A stretch of DNA of 64,000 nt from Rhabditoides inermis (taxonomy: Eukaryota > Nematoda > Chromadorea > Rhabditida > Rhabditidae). The translations under genes and the position numbers were made by a program. Under the pieces are notes generated by a model. The model worked only from the letters and a program-made list of their open reading frames with translations. It did no database searches and had not been told where the DNA came from. The stretch covers positions 17,501 to 81,500 of the forward strand of contig CAWZYM010000142.1 in the NCBI GenBank assembly GCA_963966185.1. Reading direction: 5' to 3'. Of the stretch, positions 1 through 64,000 are shown piece by piece. Position 1 is the first letter of the stretch; each line of letters starts with the position of its first letter.

Positions 1-325
1 TACGCAAGCCACACTTTATCCCTTCTTCCTCTACTCGAACAACGGTGACATTGCCACTCCTTCTCTCCTCTCATCTTACTATATAGCGAGTGTGAGAAAG
101 ACAGACAGACAGACAGAATACGCAAGCCACACTTTATCCCTTCTTCCTCTACTCGAACAACGGTGACATTGCCACTCCTTCTCTCCTCTCATCTTACTAT
201 ATAGCGAGTGTGAGAAAGACAGACAGACAGTGAGACAGCCAGACAGACAGAATACGCAAACCCCACTTTATCCCTTCTTTCTGCCCTCATACAGCAGTGT
301 CATTCGAACAACACACTTGACTATA
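1..325. repeat. GACA-cored satellite, array 1
   Basis: Tandem units of about 114-126 bp. Each has a (GACA)2-7 core after GCGAGTGTGAGAAA, then a conserved block reading TACGCAA, CCACACTTTA, CTCTACTCGAACAAC, GTGACATTGCCACTCC and CATCTTACTATATAG. Length differences between units come mostly from the GACA count. The array continues beyond the left edge of the window. The same unit recurs in four other arrays in this window. Long reading frames across it are low-complexity artefacts. Confidence 0.95.
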
Positions 326-469
326 TAACTAATATCTCTACGTGTGTGTGCGGGCTGAATGGGGACTGAACGCATGGGCTGTACGGAGGAAGGGGCGGAT
401 CCATTGGAGGCGGGGTCAGCTTATTGCTATCGCTACGTGTGTGTGCGGGGTTTTAGACCTTACAAGAAG

Positions 470-543
470 AGCTCGGGAGGAATCGAACCTCCATCGAAAG
501 CCTCAATCAGAGGCTAACTAAGCAAACCAGCACAAGCCCGAGA
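470..543 (-). repeat. tRNA-derived SINE head, copy 1
   Basis: On the minus strand the segment folds like a tRNA: T-arm GGAGG-TTCGATT-CCTCC with a perfect B box, anticodon arm AGCCT-CTGATTG-AGGCT, and an acceptor stem GGGCTTG/CGAGCTC with two G-U pairs. The 7-nt loop would place anticodon GAT (Ile), but position 37 is T and the D-arm is weak. The 3' side continues TTCTTG here, rather than the TTTT run of the later copies. I read it as a SINE head, not a working tRNA. Confidence 0.75.
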
Positions 544-2053
544 AATGGGCAAAAACCCGCACACACAATAATCACGAGAGAGAGGTATGAGGAGGGGAGA
601 GTGGTTAGATAATCCTATACACGCTACCAACATCCCTACATCGCTGCAAATAGTCAAGCCCTCTATACACTCATCTCATAAACAACCATGAATTCGCAGC
701 GGCACGATAGGGAAGATCCGCAATCTCTTCGGAGACCCGTCGCCGTGCCCTCGTCCACGTCAAGAAGAAAAAAGACTGTCGAAGAAAGAAGATTTCAACA
801 ACTTCTTACCCTATCCCCTTTTTTAGAACTTCCTAACTTTCCAATTCCAACAACTATTATGTTCCTTTTATGTAGTAACCCAACACATTCCCCTCCCCTC
901 CCTGCCGTTATCTAAGTCGGCCGGCGTCTCGACTAAATAGGAGGCGGACGTTGCCTGATGCACAGCGTGGCACCGAGGTCGCGTTCTGCCCCCGGTGCCA
1001 TCTCCTCCCCATCCATCAACTCTTTGCCCCGCCCACTATTGTATCGTATTTAAGTTTTAAGCCCATCAAGCCTTGATGCATGGCCATTCCTCGCGGATGA
1101 ACCTCTTGAGTGTTCTCGGGGTATTCGCAGATGTGGGGGATTGGACCGTATACAGACAAGGCCAGTCATGTATGCGACGATCTCCTCAAAAAACATAACA
1201 ACTTCTGCGCATCAGTCACTGGCCACTTCCGCAACGCACTCAATAAGAGGATAGAGAACGTGCAACGCAGAACACTTCCTCCCTCATCGCTTGCACTTCA
1301 ACATACTAGGTTCTTGCTTTGTGTAGTTTATAATGTGCAGTACAAGGCGCACTCTGTCAACCAACTGTCCAGCCAATTTATCAGAACTGCGTGTGCGTGT
1401 GTTCACTTCCCGGAATTCGCTCTTACTCGTGTGCGAGAAAATCCGCAACGCGTCACTCACACTTCCGGTCTGGCCAGTTTGAAACACACTTCTCACCTTA
1501 GTTACACCGCACATCGTTCTTAAACTGCATTATTAATCTATACAAACAAGCATATTATCCTAGCTTCACGTGAATCGATCGATAATCAATCGATAAAAAT
1601 TTCCAATAATTCAAAACTCACATCATCCTATCGATAATTCAGTCGATAATCAATTGTAGGAAATCGTCGGTCGTTTGTAGATAGTTCTGATAATGTAGTT
1701 AGCCGCTTTCCTCTTCAATGGAACGAGTGGTAGAAGCTGAAAAGAAGAAATTGAGCAGATTGTAGCAAATTGTATGTCTCCCGTCTAGTCTAGCTGTATC
1801 AACGAAGTCAGGGTTTTCCAGCAAAATCCCATATAAGTTAGCCTTCTCTTCGACGTATCACAACGGTCGGCCGCCCGTGCAACTCAAGAAGAGAGCCACT
1901 TCAGTGTAAACACCGGACAATCCTGATCAAGGTCGGCTCGACAGTGCCGAAACACCGGTGCCATCGCTATGATACTAGTGTCTACACTGTGCCATCCCGA
2001 CCATTCTTTGCCGGTAGTCCCGGAACACTTAGCAATCTGATCGTAGGGATTTT
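544..2053. other. Duplicated spacer with two short ORFs of no supported function
   Basis: Open frames lie at 688-915 (75 codons) and 1110-1523 (137 codons) on the plus strand, and both recur in copy B. Because the copies are almost identical, their shared openness says nothing about selection. Neither translation has a domain, signal peptide or motif I recognise. From 1560 to 1690 the DNA is rich in ATCGAT and CGATAATC motifs. A degenerate cousin of the 96-bp minisatellite unit (GATCAAGG, GTGCCGAAACACCGGTGCCATCG) sits at 1922-1972. Confidence 0.5.
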
Positions 2054-2629
2054 AAGTATACACTCAGTTCCCGATCAAGGTTGACTCACTGTGCCGAAAC
2101 ACTGGTGCCATCGCAGTAATCAGGTCCATCAACATGTATACAAGTGGCTAAGTATACACTCAGTTCCCGATCAAGGTTGACTCACTGTGCCGAAACACTG
2201 GTGCCATCGCAGTAATCAGGTCCATCAACATGTATACAAGTGGCTAAGTATACACTCAGTTCCCGATCAAGGTTGACTCACTGTGCCGAAACACTGGTGC
2301 CATCGCAGTAATCAGGTCCATCAACATGTATACAAGTGGCTAAGTATACACTCAGTTCCCGATCAAGGTTGACTCACTGTGCCGAAACACTGGTGCCATC
2401 GCAGTAATCAGGTCCATCAACATGTATACAAGTGGCTAAGTATACACTCAGTTCCCGATCAAGGTTGACTCACTGTGCCGAAACACTGGTGCCATCGCAG
2501 TAATCAGGTCCATCAACATGTATACAAGAGGCTAAGTATACACTCAGTTCCCGATCAAGGTTGACTCACTGTGCCGAAACACTGGTGCCATCGCAGTAAT
2601 CAGGTCCATCAACATGTATACAAGTGCCT
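2054..2629. repeat. 96-bp minisatellite, copy A (six units)
   Basis: Six head-to-tail 96-bp units start with AAGTATACACTCAGTTCCCG at 2054, 2150, 2246, 2342, 2438 and 2534, with only one or two substitutions between them. A diverged half unit follows at 2630-2690. There are no unique spacers, so this is not a CRISPR array. Confidence 0.97.
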
Positions 2630-3390
2630 AAGTATACACAGGGCGATCCCAATCAAGGTAGGTTTAACAGTGCCGAAACACCTGATCCATATATGACTGT
2701 GACCACACCCTCCCCGTGTCTACTCGCGGCAATTCCCGATGGAATTTGGCTCTAGTCAAGTACTTGAACCATCCGTCTGAGATTCGCCAAAAGAGTCCAC
2801 ACCCACGAGTCATGACTATCGTTGATACAACTAACTCCTATACGCATAAATCCACTCATCTCATAAGCTCCTCTCCATGGAATGGGCTGGACGTAGAGTG
2901 GCGGATCCATAGGGGGCGGGAGCATAGGGGCGGGGCCAGCGGGGTGATCTGCAAGAGCGGTTGGATGAGAGACAGCAACAAACAGACAACGAGAGGGAAG
3001 AGAGAGAAGATATGCAAGACATGCTCACCAGACAGCACCAGCTCTCGCGACGCGCACTTGAGAAATGACCCACCCTTCCATTTCCAACGGCCGCGTCGAC
3101 TCGAATCAGACATGCTAATGTGAAGCCCCGCCCACAAAACGTGCCTGACGAAACAATGAATGACGAGTGCCGCTGAGGCGTATTAGACTAATGTGGAACC
3201 ATGCTAATTAACAAATTACCGCGTTCTTTGATCATAAAGAGAGCATGGATTGTTTCACAGTGCCGGCAGTTTGTGGCCGCCGGGCATGGCACAACCACAC
3301 AACACCAATGTGCTGGACACTAACACCAACTCCAAATCATCCGGTCACTTCATCAATCAGATTGCAGTCCGGTTAAACAAACCTCAATAG
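2630..3390. other. Duplicated spacer with G-rich block, no gene
   Basis: Holds the diverged end of the minisatellite, then a GC-rich block (2900-2950) with several runs of four or five G on the plus strand. An open frame at 2716-3123 exists in both duplicate copies but has no recognisable domain and overlaps antisense frames of similar length. I see no supportable gene. Confidence 0.5.
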
Positions 3391-3462
3391 GCGCTCCTCG
3401 ACACTGAAGCAAGTACTTCGATTTGCCACACTAGCGTTGTTCTTTTCGTTGGAGTAGTTTGA
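3391..3462 (+). pseudogene. Possible retropepsin remnant, copy A
   Basis: Directly after a stop codon (3388-3390) one frame reads ALLDTEASTSIC and runs to a stop at 3462. It resembles the aspartic protease active site of LTR retroelements, where the family has D-T/S-G-A; here the glycine is a glutamate. Nothing else of a pol gene is clear around it, although the next frame (3473-3664) is open. This could be chance. Confidence 0.25.
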
Positions 3463-3865
3463 AACAGATGAAGTGAGCACAGCGGAAGGCATGTCTTGCG
3501 CCTTTATGAAAATCAAAGATTACGCAATCGAGACAGTAACTATGCAGCATATGCAGTTCAATGAGAAATTGTACTTTGCATATGGAGTCGCGCCTCCCAA
3601 CGATACTCCCAAGGTAGATCTAGGTGACACAATTCTTCATCAACTTCCGCGTAAATATTTTTGATTCAATCTAACAAAAGGATCGCGGTCGTTCTACCAT
3701 ACTGAAGCTAAAAGATATTAATCAATACAACTCATATCATTCGCGGTATGGACCGAACGCGGGGCGGGGGGGGGGGGGCGGATCCATTGGGGGCGGAGCC
3801 ATAGGGGCGGGGTCCGCTAATTGCTATCGCTACGTGTGTGTGCAGGGTTTTAGACCTTACAAAAA

Positions 3866-3939
3866 GAGCTCGGGAGGAATCGAACCTCCATCGGAAGCCT
3901 CAATCAGAGGCTGACTAAGCAAACCAGCACGAACCCGAG
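3866..3939 (-). repeat. tRNA-derived SINE head, copy 2
   Basis: Same fold as copy 1 with acceptor 5' strand GGGTTCG, which still pairs with CGAGCTC. It is flanked on its terminator side by GGGGCGGG runs (3762-3815), part of the composite repeat. Confidence 0.75.
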
Positions 3940-4553
3940 AAATGGCCAACACCCGGCACACACAATAACCCACAGTATGCCATAAATCATAAATATGTTT
4001 GATTCAATCTAACAATAACATCGCTATCGTTCTATCATGTTGAAGCTAACCGCGGGACATTTCACTATATCCTATACGCACAACGTTCACAAATCACACT
4101 TTCGGATCGATTAATAATCGATACAAACTCATCTCATATGCTCCTATCATCGGCACTCATCTCATATGCTCCTATCCTAGGCTCAGCGCAGAGGGGCGGT
4201 GCCATAGGGGCGGGGTCAGCGTAGCGGTCTGCAAGAGCGGAAGGTAAGAGACGGCAGCGGACAACGAGATACAGGAGAGAGGGGAAGTACATTCCATTCA
4301 AATGGTTCCACCGAAACACCACGCACGGACGATTGAACGTGCTAACGAAAGTACAAATTTGGATAAACTAAAGAAAGGCTGTCATAACGCATCTCCTTGT
4401 TTCTCTCCCTCCCTCTCTCCTTCCCCTCTCTCTTTCTCTCTCAACTTTCTCCCTCCCTTTCGCTTTTCTTCTCTCTCTCTCTCTCTCTCTCTCAACTCTC
4501 TCCCTCCCTGTCGCTTTTCTTCTTCTCTCTCTCTCTCTCTCTTTCTCGCAAAC
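3940..4553. other. Diverged macro-repeat relative and CT-rich tract
   Basis: From 3975 to 4340 the sequence is a diverged relative of the 2.2-kb macro-repeat at 23711-31640 (shared CTCATCTCATATGCTCC, GCTCAGCGCAGAGGGGCGG, CATTCAAATGGTTCCACCG). It is followed by a CT/CCCT-rich tract at 4395-4553. The serine- and leucine-rich reading frames here reflect the tract. No gene. Confidence 0.7.
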
Positions 4554-4935
4554 CACACTTTATGCCTTCTTCCTCTACTCGAACAACAGTGACATTGCCA
4601 CTCCTTCTCTCATCTCATCTTACTATATAGCGAGTGTGATAAAGACAGACAGACAGACAGAATACGCAAACCACACTTTATGCCTTCTTCCTCTACTCGA
4701 ACAACAGTGACATTGCCACTCCTTCTCTCCTCTCATCTTACTATATGGCGAGTGTGAGAAAGACAGACAGACAGAATACGCAAACCACACTTTATGCCTT
4801 CTTCCTCTACTCGAACAACAGTGACATTGCCACTCCTTCTCTCCTCTCATCTTACTATATAGCGAGTGTGAGACAGCCAGACAGACAGACAGAATACGCA
4901 AACCACACTTTATGCCTTCTTCCTCTACTTAGTAT
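4554..4935. repeat. GACA-cored satellite, array 2
   Basis: About three units of the same satellite as array 1. The array stops abruptly after CTTCTTCCTCTACTTAG near 4935. Confidence 0.93.
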
Positions 4936-5525
4936 CAGTAGATGGAGGAGTTTATCATATGATGCGCTTTTAGAATAACCACATTGATTTTGAAACATTA
5001 TGCACATGTTGTGATGTGAAAGAGGTAGAAGAGGATAACTCTTTGGAGGCGCGATCAGAATCAATCAAATAAACCATCGATATGAAATAAAACTAGAATC
5101 CTACAATATCGCAGATCAGACGAAGGTAGCACACGGATGAGCCACGACCCAAATGAGAAAGACAGAGAACAAAGCGCCTTTTGGGAAGAATATTCGCGAT
5201 CCTCTATTTGTTTAACCTCTATCTCTTTATAAACCGCACTCTCAAAAAAATCCAGCCTAGAAGTCCAAACTTACTTTGTTTAAAGATACAGTGGCCTATT
5301 TTTAACAATTTTTAATGATTTATAGTCCACAAAAACACAAACAAACTTAAATTGGAACGGAGAAACAAAGGTTCATCGTGATTGAGAAACGCTCATCGGC
5401 AACTCTGATCGCAGAATTTCAAATTCCCGCTCGAAAAAACATAGCAAACCCGGTTTGTATCGATAGCTGCGCGTGTGTTGAGTATATCTACCGCACTCTA
5501 TATATCTCCCGCAACTATCCCTCAT
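4936..5525. other. Unique spacer, no gene seen
   Basis: AT-rich DNA without a convincing coding frame or repeat on either strand. Confidence 0.5.
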
Positions 5526-5588
5526 GGTATTGTGGATAGCATGCGCAGCTGCTTATGTGAGTAACCCGGGTTCGATCCCCACCGCACC
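5526..5588 (+). repeat. Degenerate tRNA-like sequence
   Basis: Contains an intact B box (GGGTTCGATCC) preceded by an A-box-like GTGGATAGCATGCGC at about the right spacing. The T stem pairs only over its inner three bases and I cannot close an acceptor stem. Best read as a tRNA-derived repeat or pseudo-tRNA. Confidence 0.4.
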
Positions 5589-5876
5589 CGCTTGTTTTGT
5601 GTAATTCCTCACGTGATTTCAACCAACTTTTCAACTGGTATCGTGTGTTTTCTTGGCGAGCAAAGAAACGCGCGAAATTTGAAAATTTACGATCAGCATG
5701 CTTGTTGAATAGGCCCCTGTATCTTTAACACCACACTTTGTTGTTGTCGTCGGAATTATTGGAGGTGCTATCAGTGCGGCATATTTCCTTCGGATCTGAC
5801 TTCCATATCAAATACCAACCGTTACATTTCAAGCATACGTTTCAAGCTGCATTGATCAACCAACAAACATATGTTG
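5589..5876. other. Spacer, no gene seen
   Basis: No supportable coding frame, repeat or RNA fold. Confidence 0.4.
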
Positions 5877-5879
5877 GGT

Positions 5880-5947
5880 AGTGGCGGGCGAAAGCGAATC
5901 ATGGAGTAGACACTCTCACTTTGCATGCCTCGCTCTCGTCCGCCACT
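5880..5947 (+). other. Tandem hairpin locus, hairpin 1
   Basis: AGTGGCGGGCG at the start pairs with CGTCCGCCACT at the end. The stem is about 17 bp with one G-U pair and one A-C mismatch, then CATG pairs with CATG nearer the loop. The 68-nt size resembles a pre-miRNA hairpin. It lies in a repeat unit of about 210 bp present twice. Confidence 0.5.
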
Positions 5948-6089
5948 CCCTTTCATGCATTCTCATTGTGTGTATCTTGTAGAGTAGAGGAAGGAGGAAG
6001 AAGTCGTTGAGCAAGTAGTCGACGCGGCCAGCACAGATCTCTCAATACGTTCCAAGCTGGATTGATGAACGAAACAACATGTGTTGAGT

Positions 6090-6157
6090 AGTGGCGGGCG
6101 AGAGCGAATCATGGAGTGGAGAGTGTAACTTTGCATGCCTCGCTCTCGTCCGCCACT
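6090..6157 (+). other. Tandem hairpin locus, hairpin 2
   Basis: Second copy, 210 bp downstream and again 68 nt. Here GCGAGAGCG pairs fully with CGCTCTCGT through one G-U pair, so the stem is better than in hairpin 1 while the loop has changed more. The arms are kept and the loop diverges, which fits a structured RNA but is weak evidence from two copies. Confidence 0.5.
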
Positions 6158-6523
6158 CCCTTTCATGCATTCTCATTGTGTGTATCTTGTAGAGTAGAGG
6201 AAGGAAGGAGAAGTCGTTGGGCAAGTAGTCGACGCGGCCAGCAGAGAGGTTCTCGATGAGCTATTTTCCGCCTTGCTCAAGGGTACGGGGGGAAGATCAT
6301 TTCAACCCGATCGCGCGATGCGAGAGAGGAAGAAACAAATAAATATGTTTTTGCTATAAATGTGTTTCTGTTATTGGTGTGTTAGAAATGTGTGTTTTTT
6401 TATATAAAAGAAAAAAAGCGTTGTGTTACTGTTCGTTACAAACGGCATTCGTACTGTGTCGTGTTTTCCTACCAGATGTCCCATGAGAGAGTAGTGGGGT
6501 GTGGAAGAGTCAATCTATAATCA
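6158..6523. other. Spacer after the hairpin pair
   Basis: The end of the 210-bp duplicated unit runs to about 6250, followed by AT-rich sequence. No gene seen. Confidence 0.4.
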
Positions 6524-6849
6524 ATTATCTTTCAAAAGTACTTCCAAGTAAAAGTAGTTGGTTTGTACTGTTGTCTCAGTTGAGCAAAAGGACTGACATG
6601 TTTTCAATGGAGACATGTGCCAACAGGTCTCTCTCATACCAGTGCAAAGCGGCCATATTATAATGAACGCGTTTACGAAGTTATGCAGTTATTATCTAAA
6701 AGCACAACTTCTGTTGTAACATAACACGTCGAATAATGCTGAGAGCCTGTTTGCACATGTCTCCATTGAAAACATGTCAGTCCTTTTGCTCAACTGAGAC
6801 AACAGTACAAACCAACTACTTTTACTTGGAAGTACTTTTGAAAGATAAT
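6524..6849. repeat. Long near-perfect foldback (inverted repeat)
   Basis: The arm at 6524-6632 is the reverse complement of 6741-6849 with one substitution and one 1-nt gap; the spacer is about 108 bp. I find no convincing target-site duplication outside the arms. A transcript through it would form a dsRNA stem of about 108 bp. It could be a foldback/MITE-type element or a hairpin-RNA locus. Confidence 0.85.
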
Positions 6850-7829
6850 ATTTGTCCTTTTCTTAATTTGTTTCACAAAATTACATTTTATACACGTTCG
6901 CGATTCGCTGCGAGGATACCGACGCGCACCCGCTATTCGCCTATCTCTCTCTCTCTCTCTCACTCACACACAGAGGGGGCGGGGCGAAAGCGATTGTCCG
7001 ACGCCCGCCCGCCCGACACCAATCTCAATCCGCACTCGAATGCGGACTCTCCGTATCTCGCTTCAAATTCAATCAAACTCAATACAACTTTCTATAACTC
7101 TATCGAATAGAGATGTGAATGCAATGTAACAGTGGAAATCACTTCAAAATGAGGAAAAGTGCTTCATCCGGGAAAAGTCGTTTTTGAGCATTCTAGCGCG
7201 CGGGGACATCCAGTACAAACGAGAGGGCGCTGGCGCGCCCTCTCTAATTTTTTGGAGGCGGGTTACGGGGTCGTGGCTTACGGGTGTTTCCGCCCCTTTT
7301 GGTACCGCCCCCGTCGCTCCATTTCTCGGAGATCCGCCCCCTAGTGCTCCGCCCCTCTAGACCACGCCTGTTGAGCTCCGCCGTGAGACAGAGATGCAGA
7401 GCAGTTTGAACTTATGCAAAGTATTATGAAATTGTTACAGTTAAACTGCTATATTTATATTATGTTACTGTTGCATTTTCCCCCATTCATTTGAATTCTC
7501 GAGTGCGCGAGAGCGGTTGTTTCTGTCTCTTCTTGCGCGTCACTCTCTCCCACTTCCGGTGTACTTTCCAGAACGCGCGCGAGTGAGCCTTTCCGGTAGC
7601 AACTCGGCATATCGATTGATAACGTAGCCACTTTCTCACTGTTCGAGAGCTCTGTCAGCGGATAGCAAACCGGATTCATACATATTCTATCCAACTCGCA
7701 GATGGAATCGGATGCAACTCCCTTGAAGACAACAGTTGATTCTGTTTTCTATTCATTTGCAAACAAAATACTGTACACACAAACATATCAATCACCAATA
7801 CAGAACTAGACGGAATTGGCAAAAGTTCT
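6850..7829. other. Spacer with CT microsatellite and GC-rich repeat fragments
   Basis: A (CT)n run (6943-6961) leads into GAGGGGGCGGGGCG, and 7190-7380 is a GC-rich block with repeated CCGCCCC motifs. The short frames here (6736-7110, 7159-7344 and the antisense 7455-7694) have no recognisable domain. No gene supported. Confidence 0.4.
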
Positions 7830-7893
7830 TATTGAACTCCATACTGACAACTCAGTGAGAGAATGCTCTAACCACTACACCACAACGGCCGCT
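7830..7893 (-). repeat. tRNA-Glu-like SINE head
   Basis: On the minus strand GTGGTGTAGTGGTTAGAGC is a strong A box and D-arm, followed by CTCTCAC, which is the anticodon loop of tRNA-Glu(CTC). The B box is degraded (GGAGTTCAATA). This points to a SINE derived from a Glu tRNA. Confidence 0.5.
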
Positions 7894-8370
7894 CCCTGCA
7901 CAATATCGCTCCCTGCGCAATGAGAGGTATGGCCTGGATTGACAATCCACACTCCTCAGTTTCAAAACGTAAACCCTTGAAATGTACAAATGGATAATCA
8001 TGTTGCCTTCAGCCAAATAGGAAATATCTTATGTCAAAATGATCATGGTTCACGAAATTGGTACGGAATAGCAGATATTCGAAATGAGCCGTTCGCAGCT
8101 TCGTTTCGAGAGATGAACTAAGACGTGCATGGCTTAATTTTGCTACTGAGCGGAGCATATGACTGACCGCTGACAGGATCAGTCACGTAAAATGCAAAAT
8201 GGTATGCGGATTTCGGCGCGATATCTGGCCTCTTTGGCGGGGACAGTCGGCCGAGCCAGCTCTCAAAACCTGGACCCGAGAGAAAAGAGTGGTCAATGCT
8301 GCATCGCAATGTCGCTATGACGTCATGATCTCTTAGCGACCTTAACACTCCCGTATAACTGTTAAAGAAT

Positions 8371-8437
8371 GTGAGCGGTTAGTGTTGTGGTAACGCTTTT
8401 GCCCGGTAATCGAACGACCCGGGTTCAATTCTTTTTG
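8371..8437 (+). repeat. Degenerate tRNA-like SINE head
   Basis: TTAGTGTTGTGGTAACGC resembles an A box and CCCGGGTTCAATTC a B box, at tRNA spacing and followed by a T5 run (TTCTTTTTG). The stems do not pair well. The neighbouring minus-strand frame at 8118-8348 looks like repeat-derived translation. Confidence 0.4.
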
Positions 8438-8724
8438 CATACGGACACTGTGAAATGTGGTCAGGGACGCTCACATCAAGTTTTGCGAATAGTTTGACAT
8501 GCTTTATAACCTACGGCATTTCACTAGCTGTCACAAAACAATCATCCATTCATCCAAATCCAATCATGACGAATGCGTTTATATCTGAAGCTATGACCAT
8601 TAATCACACCCGGAAGTGTTCACTTCGCGATGTTTAATTTGATCTCATGCTTCCCCTTCTACGAGTAATGATCACATATGCGATTCTGAGTGAAGGAGAG
8701 CAATAGAGGAAATGAGCGGAAGAT

Positions 8725-8728
<4 letters not shown>
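8438..8728. other. Spacer, no gene seen
   Basis: A 60-codon frame at 8455-8637 has no recognisable feature. Otherwise unremarkable. Confidence 0.4.
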
Positions 8729-8765
<37 letters not shown>

Positions 8766-8809
8766 CGTCCGTTCCGGCCTGCTCGCGCTCTCTGCTTCGT
8801 CTGGGTCCG

Positions 8810-8853
<44 letters not shown>
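8729..8853. repeat. Paired (GA)n microsatellites
   Basis: Two long GA runs (8729-8762 and 8812-8853) each followed by AAGTCGTCCG and a TCCGGCCTGCT block, so the whole 100-bp unit is duplicated in tandem. Confidence 0.9.
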
Positions 8854-8856
<3 letters not shown>

Positions 8857-9031
8857 CGTCCGCTCCGGCCTGCTTCGTTTTGTTAAATCTTTGTTCTTTG
8901 TTGAATTGCATGTGTGATTGAATGGGCTTTCCGGCTCATTACATAGAACAAAGAAATTCTTATTTATCGGTTTTCTTCTTCTTTGTTATCGTTGTTACCT
9001 CATTCATTGATTTTCTTTTTCTTTTTGCAGG

Positions 9032-9309
9032 ATGTCAGCGGCCATGATGGAAAGAATGCGAGCTGGAAGGCAGAAGCGCATAGAAGAGGAAGCAGATTTC
9101 TACAAGCTCATTATTCTTCAGAATATTGCTTCGCAAGTAGCTCACACCTTTTTCTTTATTTTAACAATGATTTGCAGGAACTCGCGCTTGTCGACAAAGA
9201 AGTAGAGTCGTTGGAATCACAAACTGCTTCAATCAGAGACGAGCGGAAGAAGTTGGAGATCGTGGCCACCGAGAATGCAGCTCGCGCAGTAGCTGATTCG
9301 GAATTCTGA
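9032..9309 (+). CDS. Small two-exon coiled-coil protein, unidentified
   Basis: Exon 1 is 9032-9136 and exon 2 is 9178-9309. The 41-bp intron has a GTAGCT donor and a TTTGCAG acceptor and falls between codons. The 78-residue product is almost wholly charged and helical, with an R/K-rich start (RAGRQKRIEEEADFYK) and a heptad-like middle (ELALVDKEVESLESQ), so a short coiled coil is likely. The ATG lies one base after a long polypyrimidine-CAG (TTTTTCTTTTTGCAG), which is where a nematode spliced leader would be added. I do not recognise the family. It sits head-to-tail with the NDUFS1 remnant and occupies the place where that gene's 5' exons should be. Confidence 0.6.
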
Positions 9310-9476
9310 TTCGATGACCTGATTCGACCTGCAGGATCAGTCGGTCGCTTTCGGATCTGATCGCTCTCGCCACCAGTGCAAATCTGATGGAAAGCGGTAC
9401 GTTATCTTTAATATCGAAGCAGAAAGTATTTTTTTGTCATAGGTACTTGAAGATGCATGTTTTCAGCGCCGTCGAG

Positions 9477-11494
9477 GACAAAAACATCGGTCCCCTTGTG
9501 AAGACTGTGATGACCCGTCGCATCCAGTGCACTCGCTGTGTTCGCTTCGCGAACGAGGTGGCCGGAGTGCCCGACTTCGGAACCACTGATCGTGGAAACG
9601 AGATGCAGATCGGAACCTACGTCGGGAAGCACCACCAAGCTGTCTGGAAACGTGATAGACCTGTGCCCCGTCGGAGCCCTCACCAGCAAGTTCTACAGGT
9701 AGGTAGTGTATGATAGAAGAAGGCGAAAGTTTGCGTGTTGCAGTTTCATGGCTCGCCCGTGGGGGACCCGCAAGACAGAGTCGGTTGATGTGATGGACGC
9801 GACTGGATCGAACATCGTGATCACTCACGAGATCAGAGAAGTGCTTCGCGTCATTCTTCGCATGAACGATGTAAGTACACATTATAGCTAGAGCTAGAGC
9901 CGATAGAAAAGTGGAGGAAACTATGTATTTATAGGATGTGAACGAGGAGTGGATCTCTGATCGCACTCGCTTCGCCGTCGACGGACTGAAAAGGCAGCGT
10001 CTCCTCCAGCCCATGATCAAGGCTGCCGATGGAGTGCTCAAGACCGCTTCCTGGGAAGAGGCTCTCTTCACTGTCGCCCAGAAGCTCAAGGAGACTCCCG
10101 CTGGCCAGAAGGCCGCCGTTGTCGAAGGACTTCAGGACACTGGTATGCCATGTGGATGGATTCTTAAAGCATGTTTTGATATTCAGAGTCGATGCTGGCG
10201 CTGAAGGACCTGTACAACCGTTTCAACAGCGAGAACGTGTGCACTGAGGAGGAGTTCCCCGAGGGCAGCTCGGACTTGCGCTCCAACTACATCATGAACG
10301 ACGGACTGGCTGAAGTGGAGCAGGCTGACGCCCTTCTCCTTGTCGGAACCAACCCCCGCCCCGCTACGAGGCAGTTGGAGAAAAGGCTTGTGCGAACACG
10401 ATTGTTGTAGTTATCTGTACTCTGATGTGAAGGTTGGAGTGATCGGAGCTCAGACTGACCTTAGACTTCGCCCAGGTGACACTACCCTTTCTATTCTCAA
10501 ATAGTTTTCATTCAAACAAGCGCTTTTTAGAAGCTTGCTTCGGCTGTAAGCGCCCGATGCGATGATCATTGTTGGAGCTGCTATGCTGAAGGGAGAGAAG
10601 GGAGCGGCTCTGCTGGCCAAACTTCAGCAGCTGTCGGACAAGGTGGCCAAGGGAGAGGGCAAGGTCCTCAACGTCCTCCAGCGCTGGGCCGGACAGGTAA
10701 GTATGAATTTAGCAAGAGAATTCTAAATGAATTCGTTGTTGATGTTGGCAATTATAGGTGGGAGCCCTCGACATCGGATACCAGGCAGGCACTGCTGCTC
10801 TCCGCAAGAAGCCCGTCAAGTTCTTGTACATGCTGGGAGCCGACGAGGGGGTCGTCACCCGTCAGAACCTCGACCCCGGAGCGTTCGTCGTCTACCAGGG
10901 TCATCACGGAGACGCTGGAGTTGCCATGGCTGACGTCGTCCTCCCCGGAGCTGCTTACACCGAGAAGGAGGGTACCTATGTGAACACTGAGGGACGTGCC
11001 CAGAGGGGATTCCCCGCCGTCTGCCCGCCTGGTGAGTTAATTTTAATATTCTCTCTTATCCGTATATGACTCTTGTTCAGGTGAGGCCCGCGACGACTGG
11101 AAGATCATCCGTGCCGTGTCCAAGGTGTCCGGAAAGACTCCCCTATGACGACATCAAACAGCTGCGCTCCAGGATGGCTGAGGTCGCTCCCCACATCGTG
11201 AGGTACGGAGACGTCGAGGTGTCCAACTTCCTCCAGCACCAGCAGGCTGCTTAGCTCGCCCAGGTACGAGAGAAGAGTAGAGGAGAATAGGATATGGTTC
11301 TCATGTTGTTACAGTCGAGTGGAGCTGTTGACCTGGACGTGTCTCCGGCGCAGAAGGAGCTGGCCGATTTCTACATCACCAACTCTGTAGCCCGCGCTTC
11401 CCCCACCCCCACCATGGCCGAGTCTGTGCAGGCGTGCATTAAGAGCAAGGAGAACGAGTACATGGAGAAGCCGAGTGGATACGCCCATGCCTAA
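9477..11494 (+). pseudogene. NDUFS1: NDUFS1 (complex I 75-kDa subunit) pseudogene, 5'-truncated and unprocessed
   Basis: NDUFS1 is the iron-sulfur subunit of mitochondrial complex I that carries electrons from the flavin site. Eight exon-like blocks with canonical introns align with it from roughly residue 160 to the end: 9477-9698, 9744-9870, 9935-10142, 10187-10475, 10531-10696, 10758-11031, 11081-11263 and 11315-11494. The N-terminal ferredoxin-like part is absent. Lesions: a 1-nt frameshift near 9640, a scrambled stretch near 10370-10420, a 1-nt frameshift near 11143, and TAG at 11252-11254 where the frame otherwise continues into ELAQ. The [4Fe-4S] motif reads RIQCTRC, so its first cysteine (C-x2-C-x2-C in the family) is lost. 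Introns are retained, so this is a DNA-level copy and not a retrocopy. Sequencing errors could explain the indels but not easily the missing 5' half. Confidence 0.9.
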
Positions 11495-11654
11495 ACCCTC
11501 CTCTTCCCTCACCGGTACACTCTAAATGCTATAGACAGAGCAACATTTCCATAGTTATATGTGCGCGCACACGTGTTGTAGATTGTCATAGATTTAATGT
11601 ATATGATACTATAAATATCTAAACATATTGTTGGTTTTGATAATGTGTTCCCAT
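11495..11654. other. NDUFS1 3' flank
   Basis: AT-rich sequence after the stop. I see no canonical AATAAA. It ends where the satellite begins. Confidence 0.4.
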
Positions 11655-12131
11655 GGAGAATTAGCGAGTGTGAGAAAGACAGACAGACAGCATACGCAGA
11701 TCACACTTTTTCCCTTTTTCCTCTACTCGAACAACAGTGACATTGCCACTCCTTCTCTAATATCATCTTACTATATAGCGAGTGTGAGAAAGACAGACAG
11801 ACAGAATACGCAAGCCACACTTTATCCCTTCTTCCTCTACTCGAACAACGGTGACATGACCACTCCTTCTCTCCTCTCATCTTACTATATAGCGAGTGTG
11901 ATAAAGACAGACAGACAGACAGACAGAATACGCAAACCACACTTTATCCCTTCTTCCTCTACTCGAACAACAGTGACACTGCCACTCTTTCTTTTCTCTC
12001 ATCTTACTATATCGCGAGTGTGAGACAGCCAGACAGACAAACAGAATACGCAAGCCACACTTTATCCCTTCTTCCTCTACTCGAACAACGGTGACATGAC
12101 CACTCCTTCTCTCCTCTCATCTTACTATATT
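11655..12131. repeat. GACA-cored satellite, array 3
   Basis: Four units between the NDUFS1 remnant and the LINE fragment. The first unit is more diverged (CATACGCAGATCACAC) than the rest. Confidence 0.93.
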
Positions 12132-13910
12132 TTCCCTCGCGTGTCTAACCAGAGGTCAGCTGCCTATTTCGCCCCTCTCGCGCGCCCGCTGCAGTATTGA
12201 TCGCCTTCTTGGTCAACCTGCAGCTGCACGCCAACTTGGCCCAGTGGATACGTTTTGAAACTGGGCCCGTACAGTGAGTCGGGTTAGCTGCTCCTCTCTT
12301 ATCAATCCGCGCTTCCCTTCTCGCTTTCTCTCTCTTTTGGGTGGTTTTTGAATGGAGTAAAAGCCACCCAAACCAGGTACTGACATGGACTCTTCCCAGT
12401 TTGAATTCCTGTCTCGTCTGCTCCAGCAGCAGAACACTCTCATCGAGCAGCACGGCAAGCTGATCGCCAACCAAGGCAGGCAGCTCGAGGCCATCCAGGA
12501 GACTGTGTCGCAAAACACCGCGGCGTTCACTCGCCTCTTGGCCGGAATGGACTTTGCCCCCGATCGCCCCACTTTCCCACGCTCACCTATTCGTCGGTCG
12601 CTCGCGTGGTGCTCTCGGACTCTGCCCGCGCCGTGTTTCTCGACAAGGCGAAACGCGCTGTGATCGTTGGGAGGGAGGAGAAGAAGACCGACGAGGAGAC
12701 GGCCAAGGACGACTACCTTTTCATCGGAGAGCTTGTCCGTGCCACTGAAGACGATGAGCTGATACAGATGTACGGCCAGAAGAAGATCTCGTACCACCGT
12801 CACCCCGCTGTCCGCCCTCCCAAGGGAAACCGGATCATCAAGATCCAATTGCAGACGAACCAGCTCAGGGATCGCCTTCTGTCTGGGATCTACTCGCACA
12901 GGTGGACTGAACTGGAAAACGTTCAGTTCCGCTATGCTCGCCGCGACTTCACCAACGAGGAGTTCACCGAGGATCGCGCTCTTCGTGCGCAGGCCAAGCC
13001 AAGAGCCTTAACGAGGCTGCCGGCAAGGTCGCCTTCGTTGTCCGTGACTGCCGCCTCGTCAAGCTGCGTGTGCCCCGCGAGTTCAAGGATCACTCGCCCT
13101 CGACTGCAGCCGCGCCCCTTCCGCCCGTTGTCTCCGAGTTCGTGCCGCCGGTCGCCCCGGCCCCCAGGAGCAGCCGCGCCACCACCGCCACCACCGCTTC
13201 TGCGCGCTCGCAGTTTCGCGCGTCCCGCTCTCGCGCTGCTTCCTCCTCCGCGCGCTCTGTCTCTTCTACTCGCGGGTCTAAGAGGGTTGCTGACCAGTCT
13301 GCCAGAGGCAATTTCCAGGAGCCGAAGCGTGTCGCCGAGGACTCGCAGCTAGCCGCCGCCGCGTCTTCTGCCGAGCCCGCTGTCGTGCCGATGGACGAGT
13401 CGGCTGTCTCCTAGGGAGCTCGTCAGGCCCCAGCTCATCTCCCTCTCTATGCGCAGGTGGCTTCCCCTCCCACTTTTGTAGATACTGTAGATTGTGATAC
13501 TATAGGATGTGACCTCGTTGACTCTGTTAGCTCTGTTAAAATTCCGACTTCGAGGGTTCTGCTTATTAACGTGCGCTCAGTTAGAAACAAGCTGTATGAA
13601 CTCGAACTTCTTTTGAACACAGAAAGCCCATGATTGTTATATTGACTGAAACGTGGCTCAGCCCACACGAATTGCGTCACTCTCATTGGGTGGTCGCTAT
13701 ACTATGTTGCGTTCCGATAGGCTCACTCATGCAGGTGGTGTAATGGCGTTGTATCAATCAAACATCTCTATCAAGCTGATTAGATCAATCTCAATCAATA
13801 ATCTCTCCGAAATTCTCTCTTTCGACGTTTTCCCTTCCAATCATTTGCGCATAGACAGACCAATACGTTTCATTGCTTTCTACCGTACTCCCGGTTCCAC
13901 CCCCGAAATA
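12132..13910 (+). mobile_element. LINE fragment: frameshifted ORF1 and start of ORF2
   Basis: After a pyrimidine-rich leader, ORF1 starts at 12385 with a glutamine-rich coiled-coil segment. A frameshift near 12570 moves it to the frame open at 12606-13010, and another near 13000 to the frame ending at 13414. The middle has the basic, nucleic-acid-binding character of LINE ORF1 proteins (KRAVIVG, NRIIKIQLQ, FRYARRDFT), and the tail is Pro/Ser/Arg-rich. ORF2 follows near 13557 with an endonuclease start (LLINVRSVRNKL, ILTETWLS), broken by frameshifts near 13631 and 13670, and reaches RFIAFYRTPGS before homology ends at about 13906. Dead copy, distantly related to the LINE at 60630. Confidence 0.8.
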
Positions 13911-14262
13911 AAACGAACAGGGTTCCAGCGGAGCGACAAGCGGAATATTAGAATCAATAATGGCATTCATGATTTCGTAAAACTTAGATGCAGCTTGCTC
14001 TACCGTCTTACCAATAAAAACTTGTGTCCATCGAATAGAATCAATAGCATTATTGATAACATCCCAATTAGCTTTTTTGAAATTTCTCATGAATTGAGGT
14101 TTTTGGTGTTCGGGAGTGTCTTCGATGCGCAATACGAATTCAACGGGTAGGTGATCGCATGTGCTGAAACGATCACACACGCGCGTACTAGTTACAAGAG
14201 AAAGGTTGTCGACAAGGATTATATCAAGAGTGTTAGATTTTATGCCAGTTCGTTTGACCATA
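13906..14262 (-). mobile_element. Inverted LINE ORF2 fragment (endonuclease C-terminal part)
   Basis: Reading from 14262 downward the minus strand is open and encodes the later part of an APE-type endonuclease and its linker (TLDIILVDN, CDHLPVEFVLR, KANWDVINNAID). It joins the plus-strand fragment head-on near 13906-13915. Together they look like two halves of one ORF2 with the second half flipped, with a few dozen codons missing between. Confidence 0.7.
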
Positions 14263-14274
14263 GTGGGCTTATTT

Positions 14275-14713
14275 AAGCCTTCTTTCTCTACTCGAACAAC
14301 AGTGACATTACCACTCCTTCTCTCATCTCATCTTACCATATAGCGAGTGTGAGAAAGACAGACAGACAGACAGACAGACAGAAAACGCCAACCACACTTT
14401 AAGCCTTTTTCCTCTACTCGAACAACAGTGACATTGCCACTCCTTCTCTCCTCTCATCTTACTATATAGCGAGTGTGATAAAGACAGACAGACAGAATAC
14501 GCAAACCACACTTTAAGCCTTCTTCCTCTACTCGAACAACAGTGACATTGCCACTCCTTCTCTCCTCTCATCTTACTATATAGCGAGTGTGATAAAGACA
14601 GACAGACAGACAGACAGAATACGCAAACCACACAGCCTTCTTCCTCTACTCGAACAACAGTGAAATTGCCACTCCTTCTCTCCTCTCATCTTACTATATC
14701 GCGAGTGTGAGAA

Positions 14714-14744
<31 letters not shown>

Positions 14745-16825
14745 AGACGCCAACCACACTTTAAGCCTTCTTCCTCTACTCGAACAACAGTGACATTGCC
14801 ACTCCTTCTCTCCTCTCATCTTACTATATAGCGAGTGTGATAAAGACAGACAGACAGACAGACAGAAAACGCCAACCACACTTTAAGCCTTCTTCCTCTA
14901 CTCGAACAACAGTGACATTGCCACTCCTTCTCTCCTCTCATCTTACTATATGGCGAGTGTGAGAAAGACAGACAGACAGAATACGCAAACCACACTTTAT
15001 TCCTTCTTCCTCTACTCGAACAACAGTGACATTGCCACTCTTTCTTTTCTCTCATCTTACTATATCGCGAGTGTGATGAAGACAGACAGACAGACAGACA
15101 GAAAACGCCAACCACACTTTAAGCCTTTTTCCTCTACTCGAACAACAGTGACATTGCCACTCCTTCTCTCCTCTCATCTTACTATATAGCGAGTGTGATA
15201 AAGACAGACAGACAGACAGACAGAAAACGCCAACCACACTTTAAGCCTTCTTCCTCTACTCGAACAACAGTGACATTGCCACTCCTTTTCTCCTCTCATC
15301 TTACTATATAGCGAGTGTGATAAAGACAGACAGACAGACAGACAGAATACGCAAACCACACTTTAAGCCTTCTTCCTCTACTCGAGCAACTGTGACATTG
15401 CCACTCCTTCTCTCCTCTCATCTTACTATATAGCGAGTGTGATAAAGACAGACAGACAGACAGACAGAATACGCAAACCACACTTTAAGCCTTCTTCCTC
15501 TACTCGAACAACAGTGACATTGCCACTCCTTCTCTCCTCTCGACTTACTATATCGCGAGTGTGAGAAAGACAGACAGACAGACAGAATTTGCAAACCACA
15601 CTTTATCCCTTCTTCCTCTACTCGAACAACAGTGACATTGCCACTCCTTCTCTCCTCTCATCTTACTATATGGCGAGTGTGAGAAAGACAGACAGACAGA
15701 CAGACAGAATACGCAAACCACACTTTATTCCTTTTTCCTCTACTCGAACAACAGTGACATTGCCACTCTTTCTTTTCTCTCATCTTACTATATCGCGAGT
15801 GTGAGACAGCCAGACAGACAGACAGAATACGCAAACCACACTTTATGCTTTCTTCCTCTACTCGAACAACATTGACATTGCCACTCCTTCTCTCCTTTCA
15901 TCTTACTATATAGCGAGTGTGAGAAAGACAGACAGACAGACAGAATACGCAAACCACACTTTATGCCTTCTTCCTCTACTCGAACAACAGTGACATTGCC
16001 ACTCCTTCTCTCATCTTACTATATAGCGAGTGTGAGAAAGACAGACAGACAGACAGAATACGCAAACCACACTTTATTCCTTCTTCCTCTACTCGAACAA
16101 CAGTGACATTGCCACTCTTTCTTTTCTCTCATCTTACTATATCGCGAGTGTGAGACAGCCAGACAGACAGACAGAATACGCAAACCACATTTTATGCTTT
16201 CTTCCTCTACTCGAACAACAGTGACATTGCCACTCCTTCTTTTCTCGTGTGAGACAGCCAGACAGACAGAATACGCAAACCACACTTTATGCCTTCTTCC
16301 TCTACTCGAAAAACAGTGACATTGCCACTCCTTCTCTCCTTTCATCTTACTATATAGCGAGTGTGAGAAAGACAGACAGACAGACAGAATACGCAAACCA
16401 CACTTTATGCCTTCTTCCTCCACTCGAAGAACAGTGACATTGCCACTCCTTCTCTCCTTTCATCTTACTATATAGCGAGTGTGAGAAAGACAGACAGACA
16501 GACAGAATACGCAAGCCACACTTTATCCCTTCTTCCTCTACTCGAACAACGGTGACATTGCCACTCCTTCTCTCCTCTCATCTTACTATATAGCGAGTGT
16601 GAGAAAGACAGACAGACAGACAGAATACGAAAGCCACACTTTATCCCTCCTTCCTCTACTCGAACAACGGTGACATTGCCACGCCTTCTCTCCTCTCATC
16701 TTACTATATAGCGAGTGTGAGAAAGACAGACAGACAGTGAGACAGCCAGACAGACAGAATACGCAAACCCCACTTTATCCCTTCTTTCTGCCCTCATACA
16801 GCAGTGTCATTCGAACAACACACTT
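14275..16825. repeat. GACA-cored satellite, array 4 (longest)
   Basis: About 20 tandem units, the longest array here. GACA counts range from two to seven, and sub-variants (GAGACAGCC in place of GAGAAAGAC; TTTCTTTTCTCTC in place of CTTCTCTCCTCTC) recur in blocks, suggesting expansion by multi-unit duplication. Its right end is shared with the left end of the window as part of the segmental duplication. Confidence 0.97.
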
Positions 16826-16975
16826 GACTATATAACTAATATCTCTACGTGTGTGTGCGGGCTGAATGGGGACTGAACGCATGGGCTGTACGGAGGAAGG
16901 GGCGGATCCATTGGAGGCGGGGTCAGCTTATTGCTATCGCTACGTGTGTGTGCGGGGTTTTAGACCTTACAAGAA

Positions 16976-17049
16976 GAGCTCGGGAGGAATCGAACCTCCA
17001 TCGAAAGCCTCAATCAGAGGCTAACTAAGCAAACCAGCACAAGCCCGAG
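16976..17049 (-). repeat. tRNA-derived SINE head, copy 3
   Basis: Duplicate of copy 1 inside segmental copy B, with the same GGGCTTG acceptor strand. Confidence 0.75.
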
Positions 17050-18555
17050 AAATGGGCAAAAACCCGCACACACAATAATCACGAGAGAGAGGTATGAGGA
17101 GGGGAGAGTGGTTAGATAATCCTATACACGCTACCAACATCCCTACATCGCTGCAAATAGTCAAGCCCTCTATACACTCATCTCATAAACAACCATGAAT
17201 TCGCAGCGGCACGATAGGGAAGATCCGCAATCTCTTCGGAGACCCGTCGCCGTGCCCTCGTCCACGTCAAGAAGAAAAAAGACTGTCGAAGAAAGAAGAT
17301 TTCAACAACTTCTTACCCTATCCCCTTTTTTAGAACCTTCTAACTTTCCAATTCCAACAACTATTATGTTCCTTTTATGTAGTAACCCAACACATTCCCC
17401 TCCCCTCCCTGCCGTTATCTAAGTCGGCCGGCGTCTCGACTAAATAGGAGGCGGACGTTGCCTGATGCACAGCGTGGCACCGAGGTCGCGTTCTGCCCCC
17501 GGTGCCATCTCCTCCCCATCCATCAACTCTTTGCCCCGCCCACTATTGTATCGTATTTAAGTTTTAAGCCCATCAAGCCTTGATGCATGGCCATTCCTCG
17601 CGGATGAACCTCTTGAGTGTTCTCGGGGTATTCGCAGATGTGGGGGATTGGACCGTATACAGACAAGGCCAGTCATGTATGCGACGATCTCCTCAAAAAA
17701 CATAACAACTTCTGCGCATCAGTCACTGGCCACTTCCGCAACGCACTCAATAAGAGGATAGAGAACGTGCAACGCAGAACACTTCCTCCCTCATCGCTTG
17801 CACTTCAACATACTAGGTTCTTGCTTTGTGTAGTTTATAATGTGCAGTACAAGGCGCACTCTGTCAACCAACTGTCCAGCCAATTTATCAGAACTGCGTG
17901 TGCGTGTGTTCACTTCCCGGAATTCGCTCTTACTCGTGTGCGAGAAAATCCGCAACGCGTCACTCACACTTCCGGTCTGGCCTGTTTGAAACACACTTCT
18001 CACCTTAGTTACACCGCACATCGTTCTTAAACTGCATTATTAATCTATACAAACAAGCATATTATCCGAGCTTCACGTGAATCGATCGATAATCAATCGA
18101 TAAAAATTTCCAATAATTCAAAACTCACATCATCCTATCGATAATTCAGTCGATAATCAATTGTAGGAAATCGTCGGTCGTTTGTAGATAGTTCTGATAA
18201 TGTAGTTAGCCGCTTTCCTCTTCAATGGAACGAGTGGTAGAAGCTGAAAAGAAGAAATTGAGCAGATTGTAGCAAATTGTATGTCTCCCGTCTAGCTGTA
18301 TCAACGAAGTCAGGGTTTTCCAGCAAAATCCCATATAAGTTAGCCTTCTCTTCGACGTATCACAACGGTCGGCCGCCCGTGCAACTCAAGAAGAGAGCCA
18401 CTTCAGTGTAAACACCGGACAATCCTGATCAAGGTCGGCTCGACAGTGCCGAAACACCGGTGCCATCGCTATGATACTAGTGTCTACACTGTGCCATCCC
18501 GACCATTCTTTGCCGGTAGTCCCGGAACACTTAGCAATCTGATCGTAGGGATTTT

Positions 18556-18626
18556 AAGTATACACTCAGTTCCCGATCAAGGTTGACTCACTGTGCCGAA
18601 ACACTGGTGCCATCGCAGTAATCAGG
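18556..18626. repeat. 96-bp minisatellite unit split by the Helitron
   Basis: The first 71 bp of one unit, ending ...AATCAGG. The rest of the same unit resumes at 21041 on the other side of the insertion. Confidence 0.95.
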
Positions 18627-20022
18627 TCCCCCTTTCATACTAAATTTTACTATGGCGTCTGTCTGTCTGTCTTTCCGGATCGATATCTCTCTTCAAAACC
18701 AATCCTACTTGTTGAATTTTTCAAAAAAGTTTTCTCTTATACTAATATCGCAAAATTCCAAATATCTCGTCAATAGCGATCTCCTAATCATAGTTATCAC
18801 CTAATCTCTTAACTATGGAGAAAAATTTCAAAATACTTCAATTGGAACCAAATTTGGAGAGTAAGTGAATCGACCTAGAAAAAGTCGATAGCCGCGATAC
18901 CAGCTGCCTGTGACCTCATCTTCATGCCCAAATAGGCGAATGTACCCAAAATGCACCCAAAATTCATGAACTTCGATTTCTATAAAAATTGAATAAAAGA
19001 AAGATTACGTATAATAGATTATAAAAATTGGTTTCCTTTTTTGAAAAGTCACCAAATATGGCGAATATGATCGACTTTTCGTACAGACGAGATAGAGGGT
19101 CCAATTTGTAAACTTAAGCTTTTATGGGCAAAAAAGCCCTTCTGTCAAAGTTTCAGATCGATCGGACTTTGTCTTCATACAGTATTAGACATTTTCTGAG
19201 CGCGCGTTACTTGCTGGGGTCGCGCCCACCGGATTGCTCGCTACCAGCCGCCAGGTCAACCGATCGATATCGAATAGTTGGCATTCGCATACACTGACCC
19301 ATATCCACTTAGTTGTGTCTTTTTTGATAAGAATATGTCTAAATATAACAATTATGGATTGAGTCAGTTGAAAAAAAAGACAAAATTTGTAGCTTCAACT
19401 AATAATTTCGACGAAACGACGAGTTTGAGGTTCTAAAAGACAAGGAAAGTGTTTCAGACAAGTTCAGTCAATATATTATGTTTTGTGAAGATCAATCCAA
19501 TTTCAAACTCTATCAAGTTAATTCAGACATGCGCACAACGAGTTAGGGCGCGCCAGCCGGCTGATTTTCTTTCAGCTGTGTCATCTCGAAGTCATTGTAG
19601 ACGTGATATAGAAATATTGATTGTTTTCTTTTTGTTAGGTGAAACTACATAGGTTTTGAGTTCATTACTTGAACAAATTGAGCCTGAAATTCCGCTTATT
19701 GATGCAGTACAGTGACGAGTGGAAGTGAGGTGAGGTGAGAATCGATTTCACCTTACATGTCATTTGGCAAGCACAGGCGGTCGAATTATATTTTTTAGAA
19801 CGTGAGAGAGTAGACAGCAGGGAGAGTAGACAGTAGACAGAAGAGAGTAGTAGTAAAAAAGTTGTTTTCACATAACTGTCTCTCGAAAGTGGCAGTGACT
19901 GCTGCAGACGTGAGAGTAGAAGAGTAGATAAAAGGTGTCATAGTACTGTCTCTAGAAAATTGTTGTCACCGATGCGGTGACGTGAGAACAGACAAGAGAG
20001 TGAGAGAGAGAAAAAGAGTAGG

Positions 20023-20062
<40 letters not shown>

Positions 20063-20293
20063 AGAGAGAAGAGAGAGAGAGAGATAGAAGAGAGAGAGAG
20101 AGAGAGAGAGAGAGAAGGAGAGAGGAGGGTGAGTAGACATAACTGTCTATTGAAAGTGGCAGTGATTGCTGCAGACGTGAGAGTAGAAGAGTAGATAAAA
20201 TGTGCCATAGTACTGTCTCTAGACAATTGTTTTCACCGATGCAGAGACGTGAGAAAAGACAAGAGAGTGAGAGAGAGAGAGAAAAAGAGTAGG

Positions 20294-20345
<52 letters not shown>

Positions 20346-20364
20346 AGAGAGAAGAGAGAGAGAT

Positions 20365-20399
<35 letters not shown>

Positions 20400-20797
20400 A
20401 GAGAGGAGGGTGAGTAGACATAACTGTCTATTGAAAGTGGCAGTGATTGCTGCAGACGTGAGAGTAGAAGAGTAGATAAAATGTGCCATAGTACTGTCTC
20501 TAGACAGTTGTTGTCACCGATGCAGAGACGTGAGAAAAGACAAGAGAGTGAGAGAGAGAGAAAAAGAGTAGGAAGAGAAAGAGAGAGAGAGAGAGAAGAT
20601 AGAAGAGAGGAAGGAGAGGAGATATAACTGTCTCTCCATAGTCGCAGTGACTGTTGCAGACGTGAGAGTAGAAGAGTAGACAGAAGGTCCCATAGTACTG
20701 TCTCTAGAATTTTGTTGTCACTGCTGCGGATGTGAGAATAGAGATAAAAGATAGTGAAAAAGAGAGAGACGGAGGTGGAGAGGGGAAGGAGGGTAGA

Positions 20798-20844
<47 letters not shown>

Positions 20845-21040
20845 AGAGGTAGAGGAGAGATATGGAGGAAAAGGAAGTAATGAGTTGAAAATAGAGAAAA
20901 CTAGAAAGAAAACAGAAGAAAAAAGTAGGTGAGAGATAGTTGAAACAGACAGAACTTGAAAGAAAAACATGTTTTTTTTGTCTATTTTTGTATCTTCTAT
21001 GCCTAGTGCGGAGGCGCGCGACAGCGCGCCGGAGCGCTAG
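18627..21040 (+). mobile_element. Non-autonomous Helitron
   Basis: A 2,414-bp insertion in the minisatellite. If the element begins TCCCCCTTTCATACTAAA and ends GGAGCGCTAG, its removal restores the minisatellite unit exactly (AATCAGG + TCCATCAAC). Helitrons have 5' TC, 3' CTRR, a hairpin just before the 3' end and a T after the insertion point. Here the end is CTAG followed by T, and a 7-bp perfect stem GGCGCGC-GACA-GCGCGCC lies 10 nt before the end, inside a wider CTAGTGC/GCGCTAG pairing. It encodes no Rep/helicase. An alternative reading is a 4-bp GTCC target duplication; the two cannot be separated because GTCC is shared. Confidence 0.8.
19870..20640. repeat. Tandem repeat inside the Helitron
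   Basis: About three to four units of roughly 200-280 bp. Each holds ACATAACTGTCT, GTGGCAGTGA, TGCTGCAGACGTGAGAGTAG and a long GA-rich run of variable length. The GA runs produce artefact frames on both strands. A separate GA-rich stretch follows to about 20930. Confidence 0.85.
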
Positions 21041-21833
21041 TCCATCAACATGTATACAAGTGGCTAAGTATACACTCAGTTCCCGATCAAGGTTGACTCA
21101 CTGTGCCGAAACACTGGTGCCATCGCAGTAATCAGGTCCATCAACATGTATACAAGTGGCTAAGTATACACTCAGTTCCCGATCAAGGTTGACTCACTGT
21201 GCCGAAACACTGGTGCCATCGCAGTAATCAGGTCCATCAACATGTATACAAGTGGCTAAGTATACACTCAGTTCCCGATCAAGGTTGACTCACTGTGCCG
21301 AAACACTGGTGCCATCGCAGTAATCAGGTCCATCAACATGTATACAAGTGGCTAAGTATACACTCAGTTCCCGATCAAGGTTGACTCACTGTGCCGAAAC
21401 ACTGGTGCCATCGCAGTAATCAGGTCCATCAACATGTATACAAGTGGCTAAGTATACACTCAGTTCCCGATCAAGGTTGACTCACTGTGCCGAAACACTG
21501 GTGCCATCGCAGTAATCAGGTCCATCAACATGTATACAAGTGGCTAAGTATACACTCAGTTCCCGATCAAGGTTGACTCACTGTGCCGAAACACTGGTGC
21601 CATCGCAGTAATCAGGTCCATCAACATGTATACAAGTGGCTAAGTATACACTCAGTTCCCGATCAAGGTTGACTCACTGTGCCGAAACACTGGTGCCATC
21701 GCAGTAATCAGGTCCATCAACATGTATACAAGTGGCTAAGTATACACTCAGTTCCCGATCAAGGTTGACTCACTGTGCCGAAACACTGGTGCCATCGCAG
21801 TAATCAGGTCCATCAACATGTATACAAGTGCCT
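21041..21833. repeat. 96-bp minisatellite, copy B (eight further units)
   Basis: The remainder of the split unit, then eight units starting at 21066 and every 96 bp to 21738. A diverged end unit begins at 21834, as in copy A. Confidence 0.97.
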
Positions 21834-22594
21834 AAGTATACACAGGGCGATCCCAATCAAGGTAGGTTTAACAGTGCCGAAACACCTGATCCATATATGA
21901 CTGTGACCACACCCTCCCCGTGTCTACTCGCGGCAATTCCCGATGGAATTTGGCTCTAGTCAAGTACTTGAACCATCCGTCTGAGATTCGCCAAAAGAGT
22001 CCACACCCACGAGTCATGACTATCGTTGATACAACTAACTCCTATACGCATAAATCCACTCATCTCATAAGCTTCTCTCCATGGAATGGGCTGGACGTAG
22101 AGTGGCGGATCCATAGGGGGCGGGAGCATAGGGGCGGGGCCAGCGGGGTGATCTGCAAGAGCGGTTGGATGAGAGACAGCAACAAACAGACAACGAGAGG
22201 GAAGAGAGAGAAGATATGCAAGACATGCTCACCAGACAGCACCAGCTCTCGCGACGCGCACTCGAGAAATGACCCACCCTTCCATTTCCAACGGCCGCGT
22301 CGACTCGAATCAGACATGCTAATGTGAAGCCCCGCCCACAAAACGTGCCTGACGAAACAATGAATGACGAGTGCCGCTGAGGCGTATTAGACTAATGTGG
22401 AACCATGCTAATTAACAAATTACCGCGTTCTTTGATCATAAAGAGAGCATGGATTGTTTCACAGTGCCGGCAGTTTGTGGCCGCCGGGCATGGCACAACC
22501 ACACAACACCAATGTGCTGGACACTAACACCAACTCCAAATCATCCGGTCACTTCATCAATCAGATTGCAGTCCGGTTAAACAAACCTCAATAG
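21834..22594. other. Duplicated spacer, copy B
   Basis: Counterpart of 2630-3390, including the G-rich block at about 22105-22145. No gene supported. Confidence 0.5.
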
Positions 22595-22666
22595 GCGCTC
22601 CTCGACACTGAAGCAAGTACTTCGATTTGCCACACTAGCGTTGTTCCTTTCGTTGGAGTAGTTTGA
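22595..22666 (+). pseudogene. Possible retropepsin remnant, copy B
   Basis: Duplicate of 3391-3462, with one difference (CCTTTC for CTTTTC). Confidence 0.25.
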
Positions 22667-23045
22667 AACAGATGAAGTGAGCACAGCGGAAGGCATGTCT
22701 TGCGCCTTTATGAAAATCAAAGATTACGCAATCGAGATTACGCAATGAGAAATTGTACTTTGCATATGGAGTCGCGCCTCCCAACGATACTCCCAAGGTA
22801 GATCTAGGTGACACAATTCTTCATCAACTTCCGCGTAAATATTTTTGATTCAATCTAACAAAAGGATCGCGGTCGTTCTACCATACTGAAGCTAAAAGAT
22901 ATTAATCAATACAACTCATATCATTCGCGGTATGGGCCGAACGCGGGGGCGGGGGGGGGCGGATCCATTGGGGGCGGAGCCATAGGAGCGGGGTCCGCTA
23001 ATTGCCATCGCTATGTGTGTGTGCAGGGTTTTAGACCGTACAAAA

Positions 23046-23119
23046 GAGCTCGAGAGGAATCGAACCTCCATCGGAAGCCTCAATCAGAGGCTGACTAAGC
23101 AAACCAGCACGAACCCGAG
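23046..23119 (-). repeat. tRNA-derived SINE head, copy 4
   Basis: Acceptor GGGTTCG/CGAGCTC. TTTT directly follows the 3' end on the minus strand, as a Pol III terminator would. Confidence 0.75.
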
Positions 23120-23323
23120 AAATGGCCAACACCCGGCACACACAATAACCCACAGTGTGCCATAAATATATTTGATTCAATCTAACAATAGGATCGCGGT
23201 CGTTCTACCATGCTGAAACTAAGCACTAGACAACATTCCACCGGGAGGGGGGCGGGGCCATAGGGGCGGGGTCCGCTAATTGCCATCGCTATGTGTGTGT
23301 GCAGGGTTTTAGACCGTACAAAA

Positions 23324-23397
23324 GAGCTCGAGAGGAATCGAACCTCCATCGGAAGCCTCAATCAGAGGCTGACTAAGCAAACCAGCACGAACCCGAG
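23324..23397 (-). repeat. tRNA-derived SINE head, copy 5
   Basis: Identical to copy 4 over the tRNA-like part; 278 bp downstream of it. Confidence 0.75.
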
Positions 23398-23601
23398 AAA
23401 TGGCCAACACCCGGCACACACAATAACCCACAGTGTGCCATAAATATATTTGATTCAATCTAACAATAGGATCGCGGTCGTTCTACCATGCTGAAACTAA
23501 GCACTAGACAACATTCCACCGGGAGGGGGGCGGGGCCATAGGGGCGGGGTCCGCTAATTGCCATCGCTATGTGTGTGTGCAGGGTTTTAGACCGTACAAA
23601 A

Positions 23602-23675
23602 GAGCTCGAGAGGAATCGAACCTCCATCGGAAGCCTCAATCAGAGGCTGACTAAGCAAACCAGCACGAACCCGAG
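23602..23675 (-). repeat. tRNA-derived SINE head, copy 6
   Basis: Identical to copy 4 over the tRNA-like part; last of the 278-bp triplet. Confidence 0.75.
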
Positions 23676-24955
23676 AAATGGCCAACACCCGGCACACACA
23701 ATAACCCACAGTGTGCATAAATATATTTGATTTAATCTAACAATAGGATCGCGGTCGTTCTACCATGCTGAGGCTAAACGCTAGGCATTTCACATATATC
23801 CAACGTTCACTAATCACACTTTAGAATCAATAATTAATCGATATAAACTATGCTCCTATCCTCGGCACTCATCTCATATACTCCTATCCTAGGCTGAGCG
23901 CAGAGAGGCGGGGCTATAGGGGCGGGGTCAGCGTAGCGGTTTGCAAGAGCGGAAGGTGAGAGACGGCAGCGGACAAAGAGATACATGAGAGGGGGTACCG
24001 GGTACCCATTCAAATGGTTCCACCGAAGACCGCGCACGAACGAATGAACGCGCTAACGAAAGTATAAATTTGGATGAACAGGAAAGGCTCAAAGCATCTC
24101 CTTGTTTCTTTCTCTCTCTCTCACTCCGTCTGTCCCCTCTCTGTTTCTCTCTCAACCCCGTCCCTCCTTTAGCTTTTCTTATCTCTCTGTTACTACCTCC
24201 CATTCCCTCCTCTGGCACTTGCTTGCCTTCTCTCCCTGCTGCCTTCTGCTACGCTTGTCCGACAACCCTTACTAACGTTGAAAAGCACAACACTGAGAAC
24301 ACGACTAATATGTCAGCATTTGCTCTACATGATCAAAAAAAACCGAATCGTTTCGTAATTTCACATATATACAAATCAATCATCAATCAGTCAGTGAAAA
24401 TCATCAATCAATCAGCGAAAACTCAATCGCTGCGGCAGTTTTTGTCGCAGCCTGGTCGCTTCGATTGGGCCAGTCCAGTTAACTGTTTTATAGATGGTCT
24501 AGAAGCTTGTTTGCGCCGGGATGCTGCAGTTGCTACGAACATATCATTTATAAAGCAAAAGAATGAAACAACGCGTCATATGAAACACGCGTCACGCGAC
24601 AATATAATCGAATCCAAAAATCACGATATGCAACCCGACGCGACATACGCGATAAGACAACCATGAAAAGGCAAAACGATATCAACTAGAACTAAAGAAG
24701 AAAGTGAAAAGAATGAGGGGACACGCATGGGAATATCCCCTTTCACTTTCTCAGTTCATAGTCTTCTTCTAAAATACCGATATAGTTGCTGAAAATTCGA
24801 AATATATGTACCGTGATCACATTGCTGTACTCATCCTTGAATACAGAGTACTCCTGAAAACATTTGTCATCTATCGCTCTATCACAAATCTCTTCATCCA
24901 CCCCTCTCCTTGTTTAGAAACTCCTCTCTCTTCTTCTCGATATTCTCTCTCTCTC

Positions 24956-25041
24956 TCCCTCCCTCCCTCCCTCCCTCCCTCCCTCCCTCCCTCCCTCCCT
25001 CCCTCCCTCCCTCCCTCCCTCCCTCCCTCCCTCCCTCCCTC
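24956..25041. repeat. (TCCC)n tract, about 21 copies
   Basis: Perfect tetranucleotide run. The minus strand is (GGGA)n and can form stacked G-quadruplexes. Confidence 0.97.
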
Positions 25042-25251
25042 TTTCTCTCTCCATCTCCCTCTCCCTTCCTCCCTTCCTTCTCCCCTCTCTCTCTCTCCCT
25101 CTCTCTCCCTCTCTCTTTCCCTCTCTCTCTCTCCCTCCCCCTCTCTCTCTCCTCTCTCTCTCCTCTCTCTCTCCTCTCTCTCTCTCCTCTCTCTCTCCTC
25201 TCTCTCTCTCTCTCCTCTCTCTCTCTCCTCTCTCTCTCTCTGTCTCTCTAC

Positions 25252-25470
25252 ATGATGCACCCGGGGATGGGCGGAATGATTTAGGGCGGTGGAATGCCGT
25301 ACGAGGAGGACAGCAGCTACGGGGACAACGGGGACACGACGACGGAGGACGAGCGGGCGATGTGGACGAGCACGCGAGCAGCAGCAGCGCCTCGGCCGCC
25401 GACCACACCTCTCCCCGAAAGAACTCGGCCGGAACATCCGACGCTCACCCACATCTCTCTCTTCCACCGG
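25252..25470 (+). pseudogene. Captured exon-like fragment, unit 1
   Basis: A GC-rich, non-repetitive block between the CT tract and the SINE. One frame reads MMHPGMGGMI, a stop, then MPYEEDSSYGDNGDTTTEDE; a second frame continues DEHASSSSASAADHTSPRK. The base composition and acidic-then-serine-rich composition are unlike the surrounding repeat and look like a piece of a host coding exon carrying a stop and a frameshift. I cannot identify the source gene. Confidence 0.4.
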
Positions 25471-25549
25471 GAGGGGGGCGGGGCCATAGGGGCGGGGTCA
25501 GCCAATTGCTATCGCTACATGTGTGTGCGGGGTTTTAGACCGTACAAAA

Positions 25550-25623
25550 GAGCTCGAGAGGAATCGAACCTCCATCGGAAGCCTCAATCAGAGGCTGACT
25601 AAGCAAACCAGCACGAACCCGAG
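25550..25623 (-). repeat. tRNA-derived SINE head, copy 7
   Basis: First SINE head of the pair at the end of macro-unit 1, next to the GCCAATTGCTATCGC flank variant. Confidence 0.75.
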
Positions 25624-25827
25624 AAATGGCCAACACCCGGCACACACAATAACCCACAGTGTGCCATAAATATATTTGATTCAATCTAACAATAGGATCG
25701 CGGTCGTTCTACCATGCTGAAACTAAGCACTAGACAACATTCCACCGGGAGGGGGGCGGGGCCATAGGGGCGGGGTCCGCTAATTGCCATCGCTATGTGT
25801 GTGTGCAGGGTTTTAGACCGTACAAAA

Positions 25828-25901
25828 GAGCTCGAGAGGAATCGAACCTCCATCGGAAGCCTCAATCAGAGGCTGACTAAGCAAACCAGCACGAACCCGA
25901 G
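25828..25901 (-). repeat. tRNA-derived SINE head, copy 8
   Basis: Second head of the pair, 278 bp after copy 7. Confidence 0.75.
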
Positions 25902-27186
25902 AAATGGCCAACACCCGGCACACACAATAACCCACAGTGTGCATAAATATATTTGATTCAATCTAACAATAGGATCGCGGTCGTTCTACCATGCTGAGGC
26001 TAAACGCTAGGCATTTCACATATATCCAACGTTCACTAATCACACTTTAGAATCAATAATTAATCGATACAAACTATGCTCCTATCCTCGGCACTCATCT
26101 CATATACTCCTATCCTAGGCTGAGCGCAGAGAGGCGGGGCTATAGGGGCGGGGTCAGCGTAGCGGTTTGCAAGAGCGGAAGGTGAGAGACGGCAGCGGAC
26201 AAAGAGATACATGAGAGGGGGTACCGGGTACCCATTCAAATGGTTCCACCGAAGACCGCGCACGAACGAATGAACGCGCTAACGAAAGTATAAATTTGGA
26301 TGAACAGGAAAGGCTCAAAGCATCTCCTTGTTTCTTTCTCTCTCTCTCACTCCGTCTGTCCCCTCTCTGTTTCTCTCTCAACCCCGTCCCTCCTTTAGCT
26401 TTTCTTATCTCTCTGTTACTACCTCCCATTCCCTCCTCTGGCACTTGCTTGCCTTCTCTCCCTGCTGCCTTCTGCTACGCTTGTCCGACAACCCTTACTA
26501 ACGTTGAAAAGCACAACACTGAGAACACGACTAATATGTCAGCATTTGCTCTACATGATCAAAAAAAAACCGAATCGTTTCGTAATTTCACATATATACA
26601 AATCAATCATCAATCAGTCAGTGAAAATCATCAATCAATCAGCGAAAACTCAATCGCTGCGGCAGTTTTTGTCGCAGCCTGGTCGCTTCGATTGGGCCAG
26701 TCCAGTTAACTGTTTTATAGATGGTCTAGAAGCTTGTTTGCGCCGGGATGCTGCAGTTGCTACGAACATATCATTTATAAAGCAAAAGAATGAAACAACG
26801 CGTCATATGAAACACGCGTCACGCGACAATATAATCGAATCCAAAAATCACGATATGCAACCCGACGCGACATACGCGATAAGACAACCATGAAAAGGCA
26901 AAACGATATCAACTAGAACTAAAGAAGAAAGTGAAAAGAATGAGGGGACACGCATGGGAATATCCCCTTTCACTTTCTCAGTTCATAGTCTTCTTCTAAA
27001 ATACCGATATAGTTGCTGAAAATTCGAAATATATGTACCGTGATCACATTGCTGTACTCATCCTTGAATACAGAGTACTCCTGAAAACATTTGTCATCTA
27101 TCGCTCTATCACAAATCTCTTCATCCACCCCTCTCCTTGTTTAGAAACTCCTCTCTCTTCTTCTCGATATTCTCTCTCTCTCTCTC

Positions 27187-27296
27187 TCCCTCCCTCCCTC
27201 CCTCCCTCCCTCCCTCCCTCCCTCCCTCCCTCCCTCCCTCCCTCCCTCCCTCCCTCCCTCCCTCCCTCCCTCCCTCCCTCCCTCCCTCCCTCCCTC
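27187..27296. repeat. (TCCC)n tract, about 27 copies
   Basis: Longest of the three tetranucleotide runs. Confidence 0.97.
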
Positions 27297-27500
27297 TTTC
27301 TCTCTCCATCTCCCTCTCCCTTCCTCCCTTCCTTCTCCCCTCTCTCTCTCTCCCTCTCTCTCCCTCTCTCTTTCCCTCTCTCTCTCTCCCTCCCCCTCTC
27401 TCTCTCCTCTCTCTCTCCTCTCTCTCTCCTCTCTCTCTCTCCTCTCTCTCTCCTCTCTCTCTCTCTCCTCTCTCTCTCTCCTCTCTCTCTGTCTCTCTAC

Positions 27501-27719
27501 ATGATGCACCCGGGGATGGGCGGAATGATTTAGGGCGGTGGAATGCCGTACGAGGAGGACAGCAGCTACGGGGACAACGGGGACACGACGACGGAGGACG
27601 AGCGGGCGATGTGGACGAGCACGCGAGCAGCAGCAGCGCCTCGGCCGCCGACCACACCTCTCCCCGAAAGAACTCGGCCGGAACATCCGACGCTCACCCA
27701 CATCTCTCTCTTCCACCGG
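27501..27719 (+). pseudogene. Captured exon-like fragment, unit 2
   Basis: Same block as at 25252, with the same stop and frame change, so the lesions predate the tandem amplification. Confidence 0.4.
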
Positions 27720-27798
27720 GAGGGGGGCGGGGCCATAGGGGCGGGGTCAGCCAATTGCTATCGCTACATGTGTGTGCGGGGTTTTAGACCGTACAAAA

Positions 27799-27872
27799 GA
27801 GCTCGAGAGGAATCGAACCTCCATCGGAAGCCTCAATCAGAGGCTGACTAAGCAAACCAGCACGAACCCGAG
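27799..27872 (-). repeat. tRNA-derived SINE head, copy 9
   Basis: First head of the unit-2 pair. Confidence 0.75.
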
Positions 27873-28076
27873 AAATGGCCAACACCCGGCACACACAATA
27901 ACCCACAGTGTGCCATAAATATATTTGATTCAATCTAACAATAGGATCGCGGTCGTTCTACCATGCTGAAACTAAGCACTAGACAACATTCCACCGGGAG
28001 GGGGGCGGGGCCATAGGGGCGGGGTCCGCTAATTGTCATCGCTATGTGTGTGTGCAGGGTTTTAGACCGTACAAAA

Positions 28077-28150
28077 GAGCTCGAGAGGAATCGAACCTCC
28101 ATCGGAAGCCTCAATCAGAGGCTGACTAAGCAAACCAGCACGAACCCGAG
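28077..28150 (-). repeat. tRNA-derived SINE head, copy 10
   Basis: Second head of the unit-2 pair. Its flank has AATTGTCATCGC where the other copies have AATTGCCATCGC. Confidence 0.75.
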
Positions 28151-29430
28151 AAATGGCCAACACCCGGCACACACAATAACCCACAGTGTGCATAAATATA
28201 TTTGATTTAATCTAACAATAGGATCGCGGTCGTTCTACCATGCTGAGGCTAAACGCTAGGCATTTCACATATATCCAACGTTCACTAATCACACTTTAGA
28301 ATCAATAATTAATCGATATAAACTATGCTCCTATCCTCGGCACTCATCTCATATACTCCTATCCTAGGCTGAGCGCAGAGAGGCGGGGCTATAGGGGCGG
28401 GGTCAGCGTAGCGGTTTGCAAGAGCGGAAGGTGAGAGACGGCAGCGGACAAAGAGATACATGAGAGGGGGTACCGGGTACCCATTCAAATGGTTCCACCG
28501 AAGACCGCGCACGAACGAATGAACGCGCTAACGAAAGTATAAATTTGGATGAACAGGAAAGGCTCAAAGCATCTCCTTGTTTCTTTCTCTCTCTCTCACT
28601 CCGTCTGTCCCCTCTCTGTTTCTCTCTCAACCCCGTCCCTCCTTTAGCTTTTCTTATCTCTCTGTTACTACCTCCCATTCCCTCCTCTGGCACTTGCTTG
28701 CCTTCTCTCCCTGCTGCCTTCTGCTACGCTTGTCCGACAACCCTTACTAACGTTGAAAAGCACAACACTGAGAACACGACTAATATGTCAGCATTTGCTC
28801 TACATGATCAAAAAAAACCGAATCGTTTCGTAATTTCACATATATACAAATCAATCATCAATCAGTCAGTGAAAATCATCAATCAATCAGCGAAAACTCA
28901 ATCGCTGCGGCAGTTTTTGTCGCAGCCTGGTCGCTTCGATTGGGCCAGTCCAGTTAACTGTTTTATAGATGGTCTAGAAGCTTGTTTGCGCCGGGATGCT
29001 GCAGTTGCTACGAACATATCATTTATAAAGCAAAAGAATGAAACAACGCGTCATATGAAACACGCGTCACGCGACAATATAATCGAATCCAAAAATCACG
29101 ATATGCAACCCGACGCGACATACGCGATAAGACAACCATGAAAAGGCAAAACGATATCAACTAGAACTAAAGAAGAAAGTGAAAAGAATGAGGGGACACG
29201 CATGGGAATATCCCCTTTCACTTTCTCAGTTCATAGTCTTCTTCTAAAATACCGATATAGTTGCTGAAAATTCGAAATATATGTACCGTGATCACATTGC
29301 TGTACTCATCCTTGAATACAGAGTACTCCTGAAAACATTTGTCATCTATCGCTCTATCACAAATCTCTTCATCCACCCCTCTCCTTGTTTAGAAACTCCT
29401 CTCTCTTCTTCTCGATATTCTCTCTCTCTC

Positions 29431-29491
29431 TCCCTCCCTCCCTCCCTCCCTCCCTCCCTCCCTCCCTCCCTCCCTCCCTCCCTCCCTCCCT
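29431..29491. repeat. (TCCC)n tract, about 15 copies
   Basis: Shortest of the three tetranucleotide runs. Confidence 0.97.
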
Positions 29492-29700
29492 CTTTCTCTC
29501 TCCATCTCCCTCTCCCTTCCTCCCTTCCTTCTCCCCTCTCTCTCTCTCCCTCTCTCTCCCTCTCTCTTTCCCTCTCTCTCTCTCCCTCCCCCTCTCTCTC
29601 TCCTCTCTCTCTCCTCTCTCTCTCCTCTCTCTCTCTCCTCTCTCTCTCCTCTCTCTCTCTCTCCTCTCTCTCTCTCCTCTCTCTCTCTCTGTCTCTCTAC

Positions 29701-29919
29701 ATGATGCACCCGGGGATGGGCGGAATGATTTAGGGCGGTGGAATGCCGTACGAGGAGGACAGCAGCTACGGGGACAACGGGGACACGACGACGGAGGACG
29801 AGCGGGCGATGTGGACGAGCACGCGAGCAGCAGCAGCGCCTCGGCCGCCGACCACACCTCTCCCCGAAAGAACTCGGCCGGAACATCCGACGCTCACCCA
29901 CATCTCTCTCTTCCACCGG
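29701..29919 (+). pseudogene. Captured exon-like fragment, unit 3
   Basis: Third identical copy of the fragment at 25252. Confidence 0.4.
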
Positions 29920-29998
29920 GAGGGGGGCGGGGCCATAGGGGCGGGGTCAGCCAATTGCTATCGCTACATGTGTGTGCGGGGTTTTAGACCGTACAAAA

Positions 29999-30072
29999 GA
30001 GCTCGAGAGGAATCGAACCTCCATCGGAAGCCTCAATCAGAGGCTGACTAAGCAAACCAGCACGAACCCGAG
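29999..30072 (-). repeat. tRNA-derived SINE head, copy 11
   Basis: First head of the unit-3 pair. Confidence 0.75.
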
Positions 30073-30276
30073 AAATGGCCAACACCCGGCACACACAATA
30101 ACCCACAGTGTGCCATAAATATATTTGATTCAATCTAACAATAGGATCGCGGTCGTTCTACCATGCTGAAACTAAGCACTAGACAACATTCCACCGGGAG
30201 GGGGGCGGGGCCATAGGGGCGGGGTCCGCTAATTGCCATCGCTATGTGTGTGTGCAGGGTTTTAGACCGTACAAAA

Positions 30277-30350
30277 GAGCTCGAGAGGAATCGAACCTCC
30301 ATCGGAAGCCTCAATCAGAGGCTGACTAAGCAAACCAGCACGAACCCGAG
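30277..30350 (-). repeat. tRNA-derived SINE head, copy 12
   Basis: Second head of the unit-3 pair. Confidence 0.75.
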
Positions 30351-30385
30351 AAATGGCCAACACCCGGCACACACAATAACCCACA

Positions 30386-31640
30386 GTGTGCATAAATATA
30401 TTTGATTTAATCTAACAATAGGATCGCGGTCGTTCTACCATGCTGAGGCTAAACGCTAGGCATTTCACATATATCCAACGTTCACTAATCACACTTTAGA
30501 ATCAATAATTAATCGATATAAACTATGCTCCTATCCTCGGCACTCATCTCATATACTCCTATCCTAGGCTGAGCGCAGAGAGGCGGGGCTATAGGGGCGG
30601 GGTCAGCGTAGCGGTTTGCAAGAGCGGAAGGTGAGAGACGGCAGCGGACAAAGAGATACATGAGAGGGGGTACCGGGTACCCATTCAAATGGTTCCACCG
30701 AAGACCGCGCACGAACGAATGAACGCGCTAACGAAAGTATAAATTTGGATGAACAGGAAAGGCTCAAAGCATCTCCTTGTTTCTTTCTCTCTCTCTCACT
30801 CCGTCTGTCCCCTCTCTGTTTCTCTCTCAACCCCGTCCCTCCTTTAGCTTTTCTTATCTCTCTGTTACTACCTCCCATTCCCTCCTCTGGCACTTGCTTG
30901 CCTTCTCTCCCTGCTGCCTTCTGCTACGCTTGTCCGACAACCCTTACTAACGTTGAAAAGCACAACACTGAGAACACGACTAATATGTCAGCATTTGCTC
31001 TACATGATCAAAAAAAACCGAATCGTTTCGTAATTTCACATATATACAAATCAATCATCAATCAGTCAGTGAAAATCATCAATCAATCAGCGAAAACTCA
31101 ATCGCTGCGGCAGTTTTTGTCGCAGCCTGGTCGCTTCGATTGGGCCAGTCCAGTTAACTGTTTTATAGATGGTCTAGAAGCTTGTTTGCGCCGGGATGCT
31201 GCAGTTGCTACGAACATATCATTTATAAAGCAAAAGAATGAAACAACGCGTCATATGAAACACGCGTCACGCGACAATATAATCGAATCCAAAAATCACG
31301 ATATGCAACCCGACGCGACATACGCGATAAGACAACCATGAAAAGGCAAAACGATATCAACTAGAACTAAAGAAGAAAGTGAAAAGAATGAGGGGACACG
31401 CATGGGAATATCCCCTTTCACTTTCTCAGTTCATAGTCTTCTTCTAAAATACCGATATAGTTGCTGAAAATTCGAAATATATGTACCGTGATCACATTGC
31501 TGTACTCATCCTTGAATACAGAGTACTCCTGAAAACATTTGTCATCTATCGCTCTATCACAAATCTCTTCATTCACCCCTCTCTTTCCTTAGAAACTCCT
31601 CTCTCCTCTCTTCTTCTCGATATCCCCCCCCCCTATCTCG
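30386..31640. repeat. 2.2-kb macro-repeat, unit 4 (partial)
   Basis: Matches the first 1.25 kb of the unit, then diverges after AGAAACTCCTCTCTC into a C-run. The same ending (TTCCTTAG, CTCTTCTTCTCGATATCCCC) is seen in the dispersed copy at 37660, so the two share a junction type. Confidence 0.9.
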
Positions 31641-31929
31641 TTCCCTCTCTCTCTCTCTCTGTTGCTATATTTCCCTCTCTCTCTCTCTCTCTGTTGCTAT
31701 TTGGAGACACTCAGAAAATTTCGCTATGACGTCATTTGTTGTTGAAGTTTTCGTTGTTGAATTTTCCGAATTGTTGAATTTCCCCAGTTGTTGAATTGTT
31801 GAATTTTACAGAATGCCCGATAAAAAAGCTAAAAGATTGGTCTTAAACCATACGTAAATACCGACATATCACAGGAAGTAGTTCATTTGTTAATAAAACC
31901 AGCTCTTTTGAGAATTGAAACAAAATTTA
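31641..31929. other. Spacer, no gene seen
   Basis: CT-rich run, then AT-rich DNA with GTTGTTGAA repeats. It forms the 3' flank of the polyubiquitin remnant. Confidence 0.4.
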
Positions 31930-34044
31930 TCATACAAGTGGGTGAGAATGATACAGGAGATAGTAGTAGTTGCCTTCACGAAGGCGGAACATCAAGTGCA
32001 GGGTCGACTCCTGGATGGTGTAGTCGGACAGGATGAGGCCGTCCTCGAGCTGCTTTCCTGCAAGTACACGGGTAAGAGAAGTAGACGAAAAAAATAGTAA
32101 CAATAAACGTACCGGTGAAGATGAGACGCTGCTGATCAGGGGAAACTCCCTCCTTGTCCTGGATCTTCGCCTTGACGTTCTCGATGGTGTCAGAAGCCTT
32201 CACCTCGAGGATGATGGTCTTTCCAGTGAGGGTCTTGACGAAGATCTACATACCTCCACGGAAACAGAGGACAAGGTGGAGAGTGGACTCCTTCTGGATG
32301 TTGTAGTCAGAGAGGGTGCGGCCATCCTCGAGCTGCTTTCCTGCAAGTACACGGGTAAGAGAAGTAGACTAGACGGAATAAACAAACAAATAGTAACAAT
32401 ACACGTACCTGCGAGAGGAGAATTTCTCTCCCTGTCCTGGATCTTCGCCTTGACGTTCTCGATGGTGTCAGAAGCCTCCACCTCGAGGATGATGGTCTTT
32501 CCAGTGAGGGTCTTGACGAAGATCTGCATACCTCCACGGAAACGGAGGACAAGGTGGAGAGTGGGCTCCTTCTGGATGTTGTAGTCAGAGAGGGTGCGGC
32601 CATCCTCGAGCTGCTTTCCTGCAAGTACACGGGTAAGAGAAGTAAACGAAAAAAAAACAAATAGTAACAATAAACGTACCGGCGAAGATGAGACGCTGCT
32701 GATCAGGGGAAACTCTCTCCTTGTCCTGGATCTTCGCCTTGACGTTCTCGATGGTGTCAGAAGCCTTCACCTCGAGGATGATGTTCCTTCCAGTAAGGGT
32801 CTTGACGAAGATCTGCATACCTCCACGGAAACAGAGGACAAGGTGGAGAGTGGACTCCTTCTGGACGTTGTAGTCAGAGAGGGTGCGGCCATCCTCGAGC
32901 TGCTTTCCTGCAAGTACACGGGTAAGAGAAGTAGACGGAAAAAAACAAACAAATAGTAACAATAAACGTACCGGCGAAGATGAGACGCTGCTGATCAGGG
33001 GAAACTCCCTCCTTGTCCTGGATCTTCGCCTTGACGTTCTCGATGGTGTCAGAAGCCTTCACCTCGAGGATGATGTTCCTTCCAGTAAGGGTCTTGACGA
33101 AGATCTGCATACCTCCACGGAAACAGAGGACAAGGTGGAGAGTGGACTCCTTCTGGACGTTGTAGTCAGAGAGGGTGCGGCCATCCTCGAGCTGCTTTCC
33201 TGCAAGTACACGGGTAAGAGAAGTAGACGGAAAAAAACAAACAAATAGTAACAATAAACGTACCGGCGAAGATGAGACGCTGCTGATCAGGGGAAACTCC
33301 CTCCTTGTCCTGGATCTTCGCCTTGACGTTCTCGATGGTGTCAGAAGCCTTCACCTCGAGGATGATGGTCTTTCCAGTAAGGGTCTTGACGAAGATCTGC
33401 ATACCTCCACGGAAACAGAGGACAAGGTGGAGAGTGGACTCCTTCTGGATGTTGTAGTCAGAGAGGGTGCGGCCATCCTCGAGCTGCTTTCCTGCAAGTA
33501 CACGGGTAAGAGAAGTAGACTAGACGGAATAAACAAACAAATAGTAACAATACACGTACCTGCGAGAGGAGAATTTCTCTCCCTGTCCTGGATCTTCGCC
33601 TTGACGTTCTCGATGGTGTCAGAAGCCTCCACCTCGAGGATGATGGTCTTTCCAGTGAGGGTCTTGACGAAGATCTGCATACCTCCACGGAAACAGAGGA
33701 CAAGGAGAGTGGACTCCTTCTGGATGTTGTAGTCAGAGAGGGTGCGGCCATCCTCGAGCTGCTGTCCTGCAAGTACACGGGTAAGAGAAGTAGACTAGAC
33801 GGAATAAACAAACAAATAGTAACAATACACGTACCTGCGAGAGGAGAATTTCTCTCCCTGTCCTGGATCTTCGCCTTGACGTTCTCGATGGTGTCAGAAG
33901 CCTCCACCTCGAGGATGATGGTCTTTCCAGTGAGGGTCTTGACGAAGATCTGCATACCTCCACGGAAACAGAAGACAAGGTGGAGAGTGGACTCCTTCTG
34001 GATGTTGTAGTCAGAGAGGGTGCGGCCATCCTCGAGCTGCTTTC
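31930..34044 (-). pseudogene. Polyubiquitin pseudogene with an intron in every repeat
   Basis: Ubiquitin is a 76-residue modifier that eukaryotes also encode as head-to-tail polyproteins. Seven repeats begin at 33955, 33680, 33402, 33110, 32818, 32529 and 32251, preceded by a half repeat that starts at an intron acceptor (34044). Each repeat is cut by a 65-75 bp intron at the glycine before [13 protein letters not shown]. Damage: the 5' half-repeat and promoter side are missing. The last repeat has TAG for Gln2. Three repeats (33955, 33680, 32529) lack six codons in the PDQQRLIF segment. Most tails read LVLCFRGG or similar instead of LVLRLRGG, and the last ends REG with 14 extra codons and a stop at 31930. 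Ubiquitin is almost invariant, so this is a pseudogene. The 275-292 bp periodicity shows the repeats multiplied together with their introns. Confidence 0.92.
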
Positions 34045-34549
34045 CTGCAAGTACACGTGTAAGAGAAGTAGACGGAATAAACAAACAAACAAATACAAAC
34101 AAAGTCGTACATAAAAAACCATAATTTCACAATGACGGATATTGATCATCGCTATGTACATTTTTAGAAAAAAAGTATGAAAATGAAAACCATATGAAAA
34201 AAACGAAAATGAAAACAACATGAAAACAACAACAACACAGCGAAACAAAATCTGGCCTAAATTTTGAATTCAAATTCATGTCTAATGGTAGTAACCTGCG
34301 AAATTCGTTTGAACGGACCACTAAAATCTATATTTTTCATATTTTGAGATTTATTCAAAAAAGTTTTATTGCATCGAAAAGGAATGTATATGTTGTATAC
34401 TATAAAATTGCACATATTTTTTGCTATCATTCTACTCCAAAATGAATCGTTCCTATTCGGTGCATCTCGAAATCGTTCTCGAGGGTCAAAAAACAGAATA
34501 TTCGAAGCGGAATCGTCGGAGTATTTTATTCACCCTTTGAGCCCCCTAC
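34045..34549. other. Spacer, no gene seen
   Basis: AT-rich, with GAAAACAACATGAAAAC-type short repeats near 34180-34230. No supportable gene. Confidence 0.4.
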
Positions 34550-36225
34550 AGTGACATTGCCACTTCTTCTCTCATCTCATCTTACTATATAGCGAGTGTG
34601 ATAAAGACAGACAGACAGACAGAATACGCAAACCACACTTTAAGCCTTCTTCCTCTACTCGAACAACAGTGACATTGCCACTCCTTCTCTCCTCTCATCT
34701 TACTATATAGAAGAGGGTGATAAAGACAGACAGACAGAATACGCAAACCACACTTTATGCCTTCTTCCTCTACTCGAGCAACTGTGACATTGCCACTCCT
34801 TCTCTCCTCTCATCTTACTATATAGCGAGTGTGATAAAGACAGACAGACAGACAGAATACGCAAACCACACTTTAAGCCTTCTTCCTCTACTCGAACAAC
34901 AGTGACATTGCCACTCCTTCTCTCCTCTCATCTTACTATATGGCGAGTGTGAGAAAGACAGACAGACAGACAGAATACGCAAACCACACTTTATTCCTTC
35001 TTCCTCCACTCGAACAACAGTGACATTGCCACTCTTTCTTTTCTCTCATCTTACTATATCGCGAGTGTGAGACAGCCAGACAGACAGACAGAATACGCAA
35101 ACCACACTTTATGCTTTCTTCCTCTACTCGAACAACATTGACATTGCCACTCCTTCTCTCCTTTCATCTTACTATATAGCGAGTGTGAGAAAGACAGACA
35201 GACAGACAGAATACGCAAATCACACTTTATCCCTTCTTCCTCTACTCGAACAACAGTGACATTGCCACTCCTTCTCTCCTTTCATCTTACTATATAGCGA
35301 GTGTGAGAAAGACAGACAGACAGACAGAATACGCAAACCACACTTTATCCCTTCTTCCTCTACTCGAACAACAGTGACATTGCCACTCCTTCTCTCCTCT
35401 CATCTTACTATATAGCGAGTGTGAGAAAGACAGACAGACAGACAGAATACGCAAACCACACTTTATTCCTTCTTCCTCTACTCGAACAACAGTGACATTG
35501 CCACTCTTTCTTTTCTCTCATCTTACTATATCGCGAGTGTGAGACAGCCAGACAGACAGACAGAATACGCAAACCACATTTTATGCTTTCTTCCTCTACT
35601 CGAACAACAGTGACATTGCCACTCCTTCTTTTCTCGTGTGAGACAGCCAGACAGACAGAATACGCAAACCACACTTTATGCCTTCTTCCTCTACTCGAAA
35701 AACAGTGACATTGCCACTCCTTCTCTCATTTCATCTTACTATATAGCGAGTGTGAGAAAGACAGACAGACAGACAGAATACGCAAACCACACTTTATGCC
35801 TTCTTCCTCTATTCGAACAACAGTGACATTGCCACTCCTTCTCTCCTTTCATCTTACTATATAGCAAGTGTGAGACAGCCAGACAGACAGAATACGCAAA
35901 CCACACTTTATGCTTTCTTCCTCTACTCGAACAACAGTGACTTTGCCACTCCTTCTCTCCTCTCATCTTACTATATAGCGAGTGTGAGAAAGACAGACAG
36001 ACAGTGAGACAGCCAGACAGACAGAATACGCAAACCCCACTTTATCCCTTCTTTCTGCCCTCATACAACAGTGCCATGACAACTCCTTCTCTTCTCTCAT
36101 TTTCCTTGATAGCGAGTGTGAGACAGCCAGACAGACAGAATACGCAAACCCCACTTCATCCCTTCTTTCTGCCCTCATACAGCAGTGTCATTCGAACAAC
36201 ACACTTGACTATATAACTAATATCT
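34550..36225. repeat. GACA-cored satellite, array 5
   Basis: About 13 units. Its order of unit variants from roughly 34900 to 36000 closely follows that of 15900-16800, so part of array 4 and this array share a recent common origin. Confidence 0.95.
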
Positions 36226-37735
36226 CTACGTGCGTGTGCGGGCTGAATGGGGACTGAACGCATGGGCTGTACGGAGGAAGGGGCGGATCCATTGGAGGCG
36301 GGGTCAGCCAATTGCTATCGCTACATGTGTGTGCGGGGTTTTAGACCGTACAAAAGAGCTCGAGAGGAATCGAACCTCCATCGGAAGCCTCAATCAGAGG
36401 CTAACTAAGCAAACCAGCACGAACCCGAGAAATGGCCAACACCCGGCACACACAATAACCCACAGTGTGCATAAATATATTTGATTTAATCTAACAATAG
36501 GATCGCGGTCGTTCTACCATGCTGAGGCTAAACGCTAGACATTTCACATATATCCAACGTTCACTAATCACACTTTAGAATCAATAATTAATCGATACAA
36601 ACTATGCTCCTATCCTCGGCACTCATCTCATATGCTCCTATCCTAGGCTGAGCGCAGAGAGGCGGGGCTATAGGGGCGGGGTCAGCGTAGCGGTTTGCAA
36701 GAGCGGAAGGTGAGAGACGGCAGCGGACAAAGAGATACATGAGAGGGGGGTACCCATTCAAATGGTTCCACCGAAGACCGCGCACGAACGAATGAACGCG
36801 CTAACGAAAGTATAAATTTGGATGAACAGGAAAGGCTCAAAGCATCTCCTTGTTTCTTTCTCTCTCTCTCACTCCGTCTGTCCCCTCTCTGTTTCTCTCT
36901 CAACCCCGTCCCTCCTTTCGCTTTTCTAATCTCTCTGTTACTACCTCCCATTCCCTCCTCTGGCACTTGCTTGCCTTCTCTCCCTGCTGCCTTCTTCTAC
37001 GCTTGTCCGACAACCCTTACTAACGTTGAAAAGCACAACACTGAGAACACGACTAATATGTCAGCATTTGCTCTACATGATCCAAAAAACCCGAATCGTT
37101 TCGTAATTTCACATATATACAAATCAATCATCAATCAGTCAGTGAAAATCATCAATCAATCAGCGAAAACTCAATCGCTGCGGCAGTTTTTGTCGCAGCC
37201 TGGTCGCTTCGATTGGGCCAGTCCAGTTAACTGTTTTATAGATGGTCTAGAAGCTTGTTTGCGCCGGGATGCTGCATTTGCTGCGAACATATCATTTATA
37301 AAGCAAAAGAATGAAACAACGCGTCATATGAAACACGCGTCACGCGACAATATAATCGAATCCAAAAATCACGATATGCAACACGACGCGACATACGCGA
37401 TAAGACAACCATGAAAAGGCAAAACGATATCAACTAGAACTAAAGAAGAAAGTGAAAAGAATGAGGGGACACGCATGGGAATATCCCCTTTCACTTTCTC
37501 AGTTCATAGTCTTCTTCTAAAATACCGATATAGTTGCTGAAAATTCGAAATATATGTACCGTGATCACATTGCTGTACTCATCCTTGAATACAGAGTACT
37601 CCTGAAAACATTTGTCATCTATCGCTCTATCACAAATCTCTTCATCCACCCCTCTCTTTCCTTAGAAACTCCTCTCTCCTCTCTTCTTCTCGATATCCCC
37701 CCCCCCCTATCTCGTTCCCTCTCTCTCTCTCTCTC
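36226..37735. repeat. Dispersed copy of the macro-repeat with one SINE head
   Basis: Begins with CTGAATGGGGACTGAACGCA, as at the ends of arrays 1 and 4, passes a SINE head (36356) and then follows the macro-unit from 36466, including the 198-codon frame (36818-37414). A few substitutions and a missing 6 bp near 36750 distinguish it. It ends in the CT-rich tract beside the phosphatase gene. Confidence 0.9.
36356..36429 (-). repeat. tRNA-derived SINE head, copy 13
   Basis: Has GGCTAACTAAGC as in copies 1 and 3, but the CGAGAGG T-arm variant of the macro-array copies, so it is intermediate between the two groups. Confidence 0.75.
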
Positions 37736-37966
37736 TCTGTTGCTATATTCATCTCCATTTCTCTCCCTCCCTCTCCCCGTCTCTCCCTCTCTCTCCCTCT
37801 CTCTCCCCTTCTCTCCCTCTCTCTCCCCTTCTCTCCCTCTCTCTCCCTTGCTCTCCCTCCCTCTCCCTCTCTCTCCCTCTCTCTCCCTTGCTCTCCCTCC
37901 CTCTGCTTCCCTCTCCCTCTCTCTCCCCGTCTCTGCCTTTCTCTCCCTTTCTCTCGAACAGTACCA
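37736..37966. repeat. CT/CCCT-rich tract at the phosphatase 3' end
   Basis: Imperfect CTCTCCCT repeats. The phosphatase reading frame runs into it, giving a Glu/Arg/Gly-rich tail that is probably not the original C-terminus. Confidence 0.8.
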
Positions 37967-38840
37967 CGTTGATGTCCTTCTGGGAGATAATGCCGATCGC
38001 GATCGCGTGTTCGACGACGCCCGCAAGGCCGAACACATACTGCTCCGGAGTCTGCACGGCCTGCAGACGCATGCCTGCAACCTCACCTCTCACATCTACC
38101 TCCTCCCCCTCTCTCTCCCCTCTGTCGTCTCATCCCTCTCTCCCTCCCCCTTCTCCCCTCCTCTGTCTCCCCCCCCCCCACCCACCTCGCAGCTGACGGA
38201 CTACGTCCATGCGGCAGTCGGCGTTCCCCTTGCTGATCTGCTCCATCCACAGCTCCATCGCCACCAGCGTACCCGTGCGACCAATACCTGAAATTGACAT
38301 TCGACTACCGATGCAGACACAGACACTCTTACCCGCCGAGCAGTGCACGACAGTGGGGTACTTGCTCGAGCGAGCCTTCTCGAGCAGTCTGAACGGCGCG
38401 AGCATGCTAGTCGGCACTCCGTGATCCCGCCTCAAGTGTCTTGTTGTCTCTTTCTCCCTTCCTCCCTCTTTCCCTCTCCCTCCCTCCCTCTCTCCTTCTC
38501 TCTGCCTCTCGTACCATCCAGTCCATTGGTAGTGGCGGACAACGCACGTCTTCTTCGAGGCGCGGTCCGAGTACTCCAGCTTGGACAGCACCAGGTCCCT
38601 ATCCTTCGTGACCACGCTCGCCGTCACCACGGTGATGGCTGAAAGAGACAGTAGAATAGGAGAAGGAGATGGATAAGACAAATCAGCGGGTGGCCGATCA
38701 GTTCAATCAAGTGGATCGGTGAAGACGGTAATAAGGAGGATGAAAGGATCACTGATCTCACTTCCGAACACGAGCTTGTCGCCCACTTTCTGCGGCCAGT
38801 AGCGCTCGCACTTCTTCTTGCCGTCTTCATCCAACCCACA
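37967..38840 (-). pseudogene. Protein tyrosine phosphatase, 3' exons (gene split by the retrovirus)
   Basis: Classical PTP catalytic domain, C-terminal part. Exons: rest of the interrupted exon 38840-38762 (KKKCERYWPQK), 38638-38515 (ITVVTASVVTKDRD, HYQWTGW), 38430-38333, 38287-38186 and from 38074 into the repeat tract. The signature loop HCSAGIGRTGT, with catalytic Cys and Arg, is intact across an intron (38332-38288) that splits a glycine codon. QTPEQYVF gives the conserved glutamine. The WPD-loop exon reads TGW-RDHGVP if the GAG acceptor at 38431-38433 is used, so the loop proline would be arginine. The first five bases (38836-38840) are the target-site duplication shared with 56177-56181. 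The C-terminal exon runs into low-complexity sequence with no convincing end. Cytosolic, non-receptor type as far as visible. Confidence 0.9.
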
Positions 38841-39170
38841 TGTCAAGACTAAGCTATGGGGCAGGGTTCAGTCTAAGGTACTCTACAGTAAGGGTACTAA
38901 TAACTACAGTAATGGTAATAGTAACTACGGTAATCTACAGTGATAACAATACAATACATCAGACCTGTCTCCATGGCCGTCGAGAGGGTTGCCACAATAC
39001 TCTCGCCAATAAATACATAACAGTAATATAGAAGTGACTTTATCGCATATAGTAAATATACATGAAAGGGCGACCGCTCACGCGGATCGTCCCGGCGATA
39101 AGTGTCGATCTCTCTCACTTCTCTCTTACGTGTCTGTGCTCTCTCTCACTCTCTCGTTCCGGTCGGGACA
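38841..39170 (-). repeat. 3' LTR of the BEL/Pao retrovirus
   Basis: In sense orientation it begins TGTCCCGACCGG and ends GTCTTGACA, the usual TG...CA. On reading I find no difference from the right-hand LTR. Confidence 0.97.
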
Positions 39171-39240
39171 TTCCGGGGGGGACGCGAGAACATCTCGAGT
39201 GTAATGAGTGATGTGACACGGGGGGGAGATAATCGATACT

Positions 39241-39287
39241 TATAAATTTATAAAGTGACAATTGCCCTGTTTTTTGGGCTTCTCAGT
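39241..39287 (+). promoter_or_regulatory. Possible promoter for the antisense accessory genes
   Basis: TATAAATTTATAAAG at 39241-39255 is a strong palindromic TATA element, and an initiator-like TCAGT lies about 34 nt further (39283-39287). It points towards the three plus-strand genes. The TATA match is seen; its use is inferred. Confidence 0.4.
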
Positions 39288-39722
39288 CTACGTTCGGTAG
39301 TGGGTCTCCTCCTGTCGCTTGTTGAAGACGTGTTGTCGTTGACGTGTTGTTTTGTCGTTGACGATGAAGGCTTCTTCTGACGGCTGGTAGGTATAGTCGC
39401 GTCTGGTGTGAAGTGACGGTAGAGTGAGTGCGCGCTGCCGATTACGTTACTGTTTTTTCTTCTTCCGAGAACCTCTTTTAAGTTCTCCTTTTTTGTTTTT
39501 AGAGTGACGCCAATTGATTACGATCATTGTTTACATCTTTTGTATCAGATCGTGTGTGGCGTGGCGGTTCGGATGCCCTTTGCAATCCCTTTGAATCCGC
39601 CACATGTGCCTTCACAGGACATGGCTTGGACACTCCTCATACATTGTATCCAACTCGGCTGGCGAGGGCGGCTGGTTTCGTTTTCCTTGTTTTCTAGAAA
39701 CTCTGCCTATTTGCCCGTTCAG

Positions 39723-40253
39723 ATGCGTTCTCTTGTCCTTCTCCTTCTTGCTCTGCTTGGCGTCGCTGGTGTGTACGTCTCGCGCTCGCCGTCGGCTTGC
39801 GGGGAGTGGCAAGTGTCGGCCTCGTGCCCGAGGTGTCCCTCGGGGCACTTGTGCATCGTCCGTCTTTCCGAGTGAGTTGTTTATCTGCTATCCAATGTGT
39901 ATTGCGCAAGGAGAGAGGGTGGAATCTGTTGTTCCAGACTTTGGATCGTGCACTGTCTTCCGATGAGCGTGCTATCGTCTCATGCTACCGATCGTCGCCG
40001 TCAGCAGCCCGTGCCTCCTACGACTACTTCGGCGGTGCCCCTTTCATCCGCTTCCCCTTCTCGCTCTCGCGAGTGTGTTGAGTGTGACGCGGCTTCTATT
40101 GATCTCGGCCATATTGTACTTGTCATTGTCGCCATTATCTCCACCTTTGCTGTCGCTTACCTTCTGTATCGTCAGGGGGCGGGTAGGCGTGAGTATGCTC
40201 CTCCTGCGGCTGCTCAGATGCGCCTTGTGTCTCTGCGCGCCCTGTCGTCTTAA
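39723..40253 (+). CDS. Accessory gene A: single-pass membrane protein, antisense to gag-pol
   Basis: Exon 1 is 39723-39871 and exon 2 is 39938-40253; the intron has GTGAGT...TTCCAG and phase 2, and joining gives a 154-residue product. It starts with a textbook signal peptide (MRSLVLLLLALLGVAG), followed by a short ectodomain with several cysteines (CGEW, CPRCPSGHLC), a Ser/Thr/Pro-rich stalk, CVECD, a 20-residue membrane span (HIVLVIVAIISTFAVAYLLY) and a basic tail. The ATG directly follows an acceptor-like GTTCAG. The frame is open upstream to 39504, so an earlier ATG at 39573 is possible. A type I membrane protein in a retroelement, apart from Env, is unusual. Function unknown; I recognise no family. 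Confidence 0.65.
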
Positions 40254-40475
40254 TCCGCTGCCTAGGCCATACTCTTTCTCCGATTGTCGCGTCCAATTGC
40301 TCATGATATAATCTTGCGTTTCTCGATCCACACATGCTACCTCATCCTTGTTTATTTCAATTGCTTGTCCCGATAAATTATGATAAGCAATGACCTTGAT
40401 TGGAGGCGGGTGAGTGCGCCTATCTGCACATCTCTATTACTTGATGAGTGAGAGCTTCACTCTCTAGAAGTTTCG

Positions 40476-41173
40476 ATGTATGTGCTGGTGAAAGGAGATT
40501 ATATTGTCACTGGGGTTTTGGGATGGATCCAGCTATTCCTTCCGACTCGCGTCCCTCGTCGATGCGGCCTTATATTCATTGCCGATCCGCCGCGCGTCAG
40601 GTATACTGTAGCTGATCCGTTTGATTGTATTACAATCATTTAGTCGCACTCCGCTCGCTCTGATCGATCTCGCTCTCATTCAACTTGTGGATTCTTTTGT
40701 TTTCTCCCTTGTTGGTTTGAATGGGCTGACTTCGCTTCGCGCACGCCCCTTTGAGATATCGGATGCGCCGGCGTCTGACCAGAGTCTCTTTTGGCGCCCG
40801 GTGGCCAATCATTGCCGTGGGGTGCGGCGTGGCCTCGCTCTGCTGCGTACTCACGTGCGGCAGTTTGCGGGGATAGCGGCTGTCATCGAAAAGGTGGATA
40901 TCAATTACAAAATTTTAATCCTCTTTGTAATCGCCTTTCTTTCCGGTTGTCGCCCTACCTCATCATGTGCATCCGGCTGAGCGGTCGACTCGTTTTCATT
41001 TTGTCCCTCTTGATTGGGAGTCCCCTTCCCTGCTTCCCAGTATTCGCGTCCTTGAACGCCGTGTTCACCTCCTGGCTATCGGGAGCTTATATCTGACCCC
41101 CAGTGAGCTAGCCTCGGAGTTGGAGGCGGCGTCTGCTTATGCTAATGTAGTGTACGCCTTTCCTCGCTCGTGA
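40476..41173 (+). CDS. Accessory gene B: unidentified spliced protein with a non-AG acceptor
   Basis: Exon 1 is 40476-40600 and exon 2 starts at 40644, with intron GTATAC...TTTAG; the frame joins cleanly across it. If exon 2 is read through it stops at 40980 (153 residues) after a hydrophobic end. If a second intron runs from GTGGAT at 40894 to TTTCTTTCCG at 40945, the frame instead continues through a coding-like block to 41173 (200 residues) ending AYANVVYAFPRS. That acceptor would end CG rather than AG. The first exon includes hydrophobic segments (YIVTGVLGWIQLFL); the middle is basic and helical. No family recognised. It lies 222 bp after gene A and 57 bp before gene C, all in the same direction. 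Confidence 0.5.
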
Positions 41174-41230
41174 ATCGCATTGATAGCGCATTTTTTGTAG
41201 ATAAATTGATTTTTGTTTTGTTTAGTTGCC

Positions 41231-42034
41231 ATGAGTCAGCTGCGCGCTCGCAAGTCGGACCGTCGTACGGAATTGAGTGCGAGGGTCGCTGACCGTTCTG
41301 TCTTTCTTTCTGACCGCGCTCGCGTCACTGTTCAGCTACAGAGTGCTCTCGACGATGCGCGTTCGTCTTGTAGTGCTCTTCACGAGCTTTGGGAAGAGTT
41401 AGTTGGACAGGCGGCTACTCTCTCTGATCAAGATCTGTCTGCTCGCGATACGGTAAGTGGCGTCTGTCACCTTCTCCCGTCATACAGTATTACAGTATGC
41501 TCGCGACGCTTTTGCCATACTCGAGGGCCTGTTCAACATGGAAGATGTGAGTGCTATTCTCGTGGCTAGTACTTTTTCACGCCTCCCTTTTAGTCCGCCC
41601 GTGATATCGCGCGCGGTCTCAAAGGGCTCTCCGCGCTGGCTACGCTGCACTTGAAGTCCCTCCGCCGGCTGGACCAGTCGGATGACGATTTTTGGTCTGA
41701 GCATAGGTTGATCGTGGATAGGCTGGAGGAAGTGAATGTGAAATCCCATGCGTTCTCTGCACGCTGCGCAGCTGCTCGTGAATCTGCGCGTTCCTCTCTT
41801 CACCTTGCTCCTGCCATCACCCTCTTCCGTCGCCGTCGCCATTTTGTGAGTGACGCTCATTTTGCCGCTGGGCAGCGCGATGCCCCTGGCGCCTCCCGCG
41901 CTCGCGCGTCCTCTCAGTCTACTCGCCTGCGTCTCTCTATTCCCCCTACTCTCTCTGTGACCTCGGCCTCATCCTCTCCCAACGCCCCTTCCGATAACAC
42001 TATGATCGATCTTCTCCGTTCATTCACAAACTAA
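41231..42034 (+). CDS. Accessory gene C: 237-residue helical protein, antisense to gag-pol
   Basis: Three exons, 41231-41452, 41496-41546 and 41594-42034. Introns of 43 and 47 bp (GTAAGT...TTACAG, GTGAGT...TTTTAG) are both between codons. The ATG lies five bases after TTGTTTAG, a likely trans-splice acceptor. The product is mostly amphipathic helix (SVFLSDRARVTVQLQSALDD, FWSEHRLIVDRLEEVNVK), with a basic patch FRRRRHF and a Ser/Thr/Pro-rich tail. No transmembrane segment or known motif. The clean three-exon structure with both joins in phase is strong evidence that it is a real gene. Its end converges on gene E on the other strand. Confidence 0.75.
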
Positions 42035-42316
42035 TAACCTTTATTGCTCGCATTTTTTATAACACATTCAACATTGCCTTCACTTGTTCATTTTATCTGT
42101 GCGATATGAATATAATTGTGCTTGCTTCGTGTTGTGGTGTTATTTGGTGGCGATTGGTGTGTTATTGAGTCGCCGTCGATATATAAGTGGTGGGTGCATG
42201 TTGGTCGGTGGGGTAGCTGGAGTGAGGTAGGATGGGATGAGGCTGGCGGTAGACTGGCTGGCGAGGAGGTGCGGAGGGAGACTGTGGCGGGCGCGACTGG
42301 CATCTGGAGAGGGCTA

Positions 42317-42664
42317 TCAGCGAGTCGGCGTCTCGAGAAGGTCGGCCTCAATCTGGCTGACCCTCTCCTCCAACGCCTTTTTTTCCCTCTCCAGGATCTC
42401 CTTGTCGTGCTGCGCACGCTCTACTGCATCCCGCATGGCCTTGAGCGCCTGCTCGGCCTTTTTGGCCTGCAGCTTGCGCACGCGTTCTTCCAACTCTTGT
42501 TGTCGTTGGAGAGCGGACAGCTTCTCCTATAATTTGTCTATTATTTCTCTCCCAATCGTCGACTTTCGCGCTCTCTTTCTCATTCTCACCTTGAGCTCAG
42601 TTGCTTCTTCCTCGTTGTTCTTGTCCTCGGTCGTGTCCTCCTCATCGTCCCGTTTTCCCGTCAT
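42317..42664 (-). CDS. Accessory gene E: 94-residue coiled-coil protein
   Basis: Exon 1 is 42664-42590 (25 codons, very acidic: DDEEDTTEDKNNEEE). Exon 2 is 42526-42317. The 63-bp intron (GTGAGA...TTATAG) is between codons. Exon 2 is an almost continuous heptad coil (LEERVRKLQAKKAEQ, EILEREKKALEERV) ending LLETPTR. The ATG lies six bases after the acceptor-like AATTTAG, so the exon could also be reached by cis-splicing from gene D just upstream. Sense with gag-pol. Function unknown; an oligomerising partner of the zinc-knuckle protein is one guess. Confidence 0.7.
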
Positions 42665-42687
42665 CAAGAACTAAATTGAGGGTTATC

Positions 42688-43238
42688 CTATGCCCTCCCT
42701 CTCTCTCTCTCTTTCTGGCTCTCTCTTTTTCCTTCACTTATTTCGATCTGGAGAATCCTTTCCTCCACCAGGCGGTTGAACTCCTCCTCGCCGACTCCAT
42801 CCTCCAGGAGGGGGCATACCCTGCCCCAATGGTGACCGCCAGTGGCCATGCACCGCTTGTTCCTGCAACGTCCTTCTTGGACGGTTTTTTCCGCGCGATT
42901 GTGACACGCCCAGGGCTGATGTGCAGGCTCCATGCACAGCAAACAGAAGTCGGAGACGACGGCATACTCCTGGAGCCTTGGCGTCGGCATGACTGATAGT
43001 CTCTTGCAGGAAATTGCCACATGCCTGTTTTTCCTGCATACGGCGCAGTGGGGTCTTAGCTGCTGGGCTGTCGCGGGGGCTGCAATTCATTTCTTCTCGA
43101 TTGCTCGACGCTGCCTATTTTACCGTTTCGCCGTCCTCCTTCCACATCCCTTGTCGGGGGGTAGTCGGGTGCTGTGTTACGGGCGCGGTTTCTCGGGTAG
43201 GCACCGTCGTTGCGATGGCTGTGCTTGTGGCTGGACAT
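42688..43238 (-). CDS. Accessory gene D: triple zinc-knuckle (nucleocapsid-like) protein
   Basis: Exon 1 is 43238-43124 (histidine- and arginine-rich start, SSHKHSHRND). The 44-bp intron (GTAAAATAG...AATTGCAG) splits a codon, and exon 2 begins at 43079. Exon 2 encodes CAVCRKNRHVAISC and CLLCMEPAHQPWAC, both exact C-x2-C-x4-H-x4-C knuckles, then a third, CRNKRCMATGGHHWGRVC, of the variant type found as the last knuckle of many BEL/Pao Gag proteins. A helical end follows (EEEFNRLVEERILQIEI). The frame stops at 42688, but a good donor (A-GTGAAG) just before that suggests another splice I could not resolve. The main Gag has no knuckles, so this may be its detached nucleocapsid. Nucleic-acid binding is inferred from the motif. 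Confidence 0.75.
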
Positions 43239-43375
43239 AGTCGATTGGGATCAGTTACGGTCCTGCAATGCGCGATTTATCTCTCGCAACCTTTGGTAAT
43301 GACGTAATACGATATCGCGTTTGATCGGTTAGTCGCGTTTGTTATGGTTAGCTTATACCGCGAGTCGTATAGATG

Positions 43376-43412
<37 letters not shown>

Positions 43413-43790
43413 CAATGACCCCTTATTGGGTCTGGGAGAGATGGTCGGGGGAGATGCCCGGGGCAGGTGCCTCCGGCGCGGCGTCTTTGGGAATGAATGC
43501 CGTTGGGGGTGGGCGGGAAGATACGCTGCGCGTGCGTCCTTCTCCTGTCATCCATCATTCATTATGGCTCCGCGCGTTATCTTATCCTCTTTCGTTTTCT
43601 CTTTTTGGTTATGAGATCAAGGTTATTAACCGTATTACTGGTATGGTTTACCGTATTCTCTAGGTTACCCGCCCTCCCATGCTCACTGGCAAATTGAACC
43701 CGTATCAATGACTATGGAATTGTATAGACAGTTTATACATATTATACACATTATATACATTATATACAATTTGTACACCACATTCGATAA
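43239..43790. other. Spacer between env and gene D
   Basis: Holds a GA microsatellite (43378-43408) and, at 43725-43775, an AT-rich run of ATTATATACA-like repeats just after the env stop. Possible polyadenylation or promoter region; nothing firmer can be said. Confidence 0.4.
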
Positions 43791-46700
43791 CTAGTAGGTT
43801 TCATTTGGGTTTGGGTGGGCGATTCCTGTTGGCAGCATCGCGAATTGTACTTGTGGCTGCTGCCTGTTGAGGCATTGCATGCAGTTTAGCTGCCATATTG
43901 TGGGCGAGAATAGCACGATGAGGAAGATAATTATTGCTATTGCGAGGATAATCGGTAGCCACTCGTCCATCGCTCTCAGAAACCTGATAGTCTTTTCGAC
44001 TGTTTCGCACAGCTGGTCCCATATCCCGATAGTTTCTGGAGCGATGTACGTTGTGCCCTTGGCTGTGTTTGCCATTGGTATGCTGCCCTCAATGTAGTCT
44101 AGCTCACCGGTTGTTGCGATTGCGATCGATTTCCCTCCGCAATGCACAGTACACGACTCTTTGACCTCGCGCTCTTCGAAATAGCGTCTGATCTTAGTCA
44201 CGTGACCGGTTTTGTCACATTGAATTGTGTCTACAAAATTGTCCGTACATTGTATCTGGGCGGCTCCCGGTACTTCCGAATGACATCTTAGTTTGAATTT
44301 TGCCCCTTTGAGGCAGTTGAAGCATCCGGTTATGGGGGACACGTCACTCACCCGGCAGGGAGTGTCGTATTGGGAATATGACAGGTTTAGTCGTTCTTGG
44401 ATGTTGAATTGAATGTGCAGCGCGTCGCGTGTTGTAATCAATTGCGGCTTCACTTGCGACGTTACCTTCAATTCAAACCCTTCGCCTATGGTTGGCAACA
44501 TGTTGTTTGGATCACGGAGGAGCGAGTAGTAGTCGGTATCTGGGCATCGGCATAAAGCATTGTCGTCTGCGAAATCGCACCTGCATCGATCTATAAACGT
44601 GCAGTGAGTTGCGTTAGAGCATCGCAGAACTGGATCCGCTTCTTCTTGTCGGATGTGTGCGATTTCTTTGTTTATGCGCAGAAATTTGTCTAGTTTAACT
44701 CGTGGTGAGTCGAAGTGAATCAATTTCATTGTCGATCCGTTGTATACCTTTTTGTTTATACTCGTGGCCATGCTATCGACAAGCTTCACTGTCTCAATCG
44801 TCTTTTCTCCGTGGGGTGGGACCGTTGTTACTTCTAGTGAAACTTCAGGCACCCAATAGTTGCACTCGATAATTTCCACTAAATCGTATGTCGTTGGCTT
44901 AGCGTATACTCTGTAGTATAGGCAGCTGCTTGACAGTGTGAGACACTTGCACAGGAGGAATCCGCATTTGTTTGTACAGTATGTTGCCCCGCTGTACTTG
45001 TTCGCTTCGCTAAACTCGCTAATGATTGTGTCCTGATCGATGTCGTTGCATTTGCCTCCGGTACACAATCCGCTCCCCGCACATCTTCTAATCGACTCAG
45101 TTTTTGTCGTTATGTTTCTGGTGTACAGAGTGCGAGAGGCTCCACAGGTCCATGTCACGTCTTTCAAGCGAATCATCGTCTTTTGCATTTTCTTACCGGG
45201 GTATTCAATGTTTATGCACACTGTTCGATCGATACTCGTAAAGAACATGTTGATTGACGTTTGGGTTGAGCATGAGTCCCGTGAGCACGTTATGGCCTCG
45301 GTCGTAATTGGGGTCGTCTTATCGCATGTCTCGGCGGTACATGCTGTGATAAAGCTTACTGCTATCGCGATCTGGGTGAGGGTCGAGAGTGACATGGACA
45401 GTGGGCGTTTAGAGTACCTCACTGATCGGTCGCTTCGTATGATGCACGTTGGTTGCTGCACGTTGAATGGGATTGGGGTGTATCTGCTGATTCCGCTCAT
45501 GTCGTCTGACTCTCTCCTTTCAACGTCAACCTGCGTCTCTTCTACCCTCTCGTCTAGCATGTTTTCGGTTGTTTCCTCTTCTTCGGCTGGTCGGGGAATG
45601 TCCTTTTTCTTCCTCCGCACGCAGCACGCAGCGGTTCTTGCGCAACATCCAGCAGATCGTCTGCACATTGTCCTATCCCTCCATGCCTTCTTTATGCGTT
45701 GCCTGCAGCGAATCAGTAGCGCCAGAAGCGTACCGGGGATTATTGTGATGAGCGCGAGGAACAGTATCGCCTTCTTTTTGTGGCAGTGAGGGTTGACTAG
45801 GGTTTGGTACATGCATATGGTACAGTGGTTTACGCTGCATAGGTCGATTCCTGGACATGTGTGCTTGATTACCTCGTTTCTTTTGCCGTTGTATTTTCTC
45901 CAAGTCACCAAGAAAGGGTGCACAATGACGTGTGCGTCCACAGGGATAGTTATTCCTTCTAACTCATCGATTGCTGCGCGCACTTCATCATTGCAAGCCT
46001 TCTCGTCCTCGTCTATGCAAACCCTGTATTTTGTGTATTCATCGGTCTTTGCGTGATCGAATAGTTGTACGCCCTCATCTGTGCACTGTATTGATCCCGA
46101 GTATGCTGGTTCGATAATCAGGAAGTGCTCTTGTGGGTGGATCACGGATCCATTCTCGTAATGATTTCCGATATAGACGCGCGTGCTTTCATTTTTTCCC
46201 GTGGATGCCTCTAACTTATCTTCGTTTGTTTCAGTCATGCCGTCCATTTCGGGTTCGGAGTCGTCATCTGCTCCGGAGAACAGCCGCTTCATCTCCTCGT
46301 CCACATAGGTGGGTTCTTCATACTCTAACTCGATTTCTTGTTGCTCGGCGAGATCTTCTATCTCCTCTCGCGTCATTTCACTTAGCTCGAGCTTTTCTTC
46401 GCTGTTCAATTCATGTGACTGAGTTAGCTTCTCCACCACGCTACCGATGGTGATGTTCAACACTTCGTTTGTTATCATTCCCATCGCTTCCTGCCCTGCC
46501 GTTTTTATAGTCGATGAAACTGCGCTTTTCAGGGATTCGCTCGCTGCCTGCTTGGCCATCTTCCTGAGTTTCTGGATCTTCGTCTCCTTTTCCGGTGAGA
46601 CCGTAGTCTGTGCCTGTTCATTATTTGTTGGTTTTTTCACTGTTCCCTTCTTCCTACCTCGGCTACGTGCTCTCGAGCGTCCAGGCCCCATGGGTGCTCG

Positions 46701-49700
46701 TGCCCTCGGTTGCCGTTTCATGCTACTAATCTCACGCTCTGCCTTTTTCAGCCCCTCCCGTATCGCGGTTGCGATGCGTTCGTCCGTGATCAGCGCCGGC
46801 CTCGCTGTCACCTTCCCCGATCTGCCTGCGCTCTGCGTCGTCGTCCTCGCTGACGCCTGGGATTTCCAGGTTCGCCCTTTGGATAGAGTCGTTGCAGATG
46901 TGGTTATTTTGGCTTTTGTCGTTGGGCTTGGGGTTGTTACACTCGTGTACTTACGGGTAGTCTCTGTCAGTGTTGTAGACTTGATCGTAGTAGACGTTTT
47001 CCGAGTGTATGGCTTTGTGGTAGTCGGTGCCGTTGTAGGTGTACTGGTAGGGATAGTCTTGGAAGTGGGGTTGGGAGGTCGTATGTAGGGTAAGTGGATT
47101 CCATCCAGCTTCGCCATTTGCACAATTCCTTCCACTGTCCTCAGGTCGTTGTTGGCGACAGCGATTGCGTACTGTTCCACGACTAACTCTGAGTATTCCC
47201 TCACTTCTGCGTTCTGTGTGTGCGCTGCCGCTCCGGATAGCAGGATCAGCATGATGCAGAACGTGAACCGGTTTGGTGCCCTTCTGTTTCTGCCCGCTCT
47301 CGATACCGAGGGTGCTGCCTTTTTGGCTGGCTCTTCCTCCTGGTCCTGAACTTGCCCTTTCGTTGCCGGTTGCTTGGTCTTCTTAGGCTCAACGTGTGGT
47401 GAGTCTATCGCCTTTTGCACAGGGTCCTCGTCCTTTTTCTGTATCTCAAGGGGGATCAGAAGGTTGATCGGTCGTGTCGTCTCGGTCACTCGACCCGTCT
47501 CGCTGCACATTGTCAATCTAACTGCGCGTACCAGTTGGTCCTTGCTCGGGATGAGCTCGGTGACTCTTCCGAGGCGCCATCGATTCCGCGGCAGCATCCG
47601 GTCCATGATGAGCACTACTTCTCCAACTTCTGGAAGCGGTTGCTTATTGTATACCTTCCTATATTTAGGGACTTCGTTGTATGTGCGATCCGATGTCATG
47701 TAGTGGTCGCGGAAGTATCTCCAGAAGCGATCTACCGCTTTTTCCAAGTTGTTGAAGCTTTCGACGATTGCTTGATGGCGCGGTTGGGGCGCCTCGAGCG
47801 GGTCGTATTCGGCAGTGGGGATGTTTGGCATTGTGAGATCGATCGGTCGCAAGACGAATAGGTTAGAGTCGTCAATTGTCTCGCTGTACTGGATGATGGG
47901 TCTGGAGTTGACGATGCGTGAGCATTGTTGCATCATCGTTTCCAGTTGCACTCTGTCTGGTGTTATTCCCTTCATTGCCGCATACAGGCTTGCCTTCCCC
48001 AGAGCCACCATTCTTTCCCATGCTCCGGCACTCCACGGTGCCATACTGATCACTCGGTGCCATTTGACATTTCTCCTTCCCAGTTCTCCGTCGAGGTATG
48101 CTGTTGGGCTTCTCGATCCCGCCTTGCCTGCCGTCAACTTCTCGGCGAGCACGAACGTGCTTCCGTTGTCTGAGAACAGTCGAAGTGGCAAAGTGTATCT
48201 CGCCGCTAGCCTCGCCAGGCTGTAGAGGAATTGATCAGTATCCATTGAGTAAATAGGTTCCATGTGAATGAGTCGAGACGATAGGCATGTGAACAGCACG
48301 ATGTATGCCTTCTCTTTCACTTGCGACGTCTCGTTCAAATAGTACACGGGCCCTGCGAAATCCACCCCGCATGCCTCGAATGGAAATGCTCTCATAGTTC
48401 TCACTTCTGGCAGTGCGGGTCTCGTTTGCATGGGGAATGGTCTTGCCTTTGCCTTTTGGCACTGTACACACTTCCGCAGTAGTGGCTTCATCGATGCTCG
48501 AAGTTTTGGAGTGAAGTAGCGGGAGTTGTACTCGGCGACGGTTGATGCGAATCCGGCGTGGAACATTTGCTGGTGTATATCGTCAACCAGTGCTTCGAAC
48601 AGTCTTGTTTTTTGGATGATGACTGGTCTTCTGAAACAGTGCTCCGAGTCCTTGATCCGTGAATACTGATAGTATATTCCGTCTTCGTCCAGCCTCACAT
48701 CCACCCGCGATCTCATTTCGAGTATTGCTGCGATGTGTGCTTGCTGGTGAATCCTGATGAGTACGTTTTTGCCGGCCGCTCTTCCCTCGACGCTCCCCTC
48801 GAACTTGGTGTAGATTTCGGGGATCTTTAGCCTTCTCCTTTCGGTGATTGGCTTGGCGATGAGTGCGAGGAATTGAATGACGTATGCAGCGGCTGCAATC
48901 ATCTTGTTGAGTACATTTGTGGCGGGTTGTGTAACCATTCTGAAGGAGTTGAGCGCCTGTGTTGCCGCTGGAATAGTTTCCTTCTTCCTTGCTGCGTGCA
49001 TCATGATGGGGTGCTTCATTGTCTCCTCCGTTACCTTCTCCTCTGTCGGATCGTCGTCGATTGGGAAGGCAATGTGCACTTCTGGCCATTCTCGTTCTTC
49101 CTTTTTGAGGAAGTCCGGTCCCTTTCTCCAGTTGCTCTCTGCGAACTCTTCGTGGGTGAGGACACGTGTCAGGTGGTCGGCGGGGTTTTGGTCCGTGCTG
49201 ACGAACCTCATGTCCGATTGCACTCCCTTTTCCTTCAGGTCCCTCAGGGTTTGATTTACTGACTTGACCCTGTTCTCCACGAACACTTCGTTCTTCTCGC
49301 GCGGTCCGTGCTGTATCCATTGAAGAGCGATCTCCGAGTCACTCATGATGCAGACGCGGACGATCTTGAGGGTTGTGTGGGAGAGAATGAAGCTGGCTAG
49401 CTTAGTTCCGACGACGATCCCGCATAGTTCCAGGTGGGGAATCGTGTTCTTTCCCTTCTCTGGCGCGAGCTTTTGCTTTGCCATCAGCATGTTGACAGCG
49501 AAGTCTCCGCTCTTTTTCTTTGATGGAGAGCGTAGGTATGCGACTGCTCCGTAGCAGTCTTTGCTGGCATCTGTGAACACCACGAGTTCGTGTGTGCTGC
49601 TGAACTTCACGTCTTCGAGCTGTCTCGGAACTGTCATGTCCGTTTCCTCGATCAATCGAATGGTGGCATCTACGACTTCCTTGTCATTGGGGTCGTAGTG

Positions 49701-52700
49701 TTTTGTGTCCCAGTCCAGTTGGTTGACTACCCAGAACTTCTTGAGCAATAGTTTCGATCCCACTGTGACTGGTGCGTACAATCCGAGGGGGTCGAACGTG
49801 CTGCCGATGACGCTGGACACGACTCGTTTCGTAGTGTAGTCGAGGTACAGGAACTTCTTCAAATCGGGCTTGCGAACTGAGTATGTATCTGCGTTCACAT
49901 CCCAGATCATTCCCAGCACCTTGGACATCCTCCCCTTCGCCAGATCCTCCTCCGGTAGCTTTTCGTATATTCCGGTTTCATTGGATGCGTACACCCTGAT
50001 ACACATTCCCATCGCCGCGAACAGCTCCTTCGACTTTTTGTACCATTCGTAGGATTCTTTGCGCGATCCGAAGGTCATGAAGAGGTTATCCACATAGAGA
50101 TTGAACTCGATGTTGTCCTTGAGGGCCTGGTCGTGGCAGTTGTGGCTCACAAAAAATTTTATCGCCTCGGCGAGGAGGTAGCCTGAAGCGTTCACTCCGA
50201 AGGGAAGTCTGGTGAATGCGAGGATCTGTATGTCCTCTCTGTTCAAGGGCTTGCTGATGTCCGTTCCGGGCTTGATGAATATCACCCTGGTCAGGTCCTG
50301 ACTCTTCTGGTTGATCAGGACTGTGTGAAACGCCGACTTTACGTCTGCTTGCATGAGGTAGGGTGCTTCCCTTGTTCTCAAGAGTATTCCGCACAAGTCC
50401 GGGAGAGTCGTCTCTCCAGCATAGACGAGGTCGTTCAGGCTGGGCTCTCCCCTTTTGTGGGAGCTACCGTTGAAGACCACTCGCGCTGGCGTAGTGTCCG
50501 ACTTGTCGTTCCAGACCACGTGGTAGGGGAGGTACATGAACACTCCGTCCCTGTCCACGTCTACTGGCTCCAAGATTCCTTTAGTTATCAAATCTTGGAA
50601 TTGTGTCTGGATCAGCTGGAATAGTCCTGGCTTCTTTTTGTTGCATGTGTTGATGAGGTGGAGGAACTGTTGCATTGCAACGTCATAGTTATCATGGAAC
50701 GGCTCTTTTGCTCTGGGTTTGAGTGGCCATTCTACCATCACTTGCCCGGTCTCGGTGATGGCGACCGTGTCGAGGAAGTGCTGTCGCACCCTCTTCTTGA
50801 TCTCGATGTCATCGATGTCCTCGAGACCCACGTTTACCACTCTCCACATGAGTTCGTTGTCCTCCTTTGTCGTTCTCATCTTGTTCATTTTCCACACCGT
50901 CATCTTGGCCTTTCCGCAGATGGTGTCTCCGAGGCTTGATTGGAGCAGCACCTTTCTGCTTGGTAGGGTTGTGGGCTGCAGGTTGCCGAATGTCGAGTAG
51001 CATTGGTCAATTCCCATTATCAGCTCCACTCTCCTAGTACCGCCGATGATCTTCGCTCCTGCATCCCTTACCGCCTTCTCGTCTTCTTGTCTAATCTGTG
51101 GTCTCGGCTCATCGAATGCCAGGTTTTCGCACACCATCACGTCTGCTGTCACCTTGACCTTGTTGTGGTACATAGTTAGACGAACGTAGTGGGTATCGAT
51201 GGTGTGTGTCTCGCCGTTCCACATTTGAAACTCGGCTTTTCTCTTTCCCGAGATGATCGGTAAGTTCAATTGTCTTGCGACTTCAGCGTCGATGCAGGAT
51301 TTTTGTGCGCCTGTGTCCACCATGATATCCATCTGTTGCAGAGCGTTGTTCCGGTGGTTTTTGACGTTCGGCGAGAAGATCATCAAGTCGCCGGCCTTCT
51401 CTCTGGCGTCGGTCTTGGCCATTCTTTGGTGGAAGGGTCGCGGGATTGTTGGGGATTGGGATCTGGAAGGTGAGTGGGAGAATTGCACCTGTTGTTTTTT
51501 ATTGTTGCCGTTTCCCTTCTTCTTGCCCTTGAATTCTTTTTTATTCTGGAATCCCTTGCCTCCTGACCCATTCTGCTGGTTGCCTTTGGCACCATTGTTT
51601 CCTTGGTTTTTCTGCCCACCTTGACTCTGGTTTCCGCCCCCTTTGCTTTGCTGTTGGGGGTTTTTCTTTTCATAGTTGTTGCTACTCTTGGCGTTCTGGT
51701 TCTGTCCGTTTTGGTTTCTTTGTTGGGATTGTCCTCTTCGGAACTTCCCTTTCTTTTGAAATCCACCATTGCCTCCGGATTGTCCACCATTACCTTGGTT
51801 TTGCTGATTGCCATTTTGACCGTTCCCCCCACCTTTTTTCCCATTTTGGTATGGTTTCTTCGACTGCGAGCGGCCCTTGTGGCCCCCCTTCTCCTTTGCC
51901 ATCATCTGTCTGCCTCTGGTAAAGGTCTCGAAGTTCTTCTCGGTGTCTTCGTATTCGGTCACGATTCTTTCTAGCTCTTTGAGGAATTTCTTGACGTTTC
52001 CGTCTGCTCTTACCTCAGCTGCCATCAGCTTTCCCCAGAATCTTTTCGGAAACCTTCTTGTTATCTCGGTTGTGAGATCGTTCCCACGGACCCTTGTGAG
52101 TTCCATGAGCTGCACCATGATCGCTTTGATCGTGTTGTATGTCGCTTTCACTGAGGCGTAGTGATCGCTGGCGGGCTGGGTGGCCCTGAACTCGTCCCAG
52201 AGGGATTTGATCAATTTTGTCTCGCTCCCGTACGCTCTCTTCAAGGCTGTCATGGCTGGCTTGTAATTCTCCGCGCTCATTCCGAAGTGGTTGATCACTC
52301 CAGCCGCCTCTCTCTTGCAACACTGCTTGAGCTTCGTGAGTTTCACTATATCGCTTTGGCCCTCCATCAGTGCCGTGAAGGTCTGGTAGAACAGTTTCCA
52401 CTGCTTGACCGACCCATCAAACTCAGGCATGTCGATGATGTTGGATAGAGCCATGGTAGTGAAAATTCGGGGGTCGATCGATCGGTTTCGCCTCTCTCGG
52501 GACTTGGCTCTCCTCCTCTCCCTCTTTTCTTTCTTTTTCTCCCTCTTCTTGTTTTTTGCCTTCCTCCTTCCCTTATTCTTTTCAGATGCCGACTGGCTCG
52601 TCGTCGAGGAGGTCGAGGTCGATGTGGTTGATGAGGAGGAGGACGAGTCGGATGAGGAGTCGGAGTCCGAGGATTCGTCGGATGAAGTGGAGGAGGACGA

Positions 52701-54278
52701 CGAGTCGGAGGTGCTGGTGGATGAGGACGACGGTGAGCGCTTGTTTCTCTTCTTCCTTTTGTCCTTCTTCCCCTTTTTTGCCTCTTTCCTCTGTTTCTTT
52801 TTGTTCTTCCTCTCTTTCTTTTTCTTGTCCGAATCTGTCTCGCTCTCGGAGTCTGAGCTGGAATCAATTTCTTTTTTCTTTGTCCGCTCTTTTTTCTTCG
52901 ACTTCTCCGCCTTTTCTTTTCCGTAAGTTTTCACTTCCGGTAGGGGCCAGTTATTGTTGTCTTCTTCTCCCGCGATCGAAGCGCTCCTACTTGTTTGTTT
53001 CAGGCGCTCGAATCTTCTCTGGAAGTCGCGGAACTCGTCGTCGCTGGCCAACCTCGCCGTCTGCCTCGCTGCCATCCCCTCGTAGTACGGTTTTGCCCAG
53101 TTTTCATCGAATGAGCTCGTAATTACCTGGTTCGGATTTGCTGGTGTGTCAGCGATTCCCGTTTTGAACGTTTGATAACTCTCGTTTGTCTCATTTTTCC
53201 ATGTCACGCCCTTTTTGTCCCCATCCAGACAGCAATCGATTACCAGGTTAAAAGCTTTTTGCACGGGATTTGTTGGGGAATTGAATTTGGCGATGGGGAG
53301 GGCGGACTTGGGTGTGATGAACTGGTCGTTTCCGGGGGTGTGTTCGATTTTTCCCTGAAAAATCGGTTGGTGATGTGCCGGGCTTCTCTCGCTTTCCATT
53401 CTCTCGACTATTTCACTTATCTCGGTATTTGGATGCGCGGCAGGTGTGACTTGCTTTCCTGCGCTGCTCGGTGAGTCCGGCTTGGATCTCACGGGCGGCT
53501 CAGGCGCAGACGATTCGACGGTCGAGTTTGTCTTGAACGCAATCTGAAATTCGTCGTTCGGTTGGCTTTCGTCACCCTTTTCCCTCTTGCACTCACCTTC
53601 CTCTTCTGTCCTTTTTTCAGCAGCGGCGATTTCCTCCTCGAGAGACTCGCGGTCCGACACCTCTCCCTCGGGGAAGTGTCGAATACTGAAATCGAGGATT
53701 CTTGCAGCGTTTTGGTTATGTTTTTTCAACTCAGCGAGAATGCCAGATTTCTGGCGTGCGAGTGCCTTCCTCGCCCTTCTCATGCTGGTGCTCATTTGTA
53801 GATAGAACTCGCGAAGGGTTGGAGCGGCGTCTGAGTCGCCGAGAGTAGACTTCAGCATTTCCTCTTGCTTCTCAAAGTACGCCGCCTCGGCTTCGAACTG
53901 CCTACGGTCTTGCTTCTGAATCTCCTTCATCAAGTCGGCCGCTTGATTCCAGTCCTCTTCATTCTTTATCGGGATGAAGGGTGTGGCCGTGTCGGCGACC
54001 TTCAGAGAGAGACGACGCTGGATGTCCGCTTTCTCCGCCAGCTCCGCGGCGGCTGGATACTGTTCCTTCCAGGTTTCGATGAGGAGAGCGATCTGGCTCT
54101 CGACTATCTCAGCCTGGGTCTCCCCCTTCTCGGCAATCTCCGCCAGCTGTTCGGGGGAGAACAGTTCCTTCGGGACTCTCAATCCGCTATCCCCAATAAT
54201 CTCCCCTTGGTAGATCTTGTACACTGCGCCCTTTTGAGTGGGCGGCGCGCCTTTCCCGTCAGGGTCACTCGGGTTCAT
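43791..54278 (-). CDS. Gag-Pol-Env polyprotein of the BEL/Pao retrovirus (3,495 codons)
   Basis: One uninterrupted frame. Residues 1-650: Gag, helical, with a long Ser/Asp/Lys-rich insert. About 650-960: a conserved Gag core (PEFDGSVKQWKLFYQTF) then a Gly/Asn/Gln/Lys-rich basic region instead of zinc knuckles. Protease with DTGA at 988. Reverse transcriptase with YVDN at 1395-1398, where most families have YxDD. RNase H with TDAS at 1569. Integrase with an HHCC finger, D1973, D2037 and E2088. From about 2335 to the end: envelope. It starts with a hydrophobic signal-like segment, then a Thr-rich mucin-like region and a membrane span near 2830-2850 with a cysteine-rich basic tail. A second signal-like segment near 2960 precedes a cysteine-rich ectodomain, and a membrane anchor lies near 3437-3460. 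This two-part plan matches bunyavirus-type Gn/Gc; a phlebovirus-like env is known in nematode BEL/Pao elements. Env must be released by cleavage or splicing. Confidence 0.93.
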   Translation of the reverse strand: MNPSDPDGKGAPPTQKGAVYKIYQGEIIGDSGLRVPKELFSPEQLAEIAEKGETQAEIVESQIALLIETWKEQYPAAAELAEKADIQRRLSLKVADTATPFIPIKNEEDWNQAADLMKEIQKQDRRQFEAEAAYFEKQEEMLKSTLGDSDAAPTLREFYLQMSTSMRRARKALARQKSGILAELKKHNQNAARILDFSIRHFPEGEVSDRESLEEEIAAAEKRTEEEGECKREKGDESQPNDEFQIAFKTNSTVESSAPEPPVRSKPDSPSSAGKQVTPAAHPNTEISEIVERMESERSPAHHQPIFQGKIEHTPGNDQFITPKSALPIAKFNSPTNPVQKAFNLVIDCCLDGDKKGVTWKNETNESYQTFKTGIADTPANPNQVITSSFDENWAKPYYEGMAARQTARLASDDEFRDFQRRFERLKQTSRSASIAGEEDNNNWPLPEVKTYGKEKAEKSKKKERTKKKEIDSSSDSESETDSDKKKKERKNKKKQRKEAKKGKKDKRKKRNKRSPSSSSTSTSDSSSSSTSSDESSDSDSSSDSSSSSSTTSTSTSSTTSQSASEKNKGRRKAKNKKREKKKEKRERRRAKSRERRNRSIDPRIFTTMALSNIIDMPEFDGSVKQWKLFYQTFTALMEGQSDIVKLTKLKQCCKREAAGVINHFGMSAENYKPAMTALKRAYGSETKLIKSLWDEFRATQPASDHYASVKATYNTIKAIMVQLMELTRVRGNDLTTEITRRFPKRFWGKLMAAEVRADGNVKKFLKELERIVTEYEDTEKNFETFTRGRQMMAKEKGGHKGRSQSKKPYQNGKKGGGNGQNGNQQNQGNGGQSGGNGGFQKKGKFRRGQSQQRNQNGQNQNAKSSNNYEKKNPQQQSKGGGNQSQGGQKNQGNNGAKGNQQNGSGGKGFQNKKEFKGKKKGNGNNKKQQVQFSHSPSRSQSPTIPRPFHQRMAKTDAREKAGDLMIFSPNVKNHRNNALQQMDIMVDTGAQKSCIDAEVARQLNLPIISGKRKAEFQMWNGETHTIDTHYVRLTMYHNKVKVTADVMVCENLAFDEPRPQIRQEDEKAVRDAGAKIIGGTRRVELIMGIDQCYSTFGNLQPTTLPSRKVLLQSSLGDTICGKAKMTVWKMNKMRTTKEDNELMWRVVNVGLEDIDDIEIKKRVRQHFLDTVAITETGQVMVEWPLKPRAKEPFHDNYDVAMQQFLHLINTCNKKKPGLFQLIQTQFQDLITKGILEPVDVDRDGVFMYLPYHVVWNDKSDTTPARVVFNGSSHKRGEPSLNDLVYAGETTLPDLCGILLRTREAPYLMQADVKSAFHTVLINQKSQDLTRVIFIKPGTDISKPLNREDIQILAFTRLPFGVNASGYLLAEAIKFFVSHNCHDQALKDNIEFNLYVDNLFMTFGSRKESYEWYKKSKELFAAMGMCIRVYASNETGIYEKLPEEDLAKGRMSKVLGMIWDVNADTYSVRKPDLKKFLYLDYTTKRVVSSVIGSTFDPLGLYAPVTVGSKLLLKKFWVVNQLDWDTKHYDPNDKEVVDATIRLIEETDMTVPRQLEDVKFSSTHELVVFTDASKDCYGAVAYLRSPSKKKSGDFAVNMLMAKQKLAPEKGKNTIPHLELCGIVVGTKLASFILSHTTLKIVRVCIMSDSEIALQWIQHGPREKNEVFVENRVKSVNQTLRDLKEKGVQSDMRFVSTDQNPADHLTRVLTHEEFAESNWRKGPDFLKKEEREWPEVHIAFPIDDDPTEEKVTEETMKHPIMMHAARKKETIPAATQALNSFRMVTQPATNVLNKMIAAAAYVIQFLALIAKPITERRRLKIPEIYTKFEGSVEGRAAGKNVLIRIHQQAHIAAILEMRSRVDVRLDEDGIYYQYSRIKDSEHCFRRPVIIQKTRLFEALVDDIHQQMFHAGFASTVAEYNSRYFTPKLRASMKPLLRKCVQCQKAKARPFPMQTRPALPEVRTMRAFPFEACGVDFAGPVYYLNETSQVKEKAYIVLFTCLSSRLIHMEPIYSMDTDQFLYSLARLAARYTLPLRLFSDNGSTFVLAEKLTAGKAGSRSPTAYLDGELGRRNVKWHRVISMAPWSAGAWERMVALGKASLYAAMKGITPDRVQLETMMQQCSRIVNSRPIIQYSETIDDSNLFVLRPIDLTMPNIPTAEYDPLEAPQPRHQAIVESFNNLEKAVDRFWRYFRDHYMTSDRTYNEVPKYRKVYNKQPLPEVGEVVLIMDRMLPRNRWRLGRVTELIPSKDQLVRAVRLTMCSETGRVTETTRPINLLIPLEIQKKDEDPVQKAIDSPHVEPKKTKQPATKGQVQDQEEEPAKKAAPSVSRAGRNRRAPNRFTFCIMLILLSGAAAHTQNAEVREYSELVVEQYAIAVANNDLRTVEGIVQMAKLDGIHLPYIRPPNPTSKTIPTSTPTTAPTTTKPYTRKTSTTIKSTTLTETTRKYTSVTTPSPTTKAKITTSATTLSKGRTWKSQASARTTTQSAGRSGKVTARPALITDERIATAIREGLKKAEREISSMKRQPRARAPMGPGRSRARSRGRKKGTVKKPTNNEQAQTTVSPEKETKIQKLRKMAKQAASESLKSAVSSTIKTAGQEAMGMITNEVLNITIGSVVEKLTQSHELNSEEKLELSEMTREEIEDLAEQQEIELEYEEPTYVDEEMKRLFSGADDDSEPEMDGMTETNEDKLEASTGKNESTRVYIGNHYENGSVIHPQEHFLIIEPAYSGSIQCTDEGVQLFDHAKTDEYTKYRVCIDEDEKACNDEVRAAIDELEGITIPVDAHVIVHPFLVTWRKYNGKRNEVIKHTCPGIDLCSVNHCTICMYQTLVNPHCHKKKAILFLALITIIPGTLLALLIRCRQRIKKAWRDRTMCRRSAGCCARTAACCVRRKKKDIPRPAEEEETTENMLDERVEETQVDVERRESDDMSGISRYTPIPFNVQQPTCIIRSDRSVRYSKRPLSMSLSTLTQIAIAVSFITACTAETCDKTTPITTEAITCSRDSCSTQTSINMFFTSIDRTVCINIEYPGKKMQKTMIRLKDVTWTCGASRTLYTRNITTKTESIRRCAGSGLCTGGKCNDIDQDTIISEFSEANKYSGATYCTNKCGFLLCKCLTLSSSCLYYRVYAKPTTYDLVEIIECNYWVPEVSLEVTTVPPHGEKTIETVKLVDSMATSINKKVYNGSTMKLIHFDSPRVKLDKFLRINKEIAHIRQEEADPVLRCSNATHCTFIDRCRCDFADDNALCRCPDTDYYSLLRDPNNMLPTIGEGFELKVTSQVKPQLITTRDALHIQFNIQERLNLSYSQYDTPCRVSDVSPITGCFNCLKGAKFKLRCHSEVPGAAQIQCTDNFVDTIQCDKTGHVTKIRRYFEEREVKESCTVHCGGKSIAIATTGELDYIEGSIPMANTAKGTTYIAPETIGIWDQLCETVEKTIRFLRAMDEWLPIILAIAIIIFLIVLFSPTIWQLNCMQCLNRQQPQVQFAMLPTGIAHPNPNETY

Positions 54279-54537
54279 CGCGTGACTATCGCGTGACGGG
54301 TGCGGACTTGGCAGTTGCGTAGGATGGGCTGCCAGATGATCTGGTCTTACTGCTTGGGGATGGGCGGTGTACGACGTGCTGTCCGCTTGGGTACGAGCTT
54401 CTCTCAGGTTGTGCCTGATCGATCGTCGGGGGCTCGGATCAGGTGGGTATGCCGCTGGCAGAGGTTCTGCTCAGACGTGCACCTTGATCGGTGAAGCTGG
54501 TTCGCTTGCCGAGCCGAGAGTGCTTGCGGCAATCGGA
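54279..54537. other. Leader next to the gag start
   Basis: No feature beyond the region just upstream of the gag ATG (54278). Confidence 0.4.
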
Positions 54538-54820
54538 ACTTTGTCCGTGTCAGCCGGAACTGTGTCCGTGACAAGCGGAGCTATGTCCGGGGAGATCGGA
54601 CCGTGTCCTTGTAGGTCGGACTATGTCCGGGTAGATCGGACCGTGTCCGTGTAGATCGGACTATGTCCGGGTAGATCGGACGGTGTCCGTGTAGATGGGA
54701 CTATGTCCGGGTAGATCGGACCGTGTCCGTGTAGATCGGACTGTGTCCGGGGAGATCGGACTGTGTCCGGGAAGATCGGACTATGTCCGGGGAGATCGGA
54801 CCGTGTCCGGGAAGAGGCTG
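54538..54820. repeat. Tandem 20-bp mini-hairpin array in the retroviral leader
   Basis: About 14 units of 20 bp. Nearly all contain GGAC-nnn-GTCC, with the loop alternating mainly between TAT and CGT, so each unit can fold as a small hairpin. It lies between the primer-binding site and gag, where retroviruses carry dimerisation and packaging signals. Function inferred from place only. Confidence 0.85.
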
Positions 54821-55832
54821 CTGCCCGGCAGGGATTCTGCACGGGTGCGTGGCCTGGTGTGAGAGACGGGAAGGCGTCCCGTTCACCTGTCTGTCCGTCA
54901 CGCGACTTCGAGACTAGGTGTTAGCGCTCTCGTGCTTTGATGTTACTGTTATGTGAGGACAGCTGGTTTGCTATTCCAAGCTGGCCGTGTGTTGCTTAGG
55001 CTCCCCTTTCGGTGAAGCTTTCAGCAGGCGATGTGCCGTTCTCTGTTTTACGAGAGAAGCGGGTGGAGTGGGCTTGGGTGCGTTTTACTACAAGTGCTCG
55101 CGGTGATGTGCAAACACGGGTGGTATCACGGGTTACGGTACGCACAGCTAGGTGTTACTGTAGTGCTCGAGGAAGCTCTACTGTGTGCTGGTGATAACGA
55201 AATCTGTGTACCTCTGATGTAGTTGACGCAGGGGATCGGTAGTAGACGCTGTACGAAGTAGATGCAACGACGTGTAGTCGCGGCAGTCAGACTGGGAATG
55301 AGCTGTCTCTTCACCGCGAGTGACCTTATTCTCCCAATAGGATCAGGTTATTCATGCGGGCCCGCAGTTTATCTCTCGCCGCGATCATCTGTTAGGAAGG
55401 GAGATTCTCTAGAAAGGGGACCTGTTGTTGATGTGTTATGTTCGTGCGCATCGAATTATTGACATCCGGTTTCTCCCATCTAGTGCGATCTGGCCTTGTG
55501 CGGCTAGATCTAACTATTAGTATACACACCTGTGAGGCTGACACAATATACAAGAGAGCACTGTGAAGTTACCTGTGTGGGTGTATACAAATGTTATCGA
55601 CGAATCTATACCATAAGTGAACGTTACTCGGTGAGACCTTTCTGATATCAGACGTCACGCGTGGTTACGTGAGCGGAATCCAATCACTCGGCTGTTAGTG
55701 CATCCCTCCACTCCTGGGTTATTCACCGTGCCTTGACTACGCTTGCGCGTAACGGGTGAGATTTGTTAGATACATTCACACAAATTAGAATTAGACTGAG
55801 GTGGTTCAGTGAGTCCGTGTTCGTTTCTAAAA
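54821..55832. other. Retroviral 5' leader
   Basis: About 1 kb of leader between the primer-binding site and the mini-hairpin array. Only short frames; no gene supported. Confidence 0.5.
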
Positions 55833-55846
55833 CGGTTAATGCACCA
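55833..55846 (-). promoter_or_regulatory. Primer-binding site
   Basis: Directly abuts the 5' LTR. In sense it reads TGGTGCATTAACCG, starting with the TGG that pairs with a tRNA's CCA end. The implied tRNA end ...ATGCACCA resembles tRNA-Gly, but I cannot confirm the isotype. Confidence 0.8.
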
Positions 55847-56176
55847 TGTCAAGACTAAGCTATGGGGCAGGGTTCAGTCTAAGGTACTCTACAGTAAGGG
55901 TACTAATAACTACAGTAATGGTAATAGTAACTACGGTAATCTACAGTGATAACAATACAATACATCAGACCTGTCTCCATGGCCGTCGAGAGGGTTGCCA
56001 CAATACTCTCGCCAATAAATACATAACAGTAATATAGAAGTGACTTTATCGCATATAGTAAATATACATGAAAGGGCGACCGCTCACGCGGATCGTCCCG
56101 GCGATAAGTGTCGATCTCTCTCACTTCTCTCTTACGTGTCTGTGCTCTCTCTCACTCTCTCGTTCCGGTCGGGACA
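55847..56176 (-). repeat. 5' LTR of the BEL/Pao retrovirus
   Basis: 330 bp, the same length as the left LTR and apparently identical to it. It would hold the promoter for the minus-strand transcript. Confidence 0.97.
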
Positions 56177-56942
56177 CCACACAGCATCAAGATGTTATGA
56201 ACCTGAAAATACCTCTCTTCTTCCACGTTCCCTTTCCTCTCTCCCTCTCTCCCACACTCACATTCTCCTGCACGATCATGCGGGCGAACTCGACAAGGGT
56301 GTTCTCTGTCGGCCCCTGCGTGCACACGAACGCGTTCTTGAGCGGCGCTCCGACGACGTAATTGGCGTGGATGTAGTCGCCCGCGCCCTCCTCTCCCCTC
56401 AGCACAACGCGAGTGTTGTCGACGCACCTCACGTCTGCAACCGTATCGTTGCGACAGAAATCACAACCCCCATAATAGCCCCCCCTCCCCCTAAGTAGCT
56501 AGATGTTTGATATAGATAGCATAGGGTCAGCTAAATAGTTACCGCATTGTACATTTTCCGTCGGGTTACTGTGTCTCTACTCTCTGCATTCACGTACTCG
56601 GGTAGCGGTTTTTGTCCGGATGGCGCTCGAACGAGTCCGTCGTGATGCCCTCCGGCTCATAGGACTTCAGGTGGCGAGAAAACTCCCTCTTCAACAGCTT
56701 GGGACCGGTGTTGAACAGATCCTGAAATATAGCATCCGTAATTCCCCTCTCATTTTTTCCATAGGCTGTAGAATTAAGTGTGATAAGAGATCAAGTCGGA
56801 GTCAGTCACGTATACGTCAATATATGTCGAAATCAAGCTGATAAACAAACAACAATACCTTGGCGAAGGAGAGCGCTGCGTCCTTGTGCAGCTTGGAGAT
56901 GGGCTCCTTGGATCCGGCCTTCTCGAAAACGCTCGCAGACAT
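56177..56942 (-). pseudogene. Protein tyrosine phosphatase, 5' exons (gene split by the retrovirus)
   Basis: Exons 56942-56859 (28 codons, from ATG), 56721-56598, 56434-56262 and 56202-56177. All introns are GT-AG with consistent phases. Recognisable PTP blocks in order: KREFSRHLKSYEPEG, HPDKNRYP, VRCVDNTRVVL, DYIHANYV (KNRY and DYIHANYV are family hallmarks), FVCTQGP and then VHNILML. The last exon stops at the retroviral LTR; its reading frame continues exactly at 38835 on the far side once one copy of the CCACA duplication is removed. So the gene was whole before insertion. The ATG at 56942 is chosen because it begins the family-like helical segment, but the frame is open further upstream to 57071. 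Confidence 0.88.
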
Positions 56943-57191
56943 TCTCAATTCATCAATCATCTCCACTCTATTCAATTCCCCTCTCAAATAGATTCCGCGG
57001 ACACGAACCACTGTACTCGAACAAAACGGATGTATCATGTATGCACACAAATAAACATTCATGAAACTCAAAGCGGTTTATTATAGGTAACATGATATAT
57101 AATCACAAATCGCAAACGACAACAAGAACAGAATGAGATTGATTCTCCTTGTATTCGAATTCTTCACTCCGTAAACGTAGAAGGAGCAGCG

Positions 57192-57314
57192 CTAGAACCA
57201 CTTGTCCAACACCGCCTGCAAAATGACGTCATAATGCTACTGATCCATTCATTTGAGTGACACACCTGGAAAAGGGAGTTGCAATCGATGCATGTGACTG
57301 ACTGCTGTTGTCTG
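57192..57314 (-). other. Possible terminal exons of an unidentified gene
   Basis: A block at 57314-57266 (VTCIDCNSLFQ) joins in frame across a GT-AG intron to 57215-57192 (AVLDKWF, stop TAG). It looks like the 3' end of a spliced gene. A further acceptor-led block near 57635-57595 reads VWDSDLHWYDRGDE and ends in a GTGAGT donor, and may belong to it. I do not recognise the protein. Confidence 0.35.
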
Positions 57315-57366
57315 CTGGAGATGGGCGCGACGTCGAAAGAAGGTACAGAAAGTGCACTGCAAGCAT

Positions 57367-57408
<42 letters not shown>
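57367..57408. repeat. (CT)n microsatellite
   Basis: About 21 CT copies inside what would be an intron of the unidentified minus-strand gene. Confidence 0.95.
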
Positions 57409-57410
<2 letters not shown>

Positions 57411-57732
57411 GAGGTTCTTGCTCATTCAGTTCACCAACACAACTGAATGCAAACGATCTTGTACTGATTCAGGTGAAGAGCTGTGTTGCGGGAGACTCCG
57501 CACCCATCCCTGCATCCCTCCCTATATCCTCTCACCTGCAACTCGTATCTCGTACAGCTCTTCTTGGCTGTCCGTCTGTCCACGCCACTCACTCATCGCC
57601 TCTGTCGTACCAATGCAGGTCAGAGTCCCACACCTGAAACATCAAACATTACAGTACATCGGCTACAGTACCCCCCTCGAAATAGTCAATCACACTCCGT
57701 TTACTTGAACTATGAACACCGCCCTCGCGCAC

Positions 57733-59234
57733 TCACAGGCAGTCCACTGGTTCCACTGTAGTCAGTCGTCGACACTGGATACTCGATGCGAGCGAGGATA
57801 GGAGCACGGCACCCGCCGACTGAACGCAGTTTCTCCAGCGATGGAACAGAGCATCGCGCAGCTGAAATCGTATCATTATTACTTTCCTACTTCTTGTATG
57901 CTCACCTGATGATCATGGTATCCAGCATAGGCGAGGAAGGCCCTCGAGAGCATAGCGTCTCCGACAAGGGTGTCCATCTGCTGGCTGAATCCGTCGCATC
58001 CGCCCGACCAGCGGTCTCGCTCCGATCCGAGCGACGAGAGCAGTTGGGTGGAGCGTCCGACCTTCTCCTGCACAGTGGCCAGATCCATCTTGATGCTCTC
58101 CGCCTGTCCAATCAGCTGCGCCTGCTCCTCCTTGTACGCTGGGCGGTAGCTGCAACAGGGCGCTAGCTGCAACAGAACAGTACAGGTGTGCCAAACCTCT
58201 GTTCTCCCACCTTGATCTCATCTCCCATACTCTCATATCTAATCTCCCATAGCATACCTGGTAGTGAGAAGCGTCGCATTAGCAAGCACTAGTCTCCGAA
58301 CCAGTTGAGTTGCAACTCGCAACGAATGAAGAGAGCAGGAAAGGTAGAGTGGAGGCACCATCACGCAATCAATCTTTTGCGCATCACCTAGAATACATGG
58401 TCATTCAATCCTATCCAGATGAAGCCGTCTTCCGGCAGACTCTGGAAGAAGCCACGACACACCTTCGCAGTGTCCCATTTGTACAGCTCTTCGTGGCTGT
58501 CGAGCACCAGTCCCTGTCTCTGCGCGTCCTTCTTGATCTGAGTCATCAGCGTCGTGTGCTCGTCCCCTTCGAACACACCCGACACCTACAACGACAACGT
58601 GACAGCATTATCTAGAATTACTCTTCCCCACTTCTCCGTTGACGAGAAGCGTGTTGAGTCTCTCGAGAAATCTCGTGTCGAGCATGTTCGATTCGTCCAT
58701 GATGGATCTTCTCGTTCCTGCAGCGCGCCCTCCTCAGCACCGTCCCTCATGTCCTCGTCTAAGCCGCCGAGTACTTGCTGTGCACCTTCAGCTGGAACAC
58801 CGACAGACGGTTCAGCCACGCCACAAAGCGAGACAGCGTCGTATTGCCCCAACCAGACGTTCCTGAAAACAACCATGGTCAGGTCAGGCCATACCGCTGG
58901 CATCCTCACCAATTAGCAGATGTCCCTGGGGCTGTCTGTATATTCTGTCGATAGCTCCTCCTGGTAAAAACCCTTGAGCCTGGCAGACACGTAGTCCTTG
59001 AGCTGGTTGCGGGAGATGGACACATGGTGTTTGCTCATCCAGTACGAGAAAAACAGCAGTCGCTTGAGTGCCTGCCGCGGGTTGGCTGCCTGTCCGAAGT
59101 ACTTCTCCGCCCCCGTCAACCAGCTCGTCCGTCCCGTTGCGCTCCTCGTCCGTCACCAAGCGGTCCTGTAATGCCACATTGATTGCATCGAGGGTTCGAG
59201 GGGCGCGATCGCCTCGCTGATTCCGCGCACCCAA
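57733..59234 (-). pseudogene. Cytoplasmic dynein heavy chain pseudogene fragments
   Basis: Dynein heavy chain is the AAA+ motor of microtubule minus-end transport. Reading from 59234 the blocks come in order. The first is the linker before AAA4 (VRGISEAIAPLEP, DRLVTDEER, then after a frameshift KHHVSISRNQLKDYVSARLK). AAA4 follows ([35 protein letters not shown]), then [14 protein letters not shown] and EELYKW. After a gap the stalk and AAA5 entry appears (AYKEEQAQLIGQAESIK, VGRSTQLLSSLGSER, AFLAYAGYHD). Lesions: the AAA4 P-loop reads SGWGNTT, losing the catalytic lysine; an in-frame stop follows KYSAA; there are several frameshifts; about 15 codons are missing after FYQEEL; several hundred codons are missing between AAA4 and the stalk. 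Some introns remain, so it is a DNA-level copy. Confidence 0.85.
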
Positions 59235-60629
59235 CTCGCTCCTTTTCCGTCTCGACTACCCAAAACAACCTGCCATTTCACATTTCTTTCTCTCCCCTAC
59301 TCACCTCTACTCCTCTCATTTGGTGTGCATCATCGGCCTCTCCTCCTCCAGATGCGAGACAGGAGCGGGTCGAGAGGGAATGCGCAGAGCCACAGCACAC
59401 GGCCGGCCTACATAAATAAAGTAATCTAGAATCAGTCAATATTTCGTAAATATGTATCATTGATGTAAATATGTGTACATGTGTATCACTAATAGGTGTA
59501 AATATGTATGAATAATAATATTGCAACACCAAGCGTAACGTGCTATGTGCCAAGCAAATCGACGCCAATCAGCCAAACACTCACTAACACTTCTTCACCA
59601 CATCGTCAATGAGTTGCACCGTCAATCACCAATTCAACTACGTGTACAGCCGACTAAAGTCAATTCGAAAGCTGAACTGTGTAACAATGCTCAAAAAAGT
59701 GCCATAAATTCAAATACAGCAAGAACCAAACCGGTAAGAAGAAATAGAAATGTGCACGTGACAACCTGAACCGACCTTGTTGTTCTTGGTGGCAGAGGGT
59801 GGGATGCCTTCGTCACTGTCACTGTCCGAGAGTGAGCACTGAGAAAGGGGAAGGGAAGACGAGGAGGAGACGGGAGCACGGGAGCACTGCGGGACGCATG
59901 TGATTATTACTAGATCAGTGTATGAATCGACAGAATTAAAAGCACACTGTAATCTAGAATAGCACACTTATCATATATAATACGTTGCTACCAAACCAAA
60001 TGTATCCATCCAACAAGGCGTGAACAACCTCAGTTTCTCATTTAATCGATCTCCAAAGATTCTTGATATAATGAAAATCTAACAGCACCTAGTCTATTAC
60101 CTACTATAACTCTACAACATTACTGTCATCCCTCGCGAACCCACCTGCAATCATCCAATCTGCTTGCGCGTGGCTGGCTGCATCCAGTGTGTATCGAACA
60201 GCCGGCCAGTCAGTGGGTAGCGGGACGACTCTGCAACAGTACCATCACAACTATTACTCACAAACCAACAATACAATTCAAAGCATATGAAACAGATTTT
60301 TTTAAAACTTCATTTAACGAAGATGCAACCTCGTTCGCGCTGCCACTGCCTCCTCCTTCTCTCCCCTACACGTCGTCCACGCATCGACGCTCCTCCTCAG
60401 AGTGAGACGGATGAGCGCGTGCGCCTGCAACTATGCCACCTTCCATTCAAAAAAGACCCACATTTTATGTTTACCCACAACGAAACTTCCCTCCATTCAC
60501 AACCGACAGTGAATCTGGGAAAGAAACAACTCGCGCCCTCTGACACCACTCGCGCCCTCTGACCCGTCCTGGGTGGTGATTTTTCTCTCTATTTTCTTGT
60601 GCGCCTCTCTCCTTTCACCCTTTGTTCCC
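59235..60629. other. Exon-like scraps and spacer
   Basis: Minus-strand blocks bounded by plausible splice sites occur at about 59412-59305, 59892-59777 (serine-rich, then SDSDSDEGIPPS) and 60233-60145 (SSRYPLTGRLFDTHW). I cannot tie them to a gene. The rest is AT-rich. From about 60490 the sequence is probably the leader of the LINE that follows. Confidence 0.35.
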
Positions 60630-61512
60630 ATGTCTCCCCCTGTTGTCGTACCCCACCCTCCGCCAAAGCGGGCCCTCACGTCTCCCTATGTGGAGGACCG
60701 AACTGAGGTGGAGGATCTCCGCTGTGCCATTGATTCTATGATCGACAAGGACGACATTCCCCTGTACGCTCGCCGTGTTCTGCAGACTTGCTCTGTTGTT
60801 CTCTCCCGCCTCTGCGGCCCCCGGAATCGATTGTGATACCGCGCGGGCGATCGCGAGAGAGGAGGTCAACGAGAACAACCGCTCTCACTGTGCTGTGATT
60901 CTCGGGTTGCACGAGTCTAAGTTCCAGCAGCCGCAGGACCGTGTGAACGATGATCACCACAGGGTGACCACCATCGCCAACATTCTCGGAGTTGAGTACC
61001 GGGTGCTTGACGTCTACCGCATGGGCTCCGGCCAGATCCGCACCACCAAGGTGGTTTTCAGCAGCTCTCGCGGGGCGTCCGCGTTCGTCGCGGCGTACCA
61101 GAAGAACCGTGACAAGGTGCGCGGCATCTTCATCCGGGAGTCTCTTCCGGAAGAGCAGCTGAAGCGAGACCGGGAGCTGCGCAAGAAGTGCAAGGAGACG
61201 AGGGAGAGGACCAAGCAGGACTATGTCGTGTACGCGGGACAGGTTGTTCTCCGGAACGACATTCCCTCCCTCCGCGCCACCCTTCCGCGCCCCGGTCAGT
61301 CTGGTACTGCTCACCCCCCTCTCACTCCCCGCCCTTTTGTCGCCGCCTCCCGTCGCCTCCCGTCGTTCTCTTCTGCCCATGTGTCCGCCTTCCCTCCGCT
61401 GTCTGCCGTGCACACTGCCTCTTCCCAGTCGGCCCCTTCTCCCATGGAGATGACTGGCGGGGGAGATGTGCAGATGCAGGGTGAGCAGCAGTCCGACCAG
61501 GTTTTCCACTAG
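60630..61512 (+). pseudogene. LINE ORF1 (nucleic-acid-binding protein), one frameshift
   Basis: Starts MSPPVVVPHPPPKRALTSPY at 60630. The frame changes by one base near 60810 (from LSRL to AAPGIDCDTARAIA) and continues to TAG at 61510-61512. The middle is an RRM-like ORF1 core (HCAVILGLHESK, TTKVVFSSSRGASAFV, IFIRESLPEEQLKRDRELR) and the tail is Pro/Ser-rich. ORF1 proteins coat the LINE RNA. The single indel may be a real lesion or a sequence error. Confidence 0.8.
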
Positions 61513-64000
61513 TGCCACACACACCCACCACCACACTGTTCTTTGTATGTTTTAATGCCCGTTCCATCAAAAATAAACTACCAGACCTTCATGCATATTT
61601 ATCTCTGAATCGCCCCGATATTCTTGTAATCACTGAAACTTTTCTTGATAAGTCTTTGCCAGATTCCTCTCTTATTGCCGACCTACCTTATGCCACTTTT
61701 CGGAAAGACCGTAACTCACGTGGCGGTGGAATTCTTATTTTCTGTAAAGATTTTCTGTCTGTTTCCCGTGTCTCCATAATCTCTCGTTGTTCATGTGATG
61801 TTGTATGTGTCGATGTGTCCTCTCGCTCTCTCGATATTCGTGTCATTGGTGTGTACCGCCCTCCTAGTACAACTTCCGCAAATGACGAGTCTCTTATCGA
61901 TATCATATCTGATCTGTCCTCGTGTAACCGGTCTGTGATACTTTCGGGTGATTTCAACATTGACATTTCCGAGATCAATACCCTCGCAAAGGGTAAACGT
62001 TTTGGCGAGTTGTTCGATTCCGCGGGTCTATCTCATTGCATTCTCTCTCCCACGCGCATCAATCGTTGCATAGATTGGCTTCTAACTGACAACCCCTCTC
62101 TAGTAATGTCTGCGTGTGTGAGTGCGCCTTTCTCATCCTCTGATCACAATTCCCTAGAAGCGCGTTTTTCGTTCTCTTCCGATAGTATAATCGCGCTACC
62201 GTATCCCAGTTTCGGTAAAGCCGACTTCAAATCTATCCGCAATGCCCTTCTTAGTTGTGATTGGTGTAAATTGTTTACTGGTTTTTCGGATATTGATGAT
62301 CTGTACTCTCGGTTCTGTATGTTTGTAGTGTGTCTCTTTGCTGCGTATGTGCCTTTCTCAATTCGCAAGACCAAGTGGTCAGCCTATCCCCAGCATATCC
62401 GCAATCTTTTTGAACAGAAGCTGCGTTTGTTCAATGCGGGTATGATCCACGATCCTCTTTTCGCGAAAGTATCGAATAATCTTACCGAACATTTGAAAAA
62501 GTTTTCGCGTAATCTAGCCCAACAAAAATATCTGCTTGGTTCCCGCTCTTTCCATGCATATGTAGGCGCTTTGATCAAGCCGAAGCGCACCCTACCGCCC
62601 CGCATGTCCAATGGGTCAGACCCGCTGGTCAATGACAAATGCAAGGCTGCCGCTTTCGCTGAATACTTTGCATCTGTGTACACTCGCGACGATGGTGACT
62701 TACCTTCTGTTATTTCGCGCACAACCGATTCTCTGTCCGTTCCATTGATCATGCCACACCAATTGTTACCCATTCTGCGCAACCTCAAGATGTCATGTTC
62801 GCTTAGTTCTGATGGAATCCCGCAACGTTTTTATAAAGAATGCGCATCAGAACTGTGTCTCCCTCTTTCCATTGTCTTTAATTTCTCACTTTCTTTATGT
62901 CAAGTTCCCCGTTTTTGGTTGTCCGCGTTAGTAACACCCATTCACAAAAACGGCAACGACCCCTCTCTAGTATCGAGTTATCGTCCAATTGCCATTTTCT
63001 GCACACCCAGCAAAATTTTAGAGCGGCACATTCGGAAGTTGTTAGTAGATTTTCTTGAGAGCCGCTCTATCTTACCACCTGAGCAGTATGGTTTTCGAGC
63101 AGGTAGATCAGTAACGACCCAAATGCTGGCTTCTTTTGATGATTGGACTACTGCTACTTCCAATAAGCAATGGGTAGATGTAGTATACTTCGATTTTCGT
63201 AAAGCGTTTGATCGGGTATCAATTCCCAAGTTGTTACATAAGTGTGAATCAATTGGTATTAGGGGCAGTCTGTTAGAGTGGTTGAGATCGTTTTTGATGG
63301 ACCGCTCGTTCCGAGTGAAAGTAGGTGACTCTCTTTCGCATTCTCTAGAATCTCCCTCGGGTGTACCACAAGGCAGTGTCTTAGGTCCAGTTCTATTCAT
63401 AATCTACTTGATTGGTATTGAAAATGTTGTCGCACATGATATTAAGATACGTATTTTTGCGGATGACATCAAAATTTACACGTGTTTTGATAGCAAGACC
63501 AAAGCAATTCGCACCGCTGCTCTGCAAATGACAATTGACCGCATTATAGCCTGGGCTACAGAGTGGCAGTTAGAGCTCGCTAGCAACAAGTGTTCCGTAG
63601 TGCACATAGGTACGCGTAACCCGCGCACCGGGTACACTCTCGGCGGCGCGCCTCTCACTGCGTGCGACCAAGTGCGCGACCTCGGACTCACTGTCTCCTC
63701 CACTATCACTCCCACTGTAAATGCGTCCGCGCGTGCCAAAATGGCTATGACTCGCGCCCGCTTGCTTGCTCGTACTGTGACATCAAACAACCGCGTAGTT
63801 CTTATGAACCTGTTTAAGAGCTATGTACTACCTGTGCTGGACTTTGCCAGCAGTGTTTGGAACCCATATTTGTTGAAAGACATACGAGAGCTAGAGCGCG
63901 TTCAGAGGTATTGGACAAGAATAGTGTTTTATAGAGTGTATCCTGATAGTGGTTACCCGCAATCGATGCCACCATATGCGTTTCGGTTACGTATTCTCGG
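61485..64000 (+). CDS. LINE ORF2: endonuclease and reverse transcriptase (runs off the window)
   Basis: Open without a stop from 61485 to the window end (over 830 codons). APE-type endonuclease blocks: FNARSIKNKLPDL near 61551, ILVITETFLD, GVYRPPS, LSGDFNID, SSDHNSLEARF. Reverse transcriptase blocks: SSDGIPQRFYKE, SYRPIAI, EQYGFRAGRSVTTQ, VYFDFRKAFDRV, GVPQGSVLGPVLF and the catalytic IFADDIKIY, then the thumb region. The order and motifs fit CR1/Jockey-type elements. The frame overlaps the end of ORF1, and I find no ATG before the endonuclease; the first in-frame ATG is at 62106, too late. Translation may start by reinitiation or at a non-AUG codon. The 3' end is outside the window, so integrity is unknown. 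Confidence 0.92.

Follow-up and report, generated by a model that had tools for sequence, protein, structure and literature searches.

In retroviruses and LTR elements, capsid and nucleocapsid are taken to be parts of a single Gag chain. Foamy viruses have G/R-rich segments in Gag instead of zinc knuckles, and we know of no separate knuckle gene in them. The retrovirus HTLV-1 has an antisense protein-coding gene, HBZ, transcribed from the 3' LTR side. Belpaoviridae are described as having genomes of 4.2–10 kb with one to three genes, LTRs of 0.2–1.2 kb, an 18-nt primer site complementary to tRNA-Arg or tRNA-Gly, a nucleocapsid domain within Gag, a Pao-type pol in the order protease, reverse transcriptase, integrase, and a polypurine tract preceding the 3' LTR (PMC8742986).

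Here we describe a BEL/Pao provirus of the nematode Rhabditoides inermis, lying in a 64,000-nt stretch of DNA (the window; assembly GCA_963966185.1, contig CAWZYM010000142.1, positions 17,501–81,500, forward strand), whose gene arrangement we found listed nowhere in the literature searched. By the available text on Atlas virus (9.2 kb, a single polyprotein of 2828 residues), the provirus shares with it and with nematode belpaoviruses a BEL/Pao pol, one gag-pol-env frame, a phlebovirus-type glycoprotein and a nematode host, but differs in its 17.3-kb length, its four more genes and its gag-pol-env without a knuckle; the words accessory, antisense and zinc are absent from the main text of that paper (PMC9094657). 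The plant Ty3/Gypsy elements Grande, RIRE2 and Retand have antisense ORFs, typically TRP28, between pol and the 3' LTR, which, as the available text has it, are conserved in most copies and of unknown function, as here, whereas the window element is an animal BEL/Pao in which several genes have multiple exons and one is of nucleocapsid type; neither text uses the word intron, and both name HBZ (PMC7264820, PMC11963269). The window element has the Retand-type aORF-3R feature, in that its copies retain an antisense gene in the interval from pol to the 3' LTR, but a Pfam scan of A–E up to E 1 found no TRP28 (PF04195). HBZ is, by description, likewise antisense and protein-coding but is a single gene. 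Cer1, also an LTR element of a nematode, is described as making an accessory protein, CERV, from spliced mRNA, with a possible zinc finger and coiled coil, but its Gag retains a predicted zinc-finger nucleocapsid; the available text mentions no antisense genes for Cer1, nor the word antisense (PMC10309623). LTR elements of bdelloid rotifers, also invertebrate, carry varied extra genes behind pol, but these are captured ORF3 enzymes or env-like genes, and in the available text the word intron is absent and antisense occurs once (PMC5408684).

Structure of the provirus

The provirus occupies 38841–56176 on the minus strand (17,336 bp) and is bounded by identical 330-bp LTRs (TG..CA) and a 5-bp target duplication, CCACA, at 56177–56181 and 38836–38840. 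Domain and CCHC searches of its gag-pol-env frame were made on pieces of the frame.

55847–56176, minus strand: 5' LTR, 330 bp, identical to the 3' LTR
55829–55846, minus strand: probable primer-binding site, starting TGG, immediately after the 5' LTR
43791–54470, minus strand: gag-pol-env, single frame, 3559 codons stop to stop
52092–52421, minus strand: DUF1759 (BEL capsid region), Pfam 2.8e-16
51339–52091, minus strand: DUF1759–protease interval, G/Q/N/K-rich at its end, no CCHC knuckle
51141–51338, minus strand: aspartic protease, Pfam 3.9e-08
49335–50384, minus strand: reverse transcriptase (RVT_1) and Pao Peptidase_A17, Pfam 2.8e-07 and 9.9e-41
47451–48602, minus strand: integrase zinc-binding domain (Integrase_H2C2) and DUF5641, Pfam 2.8e-08 and 5.8e-13
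44421–45326, minus strand: phlebovirus G2-type fusion glycoprotein domain (env), Pfam Phlebovirus_G2 5.1e-55
38841–39170, minus strand: 3' LTR, 330 bp

Pol fits Belpaoviridae (Peptidase_A17, RVT_1 and Integrase_H2C2 by Pfam), and a G2-type glycoprotein ends the frame as in nematode belpaoviruses with a phlebovirus-like Env, which bears out the earlier note's reading of a BEL/Pao retroelement with env. LTR length lies within the family range. The element is filed as BEL/Pao by its pol, yet departs from the family description: its 17,336 bp and four further genes exceed it, the 3' LTR lacks an upstream polypurine tract (the adjoining sequence is CGCGTCCCCCCCGGAA), and no CCHC zinc knuckle was found in any searched piece of the gag-pol-env frame.

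A two-strand module conserved in a diverged sister

The additional genes lie between env and the 3' LTR. They were compared with those of a sister element, L049, which has 63–71% DNA identity to the window element and keeps A, B, C and D+E, although its own gag is interrupted and its DUF1759 segment missing.

42317–43238, minus strand: gene DE, sense, exons 43238–43124, 43079–about 42741, 42670–42590 and 42526–42317
42040–42045, minus strand: AATAAA behind DE, kept in L049
41231–42034, plus strand: gene C, antisense, 237 aa, exons 41231–41452, 41496–41546 and 41594–42034
40476–41173, plus strand: gene B, antisense, 188 aa, exons 40476–40600, 40644–40893 and 40982–41173
39723–40253, plus strand: gene A, antisense, 154 aa, exons 39723–39871 and 39938–40253
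39560–39639, no strand assigned: most conserved 80 bases, non-coding by position, 96% identical to L049 within a compared region of 5.6 kb

All five antisense introns occur at the same sites in L049, four of them changed in length (window/L049: A 66/65; B 43/43 and 88/80; C 43/42 and 47/46). In the frames of the model, dN/dS between the two elements was 0.18 (A), 0.19 (B), 0.14 (C), 0.17 (D) and 0.26 (E), with 95% bootstrap upper limits of 0.28, 0.31, 0.22, 0.34 and 0.51; dS is near saturation, so that the intervals reach 0.00–0.34 for D and 0.00–0.51 for E. Reading these codons with a +1 or +2 shift gave 1.00–2.42 in 10/10 tests. Comparison thus shows the predicted genes, the spliced antisense A, B and C as well as the sense gene DE, to be conserved and protein-coding. 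Chance frames are excluded, as had been supposed from the in-phase introns, because a sister this diverged keeps both introns and frames.

The module is present at 37 places in the genome, and 14 of its loci show 13 different host flanks. Frames in the other copies, counted once per site and only where the locus covers the gene, are intact in 14/14 (A), 31/33 (B), 33/35 (C), 25/28 (D) and 23/29 (E). Together with the diverged sister, this spread rules out a host fragment private to one copy.

Exons and introns of A–E lie where the earlier note had put them, and its observation is confirmed, more strongly than first stated. Its interpretation is partly supported: the two-strand spliced module with three antisense genes is real, but D and E, counted there as two of five genes, are one.

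By eye, the product of A has a hydrophobic start, a Cys-rich part and a hydrophobic segment near its end, and is probably a small membrane protein. The second acceptor of B is ambiguous: besides the AG at 40981, a non-AG site, TTTCCG with its last base at 40945, could serve and would give 200 aa. The C product has long helices and an R/S-rich tail and is probably a coiled-coil protein; AlphaFold of its third exon (mean pLDDT 66) was confident only for long helices. B and C had looked like duplicates by eye, an idea rejected because 77/500 shuffles reached their local score. The conserved block at 39560–39639 is a candidate antisense promoter. As an RNA structure the conserved block was unconvincing (z against mononucleotide shuffles -2.1 / -2.2 for 126 bases, -1.5 / -1.6 for a wider block), and an Rfam scan of 38800–43900 up to E 5 was negative.

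Gene DE carries a zinc-knuckle array

In the window copy the D–E junction is non-canonical, as in 12/29 sites, and D (43238–43124, 43079–42688, minus strand) and E (42664–42590, 42526–42317, minus strand) had been read apart. D+E form one gene in the copies with a canonical junction and one uninterrupted frame in L049 (L049 1154–1912), from which the three sense introns are missing.

The predicted product has a triple zinc knuckle followed by a coiled coil. Against a profile of BEL Gag knuckles the array scored E 2.9e-4 (D) and 6.1e-5 (L049 DE), compared with 1.5 for the best of 1000 shuffles, and by this match it is a CCHC array homologous to BEL Gag knuckles. A Pfam scan of D found no zf-CCHC, and the best E in a PDB sequence search with DE was 0.15. 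AlphaFold of L049 DE (mean pLDDT 56) was confident only for long helices and left the knuckles unfolded, with pLDDT under 50 at residues 1–145. Neither L049 DE nor C matched the protein database at E up to 1, which says little because a control, the protease–RT piece, recovered only 4 proteins at 1e-10, none named nematode. The earlier note had overlooked that the sense gene is a stand-alone form of the Gag zinc-knuckle domain lacking in the element's gag-pol-env, and that related families carry a knuckle gene behind env, one of them antisense.

Knuckles in related families

Other BEL families of the genome keep the triple-knuckle array inside Gag; in L056 and L057 three knuckles lie between DUF1759 and the protease, where the window element has none. 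Gag lacks knuckles in L054, L055 and the family of the window element, all of which have a knuckle-coding stretch behind env. In L053, which represents a second related family, a five-exon antisense gene (dN/dS 0.15) codes for the array, whose score against the Gag profile was only 0.25. At the level searched, tblastn detected none of A, B and C in L052 or L053. In L052 a segment resembling the third knuckle lies in a shifted frame.

L061 has a downstream frame, adjoining a Gag that retains knuckles, which matched a D-type profile at E 0.011 (best of 1000 shuffles 0.15) and did not rank with the Gag profile's best matches; the frame is suggestive of a knuckle. The 4.5-kb stretch of L061 has one further full-length copy at 99% and partial ones elsewhere; its LTR was not located.

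Proposed mechanism and alternatives

The comparison is best read as a nematode env-bearing BEL lineage in which the nucleocapsid domain has left Gag for a gene of its own farther downstream. The window element is an env-bearing BEL/Pao with a four-gene accessory module, in which DE is probably the separate nucleocapsid beside antisense, spliced A, B and C. How these genes are expressed and what they do we infer from sequence. As a separate protein binding genomic RNA, DE would supply in trans the packaging and chaperone role usual for knuckles within Gag, and would be made from a spliced downstream mRNA, by cis or SL trans-splicing. A, B and C would come from an antisense transcript that begins in the interval separating the 3' LTR from gene A; splicing at an acceptor near the start codon of each gene, where an AG is frequent by chance, would then resolve it. 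The introns of these genes would not be lost in transposition because only sense RNA is reverse-transcribed.

The wider claim stands about evenly for and against: Gag would be split in an animal BEL/Pao lineage, the nucleocapsid having been copied behind env and being absent from the Gag of three or more families. Within one of these, a five-exon gene would now make it antisense, next to another antisense gene whose product would be a small membrane protein. A family retaining both knuckle copies may survive (L056/L061).

The strongest competitor, which we consider possible but rather unlikely, makes DE a Rev-like nuclear RNA-export factor built from copied Gag knuckles, with RNA packaged through the basic G/R/Q/N-rich stretch of Gag. 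Intron-containing genomic RNA needs an export route, the knuckle-like frame beside a knuckle-bearing Gag in L061 fits an added function, and CERV of C. elegans Cer1, by the available text, is translated from spliced mRNA, may contain a zinc finger and is needed to export genomic RNA (PMC10309623). The absence of knuckles from Gag in L054, L055 and the window family, together with their presence behind env, nevertheless fits replacement better than addition.

Capture of A, B and C from the host would explain their host-like introns, on the strand where introns survive, but is improbable: six-frame genome searches listed no convincing host copy, the best match to A outside these elements having E 0.0077 and an internal stop, while the matches listed for B and C all belong to these elements or to relatives of them. 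A long-ago capture from another genome is conceivable.

Nematodes have strong RNAi, which would suit an antisense block acting as an antisense or double-stranded RNA regulator with incidental reading frames. LTR-element antisense transcripts can indeed be non-coding, according to the available text (PMC7264820). We think this less probable still, since A, B and C are constrained at the protein level and their frames are kept across introns of changed length, though the block may have a regulatory role on top of coding. Chance frames or an assembly artefact, suggested by the shortness of the module genes and their lack of Pfam matches, are refuted by the comparison with L049, by the 37 places and by the different host flanks.

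Implications

Preferring DE as a separate nucleocapsid, we note that a stand-alone nucleocapsid, antisense in one family, would mean that capsid and nucleocapsid can be uncoupled, and that a core RNA-packaging protein would be encoded on the strand that is not packaged. The antisense genes show how a retroelement may keep introns that copying via spliced RNA should erase, and young, near-identical copies in a nematode genome make expression and function directly testable.

Provirus and its copies

The module under study lies in an env-bearing BEL/Pao provirus, located in the window as follows:

56176 to 38841, minus strand: provirus of 17,336 bp with two LTRs of 330 bp, 0 differences between them

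CCACA flanks the provirus on either side, and its uninterrupted gag-pol-env frame of 3559 codons, split into four pieces for domain search, encodes DUF1759, aspartic protease, RT, Pao peptidase A17, integrase zinc domain, DUF5641 and phlebovirus G2 (5.1e-55) domains. No polypurine tract was found before the 3' LTR (39171–39186), where the sense strand reads CGCGTCCCCCCCGGAA, a sequence nearly identical in L049, a diverged sister element. Beside the provirus, positions 28000–36600 hold tandem arrays with units of ~278–292 bp and 118 bp, and near-identical blocks occur nearby at ~28.4, 30.6 and 36.7 kb.

A search of the genome (172.6 Mb, 599 contigs) returned at least 37 matches to the module region at 99–100% identity, at least 30 of them spanning at least 4112 of 4130 bases. 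Host flanks differ in 13 of the 14 loci having sequence past the LTR end, the remaining one (L005) running into another element copy with an LTR common to both. At G000:C135:11319-32313, two copies apparently stand in tandem with one common LTR, the L005 flank being internal sequence. Three loci with differing flanks (L009, L010 and L011) have two internal deletions in common (window 42074–45078 and 46518–51638), which take out the segment from protease through integrase, the greater part of the G2 domain, and the sense gene DE, and retain the 3' LTR and the antisense genes A, B and C; judged by this structure, they look like a non-autonomous derivative mobilised in trans.

Conservation of the antisense genes

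The exons proposed in the earlier note for the genes between env and the 3' LTR are all present in the window sequence, and the module is not private to one copy, given the genome matches and the same genes in the sister. The decisive comparison was with L049, part of the sister element on contig C201, which is 94% identical in protein to the window over an RT segment and 63–71% identical in DNA over matching stretches of module and LTR. Amino-acid identity is 66% for A, 67% for B, 68% for C, 51% for D, 52% for E (the two parts of DE) and 81% for the env end. The frames of A, B and C are kept, with B ~40 residues shorter and C ~23 residues longer in L049, both in frame. All five antisense introns are positionally identical (window/L049 lengths 66/65, 43/43, 88/80, 43/42 and 47/46 bases), and since lengths differ by 1 base in three pairs and by 8 in one, splicing is required to keep the A–C frames in both elements.

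Nei–Gojobori dN/dS between window and L049 was 0.18 for A, 0.19 for B, 0.14 for C, 0.17 for D and 0.26 for E, with wide intervals (D 0.00–0.34, E 0.00–0.51) because dS is high (1.2–2.5). When those codons were read one or two bases out of frame, the values were 1.00–2.42 in 10/10 tests. One reverse-complement frame also gave low values (0.30–0.52), as expected from its codon ends mirroring third positions of the true frame, and for every gene it is interrupted by stops in one or both sequences. When each site is counted once and only other copies with loci spanning the gene are included, A is intact in 14/14, B in 31/33, C in 33/35, D in 25/28 and E in 23/29; frames are broken in an older relative, L050 (C342). 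Six-frame genome searches with A, B and C turned up no convincing host copy (for B and C, among the matches listed). D weakly matched four loci (E-values 0.018–0.03), of which the one examined, L051, is a Gag knuckle region. Titles and abstracts, mostly of papers free of subscription, on BEL/Pao, Belpaoviridae, antisense or accessory genes and a separate nucleocapsid yielded no description of this gene arrangement.

Gene DE and the position of the knuckles

D and E, previously read as two genes, are one: they form a single intronless frame in L049 (252 codons from the first ATG), and a canonical intron occupies the junction in 17 of 29 distinct readable sites, yielding 247 residues in 11, another length in 5 and a product broken earlier in 1. 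The window copy falls among the 12 sites with a non-canonical junction. DE encodes two C-x2-C-x4-H-x4-C knuckles and another knuckle of C-x4-C type, followed by a coiled coil, which in L049 is a long helix spanning residues 172–248.

No CCHC motif was found in any piece of the window's 3559-codon frame, where the stretch from capsid region to protease is G/Q/N/K-rich. At that place the Gag of L056 and L057, which represent different BEL families in this genome (RT identity to the window 35% and 29%), has three knuckles, and the gag-only L051 has two. L055 and L054 (45% and 42%), both with a DUF1759 region, have no knuckles between capsid region and protease and an R/G/N/Q-rich stretch instead. 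In L060, which holds the gag of the sister element itself, gag is interrupted, the DUF1759 segment is missing, and frames of at least 250 codons show no knuckle. Against a profile of these three Gag arrays (L056, L057 and L051), L049 DE had an E-value of 6.1e-5, D one of 2.9e-4 and an array in L053 one of 0.25; in 1000 shuffles of D, the best value was 1.5. The best reading is that DE would act as a nucleocapsid; as a rival reading, it could be an export factor like CERV of C. elegans Cer1 (PMC10309623).

Proposed expression

Gag-Pol-Env would be expressed by sense transcription starting in the 5' LTR, and the putative nucleocapsid DE from a downstream spliced message that an AATAAA behind DE, retained in L049, would terminate. 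Antisense transcription would begin between the 3' LTR and A; positions 39560–39639 form the best-conserved 80-base stretch of the compared 5.6 kb (96% vs L049), and a 126-base conserved block has at least 40 genome occurrences, all at 100% (from scoring 40 of 48 candidates). Copying sense RNA into DNA can eliminate introns of the sense strand but not those of the antisense strand; in L049, DE is without introns.

An acceptor-like AG lies ahead of each gene start (0 bases away for A, 8 for B, 5 for C and 24 for D), and 0–5 bases ahead of starts in L049, a placement that suits trans-splicing without proving it. At ≤1 mismatch, the genome contains 578 occurrences of the nematode leader SL1, vs 0 for the reversed control, which places the host among the nematodes. 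L051 (G000:C8:43500-48300) is a gag-only BEL-like unit with a 694-codon frame between direct repeats (1–649 and 4153–4801) that are at least 649 bp long and 99.8% identical; both repeats contain the 22-nt SL1 sequence in the same sense as gag. SL1 pairs ~4.1–4.2 kb apart likewise occur at C188, C312 and C355. The repeat is possibly an LTR containing, or derived from, the spliced leader.

Accessory genes in related families

L061 belongs to a family whose Gag retains knuckles, and a frame downstream in it shows three knuckle-like motifs, which is weak evidence; pieces of this element lie close together in opposite orientations, like palindromic insertions, at C500, C258, C87 and C193. In L055's family, the sequence behind env (L052) encodes a single CCHC knuckle in sense orientation, together with a frame-shifted segment resembling the third knuckle.

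The family of L054, which has env (phlebovirus G2 at 1.5e-52), includes L053, whose knuckle array is antisense-coded between the env end and the 3' LTR. This gene has five exons and 273 residues, with an RGG-rich start, three knuckles and a basic tail. All four introns are kept in a diverged copy, L058 (lengths 40/44, 44/46, 48/44 and 41/41), with dN/dS of 0.15 vs 1.88 and 2.25 in shifted frames. One intron (L053 3751–3794) ends in TTTTCCG, not AG, likewise in L058, and the L053 sequence from this intron's donor to the first Cys codon contains no further AG. C. elegans is able to splice without a 3' AG. A similar TTTCCG is seen in gene B intron 2 of the window (40894–40945) and of L049. Nearer the LTR, a two-exon antisense gene starting one base after ACAG encodes a small protein that contains Cys and has a hydrophobic end. 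Per 100 bases, the accessory region of L053 (2980–4580) is 45–81% identical to L058, with one block at 19%, while both flanks are 95–100% identical; the accessory cassette therefore appears to have been exchanged, as if by recombination, between otherwise near-identical elements.
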